From the NCBI GenBank assembly GCA_036504815.1, contig DASXUN010000008.1:1-64000 (forward strand): DNA of 64,000 nucleotides, in the 5' to 3' direction. Under the pieces are notes generated by a model, which was not told the DNA's origin, did no database searches, and saw nothing but the letters and a program-made list of their open reading frames with translations. Source of the stretch: Gemmatimonadaceae bacterium (GTDB lineage Bacteria > Gemmatimonadota > Gemmatimonadetes > Gemmatimonadales > Gemmatimonadaceae). Every line of letters begins with the position of its first letter. Position 1 is the first letter of the stretch. This document shows, piece after piece, positions 1 to 64,000 of this stretch. A program made the position numbers and the translations under genes.

Positions 1-56
1 CTCCTCGTTCCACATCTCCTCCCTCGTTCCTAGGCCTCTACCTCCTCCTCGTTCCG
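1..56. repeat. Family A intergenic repeat, C-rich arm (cut by window edge)
   Basis: The stretch carries CTCGTTCC three times plus the word GGCCTCTACC. These words recur as right arms of the complete hairpins at 6426, 46757, 58437 and 62647. It runs up to the stop codon of the peptidase gene at 57. Whether a mirrored G-rich arm precedes it cannot be seen. Confidence 0.7.
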
Positions 57-3047
57 CTACGGAGTTGCCTTTCGCTCCTCGGCCTTCTTCGCCGTCGGAT
101 CCACGAGTGATCTCCGATCCTTCAGGTGCTGTTCCATCTGCAGCCGCGGCACCCCGTCCTTCAGCCAGTCCGGCGCCGGCATGTCGCGCAGGAACGTGTC
201 GAACCACTCCTGCATGCGCACGGCGTAGTCCTTCTGGTTGGCGGGACGGGACAGGCCGTGGTTCTCGCCGACGTACTCGAGCAGCACCACATCCTTGCCC
301 AGCTCGCGCAGCGTGTTGTAGTACGTGATCCCCTGGTTGAAGTCCACCGCGCCGTCGCGGTCGTTGTGGAGGATCATGAACGGCATCTTCAGGTTGTTGG
401 CGAACCGGTTCGGCGAGTTGCGGATGTATGGGTCGGGATTGCGCGCGTAGCTGTCGCTGAACCGTCCCTGGCTCGAGATGAAGATCGGCTGGTTGGCCGA
501 GCCCGAGTTCCAGTAGACCGAACTGAACATCGAGACCATGTCGGTGAGCGGCGCGCCGGCGATGGCCGTCTTGAAGATGTCGGTCTGCGTCGTGATGAAC
601 GTCGTCTGGTAGCCGCCCCAGCTGTGCCCCTGCAGGCCGACGCGCGAGGGATCCACGATGCCGGTGGCAATGGCGGCCTTCACCGCCGGCACGACGCACG
701 CCACCGCGGAACGCCCCGGATCGTCGAGCTTGTAGGTGATGTCGGGCTGGAAGAACGCGTAGCCGCGGGACGTGTAGACCGCGGGGTTCGCGTAGCGCGT
801 CGCGTTGGGCTGCGGATAGACGTTGTAGCCCTGCGACAGCTTCTCGTAGATGTACGTCAGCGTCGGGTACTTCTTGCCGTTCTCGTAGTTGGCCGGCAGG
901 AAGAGCGCGCCCTGCAGCGTGTCGCCGTGGTCGCAGACGTAGTTGACGAGCCGCGCGCCGCTCGACCAGAGCACGTCCTTCTGCTGCGGGTTCGCGTCGG
1001 TCAACCGGCGCTCGTTGACGAGCCCCGCATCGGCGGCGTACACGTCGGGGTACTTCACGACCGTCTGCCGCGTGAAGAACCAGGTGTCGGCGTCGCGCGC
1101 CTTGCGGTAGTCCACCTTGTTCTCTTCCCAGGTGATCACCGTCGCGCCGCCCTTGATGGCGTCCACGCGCGACAGCCCTTCCTTCTTGGTCCACTCCCCG
1201 TACGTCTCGAAGAGGAGCGGCTTGGCGACGTCGATGCCGCGCTCGCGATACGGCGCACCCACGCGGGCCTGATACCGGATGCGGTCCTTGCGTCCGTTGG
1301 CCGTGAGGTTCTGCGCCGCACCCTTGAGCGGGAGCTTCCACACGTCCCAGTTGTCGCGCACCAGCAGCGCGCTCCCGTCCTTGCTCCAGCCAAGCGGCGG
1401 CGCGGCCTGCGGCTTGATGGTGTTGTGGTCGTCCTCGTCGTCCCAGAACTTCGCGTCCACGCCCGTGGTCAGCGTGCGGGTGGTGGCGGTGGCGAAGTCG
1501 TAGACCTTGTAGTCGCCGTCGTCGTAGAACGCCGCGCGCTCGCCATCGGGCGAGAAGGTGACGCCGCCGCCGAAACCGCCACCGCCGCGCAGCTTGGTCG
1601 CGAGCGGCTTCCGCGCGCCGGTGGTGATGTCGATGGCGTAGACGTCGCGGAACGCCTTGCCGTCCACGCTTGCCTGCCGCTCGTACGGCGTGATGTCGGT
1701 CCCCACCGCCCAGCGGTCGCGCGAGGCCGTCTGCACGTCGCGCACCTTGGCGTCGGCGAGCCGCACCACCTTGGCCGTGCCGACGTGGTACGCGGCGAGG
1801 TAGCTGAACGTCTTGTCCTGCGCCTCCTGCACCTGCTGCTGTGCCTGCAGGCGTGGATCCTTCCAGTGCCACAGGATGAGCGACGGCATGTCCTCGTCGG
1901 TCTGCGGCGCGGCCGCCACCTGGCCGGTGTTGCCGGCGCCTGGCGCGGTGCCACCCGGGCTGGGCGGCGTGAAGTTGCCGGCCGCTTCACGCGGACGCGG
2001 CGGACGCGGCTCGCGCAAACCAAAGTAGAGCACGGCCTGTGTCTCGCCCCAGCGCGGCGAGCGGTCGCCGCTCACCACCAGGCCACCGTCGATGCCGGCC
2101 GACTTGGCGTTGACCTCGAACGACGTCGGCGCCGCGCCGTTGAGTCCCTTGAAGCCGAGCACGCTGAACGACGTGTCGCTGGTGGCCGTGTCCACGGTGG
2201 AACGCAGGATGGCCAGCGCGTCGCCCGAGTCGATCCAGGCCAGGCGGCGGTAGCTTGCCTTCGCCGCGTCGAGCGAGCGCGTGACGCCGGTGGCGACCTC
2301 GCGCAGCTGCAGCGAGTTGCCGATGAGGTCGCGCGCGTCAAGCGTGTAGGCGAGCCAGCGTCCCGATTCATCGAACGCGAACTCGCTCACCCCCGCAATG
2401 GTGATCGGCGTGCCGCCGGCGAGGTTCACGACTTCGAGCACCGTGCCGCCGCCCGCGGGCGCGCCGCCGCCCGCGCCCCCCGCCGGCGCCGCATCGGGCG
2501 CCGTGTGATGGATGGCGATCCAATCCGACTTGTCACCGCCAAAGCGATAGGCGCGCACACGCTCGAAGTCGCGCTTGGTCCCCGTGGCGAGTTCCACCAC
2601 CGACAGCCTGTTGCTGAGCGAGGCGCGGGTGCGCCGCGCGCGCTTGGCGTCGGCCGACTTGGGATAGACCACGAACGCCGCCCACTTGCCGTTGCCCGAG
2701 AGCGAGACGGGTGCCAGCGGCAACGCGCCGCCGAAGCCGCCGAAGCCGCCGAAACCGCCCGCTGCCGGCGCCTCGCCGACCGGGAACTTCATCTCCTTGG
2801 CACCGGATGCGGTGGCGCGTATCACCACGTCGCCATCCCCCTCGTTGGGGGCGAGGACATAGGCGAACCACTTGCCGTCATTCGAAACCTGCGACGACCG
2901 AATGGACTTCCAGGTCAGCAGGTCGGTGAGCGACAACGGCTGCGGCGTGGCCGGCTTGGCCGCGGCGGGCTTCGCCGCCGTGGAGTCCTGGGCCGCGCCC
3001 AGGATCGGTGCCGCGAGAACGGCGAGGAGCACGAAGAGACGGCGCAT
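57..3047 (-). CDS. Secreted S9-family serine peptidase (prolyl oligopeptidase/DPP-like)
   Basis: This is a 996-aa exported peptidase that should cleave peptides after proline or small residues. The start at 3047 is chosen because it opens directly on a signal peptide (MRRLFVLLAVLAAPILG). The open frame 36 codons further upstream has no such signal. Residues about 40-750 form a long beta-propeller-like region with Gly-rich insertions (GGFGGFGGFGG near residue 100). The C-terminal alpha/beta-hydrolase domain holds the triad: Ser809 in GHSWGG, Asp898 in HNDRDGAVD and His930 in GENHGL. The gene is divergent from mntH with about 130 bp between them. The family call is firm; the natural substrate is unknown. 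Confidence 0.93.
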   Translation of the reverse strand: MRRLFVLLAVLAAPILGAAQDSTAAKPAAAKPATPQPLSLTDLLTWKSIRSSQVSNDGKWFAYVLAPNEGDGDVVIRATASGAKEMKFPVGEAPAAGGFGGFGGFGGALPLAPVSLSGNGKWAAFVVYPKSADAKRARRTRASLSNRLSVVELATGTKRDFERVRAYRFGGDKSDWIAIHHTAPDAAPAGGAGGGAPAGGGTVLEVVNLAGGTPITIAGVSEFAFDESGRWLAYTLDARDLIGNSLQLREVATGVTRSLDAAKASYRRLAWIDSGDALAILRSTVDTATSDTSFSVLGFKGLNGAAPTSFEVNAKSAGIDGGLVVSGDRSPRWGETQAVLYFGLREPRPPRPREAAGNFTPPSPGGTAPGAGNTGQVAAAPQTDEDMPSLILWHWKDPRLQAQQQVQEAQDKTFSYLAAYHVGTAKVVRLADAKVRDVQTASRDRWAVGTDITPYERQASVDGKAFRDVYAIDITTGARKPLATKLRGGGGFGGGVTFSPDGERAAFYDDGDYKVYDFATATTRTLTTGVDAKFWDDEDDHNTIKPQAAPPLGWSKDGSALLVRDNWDVWKLPLKGAAQNLTANGRKDRIRYQARVGAPYRERGIDVAKPLLFETYGEWTKKEGLSRVDAIKGGATVITWEENKVDYRKARDADTWFFTRQTVVKYPDVYAADAGLVNERRLTDANPQQKDVLWSSGARLVNYVCDHGDTLQGALFLPANYENGKKYPTLTYIYEKLSQGYNVYPQPNATRYANPAVYTSRGYAFFQPDITYKLDDPGRSAVACVVPAVKAAIATGIVDPSRVGLQGHSWGGYQTTFITTQTDIFKTAIAGAPLTDMVSMFSSVYWNSGSANQPIFISSQGRFSDSYARNPDPYIRNSPNRFANNLKMPFMILHNDRDGAVDFNQGITYYNTLRELGKDVVLLEYVGENHGLSRPANQKDYAVRMQEWFDTFLRDMPAPDWLKDGVPRLQMEQHLKDRRSLVDPTAKKAEERKATP

Positions 3048-3146
3048 GGGGCCTCGGGGAGGAATGCAGATGCCGTGGGGGGACAGGAAAGCTACGCACG
3101 GATGCGCGAGGGCGCTGAGCGGGACGGGCGGGCCCGGGGCGGCGCC

Positions 3147-3181
3147 TTGCGGCAAAAGTTAGTAGATACTAACTTTGATTC
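3147..3181 (+). promoter_or_regulatory. mntH promoter overlapped by a perfect MntR-type operator
   Basis: A perfect inverted repeat lies at 3155-3176: arms AAAGTTAGTA and TACTAACTTT separated by GA. It covers a possible promoter, TTGCGG (3147-3152), 17 bp, TAACTT (3170-3175). The predicted transcript start is about 3182, the GTG of mntH itself, so the mRNA would be leaderless; no Shine-Dalgarno sequence is visible. Position and symmetry fit repression by the DtxR/MntR protein encoded two genes downstream. The palindrome is seen directly; regulator and transcript start are inferred. Confidence 0.72.
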
Positions 3182-4546
3182 GTGGCCATTCCTACCTCCG
3201 CCCCTCCGCGTCCCGAATCGCCCGTCGGCGGCTTCCGGCGCGCCCGCACCGCGCCGTCGCTTTCCGAGTCGTACCGCACCATCTCGGTGGACGGCACCAC
3301 CTGGTTCCGCAAGCTGCTCGCCTTCGCCGGTCCGGGGTACCTGGTGGCCGTCGGCTACATGGACCCGGGCAACTGGGCCACCGACATCGCCGGCGGCTCG
3401 CGCTTTGGCTACACCCTGCTCAGCGTCATCCTCCTCTCCAACCTGATGGCGGTCCTGCTGCAGGGACTCTCCAGCAAGCTGGGCATCGTCACCGGACGCG
3501 ACCTCGCACAGGCCTGCCGCGACCACTACTCGCGCCCAACCGCGATCTTCCTCTGGTTCCTCTGCGAAATCGCCATCGCCGCCTGCGACCTGGCCGAGGT
3601 CATCGGCTCGGCGATCGCGCTCCACCTGCTCTTCGGCATCCCGCTGACCTGGGGCATCATCATCACCGCGGTGGATGTGCTCATCCTGCTCGCGCTGCAG
3701 CGGCGCGGCTTCCGCGTGCTCGAGGCGCTGGTCATCGTGCTGATCGCCACCATCGGCGCCTGCTTCCTCTTCGAGATGGTCATCTCGCGCCCCGACCTCG
3801 GCGCGGTGGCGCGCGGCTTCATCCCGACGCCGGAGATCGTGCGCAATCCGGAGATGCTCTACATCGCCATCGGCATCCTCGGCGCCACGGTGATGCCGCA
3901 CAACCTGTACCTCCACTCGTCGGTGGTGCAGACGCGGCGCTACGCGGAAACGGCGCAGGGGAAGCGCGAGGCGGTGCGGTTCGCGTTCATCGATTCCACC
4001 ATCGCCCTCACGTCGGCGCTGTTCATCAATGCCGCCATCCTCATCGTCGCGGCCGCCACCTTCCACACGACCGGCAACACGCAGGTGGCCGAGATCCAGG
4101 ACGCGCACAAGCTCCTCACGCCGCTGCTGGGCGTGGCCGGCGCGTCGACGGTCTTCGCGCTGGCGCTGCTGGCGAGCGGGCAGAACTCGACGCTCACCGG
4201 CACGCTCGCCGGCCAGATCGTGATGGAGGGCTTCCTGGACCTGCGTCTCCGCCCGTGGGTGCGCCGGTCCATCACGCGCGCGGTGGCCATCGTGCCGGCG
4301 GTCATCGTCAGTGTGATGTACGGCGAGAGCGGCACGGCGAGGCTCCTCATCTTCAGCCAGGTGATCCTCTCGCTGCAGCTGTCGTTCGCGGTCTTCCCGC
4401 TCGTCATCTTCACGTCGGACAAGGCCAAGATGGGTGAGTTCGCGAACCCGCCCTGGCTCAAGGGGCTGGCCTACGTGGTGGCCGGCTTCATTGCGACCCT
4501 CAACGGATGGCTGCTCGTGCAGACCATCGCGGGATGGACTTCCTGA
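3182..4546 (+). CDS. mntH: Nramp-family Mn2+/Fe2+:H+ symporter
   Basis: The 454-aa inner-membrane divalent metal importer has the full Nramp signature: DPGNW at residues 61-65 in TM1 and MPHNLYLHS at about 238-246 in TM6, which together form the metal site. About 11 hydrophobic segments follow a soluble N-terminus of roughly 45 residues. The start is GTG at 3182, immediately after the operator. The stop overlaps the next gene in a TGATG junction. The order transporter, stress protein, DtxR-type regulator points to a manganese-responsive, autoregulated operon. Confidence 0.95.
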
Positions 4547-4986
4547 TGTATCACCGCATCCTCGTCCCGCTCGAGAACACGCGCACCGATCGCGTGATCG
4601 TCGCCCACGTGCGCACGCTGGCGCACCACTGCGGCGCGGCCATCATCCTCATCCATGTCGCCGACGGCTTCGCCGCGCGCAACCTGGCGCAGCTCGACCT
4701 GCGCGAGAGCGAGGAGATGCGCCGCGACCGCGCCTATCTCGACGCCGTCTGCGAGGAACTCGTCGCCGATGGGCTGACCTGCGAGGCGGTGCTGGCCTGC
4801 GGCAATCCGGCCGATGAGATCTCGTCGGCCGCCGAGCGTGAGCAGGCCGATCTCATCGCGATGGCGACGCACGGACACCGCGGGCTCAACGACCTGATTC
4901 GCGGCAGCGTCGCCAGCGAGGTCCGGCATCGCACGCACGTCCCGGTGCTGATGGTGCGGGAGGCGCAGCTGAAGGGGCCCGCGTGA
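4546..4986 (+). CDS. Universal stress protein (UspA family)
   Basis: This 146-aa single-domain Usp starts with the typical [12 protein letters not shown] strand. It ends with the nucleotide-binding loop ATHGHRGLNDLIRGSVA and the final strand PVLMVRE. The start at 4546 is preferred because its ATG shares a base with the mntH stop (TGATG). An in-frame ATG at 4534 would only add MDFL. The GTGA overlap with the regulator gene downstream completes a tightly coupled operon. An ATP-binding subtype is suggested by the Gly-rich loop, but the role in metal homeostasis is inferred only from context. Confidence 0.9.
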   Translation: MYHRILVPLENTRTDRVIVAHVRTLAHHCGAAIILIHVADGFAARNLAQLDLRESEEMRRDRAYLDAVCEELVADGLTCEAVLACGNPADEISSAAEREQADLIAMATHGHRGLNDLIRGSVASEVRHRTHVPVLMVREAQLKGPA

Positions 4987-5708
4987 CGGCGGCGCGCACG
5001 ACGCAGCGTGCGGCGCAACGCCCGGCTCACCAGGTCCGCTCGGCACCCGCATCCGCCCCGGCGCTGACGGGTCAGGCGGAGGATTATCTCAAGGCCATCT
5101 ATGAGATAGAGCGCGATGGCGAACCGGCCGGCACCACGGCCATTGCGGCGCGGCTCGGCATTGCGTCGGCCTCCGCCAGCGGCATGGTGCGGCGGCTCGC
5201 GCGGCAGAGTCTCGTGGCGGTGGAGCGGTACCACGGCGCGCGGCTCACGGCGCGTGGCCGGCGCGTGGCGCTGCAGTTGATCCGGCGGCACCGCATTCTC
5301 GAGAGCTATCTCGTCACCCGGCTCGGCTTCGGCTGGGACGGCGTGCACGACGAAGCGGAGCGCCTGGAGCATGCGGCCAGTCCGCGTTTGATCGCGTCGA
5401 TGGCGGCCGCGCTCGGCGATCCGAAGGTCGATCCGCACGGCGCGCCAATCCCGCGCCCCGACGGGACGGTGGACGACGCGCGCCTGCGGACGGTGGATGA
5501 CCTGCCGGTCGGCGCGGCGGCGCGCGTGGCGCGCATGAGCGATCGCGATCCGGCGCTGCTGCGCTACCTCGGCGAGCTCGGGATCCGCCCCGGCGCGTCG
5601 CTGCGGCTGGTGGACCGCGGGCCGTTCGACGGGCCGCTCACGGTGGCGGTGGGCCGGGCGCGGCATGTCATCGGGTCGGCGGTGGCGCGAAAGGTCTACG
5701 TGCGCTAG
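4983..5708 (+). CDS. mntR: DtxR/MntR-family metal-dependent transcriptional regulator
   Basis: The protein is 241 aa. A disordered Ala/Arg-rich N-terminus of about 28 residues precedes a winged helix-turn-helix (EDYLKAIYEIERDGEPAG, then AIAARLGIASASASGMVRRL). Next comes the dimerisation/metal domain (HRILESYLVTRLGFGWDGVHDEAERLEH) and a C-terminal FeoA/SH3-like domain (GASLRLVDRGPFDGPLTV). The three-domain layout matches full-length DtxR/IdeR and some MntR proteins. The start is a GTG that overlaps the preceding stop. The obvious target is the palindrome at 3155-3176. Mn versus Fe specificity is inferred from the mntH partner; the symbol is therefore tentative. Confidence 0.88.
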   Translation: MTAARTTQRAAQRPAHQVRSAPASAPALTGQAEDYLKAIYEIERDGEPAGTTAIAARLGIASASASGMVRRLARQSLVAVERYHGARLTARGRRVALQLIRRHRILESYLVTRLGFGWDGVHDEAERLEHAASPRLIASMAAALGDPKVDPHGAPIPRPDGTVDDARLRTVDDLPVGAAARVARMSDRDPALLRYLGELGIRPGASLRLVDRGPFDGPLTVAVGRARHVIGSAVARKVYVR

Positions 5709-5714
5709 GTCGCG

Positions 5715-5755
5715 TGGTGCGCGGGCACGGGCACGGTGGGGTGCACGGGAAGGGG
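5715..5755. repeat. Family C repeat, single arm
   Basis: A 40-nt stretch with GGGCACGGGCACGGTGGGG and a GGGAAGGGGA tail. It aligns over its whole length with the copy inside the coding sequence at 32853-32893 and with arms of the long hairpin at 12044-12236. It sits just downstream of the regulator stop codon. No mirrored arm is visible here. Confidence 0.65.
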
Positions 5756-5765
5756 AATACCCCAC

Positions 5766-5794
5766 TTGCGTGAATCTCACTACTAAGCTAATAT
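5766..5794 (+). promoter_or_regulatory. Predicted sigma70-type promoter of the YceI gene
   Basis: TTGCGT at 5766-5771, a 17-bp spacer, then TAATAT at 5789-5794. The predicted start is about 5801, leaving a 60-nt leader before the ATG at 5862. The segment is much more AT-rich than its surroundings. Confidence 0.6.
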
Positions 5795-5861
5795 TCCCTC
5801 CGTCACCCCCGGCCCCCCGGCGGGGCACCCTGGACCCTGAAGGACTACGGAGTATTGACGG

Positions 5862-6425
5862 ATGCGCTCAGTGGCTGGCTTGTTCGCTCTGCTCGTCGCC
5901 ACGGCGGCGGGTGCGCAGGATGCGAAGTTCGTGAAGGATGCGGCACACAGCGAGATCAACTTCGTGGCCGAGTCGCGCCTGCTAGACGCGCACGGCTACT
6001 GGGAGAAGTGGGACGCCGACATCAGCTTCGATCCGACCGACTGGCAGAAAGCGTCGGTGCGCCTGGTGATCGATGCCAAGAGTATCAACACCCGCGTGTC
6101 GGCGCGCGACACTCACCTGCGCAGCAAGGATTTCTTCGCCACCGACTCCTTCCCGCAGATCACCTTCGTCTCGAAGATCGTGAACAAGGTGGGCGACGCG
6201 AAGGTCAACATCACGGGCGACCTGACCATCCGCGGCGTCACCAAGCCGGTGACCATCCCGGGAACGCTCGTTTTCTATGACGAGAAGGCGAAGATGGGGC
6301 GGATGAAGGGGCAGTTCACCATCGTGCGCTCCGAGTACGGCGTGAGCTTCAACTCGTCGATGAACCCCATCGCCGACGAAGTGCCGGTGACGTTTGACAT
6401 TTCGTTCAAGGCGGCGCAGAAGTAA
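5862..6425 (+). CDS. YceI-family periplasmic protein
   Basis: The 187-aa lipocalin-like protein probably binds an isoprenoid or similar amphiphile in the periplasm. A signal peptide (MRSVAGLFALLVATAAGA) is followed by the YceI pattern: DAAHSEINFVAESRLLDAHGYW, SINTRVSARDTHLRSKDFFATDSFPQITF, LTIRGVTKPVTIPG and YGVSFN. GGAG lies about 9 nt upstream of the ATG. The gene is transcribed from its own promoter (5766-5794). A long family A hairpin begins directly after the stop and may act as terminator. The family is certain; the ligand is not known. Confidence 0.92.
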   Translation: MRSVAGLFALLVATAAGAQDAKFVKDAAHSEINFVAESRLLDAHGYWEKWDADISFDPTDWQKASVRLVIDAKSINTRVSARDTHLRSKDFFATDSFPQITFVSKIVNKVGDAKVNITGDLTIRGVTKPVTIPGTLVFYDEKAKMGRMKGQFTIVRSEYGVSFNSSMNPIADEVPVTFDISFKAAQK

Positions 6426-6580
6426 CGGAGACGGCGAGCGGAACGAGGACGGGGTAGAGGCTCGGCGAGGCGGAACGAGGTGCGGAACGAGGAGGGAGGT
6501 CGCTGGTGCGCCAGGGACCTCCCTCCTCGTTCCACCCCTCCTCGCCCCTCGCCAGGCCTCTACCCCCTCCTCGTTCCGCC
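6426..6580. repeat. Family A long inverted repeat (complete copy)
   Basis: The inner stem is a perfect 18-bp match, left arm GGAACGAGGAGGGAGGTC. The loop contains its own small hairpin (CTGG, TGCG, CCAG). Further out, GGCGAGG pairs with CCTCGCC, and GGGGTAGAGGC pairs with GCCTCTACCCC. The element fills the gap between the YceI stop and the methyltransferase start. It may end the upstream transcript. Confidence 0.85.
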
Positions 6581-6591
6581 ATATTGTTGTC

Positions 6592-7416
6592 GTGCTTACC
6601 ATCCACCACGCCGACAACCTCAAGGCCCTCGCCGCCTATCCCGACGCGAGCTTCGCCCTGATCTACATCGATCCGCCTTTCAACACCGGCCGCTCGCAGG
6701 TGCGAACGAGCTGGAAGGCGCAACGGGTCGCGCGGGGCGGGCGCGTGGCGTTCAACGGCAAGCGGTATGCGCAAGTGCGCACGGGAAGCCGCTCCTTCGA
6801 CGACGCCTTCGACGACTACCTGGCCTTTCTCGAGCCGCGGCTGGTCGAGGCACGGCGCCTGCTGACGCCCACCGGATCGCTGTTCGTGCACCTCGACTAC
6901 CGCGAGGTGCATTACGCCAAGGTGATGCTCGACCGGATCTTCGGGCGCGCCTCGTTCATCAACGAGATCATCTGGGCGTACGACTACGGCGCGCGCACCA
7001 ACAAGCGTTGGAGCCCCAAGCACGACAACCTCCTCTGGTACGCGCGCGACCCGAAGCGCTACACCTTCAACCAGGACGCAGCCGACCGCGTCCCCTACAT
7101 GGCGCCGGGCCTGGTGGGAGCGGAGAAGGCGGCGCGCGGGAAGGTGCCCACCGACACATGGTGGCATACCATCGTGAGCCCGACCGGCAAGGAGAAGACC
7201 GGTTATCCGGCGCAGAAGCCGCTGGGAATTCTCGAGCGGATCGTGCGCGTGCACTCCAAGCCCGGCGACCGCCTGCTCGACTTCTTCGCAGGGAGCGGCT
7301 CCTTTGGCGATGCGGCCGACCGCAACGACCGCGACTGCGTGCTGGTTGACGCGAGCCGCGCGGCGATGACCGTGATGAAGAAGCGGTTCCGGGGGCGCGA
7401 CGTGAAATTCGTGTGA
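6592..7416 (+). CDS. Orphan beta-class DNA methyltransferase
   Basis: This 274-aa DNA amino-methyltransferase has the catalytic motif first (IDPPFNTG, Asp27 to Phe30) and the AdoMet-binding motif last (LLDFFAGSGSFGDAA, from residue 228). That order is typical of beta-class enzymes such as type III Mod or CcrM-like proteins. PAQKPLGILERIVRVHSKPGD precedes the FxGxG motif, as expected. Start: GTG at 6592, 12 nt after a family A hairpin and without a visible ribosome binding site; TTG codons just upstream are alternatives. No restriction enzyme or specificity subunit is adjacent, so a regulatory or solitary methylase is likely. The recognition site cannot be read from sequence. Confidence 0.88.
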   Translation: MLTIHHADNLKALAAYPDASFALIYIDPPFNTGRSQVRTSWKAQRVARGGRVAFNGKRYAQVRTGSRSFDDAFDDYLAFLEPRLVEARRLLTPTGSLFVHLDYREVHYAKVMLDRIFGRASFINEIIWAYDYGARTNKRWSPKHDNLLWYARDPKRYTFNQDAADRVPYMAPGLVGAEKAARGKVPTDTWWHTIVSPTGKEKTGYPAQKPLGILERIVRVHSKPGDRLLDFFAGSGSFGDAADRNDRDCVLVDASRAAMTVMKKRFRGRDVKFV

Positions 7417-7433
7417 GGCGGGAGACGACAACC

Positions 7434-7480
7434 GCCGTGTATGTCCGTGCTGCTCCGTGTAATCCGTGGTATTCCGTCGC
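7434..7480. repeat. Short tandem words of TCCGTG type
   Basis: TCCGTG or close variants occur five times within about 45 nt between the convergent methyltransferase and PH-like gene. No mirrored arm is visible. The style resembles single arms of the other intergenic repeat families, but only one copy occurs in this window. Confidence 0.45.
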
Positions 7481-7482
7481 CG

Positions 7483-7977
7483 CTACCTTGTCCGCCGCGC
7501 CGCCTCCCACGCGCTCCGCAATTCGGCCACCTCATCCGCTTCCGTCGGCAGCAGCGACCATGTGGTCGGCGGCAGGAACATCACGGCGTCGCCAAACTCG
7601 GTGGGCGACTCGAACTTGATGGTGTACGTCTTGGGGTTCGTGAAGCTCGGCCCGTCGATGGCCCGCACCGCCGACAGCGGGACGCGGATCTCGTAGCGGA
7701 AGTTCGAGATGATCAGTTCGTCGTCGTCGAGGACGACGTGCTTCAGCGGCACCACCGTCACCCAGAGAATGGCGAGCACGGGGATCGCGCCGACGAGCAT
7801 CATGAGCAGGAACGCCGTCGGCGACAGGCCGTTCAGGTGCATATGCGGACTGTCGAGTCCAAGGATATAGGGCGACGCCCCGCCAACGATCATGCTTCCC
7901 ATGACGAGCACGGGAAGCAGGACCTTGTAGGTGAAGGTCGATCGCGATGACAGCGACTTGGCCAGTCCAGCCTCCAT
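7483..7977 (-). CDS. Two-TM membrane protein with bacterial PH-like domain
   Basis: The 164-aa protein has two hydrophobic segments near residues 18-40 and 52-76. A compact beta-rich region follows (VVLDDDELIISNFRYEIRVPLSAVRAIDG). It resembles bacterial Pleckstrin-homology domains, where a short hydrophobic hairpin is followed by a 'VxxxxLxxxxxxxxxxIPxxxI' pattern. It is the last gene of the SPFH operon, 32 nt after the hydrolase. No specific function can be assigned; a structural role at the membrane is inferred. Confidence 0.75.
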   Translation of the reverse strand: MEAGLAKSLSSRSTFTYKVLLPVLVMGSMIVGGASPYILGLDSPHMHLNGLSPTAFLLMMLVGAIPVLAILWVTVVPLKHVVLDDDELIISNFRYEIRVPLSAVRAIDGPSFTNPKTYTIKFESPTEFGDAVMFLPPTTWSLLPTEADEVAELRSAWEAARRTR

Positions 7978-8009
7978 GTCCGGGGCGCCCCGGTGTTCGG
8001 GGAACGCCG

Positions 8010-9908
8010 CTACGGTTTCAGTCTCGCCACCAGCCAGTCCGCCAGCGTCCCCATCACTTCACCGTCAATGCGGCCGCTCGTGAGCTTTACGTAGCCACCG
8101 GGAAATCCGCTCGGGTCGATCAGGAAGAGATGATTGCGGTCCTTGAAGACCTTCATCGTCACGTCCTTGTTGCCGCCGGCCTTGAACGCCTGCTCGAGCA
8201 CCGGCGCCTGGTCCGGCGTCACCTGCTGGTCGGTGCCACCCTGCAGGATGAGCACCGGCACCTTCACCTTCCTGGCCGTCGGCACCGGGTCGTACGCGAG
8301 GAAGTACTGCATCCACGGCACCTTCGCCGTGGTGGAGTCGAACGCGGCCGTCGCGGCCTTGAGCGCGCTGTCCTTGCTGGCGGCGGGGACCTGCTCGGCG
8401 CCCATGATGCCGTTCTTCAATTGGAAGTCGATGATGCGCTGCCCCGTGTACGCGGGGCCGGCGAGCAGCACGATGCCGGCGAGCCTGGGGTCGGTGCTCG
8501 CGACGAGCGGCGCGATCATCCCGCCCTCGCTGTGCCCGGCCAGCGCGATGCGCGCGCCGTCGATCTCGGGCCGCGCGCGCAGGAAGGCGATGCCGGCGCG
8601 AATGTCGTCGGCGAAGTCGGCGCTGGTGGCCTTCTGCACGTCACCGCCCGAGCCGTTGATGGCGCGGTCGTCCAGCCGCAGCACCGCGATGCCGCGGCGG
8701 CCCAGCGTGTCGGCCACCTGCCGGAAGAGCCGGTAGTTCGGCACGAGCGGGATGTATTCATCGCGATCCTGCTGGCCGCTGCCGGTGATCGTGATGACGG
8801 CCGGGAGCTTCCGGGTCGCACCCTTCGGCAGGGTGAGCGTGCCCGTGAGCACGTGGCCGGCGGGCGACTTCACCGTGACTTCCTCGGCGGTGTACGGCGC
8901 ACCGGCCGGCGCGCCGTAGTCGGGGCGCCCGATGGAGATCTTGTCCGCCGCCGCGCCGTCCACGCGCGTGATGACGATGTTCTGCGACGGGAGCACGCCG
9001 CCGGTGATCTGGTCGTTCGCGTCAATCCCAAAGCGCGTTTCCTGTCCGGCGACGCGCACGACCACGGAATCCTTGCCGAGGAACTCGATCATCACCTCGA
9101 GCTGGGTTCCCGCCGAGAGCGCGAACATCGGCACCATGGCCCTCGCGCCCTGCGCGCGGGCCCGTTGCACCGCCAGTTCGAACATCGCGAAGTCGTTGTT
9201 CAGCAGCGGCAGCGGCTTGTTCTTGATCGCGCGCGCCAGCCGGCGCTCCGCGCCGCCAAGCTGCACCGTGATGAAGGCGGAATCGGCGGTCATCGTCTGC
9301 ACGCCGCTCTGCAGCGGCGGCGTGTCCGGACGGGCGCCGGTGCCCCACGCCTTGAAGGCAAACGACGGGACGAACGGGCCGGCAGCGAGATCGGCGGTGA
9401 AGGTCATGCGCCCCTGACCCTTCATCAGGAGGTCGCCGCTGATAGACGAACGGCTGCGCGTGACACGCTCGACCACGATGGTATCGCCGCCGCGCGTCAG
9501 CACGTAGGCGGATTGCGGCACCGCCACCGGCGCCGCGACCTGCTCCTGGCTGGCGGCGGCCTTCGGCGTCAGCGCCAGGAAGATCCCGACGGCGAGCAGC
9601 GCCGCGATGATCACGAGAAGGATGATGAGCCACTGCTGCCGCTCATTGGCGGTGGCATCCGCGGACGTCTGGGACATCGATGAGTCCTCGCCGGAGTCCG
9701 GCGCATTCAACCGGTGGAAAAGGCGCACGAGCACAGCCGCGATCGCGATGCCGAGTATGGTCATCGCGACCCACGGCTTGCTGAACGGCAGGTGATGGTT
9801 CGTACGCAGGCCGGCCGCGAGGAGCGCGGCGACCGCCGCGACCACGAAAGCGGCGCCGCGTTCGCGGGGCGAACGGGCGTGACGGCTGCAATGCGGGATG
9901 AACATCAC
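8010..9908 (-). CDS. Membrane-anchored alpha/beta-fold serine hydrolase (S9-like)
   Basis: The 632-aa hydrolase has three hydrophobic segments near residues 18-35, 48-63 and 93-113. A beta-rich linker domain spans about 125-350. The C-terminal alpha/beta-hydrolase domain contains GHSEGG (Ser460), GGTDQQV (Asp) and DRNHLFL (His). The start at 9908 is chosen because its ATG overlaps the upstream stop in a TGATG junction. An internal ATG at 9677 has a GAGGA sequence before it and could give a shorter form with only the third TM segment. The operon with an SPFH protein suggests a role in membrane or envelope peptide turnover. Esterase activity is the alternative. Confidence 0.85.
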   Translation of the reverse strand: MMFIPHCSRHARSPRERGAAFVVAAVAALLAAGLRTNHHLPFSKPWVAMTILGIAIAAVLVRLFHRLNAPDSGEDSSMSQTSADATANERQQWLIILLVIIAALLAVGIFLALTPKAAASQEQVAAPVAVPQSAYVLTRGGDTIVVERVTRSRSSISGDLLMKGQGRMTFTADLAAGPFVPSFAFKAWGTGARPDTPPLQSGVQTMTADSAFITVQLGGAERRLARAIKNKPLPLLNNDFAMFELAVQRARAQGARAMVPMFALSAGTQLEVMIEFLGKDSVVVRVAGQETRFGIDANDQITGGVLPSQNIVITRVDGAAADKISIGRPDYGAPAGAPYTAEEVTVKSPAGHVLTGTLTLPKGATRKLPAVITITGSGQQDRDEYIPLVPNYRLFRQVADTLGRRGIAVLRLDDRAINGSGGDVQKATSADFADDIRAGIAFLRARPEIDGARIALAGHSEGGMIAPLVASTDPRLAGIVLLAGPAYTGQRIIDFQLKNGIMGAEQVPAASKDSALKAATAAFDSTTAKVPWMQYFLAYDPVPTARKVKVPVLILQGGTDQQVTPDQAPVLEQAFKAGGNKDVTMKVFKDRNHLFLIDPSGFPGGYVKLTSGRIDGEVMGTLADWLVARLKP

Positions 9909-10174
9909 GGCTCCGGGTGCGGACGGTCATCGTCGCTCTGTTCCCTGGTCCACGAAAGGAAGGCGATGAAGCCGAAGAGAAGGGCGAGGGCGGAGATGAC
10001 GTAGCCGAGGAGTGGCGGCGGCGGGTTCTGGCTGCGGGGGCCGACGATGAAGATGAGCAGCGCGATGGCGAGCAGGATCACGAAGACCACCAGCATGCCA
10101 ACGGTTGCATCGTGCTGGGTCGGCGGCTTCGCGGGCCCGCGCTTCAGGGTGTGCGGCGGAGGAATGAAGACCAC
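9905..10174 (-). CDS. Small two-TM membrane protein, function unknown
   Basis: The protein has 89 aa, a short polar N-terminus and two TM segments (VGMLVVFVILLAIALLIFIVG and LLGYVISALALLFGFIAFL) joined by the proline-rich loop NPPPP, and it ends in an acidic tail. It lies 2 nt after the ribbon-helix-helix gene and overlaps the hydrolase start by 4 nt. It is thus translationally tied to both. I do not recognise the family. Confidence 0.75.
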   Translation of the reverse strand: MVFIPPPHTLKRGPAKPPTQHDATVGMLVVFVILLAIALLIFIVGPRSQNPPPPLLGYVISALALLFGFIAFLSWTREQSDDDRPHPEP

Positions 10175-10176
10175 GG

Positions 10177-10377
10177 CTACTCCTGTTCCGGCTCGGATTC
10201 ACGCACCGCTGTTTCATCGGCCGCCAGCTGCCGCTTCAGCCGCCCGTTGCGGCGGAGCGCGTCACGCAGCAGAAACTCGATCTGCCCGTTTAGGCTGCGC
10301 ATGTCATCGGTGGCCCAGCGCTGGATGGAAGCCAGCACTTGGTCGTCGATGCGGAGCAGAAAGGGTTTGCGCGGCAT
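10177..10377 (-). CDS. Arc-like ribbon-helix-helix DNA-binding protein
   Basis: The 66-aa protein begins with the beta-strand MPRKPFLLRID. Two helices follow (QVLASIQRWATDDMRSLNGQIEFLLRDALRR), as in Arc/CopG/MetJ-type repressors, and then a charged tail. The frame is open 25 codons further upstream, but that part is read from the family B hairpin (repetitive Pro-Ser-Ala-Ile words) and is not credible. As the only DNA-binding protein of the operon it may bind the near-palindrome at 11375-11390 over the operon promoter. No toxin-like partner is recognisable, so a toxin-antitoxin role is not supported. Confidence 0.82.
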   Translation of the reverse strand: MPRKPFLLRIDDQVLASIQRWATDDMRSLNGQIEFLLRDALRRNGRLKRQLAADETAVRESEPEQE

Positions 10378-10378
10378 T

Positions 10379-10472
10379 GGGCAGATGGCAGATGGCAGGT
10401 GGCGGATGGCGGACGGCGGATGGCGGATGCGAGGGCATCCGCCGTCTGCCATCAGCCATCTGCCATCAGCCA
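10379..10472. repeat. Family B inverted repeat (complete copy) inside an operon
   Basis: The left arm repeats GGCAGATGGC and GGCGGATGGC. The turn is GGATGC, GAGG, GCATCC. The right arm is the mirrored series GCCGTCTGCCATC and GCCATCTGCCATC. It separates the SPFH gene from the ribbon-helix-helix gene within one leftward operon. It could act as an attenuator or mRNA-stabilising hairpin there. Confidence 0.8.
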
Positions 10473-10474
10473 GC

Positions 10475-11347
10475 TCACGTGTAGAGGCTTCCAGTATTCA
10501 CCACCGGCTGCGTCGAGCGCTCGCTGCAGAGCACGACGAGCAGGTTGCTGACCATCGTGGCTTTCCGCTCATCGTCCAGCTGGACGATGTTCTTCTTCGC
10601 CAGCAGTTCGAGCGCGTTCTCCACCATGCCCACGGCGCCCTCGACGATCTTGTAGCGCGCGGCGATGATGGCGCTGGCCTGCTGGCGCTGCAGCATCGCC
10701 GCGGCGATCTCCTGCGCGTAGGCGAGGTGCGAGATGCGCGCTTCGAGCACCTCGACGCCGGCGCGGGCCAGGCGTTCCTGCACGGCGGCCTGCAGGTGCT
10801 TGCTCACCTCGGCGGCGTGTGTCGACAGCGACTCCTCGCCGGCCTGATGCGCATCGTACGCGAACTGCGAGGCCGTGGCGCGCAGCGCCGACTCGGTCTG
10901 CACCGTCACGTACTTCTCGTAGCTGTCCACCTCGAACAGCGCCTCGGCGGTCTCGACGACCTTCCACACCACGATGGCGCCGATCTCGATCGGGTTGGCG
11001 TGGATGTCGTTCACCTTGAGCTTGGCCGTCTCGAAGTTGCGCACACGCAGCGAGACGCGGCGCTTCACGAGGAACGGATTGGCCCAGAAGAAGCCGTCGC
11101 GCTTGAGCGTGCCCTTGTAGCTGCCGAAGAGGACCAGCGCCTTGGCTTCATTGGGGTTCACGATGAAGAGCCCGCCGAGGCAGAAGAGCGCCACAAGGAG
11201 CACCACCAGCGCGGTGACGAGCACGCCCATCTGGCCCGGCGGCGCGGCGGCGCGAAGAATGACGAGGAACGAGAGAACGGCCACCGTGATAAGGGTGAGC
11301 AGCATCACGAAGCCATTCAGCGCGGCATACGGTTTTTCGCGGTACAT
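10475..11347 (-). CDS. SPFH/Band 7 (stomatin-like) membrane protein
   Basis: The 290-aa protein has two TM segments near residues 10-32 and 38-62. The SPFH domain opens with [35 protein letters not shown]. It continues through [34 protein letters not shown] and the amphipathic helix [29 protein letters not shown]. Such proteins oligomerise at the membrane and often guide proteases or organise microdomains. It is the first gene of the operon that contains the ribbon-helix-helix protein and serine hydrolase. The promoter is at 11378-11406. It is a stomatin/slipin relative rather than HflK/HflC, because no paired second SPFH gene is present. Confidence 0.92.
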
Positions 11348-11374
11348 GGTTGATCACTCAGGAAGGGTGATGGC

Positions 11375-11406
11375 AAAATGATATCACTTTGAAAGCAGGA
11401 AGTCAA
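11375..11406 (-). promoter_or_regulatory. SPFH operon promoter with overlapping near-palindrome
   Basis: On the minus strand: TTGACT (11401-11406), 17 bp, TATCAT (11378-11383), a near-consensus sigma70-type promoter. The 16-bp near-palindrome at 11375-11390 (14 of 16 positions symmetric, core TGATATCA) overlaps the -10. It is a natural operator candidate for the ribbon-helix-helix protein of the operon. The elements are seen; binding is inferred. Confidence 0.7.
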
Positions 11407-11437
11407 ATTCGCCGCTAAGGTGTTTTATGGCAAGAGG

Positions 11438-12043
11438 TTACTTCTTCTTACCGGCCGCGGGTTTCCACTTCGGCGTCGGTCCGAATGGCGGAATTCGCTC
11501 CTCGCGCGCCGAGTACTCGATGACGAGTGCCAGGCGCCGCTCGCGCGTGGCGGGGAGCTTGGCGCTCATCACCCATGACGTCATCAGCTTCCGGTATCCC
11601 GGCGGCTGCACCGTGAAGAACGCCCACGCGCGCCGGTTCGCCCTGAAGCGCTTCGCGATCGCCGCGGAAAACTTCAAGGGATCATTTTCGAAGGGATAGA
11701 CGCCGGAGCGCTCCGGCGTGCGGCGGGCGAATGCCGCGAGTCCCGCGGGCGTCATGCGACCGGCGGCAATGAGCGCCTCGACCTTGCCGATGTTGACCTT
11801 GCTCCAGATGGAGTTCGGCTTGCGCGGCGTCCAGCGCTGCATGTAGCAGATCTCGTCGATGGACTTCACGACGCCATCGATCCACCCGACGCACAGCGCC
11901 TCGTCGAGCGCTTCCTTGTAGACGACCCCGCCCTTGCCGGACGCTTTCTTGTAGTAGCCGATCCAGAGTTCGGTCTTCGACGCGCCGTGCTTGGCGAACC
12001 AGGCGCGGAGAGCCTTGGTGGTTTTGAAGAAGGTGGGCTTCAT
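11438..12043 (-). CDS. YdeI/OmpD-associated family protein
   Basis: The 201-aa cytoplasmic protein matches the YdeI family in LWIGYYKKASGKGGVVYKEALDEALCVGWIDG, QRWTPRKPNSIWSKVNIGKVEALIAAGRMTPAG and a C-terminal helical region. Family members are small proteins without a known enzymatic role; some carry the legacy label bacteriocin protection. The start MKPTFF at 12043 directly abuts a family C repeat. The longer open frame on this strand reads repeat words (CPCACTPPCP in another frame) and is rejected. The gene ends 31 bp before the SPFH promoter. Confidence 0.88.
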   Translation of the reverse strand: MKPTFFKTTKALRAWFAKHGASKTELWIGYYKKASGKGGVVYKEALDEALCVGWIDGVVKSIDEICYMQRWTPRKPNSIWSKVNIGKVEALIAAGRMTPAGLAAFARRTPERSGVYPFENDPLKFSAAIAKRFRANRRAWAFFTVQPPGYRKLMTSWVMSAKLPATRERRLALVIEYSAREERIPPFGPTPKWKPAAGKKK

Positions 12044-12236
12044 CGGTGCACCGGCACGGGCACGGTGGAGTGCAAGGGCACGGGCACGGTGGGGTGCACG
12101 CGCACGGGCACACTGGGTAAATGGTACATGGTACGACGGGCTGGCGTTGGACTCAACAATGCACCAATTCAGTATCCCCGCACCACACCGTGTCCTTGCA
12201 CCCCACCGTGCCCGTGCCCTTGTACCACACCCTCCT
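12044..12236. repeat. Family C inverted repeat between divergent genes
   Basis: The left arm has three copies of GGCACGGGCAC words with GGTGGGGTGCA. The right arm mirrors them (TGCACCCCACC, GTGCCCGTGCC). A unique spacer of about 70 nt, more AT-rich, lies between. It separates the YdeI start from the hydrolase start, so any promoters for these two genes must lie in the spacer or in the arms. Confidence 0.8.
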
Positions 12237-13061
12237 GTGATATCCGCCAGGGTCTCATTTGCGGTGATCCACGGCATGGGCGCCCAGGACTCCACCTTCG
12301 CCGACGCCTTCCTGCGCGCGGTGCGCGCGCGCGTCGTCGCCCGCGGCATTCCCGACGCCACGCTGGACGTGGAGTCCATATGGTGGGGTGATCTGTTTCA
12401 GGTGGACGAGGACGACCTGTGGCGCCGGATGACGCAGGCGCATCGCCTCGACTGGGGGTGGCTGCGCAAGTTCGTGATGGGCGTGCTCGCCGACGCCGTG
12501 GCGTACCGTCGTCCGAACCCCGGCCAGTACGACCACTATCAGGCCATCCACCAGCGCGTGCACGAGCGCCTCGCCGATTTGTCGTCGCGCACCGGCGCAA
12601 CAACGCCGCTGGTGGTGGCGGCGCATTCGCTGGGGAGCGTGATCTTCTCCGATCATGTCTGGGACGAGCAGCACGCGCGCGGCCCCGGACGCGATCCGCT
12701 CACACGCTGCGAAACGCTCGCCGGCCTCATCACCTTCGGCTCGAACATTCCGCTCTTCACGCTGGGCCTCGACCAGGTCAAGCCGATCACCTTTCCGCCG
12801 CCCGGCAATGGGCTGAGCGCGCCGCTACGGGCCGCGGCGCGGTGGATGAACTACTTCGACCGCGACGACGTGCTGGGGTATCCGTTGCGCGAGATCAGCC
12901 CGGCGTACGCCGACACCGTCAGCGAGGATGTCGTGGTGCAGGTGGGCGGGCTGCTCTCCAGCTGGAACCCGGCCTCGCACACGGCGTACTGGGATGACAC
13001 CGATTTCATCGATCGCGTCGCGGCGCAGATTGCCGACGTCGCGAAGGCCGGCGAGGCGTGA
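12237..13061 (+). CDS. Alpha/beta-hydrolase with lipase-type serine motif
   Basis: The 274-aa protein starts with a strand and turn, VSFAVIHGMGAQD, that matches the 'HGxGxx' oxyanion loop of lipase-like hydrolases. The nucleophile elbow is AAHSLGS, close to PGAP1/DUF676-like enzymes. The start is GTG at 12237; all in-frame codons further upstream read the family C repeat (Ala-Arg-Trp words) and are discarded. GTG at 12261 is an alternative. Neither a signal peptide nor TM segments are visible, so it is likely cytoplasmic. Substrate unknown. It precedes a DUF72 gene on the same strand with 37 nt between. Confidence 0.82.
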   Translation: MISARVSFAVIHGMGAQDSTFADAFLRAVRARVVARGIPDATLDVESIWWGDLFQVDEDDLWRRMTQAHRLDWGWLRKFVMGVLADAVAYRRPNPGQYDHYQAIHQRVHERLADLSSRTGATTPLVVAAHSLGSVIFSDHVWDEQHARGPGRDPLTRCETLAGLITFGSNIPLFTLGLDQVKPITFPPPGNGLSAPLRAAARWMNYFDRDDVLGYPLREISPAYADTVSEDVVVQVGGLLSSWNPASHTAYWDDTDFIDRVAAQIADVAKAGEA

Positions 13062-13098
13062 TGACTTCCCGCGGCGTGAACGGGCAGGAGGGGCGGGC

Positions 13099-13908
13099 GT
13101 GACCGCGGAGCTGCGGCTGGGCTGCCAGGGGTGGAACTACGCCGCCTGGGTCGGTCCGTTCTACGCGCCGCGCACCCGCGCCGCGGACTTCCTCACCGTG
13201 TACGCCCGCGCCTTCAACACGGTGGAAGTGGACAGCACCTTCTACGCGACGCCCGCGGTGCAGACGGTGCGCGGCTGGGCGTCGCGCGTTCCCGACGGAT
13301 TCACCTTCGCGCTCAAGCTGCCGCAGGAGATCACGCACGAGCACCGCCTGCGCCACTGCGAATCGCCGGTGCAGCGTTTCTTCGAGGTGGCGCGCGAATT
13401 GGGACCCAAGCTTGGCCCGGTGCTCGTGCAGCTCGGTCCCGACTTCGTCCCCGCGGAACTGCCGGCGCTGGCCGGCTTCCTGCCGCTGCTGCCGCGCGAC
13501 CTGCGCGTCGCCGTGGAGTTTCGCCATCGCGGATGGATCACCGACGGCATCGTCGCGCTCCTCGCGGAACACCACGTGGCGCTGGCGCTCGCCGATGCGC
13601 GCTTCATCCCACGCTCCGTGATGCTCAAGTTGGCCGACCGCCCCACGTCGGACTTCGCCTACTTGCGCTGGATGGGACCCGACCGCGACATCGCGGACTA
13701 CTCGCGCGTGCAGCACGACCGGAGCAAGGAGCTCGACGCGTGGCGGAAGGCGATTCCGGTGATCGCGAGCCGGGTGAAGACGGTCTATGGCTACGTGAAC
13801 AACCACTTCAGCGGGCACGCGCCGGAGAATGTGCGCTGGCTCCAACGGCAACTGGGCCAGGTCGCGGTGGACCCGGCCCAGTTGGGCGATCAGCTCCGGT
13901 TGTTCTGA
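13099..13908 (+). CDS. DUF72 family protein
   Basis: The 269-aa TIM-barrel-like protein begins LRLGCQGWNYAAWVGPFYAP. It carries the family hallmarks NTVEVDSTFYATP, FTFALKLPQEITHEHRL, LGPVLVQLGPDF, VAVEFRHRGW, YLRWMG and YGYVNNHFSGHAPEN. The function of DUF72 (YecE) is unknown; some members sit near Fe-S or DNA repair genes. Start: GTG at 13099, preceded by GGAGG about 9 nt upstream. The gene is convergent with the DUF3761 gene. Confidence 0.93.
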   Translation: MTAELRLGCQGWNYAAWVGPFYAPRTRAADFLTVYARAFNTVEVDSTFYATPAVQTVRGWASRVPDGFTFALKLPQEITHEHRLRHCESPVQRFFEVARELGPKLGPVLVQLGPDFVPAELPALAGFLPLLPRDLRVAVEFRHRGWITDGIVALLAEHHVALALADARFIPRSVMLKLADRPTSDFAYLRWMGPDRDIADYSRVQHDRSKELDAWRKAIPVIASRVKTVYGYVNNHFSGHAPENVRWLQRQLGQVAVDPAQLGDQLRLF

Positions 13909-13969
13909 GCGCCCAAGCGGTATCTCGATGCGAACGCGGTCGCTCGAGGGGCCGCTGGATCATCGCGGG

Positions 13970-14512
13970 TCACGGACGTCGTGGCGGCTTGGGAGTGCTG
14001 TGCTGCTGAAAGCTGACGACCAGTCCGCCGCGATCCCGGCAACTCTCCTCGGAGACGGGAGAGTAGAGGTAGGTGCCGTCCTTGCACCGGGCCGTAGCCG
14101 CCGGGGGCGGCGGGCCGTCGGGCGCCGGCACAGGCTCTATGGCCCGTTGCGCGGCCCGCTGGACTGCGGGCGCGGGCGGCGGAGGGGTAACCGCCGGAGC
14201 GTCCGCCGCCGCCGGCGCTTGCGCCGCCGCTCTAGCCGCGGGACGGACGGAGTCAACGGGTGCGCTCACCGACTTGGGCGCAACCGGTGTGCTTCGCACT
14301 GCATCCTGGTTGCGCGGCGCAACAAGCGTCGCAGCCCGGGTCCTCGGCGCGACCGTTTCTGGACGCGGGGCGGAGGCCGGCGGCGGCAGCAAGGCGGGAG
14401 CGCCGTCCTTCTTCGGGGGCGGCGGCGCGGCTTGCGCGCCGAGCGTCGCCATCGGTGAGCTCAGTGCGATGGCGACAAGGGCGACAAGGGCGGAACGACT
14501 CATCGTGCTCAT
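13970..14512 (-). CDS. Secreted Ala/Pro-rich protein with C-terminal DUF3761
   Basis: The 180-aa protein has an N-terminal signal peptide (SRSALVALVAIALSSPMATLGAQA). A low-complexity Pro/Ala linker follows, residues about 28-138. The small Cys-containing C-terminal domain ARCKDGTYLYSPVSEESCRDRGG resembles DUF3761, with two cysteines that could form a disulfide. Its ATG overlaps the stop of the giant Ig-like lipoprotein gene (ATGA), so the two are co-translated and probably act together at the envelope. Role unknown. Confidence 0.83.
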   Translation of the reverse strand: MSTMSRSALVALVAIALSSPMATLGAQAAPPPPKKDGAPALLPPPASAPRPETVAPRTRAATLVAPRNQDAVRSTPVAPKSVSAPVDSVRPAARAAAQAPAAADAPAVTPPPPAPAVQRAAQRAIEPVPAPDGPPPPAATARCKDGTYLYSPVSEESCRDRGGLVVSFQQHSTPKPPRRP

Positions 14513-17500
14513 GGTATCACCGTCACGTTAGGTGCCGTGTATGTTCGGTAGTTCGCGTTCGTGAACGTGGCGCTCGGCGTCCCTGTCGCCGTGGCTTTGA
14601 GATAGAAGTCCACGTAGTTGAGGTTGGCGGGGACCGTGACAGCAGTCACGACTGCGTTATTCTTGCGAATCTCGATGCCGGACGCCGCGCTGATGGAGAA
14701 CGTGGTAGCGGCCAGCACGTTGCGTGTATTTCCGTCGGGATCCCTGGTGTACAACGTCACCAGCACGGAGTCGCCCACCTTCATGGATACGGCCGGCCAA
14801 CTGACGAGGTTGTCGACGCGTCCGGAATCGACCACCACGGTCGCGCTATCGGGGATGTGGTACGGTGACGGGATGGACATCGTGATCGTGTCGGTCCCGA
14901 TCACGCTGCCGATGGTGCGGAAGTAGGCGTAATAGCTGCCGGCCGGGATGGATATCGCCGACGGCACCGTCGCCTTCACCGTGCCGACATGCCCGAGGTT
15001 CACGGTGGTCGCCGCCACCATGTAGTCGGGCGTCGCGCCGTACAGGTTGTCCGTGTATTGCCCAAGTCCGAGTTTCGTCGTGGTCCAGTTCAAGTACGCG
15101 ATCGGGGTGGAGACGGATACGTTGCTGGTCCCGGTGTTGTACTTGTACAGCGCCGCCCGCGCATCGGTGGCCGACAACTGCGACGTGCCGACGGCGGCCG
15201 GTGTCCACTTGGCGCTGTTGTTGTAGTACGAGCCCGCCGGAATGGTGACGGTCGCGGAGTCGATGGAGGCTACTGCCCCGCTCGACGAGGACAGCGTGAC
15301 CGTCACGTTCTCCGTGGTGTAGTGATTGCTGCCGTTGGCATCCTGCGCGTAGACGGTGATGCCCTGTGCGCCGGAGGTCGTCCGGGGCGCCGTGTTCGTG
15401 GTGATGTAGAACTTCGGCTGCGTCACCTGCACCTGCATTGGTGACGCCGGTCCAAATCCGGTGGCGGTGGCCTGGATCTGGATCGTCCCGAGCGTGTCCT
15501 GGGCGACCACGCCGAAGTAGGCGTAGTACGAACCCGTCGGAATCGTCACCGACGCCGGCACCGTCGCCACGCGCGTATCGGTGCTGACGAGGTTCACCGT
15601 GACGGGCGACGTCACGTTGTTCTGCGTGTAGACGTAGAAGCCGGTGGTGCCGGACGTCTGGCGCATCCCGAGCATCGTGGATCCGGCACTGAACGCCAGT
15701 GACGGACCGGTCACGGTTACGACGTTCGTGGTGACGCTCGGCAGCACGCCCGCCGAGTCGGCAATGGTCAGGCTCGCGGTCCCCGGGCCAAAGAAACTGT
15801 AGTAGGCGTAGGTGTAATACACGCCACGCGCGATCCGGACGTACGTTTGCGTTGGCTTGATGACCGTCGTATCGCTTGAAGTCACGCGAACGACGATCGT
15901 GTCAAGCACGTAGTGACTGCTGTTCGTCGAATCCGCGGCGTAGATCGTGATGGATCCCTGCGGACTGGTGGTGAGGGCCGTCGCGGGCAGGCCGGACGCG
16001 GTGATACGCGGCGAACTGACCCGCACGAAGGCCGTATCCGGGAGGTAGCCCGGTGCTGACGCGATCAGCGTGTCAATTCCCGTCGCCATTCCGGCAAAGC
16101 CGAAGTACGCGTAGTAGCTCGCGGCCGGGACCGTCACCGAAGCCGATGAGAGCGAGTCCGCTGCTGCGTTCGTCTGGGAGATCGTCACGGCCAGCGGCGT
16201 GGTGCGGTTGTCCGGCGTGTAGACGTAGAAGGAACTCGGCCCGTAATACTGCCGGCGGCCGAGCACGGCGGTGGTGAAGCTGAAGTTGAGCTTTGGCGTG
16301 ACGACCGTGTACTGCGCGGAGTCGGGCAGATGCCCTGGGGCTGACACGACCACCCACGTCGTTCCGAGGCCGCGCGGTGTCATCCTCGCGTTGTAGTTGT
16401 AGTAGGTGCCGGCCGGGATCGTCAGCGACGACGAATCCACCTGAATGACGCTCGTATCGCGCACCGTGATCGAGACGACGAGCGGCGTCGTGCGACTGTG
16501 CGCGGCGTTGAGCGAATCGCGCGAATAGACGTAGACGTTGTTGCTCGCACCGAACACCCGGTAGGTGCCGCCGCCCGATGTGGTGACCCGCGGTGTGGTC
16601 ACGCGCACGTAGGACGTGTCGCCCTGATACCCCGGCGCCGACGCGATGAGTGACACCGACGTGGACGTATCCAGGCCGGCGAGGTTGAAGTAGGCGTAGT
16701 ACGACCCGGCTGGAATCGTGACGGTCGCGGGTGCACCCAGCTTCGTCGTGTCCGACCTGGCGATGCTGACGGTCAGCGCCGCGACCACGTTGTTCGGGGC
16801 GTAGACGTAGCCGGCATTCACGTCCGTCTGGCCGTTGCCGATGTTGCGCGTGCCGCTCCAGTTGAACTCGAGCTTTGGCCCGACCACGGTAACCAGCACG
16901 GAGTCGGGGGTGTGCCCGCCCGCCACGACCTTGATCCACGCCGTGCCGCCCGCGCCGCCGGGCTGGTACCGAATGCCGCTGCTGTAATAGGAGCCGGCGG
17001 CAATCACTGGCGTCTGGTCCAGGATCTGGATGACGCTTGGGTTGCTCGAGCTGATCGTCAGGGCCAGCGCGCTCGTCCGGTAGTGCGCGGTGCCGACGGA
17101 GTCCCGCGCATAGACGGTTGTCGACTGGATCGGGGAGGTGGTATTGATCGTCGTCGTGCAGCAGATCGTGGTGCGCGGCGTCGTGACGATCATCGTGAGC
17201 GTGTCCGGCGTCCAGCCTATTGCGCTGATGATGACTTTCGCGGTGCCCACGCCCCTGGCCGAGACGGTGAAGTAGCGGTAGTACGAGCCCGCGGGAATGT
17301 CCGAGCCTCCGTTGCCGCCAACGGTCACGACCGTCGTGTCGGTGCTGGTGAACGTCAACGGAACGGCCAACGATGAGCTTTGCGGCGTCCAGACATACCA
17401 GCCGCTCTCAAACTGCCCGGCGCCAAGACGGGCCGTCGCACCGGCGCTGATGCTCAGCACCGGGGCCGACACGTACAGCGTGGAGGCCGTGCCGTTCACT

Positions 17501-20500
17501 CCCGTGGCCACCGGCGTGATGGTAGTGTTGCCCGTTGTGCTGCCCAGCGCGGTGATGACGACATTGCTCGCGAGCTGCCCGGCCGGAATGAAGGCCGGGT
17601 CCGGCGAGACCTGCGCGCGCCCGGCCGTGCCGTACGTGAACGTCACGTACGTTCCGCCGGCGGGTGATGGATCGCTCAACAGCACTTGCGACGCGACCTG
17701 GTCGGTCGCATTCAACGACCAACTTGACTGCGCCATTCGGATGTTGGCTTGCACGGCGACGGCGGCGGTGTCGCCCTTGTAGACGCTGGCGGCATCGGTG
17801 GCGTAAATGAGCGTGGTGCCGGCATTGCGGCCGTTGAGCGTCGCATTGGCCGACGTGCTTCCCGCCGCGATCGTGATGCTCGCCACCGAGAAGAAGGCGT
17901 TGGTGTCGCGGGCGGCGAGGTTGACCGTCACCGGCGAGGCGTTTGGCCGGCTCAGCAGGATCGGGATCGATGTACTCGAGCCGCGTCCCACCGTGAGCGT
18001 GTCGCGCCCGAACGAGATGATCGCCGGTACCGTCGTGCTCACCACGACCACCGCATTGTTGGATGTGACGGTGCCGCTCGTCGCCGTGATGTTGCTCGAA
18101 CCCAGCGTCACGCCGGTCACCACACCGGTGGAGGCGTTGACGGTCGCGACCGCCGGCGTGCCGCTGGCGTACGTGAACGTCCCGCCGGAGATGTATCGGT
18201 TGTTCGCATCCTTGCCGCGCGCCGTCAACTGCACGGTGCCGGTGATGCCGATCGTGTCCGGAGTCGGTCCGAGCTCGATCGTCGCAAGCACTTGCTGGAC
18301 CTTGAGCGCCGCAGACCCGGTCTTGCCATCCGCCGAGGCCTGGATGGTGGTCACGCCGTTGGCGTTCGACAGCGCGCGCGCCCGCGTGGCGCTGATGCTG
18401 TCCAACAGGGCGACGGAGCCATTGGTGCTGAACCAGGTGAACGTCACCCCCGTCATCGGCGCGTCGAGCGTGTCACGCGCCTCGGCGCGGAAGTAACGGC
18501 CGATGCCCAGCGACGCGAGCGCGGTCGTATCACTGACCGGCACGCCTGAGGAATCGCGGCCGACGATGATCCGCGTGATCGGGGTGAGCACATTGACGAT
18601 CGCCGTTCCCACCACCGCCCCGGAGGCCGCTCGCACCTGCGTCGAGCCGAGGGCGTTCGCCGTCACCGTGCCGCCGGTGTCCACCGACGCGACGGTGGGG
18701 GTGACCGTGCTCCACGCAAACGATTTGACGCTCGGCATCGCATTGCCCATGCCGTCCACGGCGCTCGCCGTGAAGGCATAGTTGCGCGTCTTGTAGATGT
18801 TGCGATTTCCGGGCGTGATGCTGATCGTCGCCACCCGCTGCTGCACGACGATCAGCGCCGAGTCCTTCGTGCCGCCGGCCTCGGTCGCGACGATGTACGT
18901 CGAGCCGTTCGCGAGGGCGGTGACGAGACCCGCGGTGCTGACCGAGGCGACCGTCGGCGTGCGGCTGACCCACGTGAACGTGCCGGTCATGTTCGAACCG
19001 GCGCCGTCCTTGGCCTGCGCCGTGAGCGTGCGCGTCGCGTTGAACGACACGATCGTGTCGAGGCGCGGCGAGACGACGGTGGTCGCAATGGTCCCCTGCG
19101 CCGTGGCCGCGAACGTCACGGGCGAACCCGTGAGTCCGGTGCTGGTGACCGTCACGCTCTGCGCCCCCGGCGTGATGCCAAGGGTCCACGTCGCGCGGGC
19201 GCGGCCGTTCGGATCGGTGGCGGTCGTCTGGCCCGAGAGCGAGCCGCCGCCCGTCGCAATCACCCAACCGACCGTCGCGGCGCTCACCGGATTGCCGAGC
19301 GAGTCGGTGACGAGCACCACGAGCTTCTGCGGCAGCGCCGCCCCGGCTCCGCCGGTCTGTGCATTGCCGCTGTCGGCCACGATCATCCTGGCGGGCGCCG
19401 GGTTGACCGTGATGCTGGTGGTCACTGCCGCGGCATATCCGGTGGCGGCGAACTGCAGCGTGTAGGTGCCGGCCTTGGTCAGGCGAAGGGCGCTGAACGA
19501 GGCGACGCCCGCCACCGCGTTCACGGTGGTCGTGCCGCCCACGACCGCGCCGGCCGGGCCGGTCGCGACGGAGGCGGTTACCGCACCCGTGAATCCGGTT
19601 TGCACCACGCCCAACGCGTCCTTCGCCTGCACGACGACGGCCGGCGAGAACGTGACCCCCGCCACCTGCGTCGGCGTCGGCGGCGTACTGATGGCGATCT
19701 GGTTGCTGCTTCCCCCCGTCGCCGTCGCCGAGACCGTCAGCGAGGGCAATCCGGTGGCCGAGGCGGTGAAGGTCTGCGTGCCGTTGATGAGGCCGAGTGT
19801 CCACGAGACGTTGACGACGCCCGATGCATCGGTCGTGGCACTCGTCGGCGTGATCGAACCACCGCCGCTGGTAACGGCCAGCGTGAGCGGCACGTTCGCG
19901 ATGCCGTTGCCCAGCGCATCGCGCACCTGGAGCGTGATGGCCGAGAGCGCGGCGCCTGCCGCGGCGATCTGTCCGCCGCCGGCAATGACGGCGATCGCGG
20001 TCGCTGCGCCCGGCGCGACGTTGAACGGCGCACTCGTGCCGCCGGTCATCCCGGTCGCCGACGCCGTCAGCGTATATCCCGCGCCGCTGCGCGTGATCGT
20101 CAGGCTGTCGAACGTGGCCACGCCGGCCACGGCATTGCGTGCAAGCGTGCCGTTCAGCGTCGCGCCGCTGGGGTTCACGCCCAACGCCAACGTGATGGCG
20201 CCCGTGAACGACGTCACCGGATTGCCCGATGCGTCCTGCGCCGTCACGGTGATTGGCGGAGCGATCGCCATCCCCGCATCGACGGTGGCGGGCATGGCAC
20301 CAAAGACGAGCCTCGCTGCGTCGCCCGCGGTCATGTCGAAGGTGGCGCTCGTGACGGACGTCAGCGACGGGCTCGAGAAGACGAAGGTGAAGCCGGTGCC
20401 GGCGCGGTTGAGCGTCAGTCCGGTAAACGTCGCGACGCCCGCGACGGCGGGCACCGTGGTCGTGCCGCTCAGCGTCGCACCACCCGTGTTCGCACCCAAG

Positions 20501-21687
20501 GCGACAGTCACGTCACCCGTGAAGGTCGGGACGAGGTTCCCGGCGGCATCCTGCGCGACCACCCTGATGGCCGGCATGGCAAGGCCCGCCTTGCCCGACA
20601 CCGGTCCGGTCTGCACGGCGAGCCTCACCGGCGCGACCGAGCGCGCCGTGGCGCTGACCGTCAGCGGCGATCCCGAGAGTCCCGCGCTCGTGACGCTTAG
20701 CGTCTGCGTTCCGGCGGTGGGTCCCAGGGTCCACTGTGTGCTCACATTGCCCGACGCGTCCGACACCGCCGTGGCCGGTGAGGCACTGCCGCCGCCGCTG
20801 GCGGCGAAGGTCACCGTGACACCACCGACGCCGATCCCATCCGACGCGAGGACGCGCGCGACGATGGCCTGTGGCAGCATGGTGCCCGTCGCGGCGGTCT
20901 GGCCGTCGCCGTTTGTCAAACTGAGGCGCGCAGCGGGCAGCGTCACGGTCACGCTGGCGCTGTCGCGCGGGCCAGTCAGCAGCAGCGCATACACTTTCGC
21001 GGTGCCGCGCCCCACCAATTCTGCCGTGCCCGTGGTGGCGTTGACGGTGACCACGCCGGCGTCCGAGGACGTGAACACAATGGGCGTTCCAGGCAATATC
21101 TGGCCGCTCGCCGAACGCGCCTGGGCGTTAAACGTGATGGACTGACCGCGGATCCCCGAAACCGTCCGCGGCGACATCACGACGGACGCCGCCGTCGATC
21201 CCGGGCCGGTGTACTGCACCGGCACCTGCACCGGGGCCGGTGGTGTTCCACCCGTACCCGGGGTGACCGTGACCGGGATGGGGCCGCCCTTGAAGACGGT
21301 GTCGCCTGCCGCGTTGACGTACCCGAGATTCAGGTTGAGCGGCACGCCGCTCGTCGGCGCGTTGGCGGGAAGCGGGACGTTGAGCGACAGCAGGAGCGAA
21401 TCGGCGCCGGCGGGGAAGCTCACGACCGTGTCGAGCGCGATCGACCCATCCTCGCGCCGCAGCGTGATGCGCACACGTTCAAAGGCGACCTGCTCCAGGG
21501 CGGAGCGCAGGGCACTGGCTGGCACCGCCGTTTCGTACTTCGGCTCGATCGCGAAGGCCGCGATCCGCTTGAAGACGGAGGCGGGGGTGGAAACCGGGCC
21601 GGTGACCTCGCGACCGCACGCAACCAGCACGGCGATGAGCAGTCCAGCGGCGACGGTGAGGCGGCGAATCGGCGAAGCGCTACGCAT
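14509..21687 (-). CDS. Giant Ig-like repeat lipoprotein (2392 aa)
   Basis: Start ATG at 21687, because it opens on a lipoprotein signal (MRSASPIRRLTVAAGLLIAV followed by LVAC, Cys24). Residues about 40-190 form a domain shared with the neighbouring lipoprotein (KGGPIPVTVTP, then PVQVPVQYTGPG). Big_1-like Ig units run from about 190 to 865 (for example TAATGTMLPQAIVARVLASD, GNVSTQWTLGP). Big_2-like units follow to about 1270 (TPTVASVSTAGLVTALANGS). The last 983 residues are ten alternating repeat units, described separately. It is probably a lipid-anchored surface fibre or adhesin; Ig-like domains suggest structure or adhesion, but no ligand is known. DUF3761 is coupled downstream. Confidence 0.92.
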   Translation of the reverse strand: MRSASPIRRLTVAAGLLIAVLVACGREVTGPVSTPASVFKRIAAFAIEPKYETAVPASALRSALEQVAFERVRITLRREDGSIALDTVVSFPAGADSLLLSLNVPLPANAPTSGVPLNLNLGYVNAAGDTVFKGGPIPVTVTPGTGGTPPAPVQVPVQYTGPGSTAASVVMSPRTVSGIRGQSITFNAQARSASGQILPGTPIVFTSSDAGVVTVNATTGTAELVGRGTAKVYALLLTGPRDSASVTVTLPAARLSLTNGDGQTAATGTMLPQAIVARVLASDGIGVGGVTVTFAASGGGSASPATAVSDASGNVSTQWTLGPTAGTQTLSVTSAGLSGSPLTVSATARSVAPVRLAVQTGPVSGKAGLAMPAIRVVAQDAAGNLVPTFTGDVTVALGANTGGATLSGTTTVPAVAGVATFTGLTLNRAGTGFTFVFSSPSLTSVTSATFDMTAGDAARLVFGAMPATVDAGMAIAPPITVTAQDASGNPVTSFTGAITLALGVNPSGATLNGTLARNAVAGVATFDSLTITRSGAGYTLTASATGMTGGTSAPFNVAPGAATAIAVIAGGGQIAAAGAALSAITLQVRDALGNGIANVPLTLAVTSGGGSITPTSATTDASGVVNVSWTLGLINGTQTFTASATGLPSLTVSATATGGSSNQIAISTPPTPTQVAGVTFSPAVVVQAKDALGVVQTGFTGAVTASVATGPAGAVVGGTTTVNAVAGVASFSALRLTKAGTYTLQFAATGYAAAVTTSITVNPAPARMIVADSGNAQTGGAGAALPQKLVVLVTDSLGNPVSAATVGWVIATGGGSLSGQTTATDPNGRARATWTLGITPGAQSVTVTSTGLTGSPVTFAATAQGTIATTVVSPRLDTIVSFNATRTLTAQAKDGAGSNMTGTFTWVSRTPTVASVSTAGLVTALANGSTYIVATEAGGTKDSALIVVQQRVATISITPGNRNIYKTRNYAFTASAVDGMGNAMPSVKSFAWSTVTPTVASVDTGGTVTANALGSTQVRAASGAVVGTAIVNVLTPITRIIVGRDSSGVPVSDTTALASLGIGRYFRAEARDTLDAPMTGVTFTWFSTNGSVALLDSISATRARALSNANGVTTIQASADGKTGSAALKVQQVLATIELGPTPDTIGITGTVQLTARGKDANNRYISGGTFTYASGTPAVATVNASTGVVTGVTLGSSNITATSGTVTSNNAVVVVSTTVPAIISFGRDTLTVGRGSSTSIPILLSRPNASPVTVNLAARDTNAFFSVASITIAAGSTSANATLNGRNAGTTLIYATDAASVYKGDTAAVAVQANIRMAQSSWSLNATDQVASQVLLSDPSPAGGTYVTFTYGTAGRAQVSPDPAFIPAGQLASNVVITALGSTTGNTTITPVATGVNGTASTLYVSAPVLSISAGATARLGAGQFESGWYVWTPQSSSLAVPLTFTSTDTTVVTVGGNGGSDIPAGSYYRYFTVSARGVGTAKVIISAIGWTPDTLTMIVTTPRTTICCTTTINTTSPIQSTTVYARDSVGTAHYRTSALALTISSSNPSVIQILDQTPVIAAGSYYSSGIRYQPGGAGGTAWIKVVAGGHTPDSVLVTVVGPKLEFNWSGTRNIGNGQTDVNAGYVYAPNNVVAALTVSIARSDTTKLGAPATVTIPAGSYYAYFNLAGLDTSTSVSLIASAPGYQGDTSYVRVTTPRVTTSGGGTYRVFGASNNVYVYSRDSLNAAHSRTTPLVVSITVRDTSVIQVDSSSLTIPAGTYYNYNARMTPRGLGTTWVVVSAPGHLPDSAQYTVVTPKLNFSFTTAVLGRRQYYGPSSFYVYTPDNRTTPLAVTISQTNAAADSLSSASVTVPAASYYAYFGFAGMATGIDTLIASAPGYLPDTAFVRVSSPRITASGLPATALTTSPQGSITIYAADSTNSSHYVLDTIVVRVTSSDTTVIKPTQTYVRIARGVYYTYAYYSFFGPGTASLTIADSAGVLPSVTTNVVTVTGPSLAFSAGSTMLGMRQTSGTTGFYVYTQNNVTSPVTVNLVSTDTRVATVPASVTIPTGSYYAYFGVVAQDTLGTIQIQATATGFGPASPMQVQVTQPKFYITTNTAPRTTSGAQGITVYAQDANGSNHYTTENVTVTLSSSSGAVASIDSATVTIPAGSYYNNSAKWTPAAVGTSQLSATDARAALYKYNTGTSNVSVSTPIAYLNWTTTKLGLGQYTDNLYGATPDYMVAATTVNLGHVGTVKATVPSAISIPAGSYYAYFRTIGSVIGTDTITMSIPSPYHIPDSATVVVDSGRVDNLVSWPAVSMKVGDSVLVTLYTRDPDGNTRNVLAATTFSISAASGIEIRKNNAVVTAVTVPANLNYVDFYLKATATGTPSATFTNANYRTYTAPNVTVIP
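14512..17460 (-). repeat. Coding tandem repeat: five alternating A-B unit pairs
   Basis: Residues about 1410-2392 of the giant lipoprotein divide into ten units of about 95-105 aa with two alternating types. Type A begins with LGxGQ or LGxRQ, then FYVYTPDN, and carries VTIPAGSYYAYF. Type B has VYARDS, HYRT and IPAGTYYNY. The boundary is marked by PR or PK between A and B. The last B unit is degenerate (VPANLNYVDF). Each pair plausibly forms two beta-sandwich domains. I do not recognise the domain. Confidence 0.8.
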
Positions 21688-21757
21688 GGTCGCACCCACT
21701 GTAAGAAACACGGGCATCCACATCGGTGTCCGGAAATGGCACAACACGGGACTCTAA

Positions 21758-21792
21758 CGTATGGACATACGGTCAGCCCCGCGAGGGCACAA
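21758..21792 (-). promoter_or_regulatory. Predicted promoter of the giant lipoprotein gene
   Basis: On the minus strand: TTGTGC (21787-21792), 17 bp, TATGTC (21764-21769). A 14-bp palindrome, CGTATG, GA, CATACG (21758-21771), overlaps the -10 and could be an operator. The leader would be about 70 nt. Confidence 0.45.
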
Positions 21793-21796
21793 AGCG

Positions 21797-21830
21797 CGGG
21801 CGGCCTGTGACGTGGGTCACAGGCCGCCCG
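21797..21830. terminator. Perfect 15-bp hairpin: terminator that also contains a CRP-type site
   Basis: Arms CGGGCGGCCTGTGAC and GTCACAGGCCGCCCG enclose the loop GTGG. It lies 26 nt after the stop of the upstream lipoprotein gene, and on the minus strand CTTTG follows the stem, so it fits an intrinsic terminator. Within it, 21806-21821 reads TGTGA-N6-TCACA, the CRP/FNR-type consensus. This core is centred about 56 bp before the predicted start of the giant gene. Confidence 0.7.
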
Positions 21831-21856
21831 TCGTCGTCGCTTCTAGCGACGGCTGC

Positions 21857-24640
21857 CTAGGGTTTGCGCGGCGGACCCATCGTCATGTCCGGCGACCCTG
21901 CCCTTGGCGCACTCGGCGCCGCCTGCATTGCTCGTTGCGCGCGCAACGGAGCCTGCAGGGCGAGGGGGAGCGGCGTGGTGTTGACCTTGATCAGCGTGCC
22001 CACGATGCGATTTGCGGAATCGTACATCAACGGGGTGTCGTTGGCGCCGTGTCCGGTCTGGGACGACGAACAAATCTGGTAGAAGCCACCGGTGCCGGTG
22101 GCCGGGTACCCGGCAGTCAACGGATGCGTCACGCTGCGCACGACCTCACCCCAGGCCGCACACTCGCCGACTATGGTAATCGATGAGCCGAGCCCCTGGA
22201 GCAGTGCCGTCTCGACCGCCTGATAGTAGTAGTAGGCCGGATTCTCGCCGACCATCAGAATCCGCCCACCCTGCGCCGCGAACGCCTTGAGGCCGTTGAT
22301 CTCGGTGACCGAGAAGTACGTTGCCGGCGTGTGGATGATGATGAACTTCACGTCGGGGGCCACCGTCGTAAGCACACTGTGCAGCGACGTCTGCTGCCAT
22401 GTGAGGCCAAGACCGGTGAGCAGCGCGCCGAAGTTGTACCAGTTGGATCCCGCCAAGGTGTAGTCGTAGTTCCCGCGGTCGGCGAGCAGTAGCACTCGGT
22501 TGGCGCCCGCGCGCGTGCCAGAGGTCGAGAAGCTCAGGAAGTTCCTCAGGAACTGCGCGTTGCCGTACACGAACGTGCTGCCGGACTTCGCCAGACCGTT
22601 GCTATCGTCGAACGCGTTCACGTCGTCGATCACGACAATACTGCCGCCCGAAGCGACGGCTCCGCCCGTGGCAACCGCCGTCGCGGACGCTGAGCCGAGA
22701 TTCGCACTGGACGCCGTGAGCGTCTGCCAGCCTGAGACGGCGCCCAGGGTCCACGACGTGGACAATTGCCCGGCGCTGTTCGTCACACCCCGGCTGGGTG
22801 ACGCGCTGCCACCGTCCGACGCCGTGAAGCTGATGCTGACGCCCGACGTGAACGCTTGGTTGCCGAAGCGATCCTCAAGTCCCGCGAGCATCGGCTGCGG
22901 GAGCGCGGCGCCCGGAGCTCCAGTCTGGCCTCCGCCCCCGCGGATGACGAGGCGCGCGGCGGGGCCCGGTGTCACCTGGAAGGCAGGTCCCTTGGCCGCG
23001 ACGATGTCCGGTGATGTGCCGAGGAGTTGGTACTCTCCGACGGTCGTCAGGCTCAGCTTATCGAAGGTGGCGGTGCCTGCTATTGCGCTCGCTGTCTTCG
23101 TCCCGTCGAGCGTCGTGCCGGTCGGGCTCTTGAACATCGAGACGGTAACCTGGCCGGTGAACCCGGTCGCCACATTTCCGGCGGCGTCCCGCGCGATGAC
23201 GCTCAGGACATCCATTGCACCGGCCTGCATGCCGAACACCGGATACGACCCGAACTCCAGTCGCTGGGCCGGCCCCGGCACGATGGCGAAGCTGGCTGAC
23301 GTGGCGCTCTGCAACCCATCCGCGCTCGCGCGCAATGCATAGCCCGTGCCAACGAGGTTGACCTTCAAGTCGGTGAAGGATGCCACCCCACCCACGGCAG
23401 CCCTCGACGACGCGCCGAGCAGCTGCGCGGACGGCGGTCCGTCGCTGAGCGCGAGCGTCACCGTTCCCGTGAAGGTCCTTGCAATGTCACCTTGAGCATC
23501 CACGGCATTCACCGTCACCGGCAACGGCGTGCCGGCCGCGTTCGTGGCTGCTGGTCCGCTGGCGATCACGAGCTTGACCGGCGCAACGGACCGTGCGGTC
23601 GCTCTGAAGGTGATCGGCGAGCCCGACAACCCGGTCGCCGTTGCAGTGACGCTCTGCTCGCCGGTAGCGGGACCAAGCGTCCATGTCGTTGATGCAATAC
23701 CGTTCACGTCCGTACTCGCCGTGGCGTTCGCCACGGATCCACCACCCGTCGTCACGGCGAATGCGACGACCACTCCGCCTACCCCGAGGCCGTCGCTTGC
23801 CGTCACCTTCACGGCAATCGGCTGGGCGAGCGCGGTGCTCACCGCTCCTCGCTGCGCATCCCCAGCGTACGCCGCGATCGTGCGGGGAGACAGCGTGACG
23901 TTCACTATCGCCGTGTCGGCGGGTCCCGTCAGGAGTTGCGCCAAGATGCGTACCGAGCCACGGACCCCGAGGGACGCGCCAGCGCCCGAGGACGACGAGT
24001 TCAACGAGACCCGCGTGGGATCAAGCGTCGCCCAGACAATCGGTGTGTTCGGGATGACCGTGCCGGCGGCATCAGTGGCCACCGCGGTGAACTCGAACGG
24101 CCGGTTCTCCGTGACCGCCAGCGAGCGCGGCGAGATGAATACCCGCGTGGCCGAGGCCCCCGGACCAGAATACTTCACCGGAATCTGCACCGGAGCCGGC
24201 TGGTTGCTGCTCCCCTTCGGGGCCACGGTGAGGTCGACGGGGCCGCCCTTGAAGACGACCTCGCCCGCCGTATTCATATAGCCGAGGTCGAGCTTGAAAG
24301 TCTCGCCGCCGGCGCCTGCGCTCGGCGACAGCGGCACGCTGGCGGCGAGTACCACGGAGTCGGCGCCCACGGGGAAGAGCACGGTGGTGTCGAGCGCCAC
24401 CGTGCCATCGGCGCGGTGCAGGACAATGCGCACCTTCTCGAAGGCGACGACGCCTTCCACAGACTTCCCGGTCACGAGGCGCGGGAAGACGGGCTCGACG
24501 CTGAACTGGCCGTGGCGCAAGAGGGTGACGCCGTTCGCCACCGGGGCCGATGCCTCTCGGCCACAACTGACGAGCATCGAGACCACCGCGACGCCAAGCA
24601 GCGCGCCAGCCGCGCGCCGGAGCGGGCGTGAACTGATCAT
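21857..24640 (-). CDS. Ig-like lipoprotein with C-terminal GATase/ThuA-like domain
   Basis: The protein has 927 aa. Start ATG at 24640, which opens on a lipoprotein signal (SRPLRRAAGALLGVAVVSML, then LVSC). Residues about 40-190 match the N-terminal domain of the giant neighbour (KGGPVDLTVAP, PVQIPVKYSGPG). Several Big_1-like Ig units follow (for example GIASTTWTLGPATGEQSVTA). From about 665 to the end the sequence changes to an alternating alpha/beta pattern: SIVVIDDVNAFDD, VLLLADRGNYDY, VKFIIIHTPATYFS, GGRILMVGENPAYYYY, ITIVGECAAWGE. This resembles the class I GATase-like/ThuA-DUF4350 folds used as binding domains. The fold call is moderate; no catalytic Cys-His pair is evident. Confidence 0.88.
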   Translation of the reverse strand: MISSRPLRRAAGALLGVAVVSMLVSCGREASAPVANGVTLLRHGQFSVEPVFPRLVTGKSVEGVVAFEKVRIVLHRADGTVALDTTVLFPVGADSVVLAASVPLSPSAGAGGETFKLDLGYMNTAGEVVFKGGPVDLTVAPKGSSNQPAPVQIPVKYSGPGASATRVFISPRSLAVTENRPFEFTAVATDAAGTVIPNTPIVWATLDPTRVSLNSSSSGAGASLGVRGSVRILAQLLTGPADTAIVNVTLSPRTIAAYAGDAQRGAVSTALAQPIAVKVTASDGLGVGGVVVAFAVTTGGGSVANATASTDVNGIASTTWTLGPATGEQSVTATATGLSGSPITFRATARSVAPVKLVIASGPAATNAAGTPLPVTVNAVDAQGDIARTFTGTVTLALSDGPPSAQLLGASSRAAVGGVASFTDLKVNLVGTGYALRASADGLQSATSASFAIVPGPAQRLEFGSYPVFGMQAGAMDVLSVIARDAAGNVATGFTGQVTVSMFKSPTGTTLDGTKTASAIAGTATFDKLSLTTVGEYQLLGTSPDIVAAKGPAFQVTPGPAARLVIRGGGGQTGAPGAALPQPMLAGLEDRFGNQAFTSGVSISFTASDGGSASPSRGVTNSAGQLSTSWTLGAVSGWQTLTASSANLGSASATAVATGGAVASGGSIVVIDDVNAFDDSNGLAKSGSTFVYGNAQFLRNFLSFSTSGTRAGANRVLLLADRGNYDYTLAGSNWYNFGALLTGLGLTWQQTSLHSVLTTVAPDVKFIIIHTPATYFSVTEINGLKAFAAQGGRILMVGENPAYYYYQAVETALLQGLGSSITIVGECAAWGEVVRSVTHPLTAGYPATGTGGFYQICSSSQTGHGANDTPLMYDSANRIVGTLIKVNTTPLPLALQAPLRAQRAMQAAPSAPRAGSPDMTMGPPRKP

Positions 24641-24781
24641 AAGACGGGACCGGTTGGAATAGTCAAACCCATGGGATGGGGGGACCCACAAATCATCGGT
24701 CGCTCGAGGGGCGCCACGCGCACCCACTCGATTCTGGTGCATCCGGGCTGTGTTCGCCAGACCACCATGTTGCGACATCCC

Positions 24782-24828
24782 ACTATAAGGTAGGGCTTCC
24801 CGCCTTACAGCGTGTGATGTGCATCACA
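24782..24828 (-). promoter_or_regulatory. CRP/FNR-type site and candidate promoter upstream of the Ig-like lipoprotein
   Basis: 24813-24828 reads TGTGATGTGCATCACA: a perfect palindrome with the TGTGA-N6-TCACA consensus. On the minus strand TGTAAG (24804-24809), 16 bp, TATAGT (24782-24787) could be the promoter. The site would then be centred about 45 bp before the transcript start, near the class II activator position. It also lies 72 bp upstream of the SURF1 gene on the plus strand, so it could serve either gene. Confidence 0.6.
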
Positions 24829-24892
24829 GGGCCGGCGGCATCCGCACCGGTCGCGCCGCAAATTAGGTTGCAGACACCCCTCCACAGGCCCT

Positions 24893-25612
24893 ATGTCCAC
24901 CCGCCGTCCACTCCTTCTTCCTATTCTTGCGACGGCCATCTTCGCGGGCCTCTGCGCCCGGCTGGGGGTCTGGCAATTGGATCGCCTGTCCCAGCGCCGG
25001 GCCTTCAACGTCCAATTGGAGGCGCGGCTGGCGTCGGCGCCCGTGGCCGTTGCGTCTTTGCCGGCGGACACCGGGCAGGGCCATTACCGCCGTGTGACGG
25101 CGCGTGGCCGCTTCGAGTACGCTGGTGAGGCGAGACTTGCCGCCCGCAGCCACCTCGGCTCGCCGGGCGTGCACCTGCTGACGCCGCTGCGCCTCGAGGA
25201 TGGCCGCGTGGTCGTCGTCAATCGTGGCTGGGTCTATGCCCCCGACGCGATGACAATTACGGACACCCTCTGGTTCGAACGCGACACTGGACTCGTGACG
25301 ATCGTTGGCTACGCCGATACCTGGGGCGAGCGACAGGCGGGTAGCGCACCGGACCGGCCCAGAATTGTCCGTGCACTGGATTCCGCCGCGGTGGCGCGCG
25401 TGGTCGGCGCTCCCACTCTCCCGTACTACGTCGCCCAGACCTCAGACAGCGCACGCGCGCCGGATCGACCCGTGCGACTGGGCGAGCCGGTGCTCGATGT
25501 CGGCTCGCACCGCAGCTACGCGATCCAGTGGTTCTCGTTTGCCCTCATCGCCGTGATCGGGGGCGCACTGTTGGTGCGCGAGGAACTGGTCAGGCGACGC
25601 GCGTCCGCTTGA
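24893..25612 (+). CDS. SURF1-family cytochrome oxidase assembly protein
   Basis: The 239-aa inner-membrane protein has TM segments near residues 7-24 and 208-230, with a periplasmic domain between. Family signatures are GVWQLDR directly after TM1, VVVNRGWVYAPDA in the middle, and SHRSYAIQWFSFA before TM2. It assists heme a insertion or assembly of heme-copper oxidases. No oxidase subunits are in the window. Its last 23 bp overlap the end of the convergent EamA gene. Confidence 0.93.
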   Translation: MSTRRPLLLPILATAIFAGLCARLGVWQLDRLSQRRAFNVQLEARLASAPVAVASLPADTGQGHYRRVTARGRFEYAGEARLAARSHLGSPGVHLLTPLRLEDGRVVVVNRGWVYAPDAMTITDTLWFERDTGLVTIVGYADTWGERQAGSAPDRPRIVRALDSAAVARVVGAPTLPYYVAQTSDSARAPDRPVRLGEPVLDVGSHRSYAIQWFSFALIAVIGGALLVREELVRRRASA

Positions 25613-26495
25613 ACTGCAGCACAATGACGGCGGCGACAATCGCCATGCCGCCGGCGAGTGTGCGCAGGGTCAGCGGCTGGCTCAGGACGACCACGCCGAG
25701 CAGGGCCGTGAGAAACGGCTCCACGGTGGAGACGATCGCGGTGCGCACGGGCCCCAGCCGCATCAGGGCCATCAGGAAGAACAGCGACGGCAGCACCGTG
25801 CTCCAGACCGTCAGGGCAATGATGGCCCCCCAGGCGGTGCCGGACAGCGAGTACTGAAACGTCTGGTTCGCCGACGAGGCGACGAGGAAGCAGATGGCGG
25901 CCCCGATCTTCGACCAGGCGGACGTCACCAGCACGGGCCAGTCCTTCTGCATGTACTGCATCGTGGGAATCAGCAGGCTGTACAGCACGGCCGCGCCCAG
26001 CGCGAGTGCCACCCCGTGCCGCGCTGGTCCACTCATATTCGGCGATCCGACCATCACGGCCGTGCCGGCGAACGACAGGCCCAGCGCCGCCGCCCGCCGC
26101 GCGTCGAGTCGCTCCGCGCCGCGCACGGCCTGCACGAGCGTCACCCAAACGGGATAGGTGTAGAACAGGAACGCGAGCGTGCCGGCGCTGATGTACGCCA
26201 GTGACGACAGCGCGAGGTAGATCATCAGCGCCTGGCCACCGCCGCCAAGTCCCATCCAGAGCATGGCGTCGCGCGGCGGAAGGCGCCGCGGCTCACCCCG
26301 AATGCCGACCCAGATGACCAGCACCAACGCCGAGAGCACGTAGCGCCACGTCAGCACCGTCGTCAGCGACACACGCTCGCGCATCGCAATGCTGGTGAGG
26401 ATCGACACCGCCGCGAACCCGCTGGCGGCCAGCAGCGTCAGGCCAACGCCGGCGCGCGCGGAACGGTCGAGAGGGAGTGGGGCCGGTGCGTTCAT
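25590..26495 (-). CDS. EamA/DMT-superfamily transporter (second of a tandem pair)
   Basis: The 301-aa inner-membrane protein has ten predicted TM segments in two EamA repeats. SAGTLAFLFYTYPVWVTLVQAV marks the first and RTAIVSTVEPFLTALLGVVVL the second. It is closely related to the preceding gene, so a tandem duplication is likely. Its ATG overlaps that stop (ATGA). The 3' end overlaps the SURF1 gene on the other strand by 23 bp. Family members export or import metabolites; the substrate cannot be predicted. Confidence 0.92.
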   Translation of the reverse strand: MNAPAPLPLDRSARAGVGLTLLAASGFAAVSILTSIAMRERVSLTTVLTWRYVLSALVLVIWVGIRGEPRRLPPRDAMLWMGLGGGGQALMIYLALSSLAYISAGTLAFLFYTYPVWVTLVQAVRGAERLDARRAAALGLSFAGTAVMVGSPNMSGPARHGVALALGAAVLYSLLIPTMQYMQKDWPVLVTSAWSKIGAAICFLVASSANQTFQYSLSGTAWGAIIALTVWSTVLPSLFFLMALMRLGPVRTAIVSTVEPFLTALLGVVVLSQPLTLRTLAGGMAIVAAVIVLQFKRTRVA

Positions 26496-27379
26496 GGCGA
26501 TGTGGGCTGGCGTTGGAGGAGCAGCACGGCGGATGCAATCAGTACCCCACCAACGGCCGTGCCGGCGCCCACCGGTTGATCGAGGACGATCGTGCCGAGC
26601 AGGGCCGTGTAGAACGGCTCGATGGTCGAGATGATCGCGGTGCGGACCGGGCCGAGCACGGCGAGTCCGTTGAGAAACGCGACAAAGGTCATGACGGTGG
26701 AGGCCAGCGCCAGCGCGCCAATGACCGCCCAGGCCGCGGGTGAGAGCGCCGTGTGGAACTCCCCACGCCAGAGCGCGCCCATCAGGTAGGCGAGGCCGGC
26801 GCCGGCGATGACGAGCGACGACGCGGCGGCTGCGCTGAGCGGACCGCGCATCCAGTGGAGGAACGGGATATAGGCGGCATAGATGACGGCCGCCCCCAGC
26901 GCGCAGGCGACGCCCGCGAGCGGGAGCGCCGACGCGCGCGGCGCCCCGAGGATGACCGCCAACCCGCCCAGAGCGAGCACGAGCGCCGTTGACCGGCGCC
27001 AGTCGACGCGCTCCAGTCCGCGCCAGATCGAGAAGAGCACGACCCAGGCCGGAAAGGTGTAGAACAGGAACCCGAGCGTCGCGACGTCGAGCCAGCGCAG
27101 CGAATAGAGCGAGATGCCGCTGATCGCGACCTGGCCGAGCCCGCCGGCGACGAGCAGCGTCACCGCGCGGCGGGGTGAAATTTCCCGGAGGCCGCTGCCG
27201 GCGATGACGAGCAGGAAGGGCGTGGCGATCAGGTACCGCCACGCCATCGCGCCGGCGAGCGTGAGGCCGTTCCGGTGCGCGATCACCATCAGCACCGAGA
27301 TCGAGCCGAAGCCGCACGCCGCGAGCGCCACCAGCGACGTCGCGCGCCAGAGCGTCGCGGGAGGGGCGGCGGTGCTCAC
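26492..27379 (-). CDS. EamA/DMT-superfamily transporter (first of a tandem pair)
   Basis: The 295-aa protein has ten predicted TM segments and the same landmarks as its neighbour (VATLGFLFYTFPAWVVLFSI; RTAIISTIEPFYTALLGTIVL). The start is GTG at 27379, with a single base between it and the mgtE stop. The three genes mgtE-eamA-eamA therefore form one leftward operon. Substrate unknown. Confidence 0.92.
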   Translation of the reverse strand: MSTAAPPATLWRATSLVALAACGFGSISVLMVIAHRNGLTLAGAMAWRYLIATPFLLVIAGSGLREISPRRAVTLLVAGGLGQVAISGISLYSLRWLDVATLGFLFYTFPAWVVLFSIWRGLERVDWRRSTALVLALGGLAVILGAPRASALPLAGVACALGAAVIYAAYIPFLHWMRGPLSAAAASSLVIAGAGLAYLMGALWRGEFHTALSPAAWAVIGALALASTVMTFVAFLNGLAVLGPVRTAIISTIEPFYTALLGTIVLDQPVGAGTAVGGVLIASAVLLLQRQPTSP

Positions 27380-27380
27380 G

Positions 27381-28829
27381 TCAGAGCAGCGTGCCGCGAA
27401 GAATGAGCAGCGCGACGGTGAAGTAGATGATGAGGCCGGTCACGTCGACGAGCGTCGCGACGAACGGCGCCGACGCGCTGGCGGGATCGAAGCCGATGCG
27501 TCGCAGCAGGAACGGCAGCATCGAGCCGGCGAGCGTTCCAAAGGTCACCACGCCGACGAGCGTCATCGCCACGGTGATGGCAATGAGGATGTAGCTGGGC
27601 CCGTAATCGTAGCCGATCATCAGGCTGCCGATGTGGAAGCCCCTCTCGCTGAGGAACTGCCAGAGCAGCACGCGCAGGGCGCCGATGGCGCCCAGGATGC
27701 CGCCGAGCGACAGCCCCGAGGAGAGTTCGCGGATCGCGACGCGCCACCAGTCGGAGAGCGTCGCCTCGCCCAGGGCGAGCGAGCGGATGATGAGGGACGT
27801 GGCCTGCGACCCGGAGTTGCCGCCGGAACTGATGATGAGCGGCACGAAGAGCATCAGCACCGACGCCCGCTGCAGTTCGCTCTCGAAGTAGCCCATGGCG
27901 CTTGCCGTGAACATCTCGCCGATGAAGAGCACCGCCAGCCAGCCGGCCCGCTTCTTCAGCAGCGCGATGAAGCCGGTCTGCATGTACGGGTCATCGAGGG
28001 CTTCCATGCCGCCCAGCTTCTGCACGTCCTCCGTCTGCTCTTCCTCGATCGCATCAATGACGTCGTCCACGGTGACGGCGCCGAGCAGGCGGCCCCGCTC
28101 GTCCACCACCGGCACGGCCACGAGGTCGTACTCCGACGTGACCCGCGCCACCTCCTCGCGGTCGGCGGTGCCGATGACGCGCTGCACCTCGGTCCACGCG
28201 ACCTCGTGAATGCGCGCGCCCTCGGCCGCCGCCAGCAGTTCGCGCAGCGACATCACGCCGGTGAGCGCGCCGTCGGCATTGACGGCGTAGATGGTATTCA
28301 TCGCCTCGCGCCGCCCGCCACGGGCGATGGCGCGCACCTGGCCGAGCGCCGTCTCCACGGTGTCCGAGTCGAGCACGGAGACGACCTCGGTCGTCATCAG
28401 GCCGCCGGCGCTATCCGGCGGGTACTCGAGCAGGCGCTCGGTCTCGAGGCGCGTGGCCTCGGGGATCGCCTCGAGAATGTCGTCGGCCGTTTCCTCGTCG
28501 ACGTCTTCGAGAACGTCGGCCCGCTCGTCGGGGTCCATCTGCGCGACGAGCGGCGCCGCCTGCTCCGTGCTCATCTCCTCGAGGAGCTCAGCGCGCAGGT
28601 CGTCGTCGAGGTACTCGAGCAGGTCGGCCGCGCGATCGGATGGGAGCGCGGCCAGGAAAGCCGGCAACGCGTGGCGCGGCAGGTGCTCGGCCACGTCGGC
28701 GAGGTCCGCCGGGTGCAGCTCCGCTGTCTCCGCGCCGATCACATCGGGGGAGGAATGGAGCAGCTCAAGGATGTCGGGGGCGAGCAGCGCCGCGAGATCC
28801 TTTTGGTCGGGCTTCGGTTGTGGCGTCAT
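27381..28829 (-). CDS. mgtE: MgtE-family Mg2+ transporter/channel
   Basis: The 482-aa protein starts at 28829 (MTPQPKPDQ). It has an acidic N-domain of MgtE superhelix repeats (residues about 20-135). Two CBS domains follow (about 135-260, with ATRLETERLLEYPPDSAGGLMTTE at the start and DLVAVPVVDERGRLLGAVTVDDVID). A plug helix and five TM segments complete it. SSGGNSGSQ is the signature pore-region motif. Length and domain order are normal for the family. No upstream M-box riboswitch is seen. A perfect 18-bp palindrome lies 95 bp upstream in the divergent intergenic region. Confidence 0.95.
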   Translation of the reverse strand: MTPQPKPDQKDLAALLAPDILELLHSSPDVIGAETAELHPADLADVAEHLPRHALPAFLAALPSDRAADLLEYLDDDLRAELLEEMSTEQAAPLVAQMDPDERADVLEDVDEETADDILEAIPEATRLETERLLEYPPDSAGGLMTTEVVSVLDSDTVETALGQVRAIARGGRREAMNTIYAVNADGALTGVMSLRELLAAAEGARIHEVAWTEVQRVIGTADREEVARVTSEYDLVAVPVVDERGRLLGAVTVDDVIDAIEEEQTEDVQKLGGMEALDDPYMQTGFIALLKKRAGWLAVLFIGEMFTASAMGYFESELQRASVLMLFVPLIISSGGNSGSQATSLIIRSLALGEATLSDWWRVAIRELSSGLSLGGILGAIGALRVLLWQFLSERGFHIGSLMIGYDYGPSYILIAITVAMTLVGVVTFGTLAGSMLPFLLRRIGFDPASASAPFVATLVDVTGLIIYFTVALLILRGTLL

Positions 28830-28923
28830 GGGACCCGTCCGGGCTCGGGATCGCGAGAGTTCGGCGACGTGGCGGCAAAGTACCGGCCGAGACGCACCCC
28901 CTGCAACCCTTTGCGCGGTTCTG

Positions 28924-28941
28924 CTGTCGAAACTTCGACAG
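28924..28941. promoter_or_regulatory. Perfect palindrome between mgtE and the DUF5916 gene
   Basis: CTGTCGAA, AC, TTCGACAG: two 8-bp arms. It lies between divergent genes, 95 bp from the mgtE start and 50 bp from the DUF5916 start. It is operator-like in size, but no matching regulator is in the window. Confidence 0.5.
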
Positions 28942-28990
28942 CCGCTCGTCGTACGTCTGCCGTGCCCCCCTGCTGCAGAGGCCATTCACC

Positions 28991-31543
28991 ATGCTCTCCA
29001 CACTCCTGCTGGCAATGCAGGTCGCGGTCGCCAGCAACACGGCGCCGGCTGCCGCGAGGCCGGCCGATGCGCCGGCGCGCCGGGCGTCGCCCACCGTCGC
29101 CGAGGCAACGCGTGCCGAGCGCGCCGTCGTGATTGACGGCCGCGACGATGACGCCGCCTGGCGTGACGCGCAAATCATCGATTCGTTCCGCCAGTTCGAC
29201 CCCATCGAGAACGGCGACCCGCGCGCCTTCCGCACCGAAGCGAAGGTCACGTACGACGACCGCTACCTGTACGTCTTCGTCCGCGCCTTCGATCCGCGCC
29301 CCGATTCGCTGGTCGCGCTGCTCGCGCGGCGCGACGTGCGCACGCAATCGGACTGGCTGCACCTGATGATCGACTCGTATCACGACCGGCGCACGGGATA
29401 CCGGTTCACGGTCAATCCCGCCGGCGTGCAGCGCGACGTGTACATGAGCAACGACGGCAACGAGGACGTGTCGTGGGACGCCGTCTGGTCGGTGGCGACC
29501 CGCATCGAGAAGGATGCGTGGACCGCCGAGTACCGCATTCCGTTCAGCCAGCTCCGCTTTGCGCGCGCCGACCGCCACACGTTCGGGCTCGCCATCTGGC
29601 GCGATGTCGGACGCACCAACGAGCGGTTGTCGTGGCCGCTGTATCGCCGCAACCAGCCGGGGATGGTGTCGCAGTTCGGCGAACTGCGCGGCCTCGATCG
29701 CATCGCCGCGCCGCGCCGGCTTGAGGCGACGCCGTACACGCTCGCCAAGGACCTGTCACATCCGGAAGGCGCCGGCCGCTTCGGCCGGCAGCAGGCGGGG
29801 TCGATGGGCGCCGACGTGAAGTACGGCCTGACGTCCAACCTGACGCTCGATGCGACCATCAATCCCGACTTCGGCCAGGTCGAAGCCGATCCGTCGGTCC
29901 TCAACCTCACCGCGTTCGAGCAGTTCTACCAGGAGCGGCGCCCCTTCTTCCTCGAGGGACAGGGGATCTTCCGCTATGACCTCAACTGCAATGACGGCCA
30001 GTGCAGCGGCCTCTTCTACTCGCGCCGCATCGGTCGTTCGCCGCAGCTCGGCGGCACCTACTACGACGCCAGCAATCCGCTGAACACGACCATCCTCGGC
30101 GCCGCCAAGCTCACCGGGCGACTGGCGAACGGGCTGTCCATCGGCGTGCTGGACGCGATGACGCAGCGCGAGGTGGGGACCGGCGGCCGCACCATCGAGC
30201 CCGCGGCGAACTACGGCGTCGTCCGCCTGCAGAGGGACCTGAGGCAGGGGAACTCGGGCCTCGGGCTGATGATCACGTCCACCGACCGTCAGCTCGATGA
30301 GTGGTCGACCGACTACCTGCGGCAAGGTGCGCGCGCCGTGGGCGTGGATTTCCGCCATCGGTTCGCGCATAACCACTATCAGGTCACCGGCTACCTTGCG
30401 GGGAGCCGCGTCGATGGCAGCGCGGCCGCGATCGACCTCGTGCAGCGCAACGGCGTCCACAATTTCCAGCGTCCGGGCGCGGATCTCGGCTACGATCCGT
30501 CGGCGACGTCCATGAGTGGCGCCACCATGCAGCTCGCGCTTGAGAAGCAGGGGGGCGGGAAGACGCGTTTCTTCACGGGATACCAGCGGACGACGCCTGG
30601 TTTCGAGGTCAATGACGTCGGCTTCCTCGCGCGCGCCGACCAGCAGTCGTACTCCACGTGGTTCCAGGTGGCGTACCTCAAGCCAACGTCGTGGTATCGG
30701 AGCGCGCGGGTGAACTTCAACCAGTGGACGCTGTGGAATACCGGTGGCCAGATGCTCGAACTCGGCGGGAACATCAATGCGCACGTCGAGTTCGCGAATC
30801 AGTGGTGGGGACACATCGGTGGAAACCTGAACTCCGTCGGGAATTCGTTCGATGATCGCGTCTCCCGCGGCGGCCCGTCGGTGCGCCAGGTCTACAACCG
30901 CTCCGGGTGGTTCGGCATGGAGGGCGACCGCCGGTGGAAGGTGCAGCCGATGTTCTTCACGCGCGGCCAGATGAAGGACGCGTCGGGAAGCTGGATGGCC
31001 GGGTTCGATCCGGAGGTGGCGATCCGCGTCGCCAGCCGGCTGCAGGCGCGGATGGGTTTGTCGTTCACGCACAGCGTCAACGACGCGCAGTGGTACGGCA
31101 AGGAGTCGGACGCGACGGGCAAGACGCACTACACGTTCGCCCGGCTCGACCAGCACGTGGCGTCGCTGACGACCCGACTCGACATCACGGCCACGCGCAC
31201 ACTGAGCCTTCAACTCTATGCATCGCCCTTCGTGGCGACGGGATCGTATTCGAACCTGCGCGAGCTCGACGATCCCGCGGCGCCACGTTACGCCGGCCGC
31301 TACCGGGCGTACGGCACGGGCGCCGCACTGGAGGGATTCAATTTCAAGGAATTCCGGTCGAACACCGTCGTGCGCTGGGAATACCGGCCGGGGTCGACGC
31401 TCTTCTTCGTCTGGTCACAGGGACGCCAGCAGGATGGCCGGAATTCCGGATCGTTCGAGGCGGGCCGCGACCTGCGTGATCTGTTCCGGGCACGGCCGGA
31501 CAATACGCTGCTAGTCAAAGCCGCATACTGGTTTGCGCTATAA
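28991..31543 (+). CDS. DUF5916 outer-membrane-type protein with CBM9-like N-domain
   Basis: The 850-aa exported protein has a signal peptide followed by the DOMON/CBM9-like start AVVIDGRDDDAAWRDAQIIDSFRQFDP. Characteristic blocks are VTYDDRYLYVFVRAFDP, GYRFTVNPAGVQRDVYM, WTAEYRIPFSQLRF, LTLDATINPDFGQVEADPSVLNL and ERRPFFLEGQGIF. The C-terminal half shows beta-strand alternation and ends in AAYWFAL, which fits an outer-membrane beta-barrel. GAGG precedes the ATG. A paralogue is at 47761. Function unknown; carbohydrate or glycan contact is a guess from the CBM9-like part. Confidence 0.9.
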   Translation: MLSTLLLAMQVAVASNTAPAAARPADAPARRASPTVAEATRAERAVVIDGRDDDAAWRDAQIIDSFRQFDPIENGDPRAFRTEAKVTYDDRYLYVFVRAFDPRPDSLVALLARRDVRTQSDWLHLMIDSYHDRRTGYRFTVNPAGVQRDVYMSNDGNEDVSWDAVWSVATRIEKDAWTAEYRIPFSQLRFARADRHTFGLAIWRDVGRTNERLSWPLYRRNQPGMVSQFGELRGLDRIAAPRRLEATPYTLAKDLSHPEGAGRFGRQQAGSMGADVKYGLTSNLTLDATINPDFGQVEADPSVLNLTAFEQFYQERRPFFLEGQGIFRYDLNCNDGQCSGLFYSRRIGRSPQLGGTYYDASNPLNTTILGAAKLTGRLANGLSIGVLDAMTQREVGTGGRTIEPAANYGVVRLQRDLRQGNSGLGLMITSTDRQLDEWSTDYLRQGARAVGVDFRHRFAHNHYQVTGYLAGSRVDGSAAAIDLVQRNGVHNFQRPGADLGYDPSATSMSGATMQLALEKQGGGKTRFFTGYQRTTPGFEVNDVGFLARADQQSYSTWFQVAYLKPTSWYRSARVNFNQWTLWNTGGQMLELGGNINAHVEFANQWWGHIGGNLNSVGNSFDDRVSRGGPSVRQVYNRSGWFGMEGDRRWKVQPMFFTRGQMKDASGSWMAGFDPEVAIRVASRLQARMGLSFTHSVNDAQWYGKESDATGKTHYTFARLDQHVASLTTRLDITATRTLSLQLYASPFVATGSYSNLRELDDPAAPRYAGRYRAYGTGAALEGFNFKEFRSNTVVRWEYRPGSTLFFVWSQGRQQDGRNSGSFEAGRDLRDLFRARPDNTLLVKAAYWFAL

Positions 31544-31678
31544 GAGAGACAACAGACAAACAACAGAGAGACAACAGAAAGACAACAGAAAGACAACAGA
31601 AGTATGGATGGATCTCGGACTCCCCCAAACATCTGTTGTTTCTCTGTTGTCTTTCTGTTGTCTCTCAGTTGTCTCTCG
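31544..31678. repeat. Family D inverted repeat
   Basis: The left arm repeats AGACAACAGAA-type words five times (31544-31601). The right arm mirrors them (TCTGTTGTTTCTCTGTTGTC and on, 31632-31677) around a unique centre of about 30 nt. It begins at the DUF5916 stop codon. It is AT-richer than the other families, and only one copy occurs in the window. Possible terminator or mRNA 3' protector. Confidence 0.8.
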
Positions 31679-31802
31679 TGATGGGGAAACCTTTTCGTGC
31701 GCACCGCGTACTAACTATTTGACGGGCGGCCGATGGGTGTGGTCAGTCGGCGCTGGTGGGGGGCCGGCTCGCCCCCTGTCGGTCGCTCGGATTCTCCTAA
31801 GG
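31679..31802 (+). other. Gene-free leader: possible small RNA or attenuator leader
   Basis: The segment between the family D hairpin and the strong terminator at 31803 has no plausible protein gene. It holds an internal GC hairpin (GGGGG, CCGGCTC, GCCCCC) and a TACTAACTATTTG segment that could be a -10. Together with the terminator it could produce an RNA of about 110 nt. Alternatively it is the 5' leader of the dehydrogenase gene at 31950. Confidence 0.35.
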
Positions 31803-31840
31803 ACGAAAACGTCGCCTCTCGAGGCGGCGTTTTCGTTTTT
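31803..31840 (+). terminator. Strong intrinsic terminator
   Basis: A 16-bp stem (arms ACGAAAACGTCGCCTC and GAGGCGGCGTTTTCGT, one G-U pair) is followed by TTTTT on the plus strand. It lies 110 nt before the dehydrogenase ATG, so it ends either the upstream transcript or an attenuated leader or small RNA. Confidence 0.85.
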
Positions 31841-31949
31841 CCGTCGCGTGCGCGATATTGAGGCACGACGCGTGGACGGCCCCGCTCGCCGCACGCCACC
31901 CGTCCCTCCGCACGAAGCCTCCGCACCCCGCTCTCGCTCCTCCCCTCCC

Positions 31950-32843
31950 ATGTCAATCAACATTGCCTTCCTCGGCCTCGGCGCCATTGGCACGCCGATG
32001 GCGCGCCATCTGGCGATTCCCGGGTTCAGCCTCGCGGTCTGGAACCGCACACCCGCCAAGGCGCAGGCGTTCGCCGAGGCGCATCCGGCGCGCGTGGCTG
32101 CGACGCCGACCGACGCGGTGCGCGGCGCGTCGTTCGTCGTCACCTGTCTGCCCGTCTCGCGCGATGTGGAGGGGTTGCTCGACGGACCCGACGGCCTGCT
32201 GGCGGGCATGGCGAAGGGCACGCTGCTCATCGACTGCACGTCGGGGGACCCGGCGACGTCGCAGCGCATCGCCGCCCGGCTCGCGGAGCATGGCATCGCG
32301 TTCATCGACGCGCCCGTCTCGGGCGGCGTGATCGGGGCGGAGAAGGGCAAGCTGACCATCATGGTGGGCGGCGCGGCGGCGGATCTCGAACGCGCGATGC
32401 CCGTGCTCAAGGCGATGGGCGAGAAGATCGTGCACTGCGGGAAGGTCGGTGCCGGGGATGCGCTCAAGGCGGTGAACAACGCGATGCTGGCCGTGCACAT
32501 CTGGTCGGCGGCGGAAGGGCTGCTGGCGCTCTCGCGCGCCGGCGTGAAGCCCGACGTGGCGCTCGACGTGATCAACGCCTCGAGCGGGCGGTCGAACTCG
32601 TCGATGAACCTTTTTCCCGAACGGGTTCTCACCCGCGCCTTCCCGCGCACCTTCCGGCTGGCGCTGCTCGACAAGGACGTGATGATCGCCGCCCAGGTGG
32701 CGCGCGACGAGAAAGTGCCGTCGCCGCTCATCCAGATGACCGCCGAACTGTTCCGCGCGGCGCACAAGGCGCTCGGTGAAGAGGCGGACCACGTGGAAGC
32801 GGTGAAGTACCTCGAACAGATGGCTGGGGGGGAAATCTCATGA
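31950..32843 (+). CDS. 3-hydroxyisobutyrate dehydrogenase-family NAD(P)-dependent oxidoreductase
   Basis: The 297-aa beta-hydroxyacid dehydrogenase has the Rossmann start IAFLGLGAIGTPMARHL (GxGxxG). The substrate loop is DAPVSGGVIGAEKGKLTIMVGG. The catalytic-lysine helix is GAGDALKAVNNAMLAVHIW. Start ATG at 31950 matches the family start; the in-frame extension upstream reads the repeat and terminator region and is rejected. The stop overlaps the next ATG (ATGA), which couples it to a SufS-like PLP enzyme. The exact substrate (3-hydroxyisobutyrate, glyoxylate/succinic semialdehyde, tartronate semialdehyde) cannot be told. Confidence 0.9.
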   Translation: MSINIAFLGLGAIGTPMARHLAIPGFSLAVWNRTPAKAQAFAEAHPARVAATPTDAVRGASFVVTCLPVSRDVEGLLDGPDGLLAGMAKGTLLIDCTSGDPATSQRIAARLAEHGIAFIDAPVSGGVIGAEKGKLTIMVGGAAADLERAMPVLKAMGEKIVHCGKVGAGDALKAVNNAMLAVHIWSAAEGLLALSRAGVKPDVALDVINASSGRSNSSMNLFPERVLTRAFPRTFRLALLDKDVMIAAQVARDEKVPSPLIQMTAELFRAAHKALGEEADHVEAVKYLEQMAGGEIS

Positions 32844-34111
32844 CGGCGCCAGTGGTGCAAGGGCACGGGCACAGTGGGGTGCAAGGGAAGGGGATTGCCT
32901 CCGTCGAGGCAATCCGCGCGCAGTTCCCCGCGCTGGAACGTCTGCATGGCGGGCAGGCCATTGCGTACTTCGACGGACCCGGCGGCACGCAGGTGCCGCG
33001 ACGCGTGGTGGAGGCGATCAGCGACTACCTGTACCACCACAACGCCAACACGCACTGGACGTATCCGACCAGCGAGGAGACCGACGCCGCCATCGCCGAT
33101 GCGCGCGCGTCGCTGGCGGCGCTGCTGAACGCGTCCGCGAACGAGATCGCGTTTGGCGCCAACATGACGACCCTGACCTTCCATCTGGCGCGCGCCCTCG
33201 GCCGCGGATGGGGGCCCGGCGACGAGGTGATCATCACCGAGCTCGACCACCACGCCAATCAGGCGCCGTGGCGCGCGATCGAGCGGGAACGGGGCATCAC
33301 CATCAAGGTGGCGCCGATCAACCTCGAGACGTACGAACTCGACTGGCCGGCGCTCGAGCGGCTCATCACGCCGCGCACGAAACTGCTCGCGATCGGTGCC
33401 GGGTCGAACGCGCTTGGCACGATGCCCAACGTGACCGCGGCGGCGCGGCTCGCGCACGCGGCCGGGGCGCTCTGCTTCGTGGACGCGGTGCACTACACGC
33501 CGCACGGCGTGGTCGACGTGCGCGCGTTCGACTGCGACTTCCTGGCCTGCTCGGCCTACAAGTTCTACGGTCCGCACATCGGCGTGATGTACGGCAAGGC
33601 CACCCGCCTCGCGGCGCTCGACGTGCCGAAGCTGCAGCCCGCCCCCGATACCGTGCCGGAACGCCTCGAGACGGGGACGCAGAACCACGAAGGCATCGTC
33701 GGCGCCGGCGCGGCCGTGCAGTTCCTCGCGTCGATCGGGAGCGGAGCGACACCACGCGAGCAGGTGGTCAGTGCCATGACCGCGCTGCATGCGCGTGGCG
33801 AGCAGTTGTTCGCTCGACTGTGGGACGGATTGGGCGCCATCACGGGCGTCACGCGCCATGGGCCGCCGCCGGGGCGTCCGCGCACGCCGACCGTCTCGTT
33901 CACCATCGCGGGCGTCACGCCGGACGATGCGGCGCGCCGCCTGGCCACGCGGGGCGTCTTCGTGTCGCACGGCGACTACTACGCCTCCACGGTGGTGGAA
34001 CGGCTTGGCCTGCAGCCGGACGGAATGATTCGTGCGGGCTGCTCGTGCTACACGAATGAGGCCGAAGTCGATCGGCTGCTGGCCGGCGTCGCCGCGCTCG
34101 CACGAGCGTAA
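32840..34111 (+). CDS. Cysteine desulfurase-like (class V) PLP enzyme
   Basis: The 423-aa protein carries the fold-type I signatures ITELDHHANQAPW, AGALCFVDAVHYTPH and the PLP lysine Lys241 in SAYKFYGPH. It ends in ...GCSCYTNEAEVDRLL. This belongs to the 'cysteine desulfurase-like, SufS subfamily' that lacks an adjacent Suf system, so desulfurase activity is uncertain. The start at 32840 overlaps the dehydrogenase stop. Residues about 5-18 are encoded by a family C repeat (32853-32893), after which the normal family sequence begins (IRAQFPALER). GTG at 32879, inside the repeat, is an alternative start. Confidence 0.88.
   Translation: MTAPVVQGHGHSGVQGKGIASVEAIRAQFPALERLHGGQAIAYFDGPGGTQVPRRVVEAISDYLYHHNANTHWTYPTSEETDAAIADARASLAALLNASANEIAFGANMTTLTFHLARALGRGWGPGDEVIITELDHHANQAPWRAIERERGITIKVAPINLETYELDWPALERLITPRTKLLAIGAGSNALGTMPNVTAAARLAHAAGALCFVDAVHYTPHGVVDVRAFDCDFLACSAYKFYGPHIGVMYGKATRLAALDVPKLQPAPDTVPERLETGTQNHEGIVGAGAAVQFLASIGSGATPREQVVSAMTALHARGEQLFARLWDGLGAITGVTRHGPPPGRPRTPTVSFTIAGVTPDDAARRLATRGVFVSHGDYYASTVVERLGLQPDGMIRAGCSCYTNEAEVDRLLAGVAALARA
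32853..32893. repeat. Family C repeat copy inside a coding sequence
   Basis: The stretch GGGCACGGGCACAGTGGGG with its GGGAAGGGGA tail aligns over about 40 nt with the intergenic copy at 5715-5755. It is in frame and encodes a His/Gly/Gln-rich peptide (QGHGHSGVQGKG) at the N-terminus of the PLP enzyme. Confidence 0.75.
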
Positions 34112-34128
34112 CCGCTACCGCACGTGAT

Positions 34129-34161
34129 GAAGGGCGCGAGGAGAGTGACCTCGCGCCCTTC
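34129..34161. terminator. Hairpin between convergent genes (bidirectional terminator)
   Basis: A perfect 13-bp stem, GAAGGGCGCGAGG with its mirror, around the loop AGAGTGA. It sits 17 nt after the PLP-enzyme stop and 18 nt from the stop of the opposing gene. No T-run follows on either strand. Confidence 0.65.
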
Positions 34162-34179
34162 GCACGTCCGATCACGGTT

Positions 34180-35337
34180 CTATTTCGCTGGGGGCGGCGC
34201 CTTCTTGCGGCTCACGAGTTCACGGTCGAGCGCCCCCGCGAAGAGCTCGTATTTCGAGCCGGGATGCCAGAGTACCCATCCATCGTATCCGGCATCGTAG
34301 ACCGCCTGCTTCTGCGCGCGCAGTTCCGCGGCGCCGTACGGCGGCTGCCCAAGCGAGAATGCCTGCAGCCAGGCGCGCACGTGCTCGCCGTTTCGAATGC
34401 CGAGCTTCTCATCGCGCTCTCGCGCCCGACTGATGGCGGCAAACACGATCCGGTACGGATCGGCGTTGGGGCGGGCCACGCCGAAGGCGCCGCGAGGATA
34501 GTGCGACGGATAGACCATCGGCAGCATCACATCTGCGCGCGGCGACAGCGTCTCCCAGTGTTGGCCGATCTCCAACGGCCGGGCGAGCGACGTGACAAGG
34601 CCGAAGACGTCCGCCGTCGTGCGGACACCGAGCTTGCTGATGCGCCCTTTCGCAAACCCCAGGAACTCCGCGAGCGCGGTGGCTTTGTCAGATCCGTTTG
34701 CGCTTGGAAAGACCTGTCTTGGTAACGACTTATATGGTTCTGGAAAACGTATGTAGTCGAATTGGATTTCGCCAAAACCTAGCTTCACCACCTCTTCCGC
34801 GATGCGGACGTTGTAGTCCCAGAGTTCGCGGTGATAGGGGTTCACCCACGTGAGCCCCTGCTTATCGCGCCACGCGCCGCCCGCGGCCGTGCGAATGGTC
34901 CATTGTGGATTGACGCGTGCCGTGACGGAATCCTTGAAGACCACGATACGTGCGATGGCGAGGATCTTGTGCGCCTTTAGCGTGTCGAGCAGAGGCCGCA
35001 GGTCGCGAATCGTGCCGGCATTTCCCGCGTTGCGCTGAATGACGGGGTCCGCTGAGGCGTAGTTGAGTCCGAACTCGTCCTTGATGTCGATGACGAAGGC
35101 GTTGATCTCTGTCGCATCGGCCAGCGCGATGAGCTGGCGCATGCGCTTCGGGCTCTGGGCAGCGAACCGGTTGACGTACAGCCCGCGGACGATCGGCGCC
35201 TCGAGCAGCCGCGCGGGGGCCGCGAGCGCCGGCGTGGCACTCGGGGCGCGCGTGGGGGCGGCGACGCTTGGCTGCGCCGCGATGGACGCCGTGGCGGTGA
35301 TCACGAGGAACAGCAGAGCGGGGAGGCGATGGCGCAT
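34180..35337 (-). CDS. Secreted putative glycoside hydrolase (DUF4015/GHL-like)
   Basis: The 385-aa exported protein starts at 35337 with the signal peptide MRHRLPALLFLVITATASIA. A linker leads into a TIM-barrel-like domain: IVRGLYVNRFAAQSPKRMRQLIALAD, NAFVIDIKDEFGLNYAS, RIVVFKDSVTARVNPQW, FGEIQFDYIRFPE, ADVMLPMVYPSHYPRGAFG and GYDGWVLWHPGSKY. These are hallmarks of the 'putative glycoside hydrolase' DUF4015 family. Acidic residues in VIDIKDE and FDYIRFPE are candidate active-site residues. Substrate unknown. Confidence 0.87.
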   Translation of the reverse strand: MRHRLPALLFLVITATASIAAQPSVAAPTRAPSATPALAAPARLLEAPIVRGLYVNRFAAQSPKRMRQLIALADATEINAFVIDIKDEFGLNYASADPVIQRNAGNAGTIRDLRPLLDTLKAHKILAIARIVVFKDSVTARVNPQWTIRTAAGGAWRDKQGLTWVNPYHRELWDYNVRIAEEVVKLGFGEIQFDYIRFPEPYKSLPRQVFPSANGSDKATALAEFLGFAKGRISKLGVRTTADVFGLVTSLARPLEIGQHWETLSPRADVMLPMVYPSHYPRGAFGVARPNADPYRIVFAAISRARERDEKLGIRNGEHVRAWLQAFSLGQPPYGAAELRAQKQAVYDAGYDGWVLWHPGSKYELFAGALDRELVSRKKAPPPAK

Positions 35338-35399
35338 GACGTGCAAGCTAAACGGCCGCCGGCGCACCGAGCGACCCCCTGGGCCTGCTATATTGCGTC

Positions 35400-36608
35400 G
35401 TGCCTTCGCGCCGCCTCCTCCCGCTGATCCTGATCGCCGCCTGCTCCCGCGCGCCGCAGGGGCCGCCTCCGCACACCGAGTTCCTGGTGGCGAACGTCGA
35501 CTCGACCTTCTGGGTCACGTCGGACGCGCGCGGCATCCGCATGCGCGGCGCCCCCATCGTGCTCGCGCGTGACGCCGGCCGCTTCCACGAACTGTACGTC
35601 GCCGACGACGACCGCTCCTTCTACGATGCGATCTTCGTCGGCCAGCGCCTGTACCGTCGTGACCTGATCAGCGGCGATTCGACGCAGCTTCTCTCCGACG
35701 GCGAGGTGGCCGACATGGCCGAGCGATTCGCCGTCGAGCATCCGAACGAGCGCCCGCTCGCCGCCGACGAGGAAGGCGCGCAGAATCCGCGCACCTCCGC
35801 CATGGCCGAGCTGCACCTGCTCGACCTGCACGGTCCATACGCCTCATTCGAGCACCTGACCGACATCGACATTCGCGGCGGCTCCAGCCGTCACGCGGCG
35901 CACGGCGGGGTCATCGACCTGCGCACGGGCGAGGAGAAATCGGTGCGTGACTTGTTCGGCGACGCCGAGGAAGCGCGCATCGTGCCGATCGCCGAATCGG
36001 CGTGGCGCAACGCCCGGGACTCGCTGCTCCTGGCCGCGGGCTCACGCGGCACAGCGGCCCGGTCGGCGATCCAGCATTTCGAGTTCAATGCCGGGAGCTT
36101 CGCGATCGCCGCGCAGAATCGGGTGCCCCAGGTGCAGTTCACGGTCCCCGGCTCCGGAGGCGGAGCCGGCGGTGTCACCATTCCCCTCCCGCCGCAGAGT
36201 GTCGTGGAGCCGCCCTGGTGGCGCGCCGTGCGCGACGAACTGCCGCTGGGCGCGGCGCCGCTCCTGCGCTGGCCCCGCGAGCATTTCGAGCTGGTGGCCC
36301 GCAACGACACCGCGAGCGGTGAACGCGCGACGCTGGCCATTCGCGATGGCGAGCGTGAGTGGCCGATTGGCGTGGTGCGAGGGCCGGTGCGCCGCGTCTT
36401 CTGGCTCGACGCGCCGGCGCTCTCGCGCGAGGGGCGCCGGGCGCTCACGCGCGCCTTCGACGAGGCCGCGCTCTACTCGGAGCAGACGCGCATCGTCCAG
36501 GCGCCGCGGCTGCGCGGCCGGCCGCTCGTGCTTCCGGCGTCCAACCGCCGGTCCGAGCCGCGACGCGTGAAACGCACCACCAGCAGCGGTCGCGCCGAGG
36601 CGCTGTGA
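35400..36608 (+). CDS. Lipoprotein with RsiV/DUF3298-like region
   Basis: The 402-aa protein has a very short lipoprotein signal (SRRLLPLILIAAC, Cys15). Residues about 140-190 follow the DUF3298/RsiV pattern (PYASFEHLTDIDIRGGSSRH, then GGVIDLRTGEEKSVRDLFG). Later VQFTVPGSGGGAGGVTIPLP could match the end of that domain. The C-terminus is Arg-rich. The start is GTG at 35400. TATATT at 35389-35394 sits 5 nt before it with no ribosome binding site, so a leaderless transcript is likely. The stop overlaps the DUF2203 start (GTGA). The DUF3298 relation is an inference from pattern only. Confidence 0.8.
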   Translation: MPSRRLLPLILIAACSRAPQGPPPHTEFLVANVDSTFWVTSDARGIRMRGAPIVLARDAGRFHELYVADDDRSFYDAIFVGQRLYRRDLISGDSTQLLSDGEVADMAERFAVEHPNERPLAADEEGAQNPRTSAMAELHLLDLHGPYASFEHLTDIDIRGGSSRHAAHGGVIDLRTGEEKSVRDLFGDAEEARIVPIAESAWRNARDSLLLAAGSRGTAARSAIQHFEFNAGSFAIAAQNRVPQVQFTVPGSGGGAGGVTIPLPPQSVVEPPWWRAVRDELPLGAAPLLRWPREHFELVARNDTASGERATLAIRDGEREWPIGVVRGPVRRVFWLDAPALSREGRRALTRAFDEAALYSEQTRIVQAPRLRGRPLVLPASNRRSEPRRVKRTTSSGRAEAL

Positions 36609-37045
36609 AGACGCCGCGTTCCGCGCCGGCGCTCAAGGTGGCGCTGCCGTACACTGCGGCAAACGCCAATCGGGCCCTGCCGCTCGTGCGGCGCATCGTG
36701 ACCGACCTCGTGAATCAGGTGCGGCACTGGGAAGAGGCGGTGCGGCACGTCGAGCTGACCAGCCACGACAACGTGCTCGACAACGCGGAGTCCGAACGCT
36801 GGCAGCGCGAGACGCAGCGGCTGGCCGCGGAGATCGAGGGATGTGTGCGCGAACTCGGGGAACTGGGGATCGCGGTCAAGGCGCTCGACGTCGGCCTGGT
36901 GGATTTTCCGGGCACGCTCGACGGCCGAGAAGTCTACTTCTGCTGGATGCTGGGCGAGCGCGCGGTGACCCACTGGCACGAGCGTGACGCCGGCTTCAGC
37001 AGCCGCCAGCCCATTCCCCTCGACGCCATCGCCACACTCGGCTGA
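36605..37045 (+). CDS. DUF2203 family protein
   Basis: The 146-aa helical protein has the family pattern: YTAANANRALPLVRRIVTDLV, then VKALDVGLVDFPGTLDGREVYFCWMLGE and VTHWHERDAGFSSRQPI. Function unknown. The GTG start overlaps the upstream lipoprotein stop by 4 nt. The gene is convergent with rnz, 37 nt apart. Confidence 0.92.
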   Translation: MKTPRSAPALKVALPYTAANANRALPLVRRIVTDLVNQVRHWEEAVRHVELTSHDNVLDNAESERWQRETQRLAAEIEGCVRELGELGIAVKALDVGLVDFPGTLDGREVYFCWMLGERAVTHWHERDAGFSSRQPIPLDAIATLG

Positions 37046-37082
37046 ACCGGCGGTCGCCCGGCGTGCCACCCCGGCGCCCGCG

Positions 37083-38018
37083 CTACGCGCCGGCGTCCTC
37101 GTCGACGAACGGCACGTTGATCTCCATGCCGTCACGCGCGATGGCCACGCGCGGGAAGACTTCACGGGCCTCGCGCTCGAGATCGGACGGATCGCGCGAG
37201 TACCGCGCCGAGAAGTGCGTCAGGGCGAGCTGTTTCACGCCGGCCGCGAACGCCACCTGCGCCGCCTCGCGCGCCGTGCTGTGCCCCGTCTCCACCGCGC
37301 GCTCCGCTTCTTCATCGCCGAAGGTGCTCTCGTGGATCAGGAGATCGGCCCCCTGCGCGATGTCGATGGTGGCGCCACAGGGACGCGTGTCGCCGGTGAT
37401 CACGACGCGGCGTCCGGCACGCGTCGGACCCACGAGCACCGACGGCTCGATGACGCGTCCATCGTCGAGCGTGATCGCCTCGCCCTTGTGAATCCGTCCC
37501 CACAACGGCCCCTCGGGAATGCCGAGCGAGCGCGCGAGGTCCGGGTTGAAGCGCCCCCTCCGGATTTCCTCCACCAGCGCATATCCCACCGCGGTGACGC
37601 CGCGATGGTCCACGGCGTACGGCACCATGGCGTAGTCCTTGCGCTTCACCGGCTCGCCCGGCGTCACCTCGGTGATCTCCACCGGATAGGTGAGCCGCTC
37701 GCCGCCGAACGCATCGGCCCGCTTCATCAGTCCGGCGAGACCGCGTGGTCCCCAGACGCGCAGCGGCTCCGTGCGGCCCTGCAGCGAAAGGGTGCGCATC
37801 AGTCCCACGGCGCCGATGACGTGATCGGTGTGGAAGTGCGTGAAGAAGAGGTCGCCGAACGTGAAGCCGACCGCGTATCGCATCATCTGCCGCTGCGTCC
37901 CCTCGCCACAGTCGACCAGGATCGTCTCACCTTCGCGGACGATCGCCAGCGACGAAACCCCGCGCTCCACGGTGGGGCGCGAGGCAGAGGTGCCGAGGAA
38001 AGTGACGCTGAGGCTCAA
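37083..38018 (-). CDS. rnz: Ribonuclease Z (tRNA 3' processing)
   Basis: The 311-aa metallo-beta-lactamase-fold endonuclease cuts tRNA precursors after the discriminator base. Motifs: HFHTDH at 61-66, VITGDTRP, LLIHESTFGDEE and LTHFSARYS. The N-terminus SLSVTFLGTSASRPTVERG matches the family start exactly and requires a TTG start at 38018. This role is consistent with the tRNAs in the window, which do not encode CCA. A single arm of repeat family B lies just upstream. Confidence 0.95.
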   Translation of the reverse strand: MSLSVTFLGTSASRPTVERGVSSLAIVREGETILVDCGEGTQRQMMRYAVGFTFGDLFFTHFHTDHVIGAVGLMRTLSLQGRTEPLRVWGPRGLAGLMKRADAFGGERLTYPVEITEVTPGEPVKRKDYAMVPYAVDHRGVTAVGYALVEEIRRGRFNPDLARSLGIPEGPLWGRIHKGEAITLDDGRVIEPSVLVGPTRAGRRVVITGDTRPCGATIDIAQGADLLIHESTFGDEEAERAVETGHSTAREAAQVAFAAGVKQLALTHFSARYSRDPSDLEREAREVFPRVAIARDGMEINVPFVDEDAGA

Positions 38019-38025
38019 CGGACGG

Positions 38026-38068
38026 GGATGGCAGAGGGCGGATGGCAGATGGCGGATGGCTACCGCCT
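38026..38068. repeat. Family B repeat, single arm
   Basis: A run of GGATGGCAGAGGGC, GGATGGCAGATGGC and GGATGGC words, with no mirrored arm, lies just upstream of rnz. Confidence 0.65.
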
Positions 38069-38113
38069 AAGGTAATCGACTCCGGCGCGATTCGTTCGTC
38101 GCGAGCGAAGCGG

Positions 38114-39079
38114 CTACGCCTTCGCGAGGATGCCTTGCAGGCGCGTCTCGTCGATGTTGCCGCCGCTCACGATGGCGACGATAGGCGTGGCCAGGTGCCG
38201 CAGGCGGCCGCTGCGGAGCGCGGCGACGCAGACGGCGCCCGACCCCTCCGCCCGGATTCCCTCGGCGAGCCAGAGCCAGGCGATCGCGCTCGCGATCTCG
38301 TCTTCCGTCACCGTCATGATGGACTCGAGCGTGGCCTGCCCGATGGCCAGCGCATCGTCGTCGATCTGGCCGGCGAGTCCGTCGGCGAGCGTCGGCAGGT
38401 TCTCGATTTCCACCACGTGCCCCGCCTCGATGGCGAGCGACATCGCGTTGGTGCGCTCGCTCTGCACGCCCACGACGTGCACGTGCGGCGCCATGCTCAG
38501 CACGTAGGCGCCCATGCCGCCCAGCAGGCCGCCGCCGCCGACGCAGACCAGCATCGTCTGCACGGCGGGGAGTTGCTCGAGCACCTCGGTGGCCACCGTG
38601 CCCTGGCCGGCGAGCAGCGGGACGCCAAGACAGGGGTGCACGAAGGTCTTCCCTGTTTCCGCGGCGTGCGCGCGCGCCCGCACCATGGCGTCGTCGTAAT
38701 CGAAGGCCTCGTCGAGCACGCGGGCGCCGCGCTTTGCGATCCCTTCCTTCTTCACCGCGGGCGCGTTGGACGGCACGAAGATGGTGGCCTCGATGCCGAG
38801 CCGCTGCGCCGCTTCCGCGACCCCGAGGCCGTGATTGCCGGCGCTCGACGCCACGATGCCGCGCGCGCGTTCGTCGAGCGTGAGGAGGGAGAGGGCGTTG
38901 TATGCGCCGCGCACCTTGAAGGAGCCGGTGATCTGTTCCGACTCGAGCTTCAGGTAGACGTCGCCCTCGGCGAGCGACGAGAGCGCCTCCGACCGGCGCA
39001 GGGGCGTGCGCACGGCGACGCCGCGCAGGCGGGCAGCGGCTTCGTCGATCTCGGAAGCGGAGGGAAGGAGGCGTGGCAC
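38114..39079 (-). CDS. Threonine/serine dehydratase (PLP fold type II)
   Basis: The 321-aa enzyme deaminates threonine or serine, or acts as a serine racemase relative. Start: GTG at 39079 (MPRLLPSASEIDEAAARLRG), which is normal for the family. The open frame further upstream reads the family B hairpin and is rejected. PLP lysine Lys55 lies in TGSFKVRGA. ASSAGNHGLGVAEAA and the phosphate-binding loop CVGGGGLLGGM are typical. There is no C-terminal ACT domain, so it is a catabolic or short form. AVCVAALRSGRL marks the end. Confidence 0.92.
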   Translation of the reverse strand: MPRLLPSASEIDEAAARLRGVAVRTPLRRSEALSSLAEGDVYLKLESEQITGSFKVRGAYNALSLLTLDERARGIVASSAGNHGLGVAEAAQRLGIEATIFVPSNAPAVKKEGIAKRGARVLDEAFDYDDAMVRARAHAAETGKTFVHPCLGVPLLAGQGTVATEVLEQLPAVQTMLVCVGGGGLLGGMGAYVLSMAPHVHVVGVQSERTNAMSLAIEAGHVVEIENLPTLADGLAGQIDDDALAIGQATLESIMTVTEDEIASAIAWLWLAEGIRAEGSGAVCVAALRSGRLRHLATPIVAIVSGGNIDETRLQGILAKA

Positions 39080-39085
39080 TTTAGC

Positions 39086-39252
39086 GATGGCAGAGGGCCG
39101 ATGGCAGATGGCCGATGGCAGATGGCCGATGGCCGATGGTGGATGGCGGATCGTGGAAGATGGGCGATCGGCCGAGTCGCGTCCACGGTTGTCTGGTGTC
39201 CTTTCCGCCCTCCGCCCTCCGCCATCCGCCATCCGCCTTCTGCCCTCCGCCA
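39086..39252. repeat. Family B inverted repeat (complete copy)
   Basis: The left arm repeats CGATGGCAGATGGC words seven or eight times. The right arm is the mirrored series (CCGCCATCCGCCATCCGCC and variants). The spacer of about 40 nt includes GATCGGCC. It ends exactly at the photolyase stop and begins just upstream of the dehydratase GTG, so the dehydratase leader must contain it. Confidence 0.8.
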
Positions 39253-40632
39253 TCACTCGTCGGCCGCGAACAGTTCCAGATCTCCTCCATTCCACCTTCG
39301 CTCATACGCACTCGCGTCGAACTTCTTATAGGCCCGCTCGAGCGACATTGAGCGAATCGTCCCCCAGACCGGGCGCTCGCCCCACGGCCGATCGAACTTG
39401 CCGAAGCACCACTGGATGCCGCCGTAGCTCGACGGATCGCGCCCATCCAGTGCCCACTTGTCGTTCAGGTGGATCAGGTGCTGCATCGCATCCGCGTACG
39501 TCGCCGACCAGGCGAGCACCGACTTGCCCCAATACATCCGCATCACGTTGTGGATGACGCCCGTCTCCCGCAGTTCACGCTGCGCGGCGTTCCAGAGCGG
39601 GTGATGTGTGGCGGCGTTCTCGAGCTGCTGTAGCGAGTACACGGCCTCGCGTTGGTCGCCCGCGTGCGACGCCATCGTGCGATGCACCCACTCCGGCAGC
39701 GCTGACAATGTGCGGAAGTTCGGGTTGCGGAGGGTGAAGTTGAGCGCGAGTTCGCGCCAGGTGACGAGTTCGTCGAGGAAGGAGTCGGCTTTCGCCTGTC
39801 CCACCGCGGCCAGCGCGGCGCGCGCCACCTCGGCGGCGCTGATCTGGCCGAAATGCAGGTACGGCGAAAGCCGCGACGAGCCGTCGGGATCCGCCGGTTC
39901 ACGGCGGCGCGTGTCGTAGTCGGGGAGCGCGGTGCTGCAGAATGCCTTCAATCGGGCGAGTGCGGCGCGACGCCCGCTCGGCAGCGGGGCCGGTGGCACC
40001 GTGTGGTCGATGTCGCAGCGGGCGATCTCCGCCGCGAGGTCGCCGGCAACGTCCAGGCGGTCCACCTCGAGCGAGGCCCACAACGTGTCGGACGCCTCGA
40101 CGCGAGGGGGCGCGTTGCTGACCGGCGCGAGGGCGTGAGAGAGGTGCGCCATCACCTTGGGGCGCAGCGTGCGCGCCGCGTACTCCTCCTTCACGAAGAG
40201 CGCCGCCGGGACGATGGCGTGCGATTCGACCGCGACGACACGGCAATCAACGCGCGCGGCGAAGCGCTGGGTCCGCTCGGCGATGCCGGCCGTGGGGAAG
40301 TCGTCGGTCACCACGAGCGCGGCGCGCGCCGCCAGACGGTCCACCACGCGCCGGTCGCCGCCGCGACGGCGGCGCAGGACGAACTGGTAGCGCAGCCCGA
40401 GTTTCGTGGCCCGCTGCGCGAGTTCGCGCGCGTTGTGCAGGATGAACGAGTGAATGCGGTCGTTGGCGTGCTCGTACGTCGGGTCGAGCCCCTGGTGGAT
40501 GATCACTGGCAACCCAAGCCGGTCCGCCTCGCGCACGGCGCATCGCAACGCCCAGTTGTCCTCGAACCGGTGCGTGGACTGCATCCAGTACAGCACGTAT
40601 TCACCGCTTCGGCGTTCGGGACGCGTGTTCAT
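39253..40632 (-). CDS. Class II CPD photolyase
   Basis: The 459-aa FAD enzyme repairs UV-induced pyrimidine dimers with light. Class II signatures: GEYVLYWMQSTHRFEDNWALR at the N-terminus, LSPYLHFGQISAAEVARAAL, and the C-terminal block LNDKWALDGRDPSSYGG, WCFGKFDRPWGERPVWGTIR. The ATG at 40632 leaves only about 11 residues before the first strand. A GTG at 40692 would give an N-terminus closer to the family's usual length, so the true start may be there. Confidence 0.93.
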   Translation of the reverse strand: MNTRPERRSGEYVLYWMQSTHRFEDNWALRCAVREADRLGLPVIIHQGLDPTYEHANDRIHSFILHNARELAQRATKLGLRYQFVLRRRRGGDRRVVDRLAARAALVVTDDFPTAGIAERTQRFAARVDCRVVAVESHAIVPAALFVKEEYAARTLRPKVMAHLSHALAPVSNAPPRVEASDTLWASLEVDRLDVAGDLAAEIARCDIDHTVPPAPLPSGRRAALARLKAFCSTALPDYDTRRREPADPDGSSRLSPYLHFGQISAAEVARAALAAVGQAKADSFLDELVTWRELALNFTLRNPNFRTLSALPEWVHRTMASHAGDQREAVYSLQQLENAATHHPLWNAAQRELRETGVIHNVMRMYWGKSVLAWSATYADAMQHLIHLNDKWALDGRDPSSYGGIQWCFGKFDRPWGERPVWGTIRSMSLERAYKKFDASAYERRWNGGDLELFAADE

Positions 40633-40911
40633 GCCGCGCGTACGAAGCGCGAGCTGCTCACGGACGAAGGCGGAGCTAAGGGCGGACGACACGAGTGCTC
40701 GGGGAGGAGAAGGCGCGCTACCGGTGGCGCCGGGCGCAACGAGGATGGCGCAGGACGCATCCCTGCCGCGGCGCGGCCTACGTGAAGATGAACGCCTCAG
40801 GCCGCGCTGGCGTTCCGTGACGCGCCTGTTACAGGATGTTGTGGCGAAGGCACTTACGGGTGAACAACGGGCGCAGCGGTGTTGCACGCCACGGATAATG
40901 TCCCCGTGGTG
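40633..40911. other. Photolyase upstream region, no gene seen
   Basis: About 280 bp lie between the photolyase start and the left end of the IS. It probably holds the photolyase promoter and perhaps 20 additional N-terminal codons. No convincing promoter or RNA was recognised. Confidence 0.5.
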
Positions 40912-42327
40912 CGACCAGTAGAAGTGTCCCCCAGATTCGAGGCCTCGCGAGGAGGCCGGGATGGGGCGCACGGGGATGTCGACACGAGAGTTGGAGCGGG
41001 CACGGATCGTGGCGCAGGTGGTGGCCGGGGCCCTGCGTCTCACGGAGGCGGCGACGCTGATGGGCGTGAGTTACCGGCAGGCGAAGCGCCTGCGACAGCG
41101 GTTTCGCGCGGGCGGCGCCGGCGCGTTGCAGCACCGGCTCGTCGGGCGCGCGTCGAATCGCGCGTGGGACCCGGCCGCGCGATCGGCGATGCTGGCGTTT
41201 GTCGCGGCGGAGTTGAGTGGCCCGGCCGCCCCCGGGCCCGGGCAGCGGTTTGGCCCGACGTTGGCCGCGGAGCAGGTGGCCGGCGAGTTGGGGTGTCCGG
41301 TGGCCGTGACGACGCTGCGGCGCTGGATGCAGGCGGCGGGGCTGTGGACGCGGCGGCGCGCGCTCGGCGTGCCCAGGGTGCGCCGGCCGCGCGCGGCGCA
41401 TTTCGGCGAGCTGGTGCAGCTCGATGGCAGCCCGCACGCGTGGTTCGAGGACCGCGGCCCCGTGTGCTGTCTGCTGGAGATGGTCGATGATGCGACGGGA
41501 CGCACGATGCAGCGCTTCGCGCCGGGCGAGACCGCCGATGCGGCCGTGGCGATCCTGCGGCAGTGGGTGCTGACGCACGGGGTGCCGCGGGCGATCTACC
41601 TCGACGGCGCGGGCGTGTATCGCGGCATTCCCGACGCCGAACGGACCCTGAGCCATGGGCGCGACCTCGGGTCGCGGTTCGGGCACCTCTGTGCGGCGCT
41701 CGGGATCCAGCTGATCACGGCGGGCTCACCGCAGGCCAAAGGGCGCGTGGAGCGGGCGCATGGCACGCACCAGGATCGGCTGATCAAGAAGATGCGTCGC
41801 GTGGGCATTGCGACGCTCGCGGACGGCAATGCGTTTCTCGCCCGCTACACGCCGCAGCATAACGCGCGCTTCGCCGTCCCGCCGGCCGCGCCCACCGACG
41901 TTCATCGCCCGCCGCTCACGGCGACGGCCTTCGACGCGCTCGGCTAGGCGGAGACCCAGCGCGTGGTGGGCCGCGATGGCGTGATCCGGTACCTCGGCCG
42001 CGAGCTGCAACTGGAGCGCAGTGTGCGCCGTCGGGTGCCGGACGGCACGCGCATCCTCGTGCAGGAGGCCGCGAACGGCGTCGTGCGCATCATCCATCGC
42101 ACGGGGGCGGGTGACCGGACGTGCGCGTGGCACGAGGCGCCGCCGCGCCCGGCCGCCCTGCGGCCTCGCCGCTCACCGGCGGAAGCCGCCGAGGCGCGGC
42201 GGCCACGGGCCGACCATCCGTGGCGGAAAACCCTGCACAAATGGTACCTGCAATCCGTGGCGGACAAGCACGCCGCCACGAGGGGACAGTTCTAATGGCG
42301 TAACACTGGGGACACTTCTACTGGTCG
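40912..42327 (+). mobile_element. Insertion sequence with 20-bp perfect terminal inverted repeats
   Basis: The ends are CGACCAGTAGAAGTGTCCCC at 40912-40931 and its exact reverse complement at 42308-42327. The element is 1416 bp with one interrupted transposase gene. A second GGGGACAGTTCTA word lies just inside the right end. No target-site duplication is evident in the flanks (GGTG left, TTGA right). It is probably related to the ISNCY group. It sits 11 bp upstream of the tRNA-Ala promoter -35. Confidence 0.88.
40961..42295 (+). pseudogene. ISNCY-type DDE transposase interrupted by an in-frame TAG
   Basis: The transposase would have about 444 codons. The N-terminal helix-turn-helix is ERARIVAQVVAGALRLTEAA, MGVSYRQAKRLRQRF. 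The rve catalytic core runs from HFGELVQLDGSPHAWFE (first Asp), through YLDGAGVYRG (second Asp), to SPQAKGRVERAHGTHQDRL (Glu). The frame is closed by TAG at 41945-41947, after TAFDALG. It continues in the same frame to 42295 (VVGRDGVIRYLGRELQLE ... WYLQSVADKH). AGGAGG lies upstream of the ATG at 40961. A single nonsense mutation has probably inactivated it; all three catalytic residues precede the stop, so a truncated product is possible. Confidence 0.87.
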
Positions 42328-42338
42328 TTGACAAGCGG

Positions 42339-42366
42339 TTGACTTTGCCCCGAAACGGACTACAAT
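42339..42366 (+). promoter_or_regulatory. tRNA-Ala promoter
   Basis: TTGACT (42339-42344), 16 bp, TACAAT (42361-42366). A second TTGACA occurs at 42328-42333, directly beside the IS end. A leader hairpin (GGCCCCGCC, TCT, GGTGGGGCC) follows before the tRNA. Confidence 0.7.
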
Positions 42367-42461
42367 TCAATCTGTCTGTGGGGCCCCGCCTCTGGTGGGG
42401 CCGTTCGTTTCAGACCCGGGTGCGACCGGAAGCAGTGACGAGCGTCGCCCTGGATCGTATT

Positions 42462-42534
42462 GGGGCTGTAGCTCAGCTGGGAGAGCGCTGCAATCGCACT
42501 GCAGAGGTCAGGGGTTCGATCCCCCTCAGCTCCA
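42462..42534 (+). tRNA. tRNA-Ala (anticodon CGC)
   Basis: The 73-nt cloverleaf has acceptor stem GGGGCTG pairing with CAGCTCC, including one G-U pair. D-arm GCTC...GAGC, anticodon stem CTGCA/TGCAG with loop ATCGCAC (anticodon CGC, reads GCG), and T-arm CAGGGGTTCGATCCCCCTG-like pairing are all present. Discriminator A; CCA is not encoded. Its own promoter and an intrinsic terminator flank it. Confidence 0.95.
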
Positions 42535-42618
42535 TTCGCACGAAGACAACCGATGTGCCCGCCGCCGTTCGGTAGGACGTAGAGTTCCAATGACGGCGAG
42601 CGTGGCCACTTCATACGA

Positions 42619-42647
42619 AGGCCGCACCCAAGGGTGCGGCCTTTCTT
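42619..42647 (+). terminator. Intrinsic terminator after tRNA-Ala
   Basis: Stem AGGCCGCACCC with its mirror GGGTGCGGCCT, loop AA, then TTTCTT. The stem shares AAGGCCGCACC with the terminator at 44633. Confidence 0.85.
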
Positions 42648-42788
42648 AGGTTCTTTATCGTCGTAAACACTTGACTACCCGGCCGAATGGGTGAATTTGA
42701 GTTTGACGCTCAGTCTTGACCGTCGTTAAGGGCCAAGCACCAACGAGCGAATGGCAGTACGTGCTCCTCGTCTAACTCACTGAGAGTC
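42648..42788 (+). other. Intergenic region before the deacetylase gene
   Basis: About 140 bp, relatively AT-rich, with several TTGAC words. TTGACG at 42703-42708, 17 bp, TTAAGG is a weak promoter candidate. No gene or RNA was recognised. Confidence 0.35.
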
Positions 42789-43508
42789 TTGCGGTTGAAG
42801 CTTCCCATCTTGGTTTTTCACAAGATCGCGCCGGTCCCTCCAGACTCGCAGTTCCCGCGCAACTACGTGCGTCCGGAGCAGTTCGACGCGCTCCTGGGTT
42901 GGCTGCGGAGCGCCGGGTACGTGAGCATTCGCTTCGAACAGTATGTCGCGCACCGGCACGGCGAGGCGACGCTGCCGCCCAAGCCGATCATTCTGACCTT
43001 TGACGACGGCTACCGTTCCAACGCGGAGATTGCGCTGCCGATCATGAAGAAGCACGGATTCCGCGCCACGATCTTCGTCGTGCCTGGCCATCTCGGGCAG
43101 ACCAATCGCTGGGACGCCGAGGAGAAGCAGGAGCCACTGCTGTCGGCCGAGGAGATCCGCGAACTGCATGCCGACGGCTTCGCGTTTGGCTCGCATACGA
43201 TGCATCACTCGCGCCTGACGGCGGCGCCCGCCGCGCTGGCGCTCGAGGAGTTGCGCGCCTCCCGCGAGGCGCTCGAGGCATTGCTGCAGGAGCCGGTGCG
43301 CACGATCTGCTATCCCTGGGCGCAGCACAACGAGGCGGTGCGTCGTCTCGCGCTGGAAGCCGGCTACACCTGTGGCGTCGGTATCCGGCGTCGACTCAAC
43401 CGACCGAGCACCGACATCATGGCGCTACACCGGATTCCAGTGACGTACCTCGACTCGACGTGGCGCGTGCGCTGGGATCTCCTGCGACTGCGGTTCCGGT
43501 CCGAATGA
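42789..43508 (+). CDS. Polysaccharide deacetylase (NodB homology domain)
   Basis: The 239-aa carbohydrate esterase family 4-type enzyme removes N- or O-acetyl groups from glycans. ILTFDDGYRSNAEIALPIM is motif 1 with the metal Asp; FGSHTMHHSRLT carries the metal His residues; TICYPWAQHNE is motif 3. No signal peptide is visible. The start is probably TTG at 42789, with TTG at 42795 as alternative; no ATG is available near the conserved LPILVFHKI. It is coupled by an ATGA overlap to a glycosyltransferase, suggesting a shared surface-glycan pathway. Confidence 0.9.
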   Translation: MRLKLPILVFHKIAPVPPDSQFPRNYVRPEQFDALLGWLRSAGYVSIRFEQYVAHRHGEATLPPKPIILTFDDGYRSNAEIALPIMKKHGFRATIFVVPGHLGQTNRWDAEEKQEPLLSAEEIRELHADGFAFGSHTMHHSRLTAAPAALALEELRASREALEALLQEPVRTICYPWAQHNEAVRRLALEAGYTCGVGIRRRLNRPSTDIMALHRIPVTYLDSTWRVRWDLLRLRFRSE

Positions 43509-44617
43509 CGTACCACGGCCTTCGCGTGGCCTTCATCACCTCGGCGGATTCCTTTCGCGGATCCGCCGTGTCCTACCAGCATCTCGCCGAGGGGCTGCGC
43601 GACCGCAGCGCCAAGGTGCAGGTCTTCACGGGCCATCCCGCGGTGACCGGTCCATTGCGGGCGGCCGGGATTGATGTGGTGGAGCTCAACCTGCGCTCGA
43701 CGAACCCGAAGACCGCGCTGCAACTGCGCCGCGCGCTGCGCCTGTTCCGCGCCGAAGTGCTGGTGGTCGACCGTCCGCGCGACCTGCGGCTCGGCCTGCT
43801 CGCGACGGCCGGAACGAAGGTGGCGTTGGTTGACCGCTACAACGCGCATGGGGCGCGTCCGGCGAGCGACCTGCTGACCCGCATCGCGTACCGGTTCTTC
43901 GTGCGACAGACGATCTTCCTGACGCACGAGATGGCGCATCGGGTCTATCAGGCGGCGCCGTGGATGGCCCGTCCGAATCACCGCGTGATTCCCGAGGGGG
44001 TCTGCCTGCGGGGATTCCGTCCAGACAGCGCGGCGGGACGCGACTTCCGCGAACGCCATGCGCTTGGCAACCGGCCCTTCGTGCTCGCCGTCGGGGCGCT
44101 GACGAGCGAGAAGCGCACCGCGATGATCGTCGATGCGGTGCGTCAGGTTCCCGAACGGCCCCTGCTCGTTCTGTGCGGCGAAGGGCCGCTACGACCCTCG
44201 CTCGAACGCCAGGCGGAGCTGCTCGATGTGCCGGTGCGGTTTCTGGGACTCCTCCCGCGCGCGGAACTGCTCGGCGCGTACAACGCCGCCTCGGTGGTGG
44301 CGCACGCCTGCGCCGTCGAGACGTTCGGGTTGAGCGTGCTGGAGGCCATGGCGTGCGGCGCACCCGTGGTCGGTGTGCGATCGGGCGGAGTGCGTGAGGT
44401 GGTCGGCGAGTCGGGCGACGCCGGCCTGCTCGTGGACGCGGAGGATGCCGGGGCGATGGCGAGGGCCATCCACAGCGTCCTGGCCGATCCGGCGCTGGCG
44501 GCCATCCTGCGGGCGGGCGCGCGGGCGCGCGCCATGGCGGACTTTTCGCTGGAGAAGATGGCGGACGCCTACGATCTTGCCACCGTTGCCGCCTTCCTGC
44601 TGACCACTTCGACCTGA
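43505..44617 (+). CDS. Family 4 (GT4) glycosyltransferase
   Basis: The 370-aa GT-B fold enzyme transfers a sugar from a nucleotide donor. The N-terminal half has LRVAFITSADSFRGSAVSYQHLAEGL. The C-terminal half has FVLAVGALTSEKRTAMIVDAV, LLVLCGEGPLRPSLE and the donor-binding segment CAVETFGLSVLEAMACGAPVVGVRSGGVREVV. The ATG at 43505 overlaps the deacetylase stop. A strong terminator at 44633 ends the two-gene operon. Acceptor and donor unknown. Confidence 0.92.
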   Translation: MTYHGLRVAFITSADSFRGSAVSYQHLAEGLRDRSAKVQVFTGHPAVTGPLRAAGIDVVELNLRSTNPKTALQLRRALRLFRAEVLVVDRPRDLRLGLLATAGTKVALVDRYNAHGARPASDLLTRIAYRFFVRQTIFLTHEMAHRVYQAAPWMARPNHRVIPEGVCLRGFRPDSAAGRDFRERHALGNRPFVLAVGALTSEKRTAMIVDAVRQVPERPLLVLCGEGPLRPSLERQAELLDVPVRFLGLLPRAELLGAYNAASVVAHACAVETFGLSVLEAMACGAPVVGVRSGGVREVVGESGDAGLLVDAEDAGAMARAIHSVLADPALAAILRAGARARAMADFSLEKMADAYDLATVAAFLLTTST

Positions 44618-44632
44618 CGGCAAGGCGCAACG

Positions 44633-44661
44633 AAGGCCGCACCGTACGGTGCGGCCTTTTT
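44633..44661. terminator. Intrinsic terminator between convergent genes
   Basis: Perfect 26-bp palindrome (half AAGGCCGCACCGT) followed by TTT on the plus strand. It lies between the glycosyltransferase stop and the convergent BstA-like gene, and its A/T ends should work in both directions. Confidence 0.88.
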
Positions 44662-44666
44662 CGCTG

Positions 44667-45194
44667 CTACCACCCCTCGCGATCACGCAGCGCGGTGATG
44701 TGCGCGACGTGATGCAGGCAATGCCACGCGTACAGCGCCGTGAGAAAATCGATGGACATGGTGCGGCCGTGCTCAGGATGCACCACCGTCCGCGCGAAAT
44801 CGGCCGGGGCGAGCGACCGCAGCAACGCGACCCAGCGCGCGTGCACGCCGTCGAGAATCTGCAGCGAAGGCTCGATGGCCAGCGTCTGCGAATCAGGCAA
44901 CTCAGCCCACGCCTTCTCGAGGTAGGGCTTGATGGTCGGGTTGTCCTCGGTGAGCGCCAGCCGGACGCGCGTCACCGCGTTGAGGTGCGAGTCGGCCAGA
45001 TGATGCACGAGCTGGCGGACAGTCCATCCGTCGGGGCGATAGGGCGTGTCGAGCTGGGCATCCGACAGCGCCTCCAGCGCGTCGCGCAGCTTCTCGGGAA
45101 GCTGGGCGAGGTGCCAGATGGCGTCGTTGCGCGACTGCGGCGTGACGGGAGCGGCGGAGTCGAACTTGCCGATAGGATAACGGAGATCGGACAT
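44667..45194 (-). CDS. YfiT/BstA-type DinB-fold metal-dependent hydrolase
   Basis: The 175-aa four-helix DinB-superfamily protein matches the YfiT/BstA family: RYPIGKF near the start, PYRPDGWTVRQLVHHLADSHLNA, LTEDNPTIKPYLEKAWAELPDS and LYAWHCLHHVAHITAL. The three His residues of the Ni/Zn site are in HHLADSH and HHVAH. Characterised relatives are bacillithiol S-transferases, but bacillithiol use here is not established. A half copy of repeat family A lies directly before the start codon and would form most of the leader. Confidence 0.9.
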   Translation of the reverse strand: MSDLRYPIGKFDSAAPVTPQSRNDAIWHLAQLPEKLRDALEALSDAQLDTPYRPDGWTVRQLVHHLADSHLNAVTRVRLALTEDNPTIKPYLEKAWAELPDSQTLAIEPSLQILDGVHARWVALLRSLAPADFARTVVHPEHGRTMSIDFLTALYAWHCLHHVAHITALRDREGW

Positions 45195-45261
45195 CGGAAC
45201 GAGGAGGAGGTAGAGGCGAAGGGACGGGGGACGAGGGCAGGAACGAGGAGGGAGACAGTCG
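45195..45261. repeat. Family A repeat, single arm
   Basis: G-rich words on the plus strand: GGAACGAGGAGGAGG, GGTAGAGGC, GGGGGACGAGGG, GGAACGAGGAGGGAG. The order matches left arms of complete copies but no mirrored arm follows. It fills the gap between two leftward genes. Confidence 0.75.
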
Positions 45262-46734
45262 CTACAGCGTGAACCATTCGTGCACGCGCGCCTTCAGGGC
45301 TGCGTCGCCGTCCTTGTGCGCGTATTCGTTGGTGGTGCGTGAATAGATATAGTCACCAGACCATCGTTCCACATTCCGCACGCACTCGGCGACCGCGTCG
45401 ATGGCGTGGTCGATGTCATGCATCGTGGTGCTGGGGTGAAAGCTCAGGCGCACCCAGCCGGGCTTGTCGGACAGGTCGCCCTGGTCGATGCGATCCGTGA
45501 TCGACTTGGAACGTGACGGGTCGACGTGCAGCAGATAGTGCCCGTAGGTCCCGGCGCAGGAGCAGCCGCCGCGCGCCTGCACGCCGAACCGGTCGTTGAG
45601 CAGGCGGACCATCAGGTTGTAGTGCACGCCTTCCACCCAGAACGAGAGCATGGCCAGGCGCTGCCGCACGCCCTGGGCGAGCACGTGCACGCGCGGGATC
45701 GCCGCGAGCCGATCCATCGCATACGGTGCGATCACGTGCTCGCGGGCCTGCATCGCCGCGACGGTCATCTCGTCCTTGAGCTGCACCGCCAGGGCGCTCT
45801 TGATGGCCTGCAGGAAGCCCGGCGTGCCGGCGTCTTCGCGCGCCTGGATGTCGTCGAGGAAGGCGTACTCGCCCCACGGGTTGGTCCAGGCGACGGTTCC
45901 GCCACCCGCCTCATCCGGCACCGTGTTCCGGTAGAGCGCGCGATTGAAGATGATCACGCCTGCCGCGCCCGGCCCGCCGAGGAACTTGTGCGGTGAGAAG
46001 AGCACCGCGTCGAGGAAGCCCTCCGGGTCATCGGCCGGATGCATGTCGACGTCCACATACGGCGCCGAGGCCGCGAAGTCGATGAGGGCAACGCCGCCGG
46101 CGCGGTGCATCAGGCGCGCCATCGCGTGATACGGCGTGAAGATGCCGGTCACATTCGAGCAGGCGCTGAAGGCGCCGATCTTCACGGGGCGGTCGCGGTA
46201 CTGGTGCAGCTGCGCCTCGAGCGCCGCGAGCGAGACCACGCCCGCGTCATCGGGCGGCACCACCACGACGTCGGCGATCGTCTCGTACCACGACGTGTGA
46301 TTGGAGTGGTGCTCCAGGTGCGTGACGAAGACCACCGGGCGTTCGTGCTCGTGCAGCGTGACATACTTGCGCAGTCCTTCGGGTGCCTTGAGGCCGAGGA
46401 TGCGCTGCAGCTTATTGACCGCGGCGGTCATCCCGGCGCCGACGGTGAGGATCAGGTCGTCGGGCGAGGCATTGACGTGGCGCTTGAGGATGTCGTGCGC
46501 CTCGTGATAGGCGAGCGTCATCGCCGAACCCGTCACCGACGACTCGCTGTGGGTGTTGCCCACGAACGGGCCGAAACGATCGCGCAGGCGCTCCTCGATG
46601 GGGCGATACAGGCGCCCGCTGGCGGTCCAGTCGGCGTAGACGATGCGGTGCTCACCGTACGGTGAAGTGAACCGCTGGTCGTGGCCGATGGTATGGCGGC
46701 GGAAGGGCTCGAAGTGGGATTCGAGATTGGACAT
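45262..46734 (-). CDS. Class V aminotransferase (SufS-like PLP enzyme)
   Basis: The 490-aa enzyme has the fold-type I signatures VFVTHLEHHSNHTSWYE, GGVALIDFAASAPYVD and PLP lysine Lys250 in FSPHKFLGGPG. VQARGGCSCAGTYGHYLL contains the Cys region typical of desulfurase relatives. It starts with SNLESHFEPFRRHTIG and is longer than SufS (about 410 aa), with an insert after FNRALYRNTVPDEAGGGTVAW. It is probably a cysteine desulfurase or selenocysteine lyase relative; substrate open. A family A hairpin lies between its start and the divergent tRNA-Gln. Confidence 0.88.
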   Translation of the reverse strand: MSNLESHFEPFRRHTIGHDQRFTSPYGEHRIVYADWTASGRLYRPIEERLRDRFGPFVGNTHSESSVTGSAMTLAYHEAHDILKRHVNASPDDLILTVGAGMTAAVNKLQRILGLKAPEGLRKYVTLHEHERPVVFVTHLEHHSNHTSWYETIADVVVVPPDDAGVVSLAALEAQLHQYRDRPVKIGAFSACSNVTGIFTPYHAMARLMHRAGGVALIDFAASAPYVDVDMHPADDPEGFLDAVLFSPHKFLGGPGAAGVIIFNRALYRNTVPDEAGGGTVAWTNPWGEYAFLDDIQAREDAGTPGFLQAIKSALAVQLKDEMTVAAMQAREHVIAPYAMDRLAAIPRVHVLAQGVRQRLAMLSFWVEGVHYNLMVRLLNDRFGVQARGGCSCAGTYGHYLLHVDPSRSKSITDRIDQGDLSDKPGWVRLSFHPSTTMHDIDHAIDAVAECVRNVERWSGDYIYSRTTNEYAHKDGDAALKARVHEWFTL

Positions 46735-46756
46735 GCGAGACGTGTGGAGGAGAAAT

Positions 46757-46905
46757 GAACTATAAGGGGGGACGAGAGGCGGAACGGGGAGGAGGTAGAG
46801 GCTAGGGGACGAGTGATGGGGTGGGCGAGGGGGGACGGGAGGCCTCCCGCTCCTGCACTCGTCCCCCCTCGCTGCGCCTCCACCCTCCTCCCCGTTCCTC
46901 CTCAA
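46757..46905. repeat. Family A long inverted repeat (complete copy)
   Basis: Outer arms GGAACGGGGAGGAGG and CCTCCTCCCCGTTCC-type pair. The inner pair is CGAGGGGGGACG with CGTCCCCCCTCG. The centre is the palindrome CGGGAGGCCTCCCG. It lies between a divergent PLP-enzyme gene and the tRNA-Gln promoter, ending 5 bp before the -35, so here it is not at a transcript end. Confidence 0.83.
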
Positions 46906-46909
46906 GGGG

Positions 46910-46937
46910 TTGATTGCCCCCCCCAGCCGGGTATAAT
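46910..46937 (+). promoter_or_regulatory. tRNA-Gln promoter
   Basis: TTGATT (46910-46915), 16 bp, TATAAT (46932-46937): a near-consensus sigma70-type promoter 30 nt before the tRNA. Confidence 0.82.
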
Positions 46938-46966
46938 TCGTGTCTCCCGGAAAACGGGAACTGTTC

Positions 46967-47039
46967 TGCCCCTTGGTGTAACTGGCAACACGTCTGACTC
47001 TGGATCAGAAGAGTCCAGGTTCGAGCCCTGGAGGGGCAA
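46967..47039 (+). tRNA. tRNA-Gln (anticodon CTG)
   Basis: The acceptor stem TGCCCCT pairs with AGGGGCA, discriminator A. The anticodon stem TCTGA/TCAGA has loop CTCTGGA, giving anticodon CTG (reads CAG). T-arm CCAGGTTCGAGCCCTGG is canonical. CCA is not encoded. Confidence 0.95.
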
Positions 47040-47059
47040 CTCCAGAAGTCGTTATCCCA

Positions 47060-47101
47060 CAACGAGAAAGGCACCTTCTTCGGAAGGTGCCTTTCTCGTT
47101 G
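47060..47101. terminator. Perfect 19-bp hairpin terminator after tRNA-Gln
   Basis: Arms CAACGAGAAAGGCACCTTC and mirror GAAGGTGCCTTTCTCGTTG with a TTCG tetraloop, which is exceptionally stable. The T-rich right arm makes it a good intrinsic terminator 21 nt after the tRNA. Confidence 0.85.
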
Positions 47102-47264
47102 CCGTTCTACTTCGGATACCGGGCGCAATTCCGGGGCAAGGCGACGTTGGCTTGGCCGCCCAGAAAGGCGTATGCTGAAATGGGGCACGGCGCGCACGGC
47201 CGAGTTCTGCGACCTCCCCAGCTACGCGCGCAACGCGGCTCCGAATCCCGCAATCGGAGGGCGT

Positions 47265-47456
47265 ATGAAGCTGCGCAAACCAAAGGCTACCGCGACCTCC
47301 TCGACGGAGCCAAAGCGCGACAGTCCCGAACCAGACGCGCCGGACAAGCGACGTCCGAATCCGCCCCGCACCACGACGGGGTGGATTACGAGTCCGAAGT
47401 TCGGCAGCGCCGGCAGTGGTGGCGCCGAGCTCGAACCGGGCGTGGACGTCGACTGA
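47265..47456 (+). CDS. Candidate small disordered protein (63 aa)
   Basis: ATG at 47265 is preceded by GGAGG with 4 nt between. The product begins MKLRKPKATATSS, is rich in Pro, Lys, Asp and Ser, and ends in LEPGVDVD. It shows no domain, signal or TM segment. The same frame is open back to 47172, but without a ribosome binding site there. The gene is unconfirmed; it could be a chance open frame in GC-rich DNA. Confidence 0.35.
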   Translation: MKLRKPKATATSSTEPKRDSPEPDAPDKRRPNPPRTTTGWITSPKFGSAGSGGAELEPGVDVD

Positions 47457-47760
47457 CGCGTTGCGCTGATACTGACGATCGAAACCGCGCCCGCACGCGG
47501 TGCTGTACCTTGCGCTCGCCGGTGCCGCGGCGCGCCGCCTGCGCGAGGTAGTCCCGGCGGGAGCGTTGAGAGCAGTCATCCCGCCACGCTGCGCCGCCAC
47601 CATACTCTCGCGTGAGTCGGCGGCAGCGGTGGTGGCGGTGTTGGCGGTCGACCGCCGGCTCGTCACCAAAGCTCCAAACCTTTCGTAGGGTGGGTGGTGT
47701 CGAACGATGAAGAGGTCGTTCGCACCAGGTGCCGCTCCCACTCCCGACAGGCGAAGCTCG
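47457..47760. other. Intergenic region, nothing recognised
   Basis: About 300 bp before the second DUF5916 gene. No repeat arm, RNA or convincing promoter was seen. An ATG at 47707 is in frame with the gene that follows and could be an alternative start. Confidence 0.4.
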
Positions 47761-50514
47761 ATGACTCACTCTGCCGTCCATCCGGCCGTTGCTCGCACGA
47801 CGCTGGCCGCGTTCCTCGCCTGTTCGCTGGCGGGGACACTCGGCGCGCAGGCGCCCGCTGCCGGGATGCCCACGGGCGAACCGCCGCGCGCGGCCGCGGT
47901 GCGCCGCTCCTCGCCGGTGGTCATCGACGGCCGACTCGACGAAGCGGCGTGGGCCGCGGCCACACCGATCACCGAACTGCGGCAACGGCAGCCGAACGAG
48001 GGCGCGACGGCGTCCCTGCACACGGAAATCCGGTTCCTGTTCGACGACCGCGCGTTGTACATCGGGGCGCGGCTGGCCGACCCGCAGGGGCGCGCCGGGG
48101 TCCGGGCGCCACGCGCCCGCCGCGATCAACTGCTCGACGGCAACGGCAACAATGGCGCTTTCAATTCGCTGACCTCGGACAAGCTCCTCATCGTCCTCGA
48201 TCCGTTTCACAATCATCTCGATCAGGTGCTGTTTGAGATCAACCCCGCCGGCGTTCGCGGCGAGGCCTACAACGGCGACAATTCGTGGGATCCGGTGTGG
48301 GAGGCCGCCACGCGCATCGACGACGGGGGGTGGACGGCCGAGCTGCGCATTCCGTATTCGCAGCTGCGCTTCTCGCGCGACTCGGCGCAGCGGTGGGGGA
48401 TGCAGATCTTTCGGTACATCGACCGGCTGAACGAGCGTGACATGTGGTCGTTCCGGCGGCTGAACGAGGCCAGCGGCCCGACGTTCTACGGGCATCTCGA
48501 GGGCATTACCGTCGGCCCGCAGCCGCGAAAGCTGGAGCTGATGCCGTATACGGTGGCGCGTGGCGTGTTCAAGCCATCCGTTGCCGGCGATCCCTACCAG
48601 TCGGGATCCGACAAGCAGGCGAGCGTTGGCGGCGACATCAAGTACCTGCTGACCACCAACCTGACTCTCGACGCGACGATCAATCCCGACTTCGGCCAGG
48701 TGGAAGTGGATCCGTCGGTGCTCAACCTGTCGGCGTCGGAGACGTACTACGACGAGAGGCGTCCGTTCTTCGTGTCGGGGAGCAGCGCGTTCAGCTTTGG
48801 CGGGATGAGCTGCTACTTCTGTGACAACGTCTCCGGGCTTGGGGCCTTCTACTCGCGTCGCGTCGGACGTCCGCCGCAGCTCGCCGGGTACGTGAAGGGC
48901 AGGGCAGCCTTCGCCGATGTCCCCAGCAACACGTCAATCCTCGGCGCGGCCAAGGTGACGGGTCGCACGAGCAACGGCTACTCCATCGGGTTGCTCGACG
49001 CGTTCACCGACCGCGAGACGGCCCGGTACGTACGGCCGAATGCGACTGCGACCACGCACCAGCTGGTGGAGCCGATGGCGAACTACTTCGTCGGTCGCGT
49101 GAAGAAGGACCTGCACGATGGCGCCAGCTCGGTCGGCGGCATCCTCACGTCGACGCTGCGGCGCGTCGATGACGATCCGGTGGCCGCGGCGAGCCTGCGC
49201 ACCCGCGCGACGGTGGCCGGCCTGGATTGGCGGCACACGTGGAGCAACCGCACCTACCGTTGGATGGGAACGGTGGTGGCGTCTGACGTCGCGGGCAGTG
49301 CCGCGGCGATGGCAGCCACGCAGCGTTCGAGTGTGCACTACTACCAGCGGCCGGACCGCCGCGTGATCGACGGCGGCTTCTTCGGCGCGCGCTACGACAC
49401 CACGGCCACCGCCATGCGCGGCTGGGGACTGTACACGCGCGTGGCCAAGGAGAACGGCAACTGGCTGTGGGAGCTGGCGCAGAGCTGGCGCAGTCCGGGC
49501 TTCGAGACCAATGACGCATCGTTCGTCAGCCGCACGGGATACCGGTGGATGAACGGCAACCTCGTGCGGCAGTGGGTGAAGCCGACATCGTGGTACCGGA
49601 ACATCTGGATCTCCACCGGCATGAACCAGGAGTTCAACTGGGACGGCCTTCGCACCTTCCAGGACCTGACCGCCTACTACGGGATGGAACTGCCGAACTA
49701 TTGGCGCATCCGCTCCTTCGTCATTCACAACGCGACCGTGGACGACGACCGGCAGACGCGTGGCGGTCCGGTGACGATGCACGAGGGCTACGACTTCGTG
49801 CACCTGCAGCTGTCCACGGACCCGCGGCGCCTGGCGGTGTTCGACCTGACGACGCGCTATGCCCAGGGGTTGCACGACGGCACCCACATGCGGCAACTGC
49901 AGCCGGGCATCGCACTCAAGCCGATGCCAAGCCTGTACGTGCAGCTGGCGCCATCCTACGAGATGTCCGAGGGCGCGACGCAGTACGTGACGACGGTGAA
50001 CGACCCCGCCGCCACCGCATTCGGCGGCAAGCGCTACGTCTTCGCCTTCATTCGCACGCAGACCGTGTCACTGGAGACGCGCGTCAACTGGACGTTCACC
50101 CCCGACCTGACGCTGCAGCTGTACGTGCAGCCGTTCATCGCGAGCGGCGACTATCAACGGTTCCGTGAGTTTGCGGCGCCGAGGACGCTGCACATGCTCG
50201 ACTACGGACATGACATCGGGACGCTGACGCGCAACGCGACGACGGGCGCCTACACGGTCGATCCCGACGGTGCGGGGCCGGCGGCCGCGTTCAGCTTTGG
50301 CGACCCGAACTTCACGGCGCGCTCGTTGCGCGGCACCGCGGTGCTGCGCTGGGAATATCGCCCGGGATCGACGATCTACTTTGCGTGGACGCAGCAGCGC
50401 GCGGGTTTCAGCAACGACGGAACGCTCGACTTCGGGCGGGACCAGTCGGCGCTCTGGCGCGATCCGGCGGAGAACGTCTTCCTGGTCAAGGTGAACTACT
50501 GGCTCGGCCGGTAG
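47761..50514 (+). CDS. DUF5916 outer-membrane-type protein (second copy)
   Basis: The 917-aa exported protein is paralogous to the one at 28991. The start at 47761 gives a normal signal peptide (HPAVARTTLAAFLACSLAG, then AQA). ATG at 47707 would add 18 residues. Shared blocks: VVIDGRLDEAAWAAATPI, EIRFLFDDRALYIGARLADP, WTAELRIPYSQLRFS, LTLDATINPDFGQVEVDPSVLNL, DERRPFFVSGSSAF and the end FLVKVNYWLGR. The two Cys in MSCYFCDNV occupy the position of the Cys-containing loop of the paralogue. Function unknown. Confidence 0.9.
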   Translation: MTHSAVHPAVARTTLAAFLACSLAGTLGAQAPAAGMPTGEPPRAAAVRRSSPVVIDGRLDEAAWAAATPITELRQRQPNEGATASLHTEIRFLFDDRALYIGARLADPQGRAGVRAPRARRDQLLDGNGNNGAFNSLTSDKLLIVLDPFHNHLDQVLFEINPAGVRGEAYNGDNSWDPVWEAATRIDDGGWTAELRIPYSQLRFSRDSAQRWGMQIFRYIDRLNERDMWSFRRLNEASGPTFYGHLEGITVGPQPRKLELMPYTVARGVFKPSVAGDPYQSGSDKQASVGGDIKYLLTTNLTLDATINPDFGQVEVDPSVLNLSASETYYDERRPFFVSGSSAFSFGGMSCYFCDNVSGLGAFYSRRVGRPPQLAGYVKGRAAFADVPSNTSILGAAKVTGRTSNGYSIGLLDAFTDRETARYVRPNATATTHQLVEPMANYFVGRVKKDLHDGASSVGGILTSTLRRVDDDPVAAASLRTRATVAGLDWRHTWSNRTYRWMGTVVASDVAGSAAAMAATQRSSVHYYQRPDRRVIDGGFFGARYDTTATAMRGWGLYTRVAKENGNWLWELAQSWRSPGFETNDASFVSRTGYRWMNGNLVRQWVKPTSWYRNIWISTGMNQEFNWDGLRTFQDLTAYYGMELPNYWRIRSFVIHNATVDDDRQTRGGPVTMHEGYDFVHLQLSTDPRRLAVFDLTTRYAQGLHDGTHMRQLQPGIALKPMPSLYVQLAPSYEMSEGATQYVTTVNDPAATAFGGKRYVFAFIRTQTVSLETRVNWTFTPDLTLQLYVQPFIASGDYQRFREFAAPRTLHMLDYGHDIGTLTRNATTGAYTVDPDGAGPAAAFSFGDPNFTARSLRGTAVLRWEYRPGSTIYFAWTQQRAGFSNDGTLDFGRDQSALWRDPAENVFLVKVNYWLGR

Positions 50515-50524
50515 CGGATGCGCC

Positions 50525-52780
50525 CTAGTTGGCGCGCTGCAGCTGTGCCGCGCGTGCGTCGAGCTTGGCCGCCTCAGCCAGTCGGCCGGCGCGCCGCCGC
50601 AGTTCGGCGTAGTCGTGCAGGGTCTCGATGATCCAACGGGGATTCGTGCCGGCAGTCTTCTCGCGGATCTCCAGGGCGCGACGGTAGAGCGGCTCCGCCT
50701 CGCCGAGGCGGCCCTCATCGCGGAGCGTGCCGGCCAAGGCGTGCAGCGTCGTGGCAATGCTGGCGTGTCCCGGCGCCAGGTACTTCTCCTTCGCGGCGAG
50801 CGACTGCCGCAGCAGCCGCTCCGCCTGGTCATACTGCTTCAGCTTCCAGTAGACCTCGCCCATGTTGTTGTAGAGGCCGAAGACGTTGGGGTGCGCCGGC
50901 CCGAGCGATCGTTCGAAGATCGGCCGCGCCGCCTCATAACTGCGCAACGCGTCGTCGTATCGTTTCAGCTGGTAGTACGTTCCACCCAGGTTGTTGAGCG
51001 TGCTGCCGACGTCGTAGTGATCTTCGCCCAGCGCCCGCCTCTGGACGGCCAGCACCTGGAGAAAGATCGACTCCGCCTCCGCCAGCCGGCCCTGCGCGAA
51101 GTAGACGTTGGCCAGGCCGCTGCGGCGCCGGAGCAGGGACTGGTCGGACGGAGGCCGCAGCCGCTCGTCGATGGGGAGGACGCGATGATAGAGCGATTCG
51201 GCCTGCGCGAGCTTGCCCTGACGCGTGCGCAGCACGGCGAGGGACGCGAGGGTCGACGCCACTTCCTTGCTCGCGGGGCCGAACGCCGCCTCGCGGATGG
51301 CGAGCGCGCGGAGGTACGCGCTGTCCGCCAGCGCGAGGTCGCCCTTGGAGCGTGCCGCATCGCCGAGTCCGTTCAGCGATTCGGCGACGAGGGTGTCGTT
51401 GGGCCCGTAGGCCTTCTCGCGAATCTGCACGGCCTGCCGGAAGAGCACCCGTGCCTGATCGGACATCCCCATCTGCTGGTGCACCGTGCCAAGCGTTTGC
51501 ATCAGGCGGGATTGCAGGGCAGGCTGCCCCGCCAGCTTGCGTTCGACGCTGTCGGCGCCGCGCGCGAGCAGCTCGCGGGCCGTCAGGGTGTCGCCGCGCG
51601 AAAGGCCGGGGTCGTTGACGCGGAAGAGCTCCGTGAGAAAGGTGGTGACCTGCTGGGCCGCTTCGGCCTCCTGCGCGGCGAGCCGTTCGGCGCGGCGCGC
51701 GGTCACGAAGCCCACCGTCGAAAGGACGGCGCCGCCCACGACTGCCAGTGCGACGACGGCGCCGGCGGCGACGCCCACGCGGTGCCGGCGCACGAACTTG
51801 GAGAGCCGATAGCGCGCACTGGGCGGGCGCGCGATCACCGGCTGGTTGGCGAGATGACGCTGCAGGTCGTCGGCCAGGCTGTTGGCGGAGTCATAGCGCC
51901 GGGTGCGATCCAGGCTGATGGCTTTCAGCACGATCCAGTCGAGGTCGCCCCGCAGCTCGCGCTTGAGGCGTGGCAGGTCGGTTTGTCGGCAGTGCGTGAC
52001 GGTGCCATCGGCCGGCGTCGAGCCGAGGCGGGCGCTGGGCGCCGGCGGATTGATGAGTCCTGATGTCAGGCTGACGAGAAAGGCATGCGGTCCCATCACC
52101 GCGGGATCGACCGGCAGGCCTCCGATGAGCAGCTCGTAGAGCATCACCCCGAGCGAGTAGACATCGGCGCGCGTGTCGATGTCGGTGGCCGGCGCGCTGG
52201 CCTGCTCGGGGCTCATGTATGCCGCCGTGCCGACGGCCACGCCGGCCATCGTCACCGCCGCCTCGTCGGTGAGCTCGCGGCCGGTGGCCTTGGCGATGCC
52301 GAAGTCGATGATTTTCGGCTGCGGCCGTCCGTCCTGCTCGGTCACGAGCACATTGGACGGTTTCAGGTCGCGGTGGATGACGCCCTTCTGGTGGGCGTGC
52401 TGCACGGCGCGGCACACCTCGATGAAGAGCTGGATGCGATCCGCGACCGACAGGCGGTGCGTGTCGGCGTAGGCGGTGATCGGGAGCCCGCGGACGAGCT
52501 CCATCGTGAAATACGGCTCGCCGGTCTCCGTCTCGCCGGCCTGCAGCACCTTCGCGATGCCCGGATGGTTCATCACGGCGAGCGCCTGGCGCTCGGTGTC
52601 GAACCGCGCGATGACCTGCCGCGAGTTCAGCCCCGCCCGCACCACCTTGATCGCCACGCGGCGGCGGACGGGGCCGGTTTCCTCGGCCTCATACACGAGT
52701 CCCATGCCGCCCTGCCCCAGCAACTGGAGCACGCGATACGGGCCGATGCGCTCCGGCAGCTTCTCCAGCGGCGCGTCCAT
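50525..52780 (-). CDS. Membrane Ser/Thr protein kinase with C-terminal TPR repeats
   Basis: The 751-aa Hanks-type kinase has GQGGMG at 22-27, Lys45 in VAIKVV, HRDLKPSN at 136-143 with catalytic Asp138, and DFG at 159-161. SPEQASAP marks the activation segment. One TM helix lies near 335-358 (VGVAAGAVVALAVVGGAVLS). About nine tetratricopeptide-type repeats follow in the C-terminal half (for example SLNGLGDAARSKGDLALADS, TLNNLGGTYYQLKRYDDALR). The TPR part therefore lies across the membrane and probably senses a protein partner. It is the last gene of a three-gene leftward cluster with FmdB and an unknown protein. Confidence 0.95.
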   Translation of the reverse strand: MDAPLEKLPERIGPYRVLQLLGQGGMGLVYEAEETGPVRRRVAIKVVRAGLNSRQVIARFDTERQALAVMNHPGIAKVLQAGETETGEPYFTMELVRGLPITAYADTHRLSVADRIQLFIEVCRAVQHAHQKGVIHRDLKPSNVLVTEQDGRPQPKIIDFGIAKATGRELTDEAAVTMAGVAVGTAAYMSPEQASAPATDIDTRADVYSLGVMLYELLIGGLPVDPAVMGPHAFLVSLTSGLINPPAPSARLGSTPADGTVTHCRQTDLPRLKRELRGDLDWIVLKAISLDRTRRYDSANSLADDLQRHLANQPVIARPPSARYRLSKFVRRHRVGVAAGAVVALAVVGGAVLSTVGFVTARRAERLAAQEAEAAQQVTTFLTELFRVNDPGLSRGDTLTARELLARGADSVERKLAGQPALQSRLMQTLGTVHQQMGMSDQARVLFRQAVQIREKAYGPNDTLVAESLNGLGDAARSKGDLALADSAYLRALAIREAAFGPASKEVASTLASLAVLRTRQGKLAQAESLYHRVLPIDERLRPPSDQSLLRRRSGLANVYFAQGRLAEAESIFLQVLAVQRRALGEDHYDVGSTLNNLGGTYYQLKRYDDALRSYEAARPIFERSLGPAHPNVFGLYNNMGEVYWKLKQYDQAERLLRQSLAAKEKYLAPGHASIATTLHALAGTLRDEGRLGEAEPLYRRALEIREKTAGTNPRWIIETLHDYAELRRRAGRLAEAAKLDARAAQLQRAN

Positions 52781-52801
52781 GTCGAGGTCCCCGGGACGGC
52801 G

Positions 52802-53158
52802 CTAGGTCTCGATCACCATGTCGGGGTCGATGGACGCCGTGCGGCGGCGACCGGCGTGATCGCGGAACGTGATGTCGAGGATGTACTGTTTCTCGCCCTT
52901 CCGCTTCACGGGCAGCCGGCGCAGGCTGTAGAGCGCATTCTTGATGCCGGCAACGACGCGGCGTTTGGCGAACGGCCACCTGACCTTCTTCCGACTCCGG
53001 CGCGGCGCGGCGTGCTCGATCTGCGCGTTCATCTTCACCCACGTAATCGTGTCACCGGTGTGACTGCGGATGGTCCAGGGATGGACCGTGATCTCGATCC
53101 GGTTCTCTCCTGACTCGCCAGTCTGCTTCAGGTGCACGTAGACCTTTCGCTCAGCCAT
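52802..53158 (-). CDS. Small beta-rich protein of unknown function
   Basis: The 118-aa protein starts at 53158 (MAERKVYVHLKQTG). It has an alternating beta pattern: NRIEITVHPWTIRSHTGDTITWVKMN, a basic middle (RRSRKKVRWPFAKRR), then KQYILDITFRDHAGRRRTASIDPDMVIE. The 'GDTITW ... DPDMVI' outline resembles cupredoxin-fold proteins without copper ligands, but this is only a pattern impression. It lies 21 nt before the kinase gene, so it may be a kinase partner or substrate. Confidence 0.7.
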   Translation of the reverse strand: MAERKVYVHLKQTGESGENRIEITVHPWTIRSHTGDTITWVKMNAQIEHAAPRRSRKKVRWPFAKRRVVAGIKNALYSLRRLPVKRKGEKQYILDITFRDHAGRRRTASIDPDMVIET

Positions 53159-53260
53159 GAGTCGCTCCGGCAGGAGGGGGGATGCCGAGGGGCCTCCCAC
53201 CATACGACGCGCCGGCGACTTGAGCAATAACCGCCCACCCGGGGCGGGGTTTCAGGAGGC

Positions 53261-53476
53261 TCAGGTAAAGCCGCTGTTGCCACCGCACGAGGTGGCGCCG
53301 CTTCCGGCTCCGGACCGGCTCCCCGTCAGCACCCCGCACCCCGTGATGCGACGCTCGACGTCGGTTGAACCGCACGCCGGACAGCGCCGACCCTCACCCG
53401 CCGAGTAGGCGGACATGGACAGGCGCACCTCATACGGGGCGCTGCACTGGAGGCAGATGTACTCGTAGGTGGGCAT
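53261..53476 (-). CDS. FmdB-family zinc-ribbon protein
   Basis: The 71-aa protein is typical of FmdB: MPTYEYICLQC with Cys8 and Cys11, then RRCPACGS with Cys32 and Cys35. A Gly/Ser-rich tail follows (GSRSGAGSGATSCGG). The four cysteines should bind one zinc. Family members are called putative regulators without proven function. It heads the cluster with the 118-aa protein and the kinase, with about 100 bp between. Confidence 0.92.
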   Translation of the reverse strand: MPTYEYICLQCSAPYEVRLSMSAYSAGEGRRCPACGSTDVERRITGCGVLTGSRSGAGSGATSCGGNSGFT

Positions 53477-53639
53477 CGGTGGGTGAAGATGCGCTGTGCC
53501 GCCGGCACAGACGATTTACGATGGACGGGCACATGAATTAGTATGTTTCGCCAACTCGCCGCGGGAGTGGGCAGGCCTCACGCCTTCCAGCACCGTCCGC
53601 GGCTCACGCTTCCACGCTCCGCCGACTACCCACGTCCGC

Positions 53640-54221
53640 ATGCCCGTCTCCCGACGAGAATTCCTGGTCCTCGCCCTGCTCGGCCTGCTCGCCGGCGCCG
53701 CGTATTTCGTGACGTGCCGCCTGATCTCGTCGCCGGCGGATGTCGCGATGCCAGCGTGGGTGCCGTTCCTTCCCATACTCACCATTCCGTACCTCCTGCA
53801 GGTGGTCGTGAGCTACGTGCTGGCGATGTACCTGGTGCACCGCGCGCGGCGGCACGCCGTGTTCAAGGCGTACTTCCTGTCGCTGGCCATGGTCTTCGCG
53901 GTCTGGTTGATCCACCCCACGCGCATGCGACGTCCGCCCGCGCCGCCGGAGTGGTGGAACTGGCCCTATGCCGTCATGGCGCGCACCGACCTTCCCGTAC
54001 ACGTCTGGCCGGCGGGGCATATCCTGATGCCCGTGCTGCTCATCTGGGCGTGCTGGTACGAGCGGCGTGACTGGCTCTGGTGGCTGGTCCCCGCGCAACT
54101 CGTCGGCGCCTTCGGCATCGCCGCCACGTGGCAGCACCGGCCGGTCGACATCCTGTTCGGCAGTCTGCTGGCCGTCGTTGCGGGGCTGTGGTTCGGGGTG
54201 GCGCGTCCGGCCGCGGCCTAA
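53640..54221 (+). CDS. PAP2-like membrane phosphatase/phosphotransferase
   Basis: The 193-aa protein has five or six TM segments. Start ATG at 53640 (MPVSRREFLVLALLGLLAG). HVWPAGHILMP resembles the PSGH motif of PAP2 enzymes and TWQHRPVDILFGSLLAVVAG the HxxxD motif. The first motif (KX6RP) is not evident, as in the inositol phosphotransferase-like PAP2_3 branch. A lipid phosphate or phospho-headgroup substrate is plausible. TTTACG and TAGTAT 18 bp apart near 53515-53544 may form its promoter. Confidence 0.72.
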   Translation: MPVSRREFLVLALLGLLAGAAYFVTCRLISSPADVAMPAWVPFLPILTIPYLLQVVVSYVLAMYLVHRARRHAVFKAYFLSLAMVFAVWLIHPTRMRRPPAPPEWWNWPYAVMARTDLPVHVWPAGHILMPVLLIWACWYERRDWLWWLVPAQLVGAFGIAATWQHRPVDILFGSLLAVVAGLWFGVARPAAA

Positions 54222-54291
54222 CGGCCGCTCGCACCATCGTGTCCGGACCGGCGCGCGCGGCCCGCCGCCGGCGTGCTGCCCGGGGCGAAGA

Positions 54292-54693
54292 TCAGCTGGA
54301 CGACGACTTGACGCACAGCCGCAGCGTGCGGTCCACGCGTACGATGTGATTGAGGAGCCAGTGCTGCAGGGAGGTCAGCAGCAGCTGCGCGTCGTGCTGG
54401 TCGTAGCCGTGCTGGGCGTGAAACCGTCGGTGTTCGCCCAGGAGTTGCAGAAGCCCCGCATGTTGCTGCTTGTTGACCTGGGCTGCCGGGCACCGATGCC
54501 GCTCCATGCACCCTTCCTCGAACACGAAGTGATCGCGGCAATACCGGTCGAGATATCCAAGCAGGCGCAGGTACTCCGTCGACCCCTCGTGCTGCTCGAT
54601 GGCGGCGGACAGCGCCGCCACCGCCCTGAAGAGCGATTTGTGCTGGTCATCGATCTGCGGGACGCCAGTCGCGAAGGAGTCATTCCACTGCAT
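54292..54693 (-). CDS. Bacteriohemerythrin-like protein with one ligand changed
   Basis: The 133-aa four-helix protein starts at 54693 (MQWNDSFATGVPQIDDQHKSLF). Expected di-iron ligands seen: His18, His55 and Glu59 (HFVFE), His78, His116 and Asp121 (HIVRVD). The usual HxxxH pair before helix D reads N74-KQQ-H78, so one His ligand is replaced by Asn. O2 binding may be altered; an iron-storage or sensing role is possible. Upstream in-frame codons (to 54792) do not match the family and are excluded. Confidence 0.87.
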   Translation of the reverse strand: MQWNDSFATGVPQIDDQHKSLFRAVAALSAAIEQHEGSTEYLRLLGYLDRYCRDHFVFEEGCMERHRCPAAQVNKQQHAGLLQLLGEHRRFHAQHGYDQHDAQLLLTSLQHWLLNHIVRVDRTLRLCVKSSSS

Positions 54694-54817
54694 TCGACGA
54701 ATGCTAGCGGCAACGCAAAACGGCGGTATCCCGGTTTGTGCGTACACGTTTCCCCGACAGGTATCTCCTACGTGAGAAGCGTGGCGTGACACCGAGTGAC
54801 TGGTCAGGCACAGACGT

Positions 54818-54849
54818 GACGCGGGCCGCGCTCGCGCGCGGCCCGCGTC
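54818..54849. terminator. GC-rich hairpin terminator after the S9A peptidase
   Basis: Perfect 14-bp stem, arm GACGCGGGCCGCGC, loop TCGC. It lies 20 nt after the peptidase stop on the minus strand. No T-run follows, as with the hairpin at 34129. Confidence 0.65.
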
Positions 54850-54868
54850 GTCGTCCGGAGGAGGATGG

Positions 54869-57043
54869 CTACGGTATGGCCTTGGGTCGCGGGAACTTCG
54901 GTGTCATGCCGAGGTTCGCCATCGAGAAGGCGTACTGGTCGGCCGTCACCTCGAGCGCCTTCGTGAGCGATGAACTGCCATGGCCACTCGACGTTTCGAC
55001 GCGGATCAGGACGGGATTCGGACCGCGGTGCGCCTGCTGCAGCCGGGCGGCGAACTTGAACGAATGCGCCGGCACGACGCGGTCGTCGTGATCGGCCGTC
55101 GTCACGAGCGTGGCCGGATACGACACCCCATCCTTGAGGTTCTGCAGCGGCGAGTACTTGATGAGGTACTTGAAGTCCTCGGCGTTGTCGCTGGAACCGT
55201 AGTCAGCGACCCAGTTCCAGCCGATCGTGAATTTCTGGAAGCGCAGCATGTCCATCACGCCGACGGCGGGGAGCGCGACCCTGAAGAGGTCCGGGCGCTG
55301 CGTCATGATGGCGCCCACGAGCAGGCCGCCGTTGGAGCCGCCCTGCATCACGAGGCGGTCTTTATTGGTGTACTTGTTGGCGATCAGCCACTCGCCGGCC
55401 GCGATGAAGTCGTCGAAGACGTTCTGCTTGTTCCCCTTCATGCCGGCCTGGTGCCACGCCTCGCCGTACTCACCGCCGCCGCGCATGTTGACCGAGGCAT
55501 AGACGCCGCCCTGCTCAAGCCAGGCGATGCGCGACGCGCTGAAGCCCGGCAGCGTCGAGATGTTGAAGCCGCCGTAGCCGTAGACGAGCGTCGGGTTGCG
55601 GCCGTCCAGCTTGAGCCCCTTCTTGGCGACGATGAACATCGGCACCTTCGTCCCGTCCTTCGACGTCGCGAAGACCTGCCGGGTCTCGTACAGCGACGGG
55701 TCGAAGGGGAGCTTGGTCTCGCGATAGACCGTGCTTGTTCCGGTGGCGAGATCATAGCGGTACGTGGTGGGCGGGGCGGTGAAGCTGCTGAAGGAGAAGA
55801 ACGCATCGGTGTCGCCGCGCTCGCCGCCACTGAAGCCCGCCGTGCCGACGCCCGGAAGCGCGACATCCCGCACCTTCGTGCCATCGTACGCGTACTCGAC
55901 GATCTGACTCGTCACGTCCTTCAGGTACGACGCGAACAGGTGGCCGCCAGCGTTGGCGACGCCGTCCAGCACCTCCTTCTGCTCCGGGATGACCGTCCTC
56001 CAGTTCGACTCCGCCGGGGCGCTGGGGTCGATGCGCACGACGCGATTGTTGGGGGCGCCGGCGTTGGTCTGCACGAACAGCGCGCCGCCGTCGTTGTCGA
56101 TCACGCCGAACTGCTTCTCGAAGCCGGTGACGACCTTGCGCCAGCCGGGATCGCCGGCGGCGAGGTCGCGCACCCAGAGGGCGTTGCCGTCCGCGCCCTT
56201 GCCGCGGTCGGAGATGCTGAGGATCAGGAATCGTTCGTCGTCAGTGACATCCACAGTGTGGAACCGCTGCGGATGGGCGGCGTCCTCGAAGACCAGTTGG
56301 TCCTGAGACTGCGGCGTGCCGAGGACGTGGTAGTAGACCAGGTGGTTCTCGTTGACACCGCTCAGCGCCTTGGTGGTGTCGGCGGGGGTCGGGTAGCGCG
56401 AGTAGAAGAAGCCGTTCTTGTACCACGCGATGCCCGAGACCTTCACCCAGCGCACCTGGTCGGGGAGGTTCTTCTTGCTGACTGGGTCCATCACGCGGAT
56501 CTCCTGCCAGTCGGAGCCGGCCAGGGAGAGCGTGTAGGCCAGATGCTTGCCCGCGCCGTCGAACGTGAAGCCGCCCACGCGCGTCGTGCCGTCGGCGGTG
56601 AGCGTGTTCGGATCGATCAGCACCTCTTCCTTGCCGTCGAGCCCGCGTTGGAGGTAGTACACCGACTGGTTCTGGAGGCCGCTGTTCCTCGTGAACCAGA
56701 CCCATCCCTTGCGACGGACCGGGGACGAGATGCGCGGATAGTTGGAGAGCTCCTTGAGGCGTTCGAGCAGGGCGCCGCGATAGGGAATCTTGCCCAGGTA
56801 ACCAAAGGTGACCGCGTTCTGCTCGCCGACCCACGCCTTCACGGCACTCGCCGTGTCGTCCTCGAGCCAGCGGAACGGATCGGCGACCTTGGTGCCGTGG
56901 TAGTCGTCCACGTGCGGCACGGTGGCGGTCGCCGGATACTTGAGCGGGGTGGGTTGCTGGGCCGCGCCGGAGGCGGTGACGAGCGCGAGCGCGGCGATCA
57001 CGGCGAGGCAGCGTGCGAAGGGCAGAGGGCGTTGTGCCGTCAT
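54869..57043 (-). CDS. Secreted prolyl oligopeptidase (S9A)
   Basis: The 724-aa peptidase cleaves short peptides after proline. Start at 57043, which opens the signal peptide (RCLAVIAALALVTASGAAQ); the 33 upstream in-frame codons do not resemble coding. VPHVDDYHGTKVADPFRWLED is the typical N-terminal strand. The seven-bladed propeller spans about 75-440. The catalytic domain has YGYGGFNIS, Ser570 in GGSNGG, Asp654 in ADHDDRV and His688 in SSGHGS. Length matches the family. It is divergent from the metallophosphoesterase. Confidence 0.95.
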   Translation of the reverse strand: MTAQRPLPFARCLAVIAALALVTASGAAQQPTPLKYPATATVPHVDDYHGTKVADPFRWLEDDTASAVKAWVGEQNAVTFGYLGKIPYRGALLERLKELSNYPRISSPVRRKGWVWFTRNSGLQNQSVYYLQRGLDGKEEVLIDPNTLTADGTTRVGGFTFDGAGKHLAYTLSLAGSDWQEIRVMDPVSKKNLPDQVRWVKVSGIAWYKNGFFYSRYPTPADTTKALSGVNENHLVYYHVLGTPQSQDQLVFEDAAHPQRFHTVDVTDDERFLILSISDRGKGADGNALWVRDLAAGDPGWRKVVTGFEKQFGVIDNDGGALFVQTNAGAPNNRVVRIDPSAPAESNWRTVIPEQKEVLDGVANAGGHLFASYLKDVTSQIVEYAYDGTKVRDVALPGVGTAGFSGGERGDTDAFFSFSSFTAPPTTYRYDLATGTSTVYRETKLPFDPSLYETRQVFATSKDGTKVPMFIVAKKGLKLDGRNPTLVYGYGGFNISTLPGFSASRIAWLEQGGVYASVNMRGGGEYGEAWHQAGMKGNKQNVFDDFIAAGEWLIANKYTNKDRLVMQGGSNGGLLVGAIMTQRPDLFRVALPAVGVMDMLRFQKFTIGWNWVADYGSSDNAEDFKYLIKYSPLQNLKDGVSYPATLVTTADHDDRVVPAHSFKFAARLQQAHRGPNPVLIRVETSSGHGSSSLTKALEVTADQYAFSMANLGMTPKFPRPKAIP

Positions 57044-57233
57044 GGGATGCTCCAAGGGTGACACGCGAGTGCGGTGCGGAGATTGAACCAATTGATTCTC
57101 TCCGCTGTACGCTCTCTCAGCCAGTCCTGCTGGCGCGCCCATCGCGCACCCGCGACCTTTCGCTCAGTGCCCCCACGGCGGCGTACGGCTGCTGCGAACG
57201 GCGCCCCGCACCACGATTGTCGGAGAATCAGCC

Positions 57234-58436
57234 ATGTCCTCGCGTCTCGCCCGCTCCCGTCTCTTCCTGGTCGCCGCGGCCGCCGTGCTCGCGCTCCCGG
57301 TCGGCGCGCAAGTGCGCCCCGCCCGCCCCGTCCGATCGGTGCCAGTGCAGCCGGAACTCCCGCCCACGCCGGTCGACACGGTGCGCGCCATCATGCCCCC
57401 GCGGCAGCCGCTGCCGCCCGAAGCGGCGAGCGCTGGTGTGACGCGCTTCTCGTTCATCGTCTATGGTGATACGCGCGGGCGACGCGACGGCACGGAGGTG
57501 CAGTACGAGCACTCCCTCATCGTCGATGCGATGCTGCGGCAGATCGCGCTGCGGGCGAATGGCCCGTCGCCGGTCCGGTTCATCCTGCAGAGCGGTGACG
57601 CGGTGGTGAACGGACGCGACCCGCGGCAGTGGAACATGAGCTTCACGGGGCTCATCAATCGCCTGACGACAGAAGGCGGCGTGCCGTACTTCCTCGCCCC
57701 CGGGAACCACGATGTGACGAGCGCGGCGGAACTGGAGAATCCCGGACGCAAGGAAGGGCTGGCCAACTACCTGCGTGCCGTGGCGCAGCTGATCCCGCCG
57801 GACGGCGCGACCCGGCGGCTGAACGGCTATCCGACCTATGCGCTCGGGTTCGGCAACACCTTCGTGCTGGCGTTCGACTCGAACATCGCGGCCGACTCGA
57901 CGCAGTTCGCGTGGGCGCGCGCCCAGCTCGAGGGACTGGACCGGACGCGCTATCCGAACATCGTCGCGTTCTTCCACCATCCCGCCTACTCATCTGGGCC
58001 ACACGGTGGCGCCATCATCGAGCGGCCCACGGCGGCCGTGCGCGACCAATGGATGCCGCTGTTCCGGAAGCACGGCGTGCAGCTGCTCGTCACCGGGCAC
58101 GAGCATCTCTACGAGCACTGGGTAGAACGCTATCGCGACGCGCACGGGGCGTGGCGTCGCATGGACCAGCTCGTGACCGGGGGTGGCGGAGCGCCGCTCT
58201 ACCCCTACCGCGGCGAGCCCGACTTGCGCGCCTACCTCACGGCCAGCGGCGCCGACTCGGCGCGCGTCGAACATCTGGTGAAGCCCGGGATGGAGCCCGG
58301 CGACAACCCGTACCACTTCGTGGTCGTGAACGTGGATGGCGCGCGGATGACGCTCGAGGTGCTCAGCGTCGACTGGGGGACGGGATTTGCGCCGTATCGG
58401 AGCAACAAGGCGGCGCTGAGGGATAGTGTGCCTTAA
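57234..58436 (+). CDS. Secreted metallophosphoesterase (purple acid phosphatase-like)
   Basis: The 400-aa exported phosphoesterase has the signal peptide RSRLFLVAAAAVLALPVGAQ, then a Pro-rich linker. The five metal motifs are present in order: YGDTR (78-81), LQSGDAVVNG, LAPGNHDV, AFFHHPAYS and VTGHEHLYEH. The substrate (nucleotide, phytate, phosphoprotein) cannot be told. A family A hairpin starts at the stop codon and reaches exactly to the stop of the opposing gene. Confidence 0.92.
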   Translation: MSSRLARSRLFLVAAAAVLALPVGAQVRPARPVRSVPVQPELPPTPVDTVRAIMPPRQPLPPEAASAGVTRFSFIVYGDTRGRRDGTEVQYEHSLIVDAMLRQIALRANGPSPVRFILQSGDAVVNGRDPRQWNMSFTGLINRLTTEGGVPYFLAPGNHDVTSAAELENPGRKEGLANYLRAVAQLIPPDGATRRLNGYPTYALGFGNTFVLAFDSNIAADSTQFAWARAQLEGLDRTRYPNIVAFFHHPAYSSGPHGGAIIERPTAAVRDQWMPLFRKHGVQLLVTGHEHLYEHWVERYRDAHGAWRRMDQLVTGGGGAPLYPYRGEPDLRAYLTASGADSARVEHLVKPGMEPGDNPYHFVVVNVDGARMTLEVLSVDWGTGFAPYRSNKAALRDSVP

Positions 58437-58584
58437 GGTGCATCGGAACGGGGAGGGGGTAGAGGCTTAGCGAGGGGGGACGGGAGGTGGAACGAGGAGG
58501 GAGATCTCCGGGCGCGCGAGCGACCTCCCTCCCCGTTCCGACTCCCAACCCCCCTCGCTTGGCCTCTACCCCCTCCCCCTTCCG
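58437..58584. repeat. Family A long inverted repeat between convergent stop codons
   Basis: Left arm words: GGAACGGGGAGG, GGGTAGAGGC, CGAGGGGGG, GGAACGAGGAGGGAG. Right arm: GACCTCCCTCC, CCGTTCC, CCCCCCTCG, GCCTCTACCCCCTCCCCC. CGAGGGGGG and CCCCCCTCG match perfectly here, where the copy at 6426 has a different matched pair. It fills the whole 148-bp gap between two converging genes. Confidence 0.87.
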
Positions 58585-59305
58585 TTATCGCTTCAGCGAA
58601 TCCATCACCGGTCTCATCGCCCGGTACACATTCGCCGCCACGATCCGCGCCCCGCGGGCGGTCGGATGGATGCCGTCGTCCTGGTTCAGTTCCGGACGGC
58701 CGGCGACGCCGTCGAGCAGAAACGGCAACAGGCGTACGCCCGTCTGCTTGGCGACGGTCGGAAAGACGGCACGGAAGCGACGCTGGTAGGCGGGACCGAG
58801 GTTGGTCGGGGCCTCCATCTGCACGAGCGCCACGGCCGCACCGGGCTGCGCCGCGCGCACCTTGGCGATCAGCGCCCGGAGGTTCGCCGCCGTGCTGTCG
58901 GGCTCCACGCCGCGCAGCCCGTCGTTGGCGCCCGTCTCGATGACCACCGCGGCGAGCGGCTGGCTCAGGAGCCAGTCGGCACGGCGCAGCGCGCCGGCCG
59001 ATGTCTCGCCCGACAACCCGGCGTTGACGACCTCCACGGCATAACCGTCCTTCACGCTCAGTCGCTGCAGGACGGCCGTGTAGGAGCTCTCCGGATCGAG
59101 GCCCAGTCCGGCGGTGAGCGACGTCCCCAGAAACAGGATGCGCGGCCGCAACGTTGTTTGTGTTGCGGCCCCGCCCGCGCGCGTGGTTGATTCAACGCTA
59201 ACGGACGCGCTCGGCTTGCCGTTGTCCTTTGGGGCGCTGCACGCCAGCGCCGCCAGCAGCACCGCCGGCGCCAGCGCCCCCCTCCCTTTTCCGCCGATCA
59301 ATCGC

Positions 59306-59307
<2 letters not shown>
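58585..59307 (-). CDS. GDSL/SGNH arylesterase-like lipoprotein
   Basis: The 240-aa SGNH-hydrolase starts at 59307 with a lipoprotein-type signal (LAPAVLLAALAC, Cys23). Block I is ILFLGTSLTAG (Ser63), block III is VVIETGANDGLRG, and block V is DGIHPTARG (Asp, His). It resembles TesA/arylesterase. Its ATG overlaps the ATG of the divergent ABC gene. The tesA-ybbA-ybbP neighbourhood is known from Escherichia coli, which supports the assignment. Substrates of such enzymes are acyl esters or thioesters. Confidence 0.9.
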
Positions 59308-60093
<786 letters not shown>

Positions 60094-60097
<4 letters not shown>

Positions 60098-62646
60098 GCG
60101 GCATGAAGCTCGGGATGCTCTCGCGCCTGGCCTGGCGGGAGAGCCGCACGGCGCGGCGCAGGCTGCTGCTCTACATGTCGTCCATTTCGCTGGGCGTGGC
60201 GGCGCTGGTGGCCATCGACTCGTTCGCGAGCAACACGCAGGACTCGGTGCGCGCGCAGTCGCGCTCGCTGCTGGGCGGCGATGTCGCCTTCTCGAGCAAC
60301 CAGAAGTTCCCGGCCGCCATCGACTCGCTCTTCGACTCGCTGGCGACGAGCGGCCTGGCAACCGCGCGCGTGACCACGTTCGGCTCGATGGCATTCGTGG
60401 AGCGCACGGGCGGCACGCGCCTGGCGCAGGTGCGCGGCATCACGGCGAACTATCCGTTGTATGGCGAGGTCGCCACCGAGCCGGCAGGGGCGTGGCGTCG
60501 CCTGCGCGACGCGCCGGTGGCGGTGGTGGATCCCACCCTGCTGGTGGCGCTGGACGCGCGGGTTGGCGACACGCTCACCGTGGGGTATGCGAAGTTCGAG
60601 ATTGCGGGCGCCATCACCAGCGTGCCGGGCGACCCGGGCATCGCCAGCGCCATCGGGCCGCGCGTCTTCGTGGCCGACCGCTGGCTGAGCGAGACGCAGC
60701 TGCTGGGATTCGGCAGTCGCGCGCAGTACGAGGCCTTCGTGCGCCTGCCGCCGGGCGTCAACTCGCCCCAGTGGGCGGCGCCGCTGCGCCCGCAGATGCT
60801 CAAGGCCAACGTGCGCATGCGCACCGTGGTGCAGCAGGAGATCAACTTCACCGAAGCCATCGGGCAGATGGCGAGCTTCCTCGGTCTCGTGGGGCTGATC
60901 GCGCTCCTGCTCGGCGGCGTGGGCGTGGCGAGCGGCGTGCACGCGTTCGTCACGCGCAAGGTGGACACGGTGGCGGTGCTGCGCTGCCTCGGCGCCACCA
61001 GCAGCCAGGTGCTCTACATCTACGTGCTCCAGGCGGCGGCGATGGGATTGCTGGGCGCGGCCTTCGGCGCCGTCCTGGGGATTGCCATTCAGTTTGGCCT
61101 GCCGCTGGTGGTCAAGGATTTCCTCCCGCTCGACGTCCAGGTCACGCTCGACCCGAAGGCGCTGGCCACCGGGCTCGCCGTCGGCGTCTGCGTCGCGCTC
61201 ATCTTTGCGCTGCGGCCGCTGCTCGCGCTGCGGCGCGTCTCGCCGCTGCAGGCGCTGCGGCGCGACGATGCGGCGCTGGTGCGGGCTTCGCTGCGCGACC
61301 CCGCCACGCAGCTGGTGAACCTGACGCTCGTGACGAGCGTCATCCTGCTCGCCATCGGACGGGCCGACACCGTGCCCCGCGGCCTGATGTTCGCGGTGGG
61401 CATCGGCATCAGCCTCGTCGTCCTGTACGGCGCCGCGTGGCTGCTGAGCGAAGGGGCGCGGCGCGTGGTCCGCCCCGCCTGGCCGTACGTGCTGCGCCAG
61501 GGCGTCGCGAACCTGTACCGCCCGGCCAACCAGACGCGCTCGGTCGTGATCGCCCTCGGGTTTGGGTCGTTCCTCGTGACGACCATCTACCTGGTGCAGA
61601 CCAATCTGGTGAAGCAGTTCGACATCACGGCCGCCGCCTCGAAGGGCAACCTGGTGATGTTCGACATCCAGGATGACCAGCGCGAGGGCGTGGCGCGCTC
61701 GATCGTCGACGGCGGGCACCGGATCATCTCGATGACGCCCATCGTGACGATGCGCATCGCGAAGATCAACGGCGCCGAGCCCACCGAGCATGCGCGGCAG
61801 ACGGGCCAGGGGCGTGGGAGCTGGGCGTACCGCCGCGAGTATCGCTCGACGTATCGCGACACGATGGTGGTGACCGAGAAGCTCGCCGCCGGCAAGTGGT
61901 TTGGCGCGCACTCGGCCAGCGACACGCTGCACGAGGTGTCGCTCGAGCAGGACCTCGCGACCGAGAACCTGAAGGTCAAGCTCGGCGACGTGATCACGTG
62001 GGACGTGCAGGGGGTGCTGATCTCGACGAAGGTGACGAGCCTGCGCACGGTGGACTGGGGGCGGTTCGACCCGAACTTCTTTGCGGTGTTCGACCCCGCG
62101 GCCATTCGCGGCGCGCCCAAGCAGTGGGCGGCGGTGGCGGCCGTGGCAGACGAGAAGGCGATGCCCGTGCTGCAGCGGCGCGTGGTGGAGCGCTATCCGA
62201 ACGTGGCGAGCCTCGACATCTCGCTGGTGCGCCGCACAATCAACGACATCGTGCACAAGGTCTCGTTGGCGGTGCGCTTCCTGGCGCTCTTCTCGCTGGG
62301 GATGGGCGTGCCGGTGCTCTTCAGCGCCGTCGCCGCCACGCGCCGCGACCGGCTGCGCGAGAGCGTGCTGCTCAAGGTGCTGGGTGCGACGCACCGCCAG
62401 GTGCTGCGCATCCTCTTCGCCGAGTACGCCCTGCTCGGCGCGCTCGGCAGCCTGTGCGGCATGGGACTCGCGACGATCGGCGGCTGGGCGCTGGTGACGT
62501 TCGTCTTCGAGGCGCCGTTCCAGTTTGCCTGGGGCCCGGCGTCGGCGATTGCCGCGGCGATGCTGGGGATGGCCATCGGGATTGGCCTGCTGACGGCGCG
62601 CGAGGTGTTCCGCGAGACGCCGATGGCGGCGCTGAGAGAGGCGTAA
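60094..62646 (+). CDS. ABC transporter permease (YbbP-like, two FtsX domains)
   Basis: The 850-aa permease has an N-terminal TM helix (residues about 20-42) and a periplasmic domain. The first FtsX block is [20 protein letters not shown], with the coupling segment [25 protein letters not shown]. Central TM helices, a second large periplasmic domain and a C-terminal FtsX block follow ([27 protein letters not shown]). About ten TM helices fit YbbP. Start: GTG at 60094 overlapping the ATPase stop. Together with the esterase this is the TesA-YbbA-YbbP-type set, role in envelope lipid or hydrophobic-compound export inferred. Confidence 0.93.
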
Positions 62647-62800
62647 CCGAGACGGAACGAGAACGGGATGGAGGCGAAGGAACGGGGGACGGGAGTGGGG
62701 ACGAGGAGGAGACGCAACTCTTCCCTTCTCGTCCCCATCTCGTTCCTGCACTCATCCCTCGTCCCTTCGCCCCTACCCCCTCCCCGTTCCTGCCTGGTAG
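62647..62800. repeat. Family A long inverted repeat between convergent stop codons
   Basis: The left arm has GGAACGAGAACGGGATGGAGGC, here broken as GGAACGAGAACGG and GATGGAGGC, then GGGGGACGGGAG and GGGGACGAG. The right arm has CTCGTCCCC, ATCTCGTTCC, CTCGTCCCTTCGCC and CCCCTCCCCGTTCC. GGCGAAGG pairs with CCTTCGCC, a word specific to this copy. It fills the gap between two convergent genes exactly. Confidence 0.82.
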
Positions 62801-64000
62801 TTACTGTATCCGCACGATCGCCAGTCTCACCTGCCCCGGCGGGTCTCCGCCGGCTGCGCCGCGAAGGTCGAGCAGCTGCGGCGCGGCCTGCGATCCGCTG
62901 ATGAGCCACGACGAGAACGATCCGGCGGCGAGCGCGCTGACCGTGGTGCTGAAGGCGCCGAACGGGACGCGGCGCGGCGTGAACGGATAGGCGACGGGAT
63001 AGAGGTTTCTCGTGCTCGCGGGGTTCGTGCACGGACCCAGGTCGGCGCAGAGGCCGGCGAACACGTCGCGCGTATTCCACGAGGGGAACTTCAGGCGTCC
63101 GTTCGCGAAGGTCACCCCCGGATAATCGTCGGCATAGAGTGCGAGTGCCCACTCGCCGTACATCTCTTCCCAGACATGCCCGGAGACGCGCGCCTCGAGG
63201 TTGGCCACGCCCGACTTGGTGGACTGGACGAGCGGCAGGAGGAAGGAGGACTCGCTCGTGGCGTAGTGATCGATCATCCAGCGCACGATGGACCAGGAGG
63301 TGCCGTAGAAGGTGGCGTCCGCGATGCCGGTGCGTCCGAACATCGTGTAGATGTCGGGCGCCTGGAGGTACTGATACAGGTTGTCGAAGTGGCGGAGCAT
63401 CAGGATCGGGCGTCCACCGCACGTCGCGTCTTCCGGGCGGATTTCGCAGTACAGGCTCGACCGGTAATCCGCATTCCCCTTCCACGTCGTGCCCTCGAGC
63501 GAGCGCGCCAACTGCTCTTCGGCATGGCGCGCGGTTCCTTCCTCGAGCCAGAGTTCCTCGAACGCCGTGTTCTGGCTGAGTCGCCAGGCGAACGACGTGA
63601 TGTGCTTGACTTCGTGGATGATCGTGCCGCGTATCTCACGCAGCCAGGACCCGCGGCTTCCGGCGCCGACGCCCGCCGCGAGCGACGTCGGCATGACGGC
63701 GTAGAAGAACTTTCCGTTGTTGCTGCTCGGCGCCTGCGACGCCGGATAGAAGTCGCAGCTCGCCACGAAGCCGGACAGGGTGCCCCCCGCCATCGTGTTG
63801 ATGCGTGGCGAGAAGACCATCACCACGATCCCGGCGTAGGCCGGACTCAGGCTCGCATCAAACACCGACGGGTTGCCGAAGTACTGCGTCAGGATCGGCC
63901 AGTCCACGTCATCGAACTCCTGGCCAATCTGCGCGTACAGCGAGTCCATCTGCCCCCGGAGCGTCGGCACCCCATTGATCACGCTCACCGTGTCCTCGAC
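62801..64000 (-). CDS. HExxH metallopeptidase-like secreted protein (5' end outside window)
   Basis: About 400 C-terminal residues are present; the frame runs off the window edge. The zinc motif HEVKH is in GTIIHEVKHITSFAWRL, and the third ligand is probably Glu in LEEGTARHAEE, as in gluzincins. The outline resembles hyicolysin-like (M30) peptidases. Several Cys (CDFYP, CEIRPEDATC, CADLGPC) suggest an extracytoplasmic location. The C-terminal 70 residues may be a separate beta domain. The start cannot be assigned; a GTG near 63988 is probably internal. Confidence 0.78.
   Translation of the reverse strand, partial: VEDTVSVINGVPTLRGQMDSLYAQIGQEFDDVDWPILTQYFGNPSVFDASLSPAYAGIVVMVFSPRINTMAGGTLSGFVASCDFYPASQAPSSNNGKFFYAVMPTSLAAGVGAGSRGSWLREIRGTIIHEVKHITSFAWRLSQNTAFEELWLEEGTARHAEEQLARSLEGTTWKGNADYRSSLYCEIRPEDATCGGRPILMLRHFDNLYQYLQAPDIYTMFGRTGIADATFYGTSWSIVRWMIDHYATSESSFLLPLVQSTKSGVANLEARVSGHVWEEMYGEWALALYADDYPGVTFANGRLKFPSWNTRDVFAGLCADLGPCTNPASTRNLYPVAYPFTPRRVPFGAFSTTVSALAAGSFSSWLISGSQAAPQLLDLRGAAGGDPPGQVRLAIVRIQ

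Follow-up and report, generated by a model that had tools for sequence, protein, structure and literature searches.

The window, as the whole 64,000-nt stretch of DNA analysed here is called, contains long intergenic hairpins (family A) whose gene neighbours encode a YceI-family protein, a DNA methylase and an FtsX/MacB-type permease. One complete hairpin (6439-6578) lies between the YceI-family gene and the DNA-methylase gene, 13 nt past the stop of the former and 13 nt ahead of the start of the latter. Read on the plus strand, its left arm consists of the outer word CGGAACGAGGACGGGGTAGAGGC (6439-6461), which belongs to a conserved class with about 0.9 identity over all arms, a variable middle block (6462-6483), whose variation is independent of the right arm, and an inner word beginning with GGAACGAGGAGGGAGG, which together with the stem tip occupies 6484-6506 and whose tip covaries with the right arm; the right arm (6511-6578, plus strand) mirrors the left with inner word, middle block and outer word. 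A second complete copy (58444-58584) fills a convergent gene gap, with the two stop codons 7 nt and 0 nt away, and two diverged copies are located in another convergent gap (62653-62791), which also holds family A in the genomes G004, G005 and G010, and in a divergent gap (46780-46899), upstream of a promoter-like TTGATT-TATAAT belonging to the tRNA at 46967. None of these four palindromes is assigned to a strand. Two single arms were found on the plus strand: a lone left arm between two minus-strand genes (45195-45262), with no matching right arm nearby, and a right arm cut by the contig end (1-57), which adjoins the stop codon of the minus-strand gene 57-3047. The four copies and two lone arms described in the original prediction are therefore real, and the word order that it had reported as common to them is correct. 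In the palindromes at 6439-6578 and 58444-58584, arms of 60-69 nt are 86% complementary. Compared with 200 dinucleotide shuffles, the four window copies gave fold z-scores of -14.2, -10.2, -6.3 and -5.8, and none of the 200 shuffles folded as well as any of them. Scanning the window with Rfam 15 returned two tRNAs only, and no family exceeded its gathering score for the hairpins.

Family A extends beyond the window, as had been predicted. Using BLAST and a covariance model built from 23 copies, about 41 full-length copies were detected in the 3.5 Mb genome to which the window belongs (G000, 99.4% complete, like all genomes used here a draft assembly); about 820 kb of stretches from this genome were examined, and genes, hairpins and orthologs were called with custom scripts, including a home-made gene caller. 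A typical copy is 140-142 nt long and has fairly sharp ends, and the dispersed copies have a common consensus. The left arm reads from the outer word CGGAACGRGGAGGRGGTAGAGGC through about 22 nt of variable middle to the inner word GGAACGAGGAGGGAG, the tip and a short loop, and the right arm is its mirror image, so that the whole element is an inverted repeat and has the terminal inverted repeats used as a criterion for MITEs. Either orientation of a copy matches equally well, and on both strands the 5' arm is purine-rich and the 3' arm pyrimidine-rich. The outer and inner words are conserved far beyond the needs of pairing, identically in both arms; the internal period of family A itself is weak. 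In some single arms (L177:8506-8729, L101:5049-5166, L137:683-778 and L315), the outer module is repeated in tandem with a period of 32-37 nt, on one side only and with no mirror image in the other arm.

With respect to genes, family A is placed directly behind stop codons: 37 copies face a gene end, and 34 of them start at most 20 nt from its stop codon (median 6 nt). The 41 copies occupy 27 codirectional, 9 convergent and 4 divergent gaps, with one at a stretch edge, and all four copies in divergent gaps are of the diverged subtype. None of 49 long hairpins of any family in the 820 kb lies inside a gene, and some convergent gaps are little more than the hairpin (e.g., at C21:614342 and 58444). 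The genes next to family A outside the window were taken to be queA, recG, recR, rodA, hutU and coaD, names which were assigned from sequence without a family search. A TAnnnT box is present near the start of 5 of 25 genes right after a copy, compared with 7 of 234 in tight operons and 34 of 151 divergent starts, and although these numbers are small, the higher frequency after family A than inside tight operons fits transcription-unit boundaries. A T-tract after the stem (at least 5 T in 8) was found in only 1 of 82 flanks, and just upstream of the hairpin at C30:105326 and in L029 there is already a GC stem that resembles a terminator and has a T-tract. These observations make a role as terminator an uncertain inference. 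Contigs end at the repeats at window position 1 and in C26, C29 and C14. Copies had seemed to cluster on small contigs, but this was discounted, since repeats break assemblies and large contigs are copy-poor by construction.

Family A is restricted to one genus. Of 201 genomes searched in the order, 5 contain the outer word pattern, and all 5 belong to this genus. A search of 84,980 genomes found it in six MAGs with different titles; five of these are Gemmatimonadetes or carry no taxon name and one is labelled Acidobacteria. The Acidobacteria-labelled contigs with A words (L105 and L154, JACQZV01) come from a co-assembly shared with the Gemmatimonadetes MAG JACREJ01 and are probably mis-binned. 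Viral contigs and plasmids gave no family A match, and a phage or plasmid origin was rejected. Weak model matches outside the genus are long palindromes whose words are quite different and mostly heptads. Seven is the commonest hairpin-arm period in the order (a period of 7 in 9 and of 14 in 4 of 17 periodic arms). Random stretches contain between 0 (G003 and G007) and 18 (G024) long hairpins per 100 kb, and the hairpin habit is thus patchy across genomes. In the open-access literature, no paper describing such hairpins in Gemmatimonadota was found.

Where copies differ, the two arms had been claimed to differ together, on the basis of strings in four copies. These strings exist; however, at 46757 the two CGAGGGGGGACG words are not opposite each other, and when many copies were aligned and covarying pairs were sought, the differences proved non-compensatory over most of the stem. 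For the full 65-pair structure in 23 aligned copies, 86.3% of the cells were paired compared with 86.7% after shuffling, the covariation score was 0.100 compared with 0.105, and the covariation term of RNAalifold was 0.04. When the structure was slid by 1-3 columns in the same copies, pairing fell from 86% to 47-54%. A conserved fold, as originally suggested, is supported by this collapse and by the z-scores of the window copies, whereas compensatory change is not. The middle block was analysed in 39 of the 41 copies, two poorly aligned ones being excluded, and mean arm identity was 0.612 for arms of the same copy and 0.629 for arms of different copies (p 0.87). The result was alike in G004, G005, G008 and G010, and in G005 the value is even lower for arms of the same copy than for arms of different copies (0.624 versus 0.685). 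None of the 100 most similar middle-block pairs came from a single copy, and same-side and opposite-side matches were equally frequent (48 and 52), indicating that left and right arms draw on one pool; as 17 arm pairs matched at 21 or more of 25 columns, compared with 1.9 after column shuffling, this pool contains recurring block variants. The two arms of a copy thus vary independently over the outer and middle stem, where no covariation above shuffles was detected. Only the roughly 10 loop-proximal nucleotides covary (22 matches at column 64 compared with 12.4 expected, and likewise columns 62 and 68), and for the inner block 0 of 5000 permutations scored as high. All permutation tests used here assume independent copies, although related copies are not independent. 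Covariation of the arms as the main feature was rejected by permutation. Agreement of both arms in a few copies does not amount to covariation when the arms use one degenerate vocabulary, and the four original examples are such a shared vocabulary read as covariation.

Orthologous gaps were compared by reciprocal best hits between fetched stretches and by searching the proteins encoded upstream of A copies in ten congeners. Slots were picked where G000 has family A, the stretches from each congener were taken from the surroundings of its A copies, and the slot-sharing rates are therefore upper estimates: among the reciprocal-best-hit gaps, family A was present on both sides in 12 by pattern and in 2 more by eye, and on neither side in 38; in these 14 gaps a copy on one side is matched on the other by a hairpin that is of the A type or derived from it; and a long hairpin was found in 8 of 8 of the G000 slots in G010, compared with none in G002 and G007. 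In the queA slot, five genomes have family A, G008, G009, G006 and G003 have hairpins of other words and G007 has a short gap only; in the YceI slot, four genomes have family A, G003 and G009 have other words and G002 has a short stem. In the RecR slot, family A begins at the identical base past the stop codon in G000, G004, G010 and, truncated, G001. Remnants of the ends of family A were detected in G005 (RodA slot) and in G001 (RecR slot).

The text of the hairpins does not follow these slots. Orthologous copies have a similarity of 0.728, compared with 0.721 for random non-orthologous pairs from different genomes. For 93 of 121 copies the nearest relative is in the same genome, compared with 27 after shuffling, and the ortholog is never the nearest relative but ranks 6 to 69 of 120. 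The sharing of 7-mers is 0.151 between different slots of the same genome, 0.085 for the same slot in other genomes and 0.082 otherwise, and none of 1000 permutations gave a value as high. Most copies in G010 are 114-117 nt long with a short inner module, including orthologs of 140-nt copies in G000. Between G000 and G005, copy similarity (0.758) equals that within G000 (0.757), and the hairpin text of these two genomes is too close to reveal homogenisation, which is clear only at larger distance. Other families behave likewise in three gaps, where GATGGCR heptads of G000 face GACGGGA in G001 and GACGGCR in G005. Congeners often have family A, or a long hairpin of other words, in the corresponding gap. 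Slots persist and the hairpin text is homogenised in each genome, which is the pattern of concerted evolution, and the homogenising process appears to act between the copies of one genome.

The reading that we favour, and to which we would give an even chance, is that these are genus-specific boundary hairpins behind stop codons which are homogenised by exchange between copies. Judging from sequence and placement, the hairpin may mark transcript 3' ends at the boundaries of transcription units, where it would act as a terminator in both directions or protect the 3' end, and its purine-rich 5' arm and pyrimidine-rich 3' arm would read alike from either direction. Selection would preserve a hairpin at each position, and the current genome-specific words would spread among the dispersed copies through exchange, either by gene conversion or because arms and modules are copied. 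At one position some species do bear a hairpin in another word set. Against a boundary role stand the stem without a T-tract and the 4 of 41 copies in divergent gaps, and, as the congeners G002 and G007 have no long hairpins in the examined slots, the function would not be indispensable. It is a more tentative proposal that a host process with no dedicated transposase rewrites hairpins in place, leaving slots that are inherited and words that are uniform in each genome and, from species to species, drift or are swapped jointly. If true, this would be a case of concerted evolution of many dispersed, short, non-coding bacterial elements whose arms are exchanged as modules. The usual accounts of dispersed bacterial repeats are transposition or selection on structure, whereas in family A positions are common to species, sequence follows the genome and not the position, and the stem is maintained with no compensatory change. 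The family therefore allows one to ask how short dispersed sequences become homogenised in a bacterial chromosome, and whether interchangeable genome-specific hairpins set transcript ends in Gemmatimonadota.

The main rival, a serious contender but one that we think has clearly less than an even chance, is a MITE- or REPIN-like mobile element that is non-autonomous and strongly prefers sites just past stop codons. Successive families would have spread in each lineage into the same favourable gaps, and similarity within a genome would reflect recent bursts. Such an element would account for the observed dispersed copies that share a consensus and end fairly sharply, for the patchy, genus-restricted distribution with some congeners lacking family A, for the different word families at one gap in different species and for the nearest neighbours in the same genome. 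However, insertion with target duplication left no signal: duplications of at least 2 nt flank 2 of 41 copies, compared with 1.55 after shuffling, and duplications of at least 3 nt flank none. Searching for a RAYT (Y1 transposase, PF01797) gave no match in G000, G001, G004 and G008, all of which bear family A, and among the genomes scanned only G005 and G010 had matches. Gap sharing far exceeds what independent hits would give (the 8 of 8 in G010), and the identical starting base in the RecR slot of four species also argues against such an element, but burst-and-replace insertion may still explain the pattern.

It is improbable that the words are sites for DNA- or RNA-binding proteins, or DNA-uptake words, and that the hairpin is a by-product of their opposite orientation. 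This would account for outer and inner words that are conserved identically in both arms beyond pairing needs, and there is a precedent in inverted uptake words that form terminators in Neisseria and Haemophilus, at least as they are cited in PMC2267715. However, GGAACGRGG occurs 152 times in family A, 43 times elsewhere between genes and only 9 times in genes in the 820 kb, whereas uptake words are frequent inside genes, and uptake words were rejected on this scarcity; no candidate binding protein was found. Correction of one arm by the other within a copy, through replication template switching (quasipalindrome correction), is very unlikely as an account of the family. Template switching is known to create and maintain hairpins (PMC8794818), and the loop-proximal covariation would be expected from it. 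However, as there is no compensatory change outside the tip, the copying of one arm onto the other that had originally been suggested is not the main process; it is refuted for most of the stem, where covariation does not exceed that of shuffles, and is possible at most for the tip of about 10 nt. The middle block of G005 also argues against such correction, as does one-sided tandem growth of a 32-nt module at L177:8506 with the other arm unchanged. Finally, an assembly or binning artefact can practically be dismissed because, in spite of draft assemblies throughout and contigs that end at repeats, the copies are found in contig interiors, flanked by conserved housekeeping genes, in genomes that different projects assembled independently.

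ERIC and NEMIS/Correia elements are intergenic palindromic elements of 100-150 nt that form one long hairpin and are transcribed with neighbouring genes. RU (IRU) is an element of the same kind (PMC2759123). Family A resembles all of these in length, intergenic location and single long hairpin but differs in having no target duplication, in arms that are internally repetitive and drawn from one pool, and in positions that are kept as the text is replaced. The REP, BIME and REPIN sequences associated with RAYTs are short, dispersed extragenic palindromes that are species-specific, often near stop codons and form persisting populations (PMC3116915; PMC3733652; PMC8049555), and family A is likewise extragenic, dispersed and multi-copy (about 41 copies, none in a gene) and confined to one genus. 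However, a REP is defined as a palindrome of 20-40 nt with a GTAG or CGTC tag at one end (PMC3733652), whereas a family A copy has about 140 nt (114-142 nt over all units), with GTAG inside the arms and absent from the foot of the stem. The arms of family A are degenerate purine-rich words, their sequence is common to a genome and their positions are common to species. An identity with REP/RAYT systems was rejected on size and on the absence of a RAYT from G000. Short, tandemly repeated heptanucleotides of cyanobacteria and other bacteria, which as discussed in PMC4679880 are direct repeats, share the heptad words that are commonest in the hairpin arms of this order; here, in contrast, the words form the two arms of a hairpin, and the period of family A is weak. 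Inverted uptake words, as cited in PMC2267715, act as terminator hairpins, and family A likewise has a genome-specific word in inverted pairs behind stop codons, but its word hardly occurs in genes and there is no T-tract behind the stem. Intrinsic terminators include hairpins without a U-tract (PMC8355165), and a stable predicted hairpin directly behind the stop codon at unit ends resembles them; the stem of family A, however, has about 65 pairs instead of 5-20, is palindromic in both directions, lacks a T-tract and consists of repeated text.

Other hairpin families were observed in the same genome. Family B consists of hairpins and arrays of GATGGCR heptads (window 10377-10472, 38013-38060 and 39075-39265), which occur elsewhere in the genome too. 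Family C uses GGTGCAAGGGCACGGGCACAGTGGGG words (window 5714-5776, 12043-12231 and 32852-32914), and a family C-like hairpin stands in place of family A behind the YceI and queA genes in G003. Family D is a hairpin of the 11-nt repeat GACAACAGAAA (window 31555-31677) that is also found at C7:11862 and at C21:107009, 315155 and 627484. Hairpins of GATTGAGGATNNGGAATTCGG words (family E) were detected in L051 (C3:197052), L072 (C9:11802) and L082 (C8:65665 and 73532), with diverged orthologous hairpins in G005 and G010. One divergent gap in L053 holds two adjacent near-perfect inverted repeats of another kind (C31:4180-4269 and 4403-4492, with 31/32 and 28/31 matches). On the minus strand of the window, a reading frame of about 2400 codons (14509-21717) contains several internal repeats of 30-66 nt.

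Follow-up and report, generated by a model that had tools for sequence, protein, structure and literature searches.

Organization of the giant lipoprotein locus

The stretch of DNA analyzed here (the window, 64,000 nucleotides of contig DASXUN010000008.1 from a Gemmatimonadaceae bacterium) carries on its reverse strand one open reading frame for a giant lipoprotein (Table 1). The coordinates in the preliminary description are exact: positions 14512-17460 translate without a stop into 983 residues, which form the C-terminus of this frame. We found that this tail is tiled without gaps by ten units of 94 to 104 residues each. Judged from the signal peptide, the ATG is a likelier start than the GTG and would give a protein of 2,392 aa.

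Table 1. Features of the giant lipoprotein gene and the adjoining lipoprotein gene
Feature	Coordinates	Strand	Basis and remarks
Giant lipoprotein ORF	14509..21747	-	2,412 codons (aa) from GTG; no internal stop
Signal peptide (predicted)	21616..21687	-	From ATG (21687) to the lipobox cysteine; LVAC, Cys codon 21618-21616
N-terminal region common with the neighbouring lipoprotein	21263..21597	-	48% identity; called by similarity only
Stalk with Big_1 and Big_2 matches	18049..21262	-	Pfam; length variable among orthologues (length spread)
Unit P1, A-related, without YY	17743..18024	-	A profile 30.9 bits; in 19/20 orthologues
Unit P2, IPAG turn, distant	17461..17742	-	A profile weak, 6.7 bits
Unit A1	17176..17460	-	Unit tiling, profiles
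Unit B1	16876..17175	-	Unit tiling, profiles
Unit A2	16591..16875	-	Tiling, AlphaFold (modelled together with B2, pLDDT 97.5), profiles
Unit B2	16294..16590	-	Tiling, AlphaFold, profiles
Unit A3	16009..16293	-	Tiling, profiles
Unit B3	15703..16008	-	Tiling, profiles
Unit A4	15415..15702	-	Tiling, profiles
Unit B4	15103..15414	-	Tiling, profiles
Unit A5	14821..15102	-	Tiling, profiles
Unit B5, distinct C-terminal cap	14512..14820	-	Tiling, own profile, tree (B side)
Inverted repeat, perfect, 15 bp, 4-nt loop	21797..21830		Between the two lipoprotein genes
Second lipoprotein gene, P0003	21857..24778	-	973 aa

The protein has a type II signal peptide with a lipobox cysteine, which is residue 44 of the translated ORF and lies at the boundary LVAC-GREV. 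A hydrophobic stretch ending in cysteine was recognized by eye in 17/17 orthologue N-termini, some of which have an unusual threonine directly before the lipobox cysteine. The N-terminal sequences support the export of this protein as a putative lipoprotein.

The gene lies 3' of the second lipoprotein gene, P0003, and a divergent SURF1 gene is next to this locus. P0003 shows a weak DUF4350 match at its C-terminus and a Big_1 match that narrowly misses the cut-off. Given their similar N-terminal regions, P0003 and the giant lipoprotein have the appearance of tandem paralogues that differ in their tails. The inverted repeat between the two genes is possibly the terminator of the upstream gene. 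SURF1 also adjoins the orthologous gene in three other loci. In a neighbour analysis of 17 DNA stretches including the window, no gene was kept in most loci besides the giant lipoproteins and the reading frames that overlap with these, which makes an obligate operon partner unlikely within the examined DNA.

Two related unit types alternate strictly in the array

The ten units had been read as five pairs of two related types, A and B, in strict alternation. To this the identities between units lend full support, and the pattern goes beyond chance. At spacings of 1, 2, 3, 4, and 5 units, mean identity in 18 orthologues was 25.1%, 34.8%, 24.3%, 32.8%, and 24.4%, respectively, a clean period of two. 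When all 252 labelled splits into five and five units (126 distinct ones) were scored, ABABABABAB was the best two-colouring, with 8.2 points versus 4.4 for the runner-up. Its own position set aside, a unit found its best match in the same type in 174 of 180 cases. A FastTree phylogeny of the 180 units separated all A from all B units, B5 included, with a support of 0.922, and eight of the ten positions were monophyletic in it, A1 and A2 being the two that were not.

The homology of A and B is clear from profile-profile comparison (hhalign probability 98.8, E 7.8e-17). Together with the tree, this supports the proposal that the two types probably arose by an old duplication. Because the alternation is strict, the subsequent amplification would have proceeded pair by pair, as had also been proposed, and the period of two agrees with it; the congruence of the A and B trees, roughly judged by hand from the identity table, gave no clear answer as to whether every step was strictly pairwise.

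The last unit stands apart. With the B profile, B5 reached 8.9 bits versus 97-115 bits for B1 to B4, and 135 bits with its own profile, and its PAG-YY motif is degenerate (VPANLNYVDF). B5 is thus a B unit by descent only, and a special cap. On profile evidence, the array begins two units before A1, with the related and strongly conserved units P1 and P2. The complete module is P1-P2-(A-B)4-A-B5, 12 units of about 1,170 residues. The five A/B pairs thereby stand as ten alternating units, but in an array that is longer by two and closed by a distinct cap. Likewise, the IPAGxYYxY core thought to be common to the units extends in its IPAG turn to P2, but is degenerate in B5 and lacks the YY in P1.

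The units have a predicted Ig-like fold and match no curated Pfam or NCBIfam family

The preliminary description did not recognize the unit as a known Ig-like family, and this held for curated families. For the array of the window, nothing reached the cut-off in Pfam (best DUF4382, E 0.0098, 16.6 bits against a cut-off of 25) or NCBIfam (best AcuR, 15.1 bits against 247). When 17 arrays were scanned, no family appeared in more than five members, the best E being 0.00051 (CarboxypepD_reg; bits listed for the first member only). A PDB sequence search with the profiles gave weak matches only (best E 0.033), and searches of PHROGs and PADLOC gave nothing useful. The Big families deserve particular mention, since the upstream stalk of the same protein matches both Big_1 and Big_2 (PF02369 and PF02368) at their gathering scores. 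These domains occur in tandem on surface proteins, and their fold is an Ig-like beta-sandwich, as in the A/B units; the A/B arrays differ from them, as none of the 17 arrays scanned (17/17) gave a Big family at E-values up to 1.

The structure of the A2-B2 pair was predicted by AlphaFold as two Ig-like beta-sandwiches with a mean pLDDT of 97.5 and a pTM of 0.86 (68 aligned pairs), with about seven strands per unit (in A2, E9-13 to E86-93). According to this model, A and B would be members of the Ig-like beta-sandwich superfamily (about 7 strands in about 90-100 residues). The model of all 983 residues was all-beta with short linkers and a pLDDT of 90.2; its pTM was only 0.38, and it does not fix the overall shape or the domain angles. 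Foldseek/VIA matches to A2-B2 were mostly Ig-like proteins, among them beta-galactosidase accessory domains, intimin D00-D0, SbsC, LigA, and Calx-beta tandem domains. As common Ig/FN3-like domains dominate the VIA list, it singles out no closer structural family, and a family missing from it carries no weight. Intimin D00-D0 (6tqd_F, Z 11.2, rmsd 10.3, 166 aligned) and the Ig domains of the S-layer protein SbsC (4uj7, Z 9.6, rmsd 11.8, 164 aligned) illustrate this: the large rmsd means that the domain angles differ, and at 8-13% identity only the fold is common.

The A profile, on the other hand, found unnamed "VTIPAGxTSATF" Ig repeats in metagenome-assembled genomes (MAGs) of other groups. 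Whole-protein E-values, obtained for a small set of frames, were 7.9e-34 for a Planctomycetota protein (L088), 5.6e-28 for one from Acidobacteria (L086), and 1.9e-23 for one from Abditibacteriaceae (L085). Pfam found no named domain in the IPAG stretches of these three proteins except a sub-threshold Big_2 in L088. These repeats have the VTIPAG turn and the phenylalanine at A position 63 in common with our array; they differ in carrying Ser/Thr where A/B have Tyr, and profile parsing resolves them into A-like units in a row without alternation. The IPAG repeats matched in other phyla make A and B a derived branch within a broad Ig-like repeat group that has no name. The Abditibacteriaceae genome (G397) had 82 matches to the pair profile at E<=1e-3, spread across many long open frames, and is rich in IPAG-type Ig repeats.

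The repeat architecture is thus real. The domain pair lacks a curated family match, but its predicted fold is a common one and it falls within a broad unnamed repeat. Searches of the open-access literature brought up no account of these repeats, nor of Ig-like lipoproteins from Gemmatimonadota.

The number and order of units are constant among orthologues

Among 395 Gemmatimonadota genomes drawn across the phylum, 31 had a match at E<=1e-5, 33 matched the pair profile at E<=1e-8, and 18 of the 31, including the window's own, had a near full-length array, the other 17 at 44-68% identity. As most of the sampled genomes lack such an array, the gene is not essential to the group. A scan of named-species genomes with the orthologue alignment turned up 16 full arrays, every one in a MAG labelled Gemmatimonadetes, Gemmatimonadota, Gemmatimonadales, or Gemmatimonadaceae, and added L077 and L082, for a total of 20 orthologues with the window counted, most of them from MAGs. 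Single-protein scans of viral contigs, plasmids, and genome contigs found no relatives; the alignment-based contig scan succeeded.

The preliminary description had suggested counting pairs in orthologues to look for length variation, and we found none. The layout P1-P2-(A-B)4-A-B5 was present in 19 of the 20, and the exception, L018, is cut off by a contig end at its start and retains the ten units. Up to 18 of the 20 orthologues had gone into training the profiles for A, B, B5, P1, and P2, and independent tests of the layout are L077 and L082 alone among orthologues, besides the paralogues. The ten-unit module measured 974-997 residues (mean 982, SD 6.5, n=15), and the part before it 1009-1473 residues (SD 149, n=16). 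These statistics leave out L018 (contig edge) and L053 (frame continues past the contig end), and those for the module also L023, which is cut inside B5 by a contig end. L023, whose twin L074 is in alignment A4, is absent from alignment A2 yet included in the 180-unit counts.

For 180 of 180 units, the nearest neighbour was the same position in another genome, and in no case (0/180) a unit of the same genome, indicating, with the constant layout, that the array is not actively amplifying. Orthologues were found in three of the order's families. Barring transfer of the gene among these, the amplification therefore predates their divergence, and the unit number has been held since then.

The gene is patchy in its distribution, because within the genus six of ten further genomes had no match at E<=1e-5. 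In the window's own genome, the pair profile matched this gene only. A distant paralogue set (27-36% identity) showed a similar layout with detection gaps, and shorter related arrays were found at three loci. Eight of the distant paralogous arrays lie near SURF1, the position taken by the orthologue in the window, which suggests a locus where giant Ig-like lipoproteins get exchanged or duplicated. For the orthologues themselves, the constant number and order of units suggest a precise surface module, not a stretchable repeat.

Tyrosines are enriched in the array and recur at fixed positions

In the window, 6.5% of the array residues are tyrosine, versus 1.3% in the upstream part, an enrichment of about five-fold. 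Among the orthologues, it accounts for 4.4-7.1% of the array (18 orthologues) versus 1.0-2.1% of the preceding stretch (17 with usable upstream sequence). In A units, tyrosine occupies position 23 in 82, position 60 in 79, and position 62 in 85 of 90 copies. B units have Tyr 22 in 61, His 31 in 65, and Tyr 63 in 62 of 72 copies. We compared these with 22 copies of the wider family, chosen by a turn-requiring pattern that leaves only positions 58 onward informative: they carry Ser/Thr at position 60 in 15 copies and at position 62 in 14, and agree with A at Ala 61, Phe 63, and Val/Ile 65.

The repeated tyrosines lie at the start of the strand that follows the IPAG turn. Positions 61, 63, and 65 of A are nonpolar in fractions of 0.70, 0.94, and 0.90, so positions 60 and 62 are expected to face outwards, and the same is expected of 23 and 25, which flank the nonpolar position 24. 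Going by strand parity and not by coordinates, the tyrosines would thus point outwards. Strands B and E are adjacent in Ig-like sheets, and the A tyrosines of these two strands might form one patch.

A constant aromatic module on a variable stalk as the proposed architecture

We put at about an even chance the reading that the protein is a lipid-anchored surface or envelope rod whose constant, aromatic-studded C-terminal module contacts a partner. The N-terminal cysteine would be lipidated and anchor the protein at the membrane, and the variable-length stalk of Big-type Ig domains would carry the chain off it. P1-P2-(A-B)4-A-B5 would then be the constant working part, each unit an Ig-like beta-sandwich. 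An old A/B duplication would have been amplified pairwise before the families of the order diverged, after which each position evolved under its own constraint. Through the alternation, neighbours are about 25% identical, which would be expected to limit misfolding between them. Arranged as a ladder of aromatic patches, the tyrosines may contact a partner that is a polymer or itself repeats; candidates are an envelope glycan, an exopolysaccharide, or another copy of the protein. What we infer is that the protein is a rod, lies exposed outside the cell, and binds a partner. Surface display and an adhesin role are likewise putative and drawn from the architecture. That the structural neighbours include surface proteins, namely intimin D00-D0, the S-layer protein SbsC, and LigA, speaks for the reading as a whole. 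Against it, we found no ligand, catalytic domain, or binding site in the giant lipoprotein and no conserved partner gene.

In a bolder form, which we hold to be decidedly improbable, the module would be a fixed-register ladder, with outward tyrosines on one sheet per unit that clamp or read a long repeating polymer, an envelope or exopolysaccharide glycan, at regular spacing. If true, Ig domains in Gemmatimonadota would have a new way of working, as an array that binds polymers.

Chief among the rivals is a purely structural spacer without a ligand, a stiff rod of set length serving as an envelope ruler or scaffold, in which the tyrosines pack neighbouring domains. We consider this possible, though doubtful. 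It would account for the fixed number and order of units, the distinct end cap B5, the predicted all-beta chain with short linkers, and the lack of a recognizable binding domain in Pfam, NCBIfam, and the 17-array scan. However, the module of fixed length follows a part of variable length, so the total length would not be what is measured; the position-specific conservation in every unit exceeds the needs of a spacer, and the parity of the tyrosines suggests outward positions.

The units could also be ordinary Ig-like decoration of an uncharacterized secreted protein, their alternation having no specific role and their number being fixed because diverged repeats no longer recombine. The repeated DNA stretches found in the array share no more than 76% identity, so that slippage has little material to work with; such low identity between units might by itself freeze the unit number without selection, or explain part of its constancy, and the shorter related arrays indicate that the number did change in other branches. 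We nevertheless regard this as unlikely, as residues invariant in each unit across three families and a C-terminal cap in every complete orthologue point to selection on the whole module.

Very remote is a Periscope-type adhesin stalk that varies in length to change its projection from the cell: the protein is a surface-type lipoprotein with tandem Ig-like domains, and its two-type repeat recalls the E-G5 repeat of SasG (PMC9704523), but its units in the window are only 13-45% identical to one another, its repeated DNA falls short of the at least 80% identity required of tandem repeats in the NCTC3000 screen (PMC8201768), and, between species, its unit number does not vary in 19 of the 20 orthologues, the other being cut by a contig end.

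Relation to known repeat proteins and significance

E and G5 domains are not known to be Ig-like. Their arrangement in SasG and Aap resembles that of A and B, in that two domain types take turns in a surface rod (PMC9704523, PMC8201768). Periscope Proteins have highly identical repeats in variable number, whereas the A/B array has diverged units in fixed number. In large multidomain proteins, neighbouring domains are usually less than 50% identical, which has been proposed to keep misfolding in check; Periscope Proteins are an exception to this rule (PMC8201768). The A/B array follows it, because units next to each other average 25% and only those two apart are alike.

The array is an ancient alternating one with a fixed number of units and low identity between neighbours, and it offers a natural contrast to variable-length adhesin stalks. 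The A/B pair has no match at the curated cut-offs of Pfam or NCBIfam and occurs in 33 of 395 Gemmatimonadota genomes, enough to merit a family model. Gemmatimonadota are mostly known from uncultured members, and the array gives a handle on the surface of this phylum.
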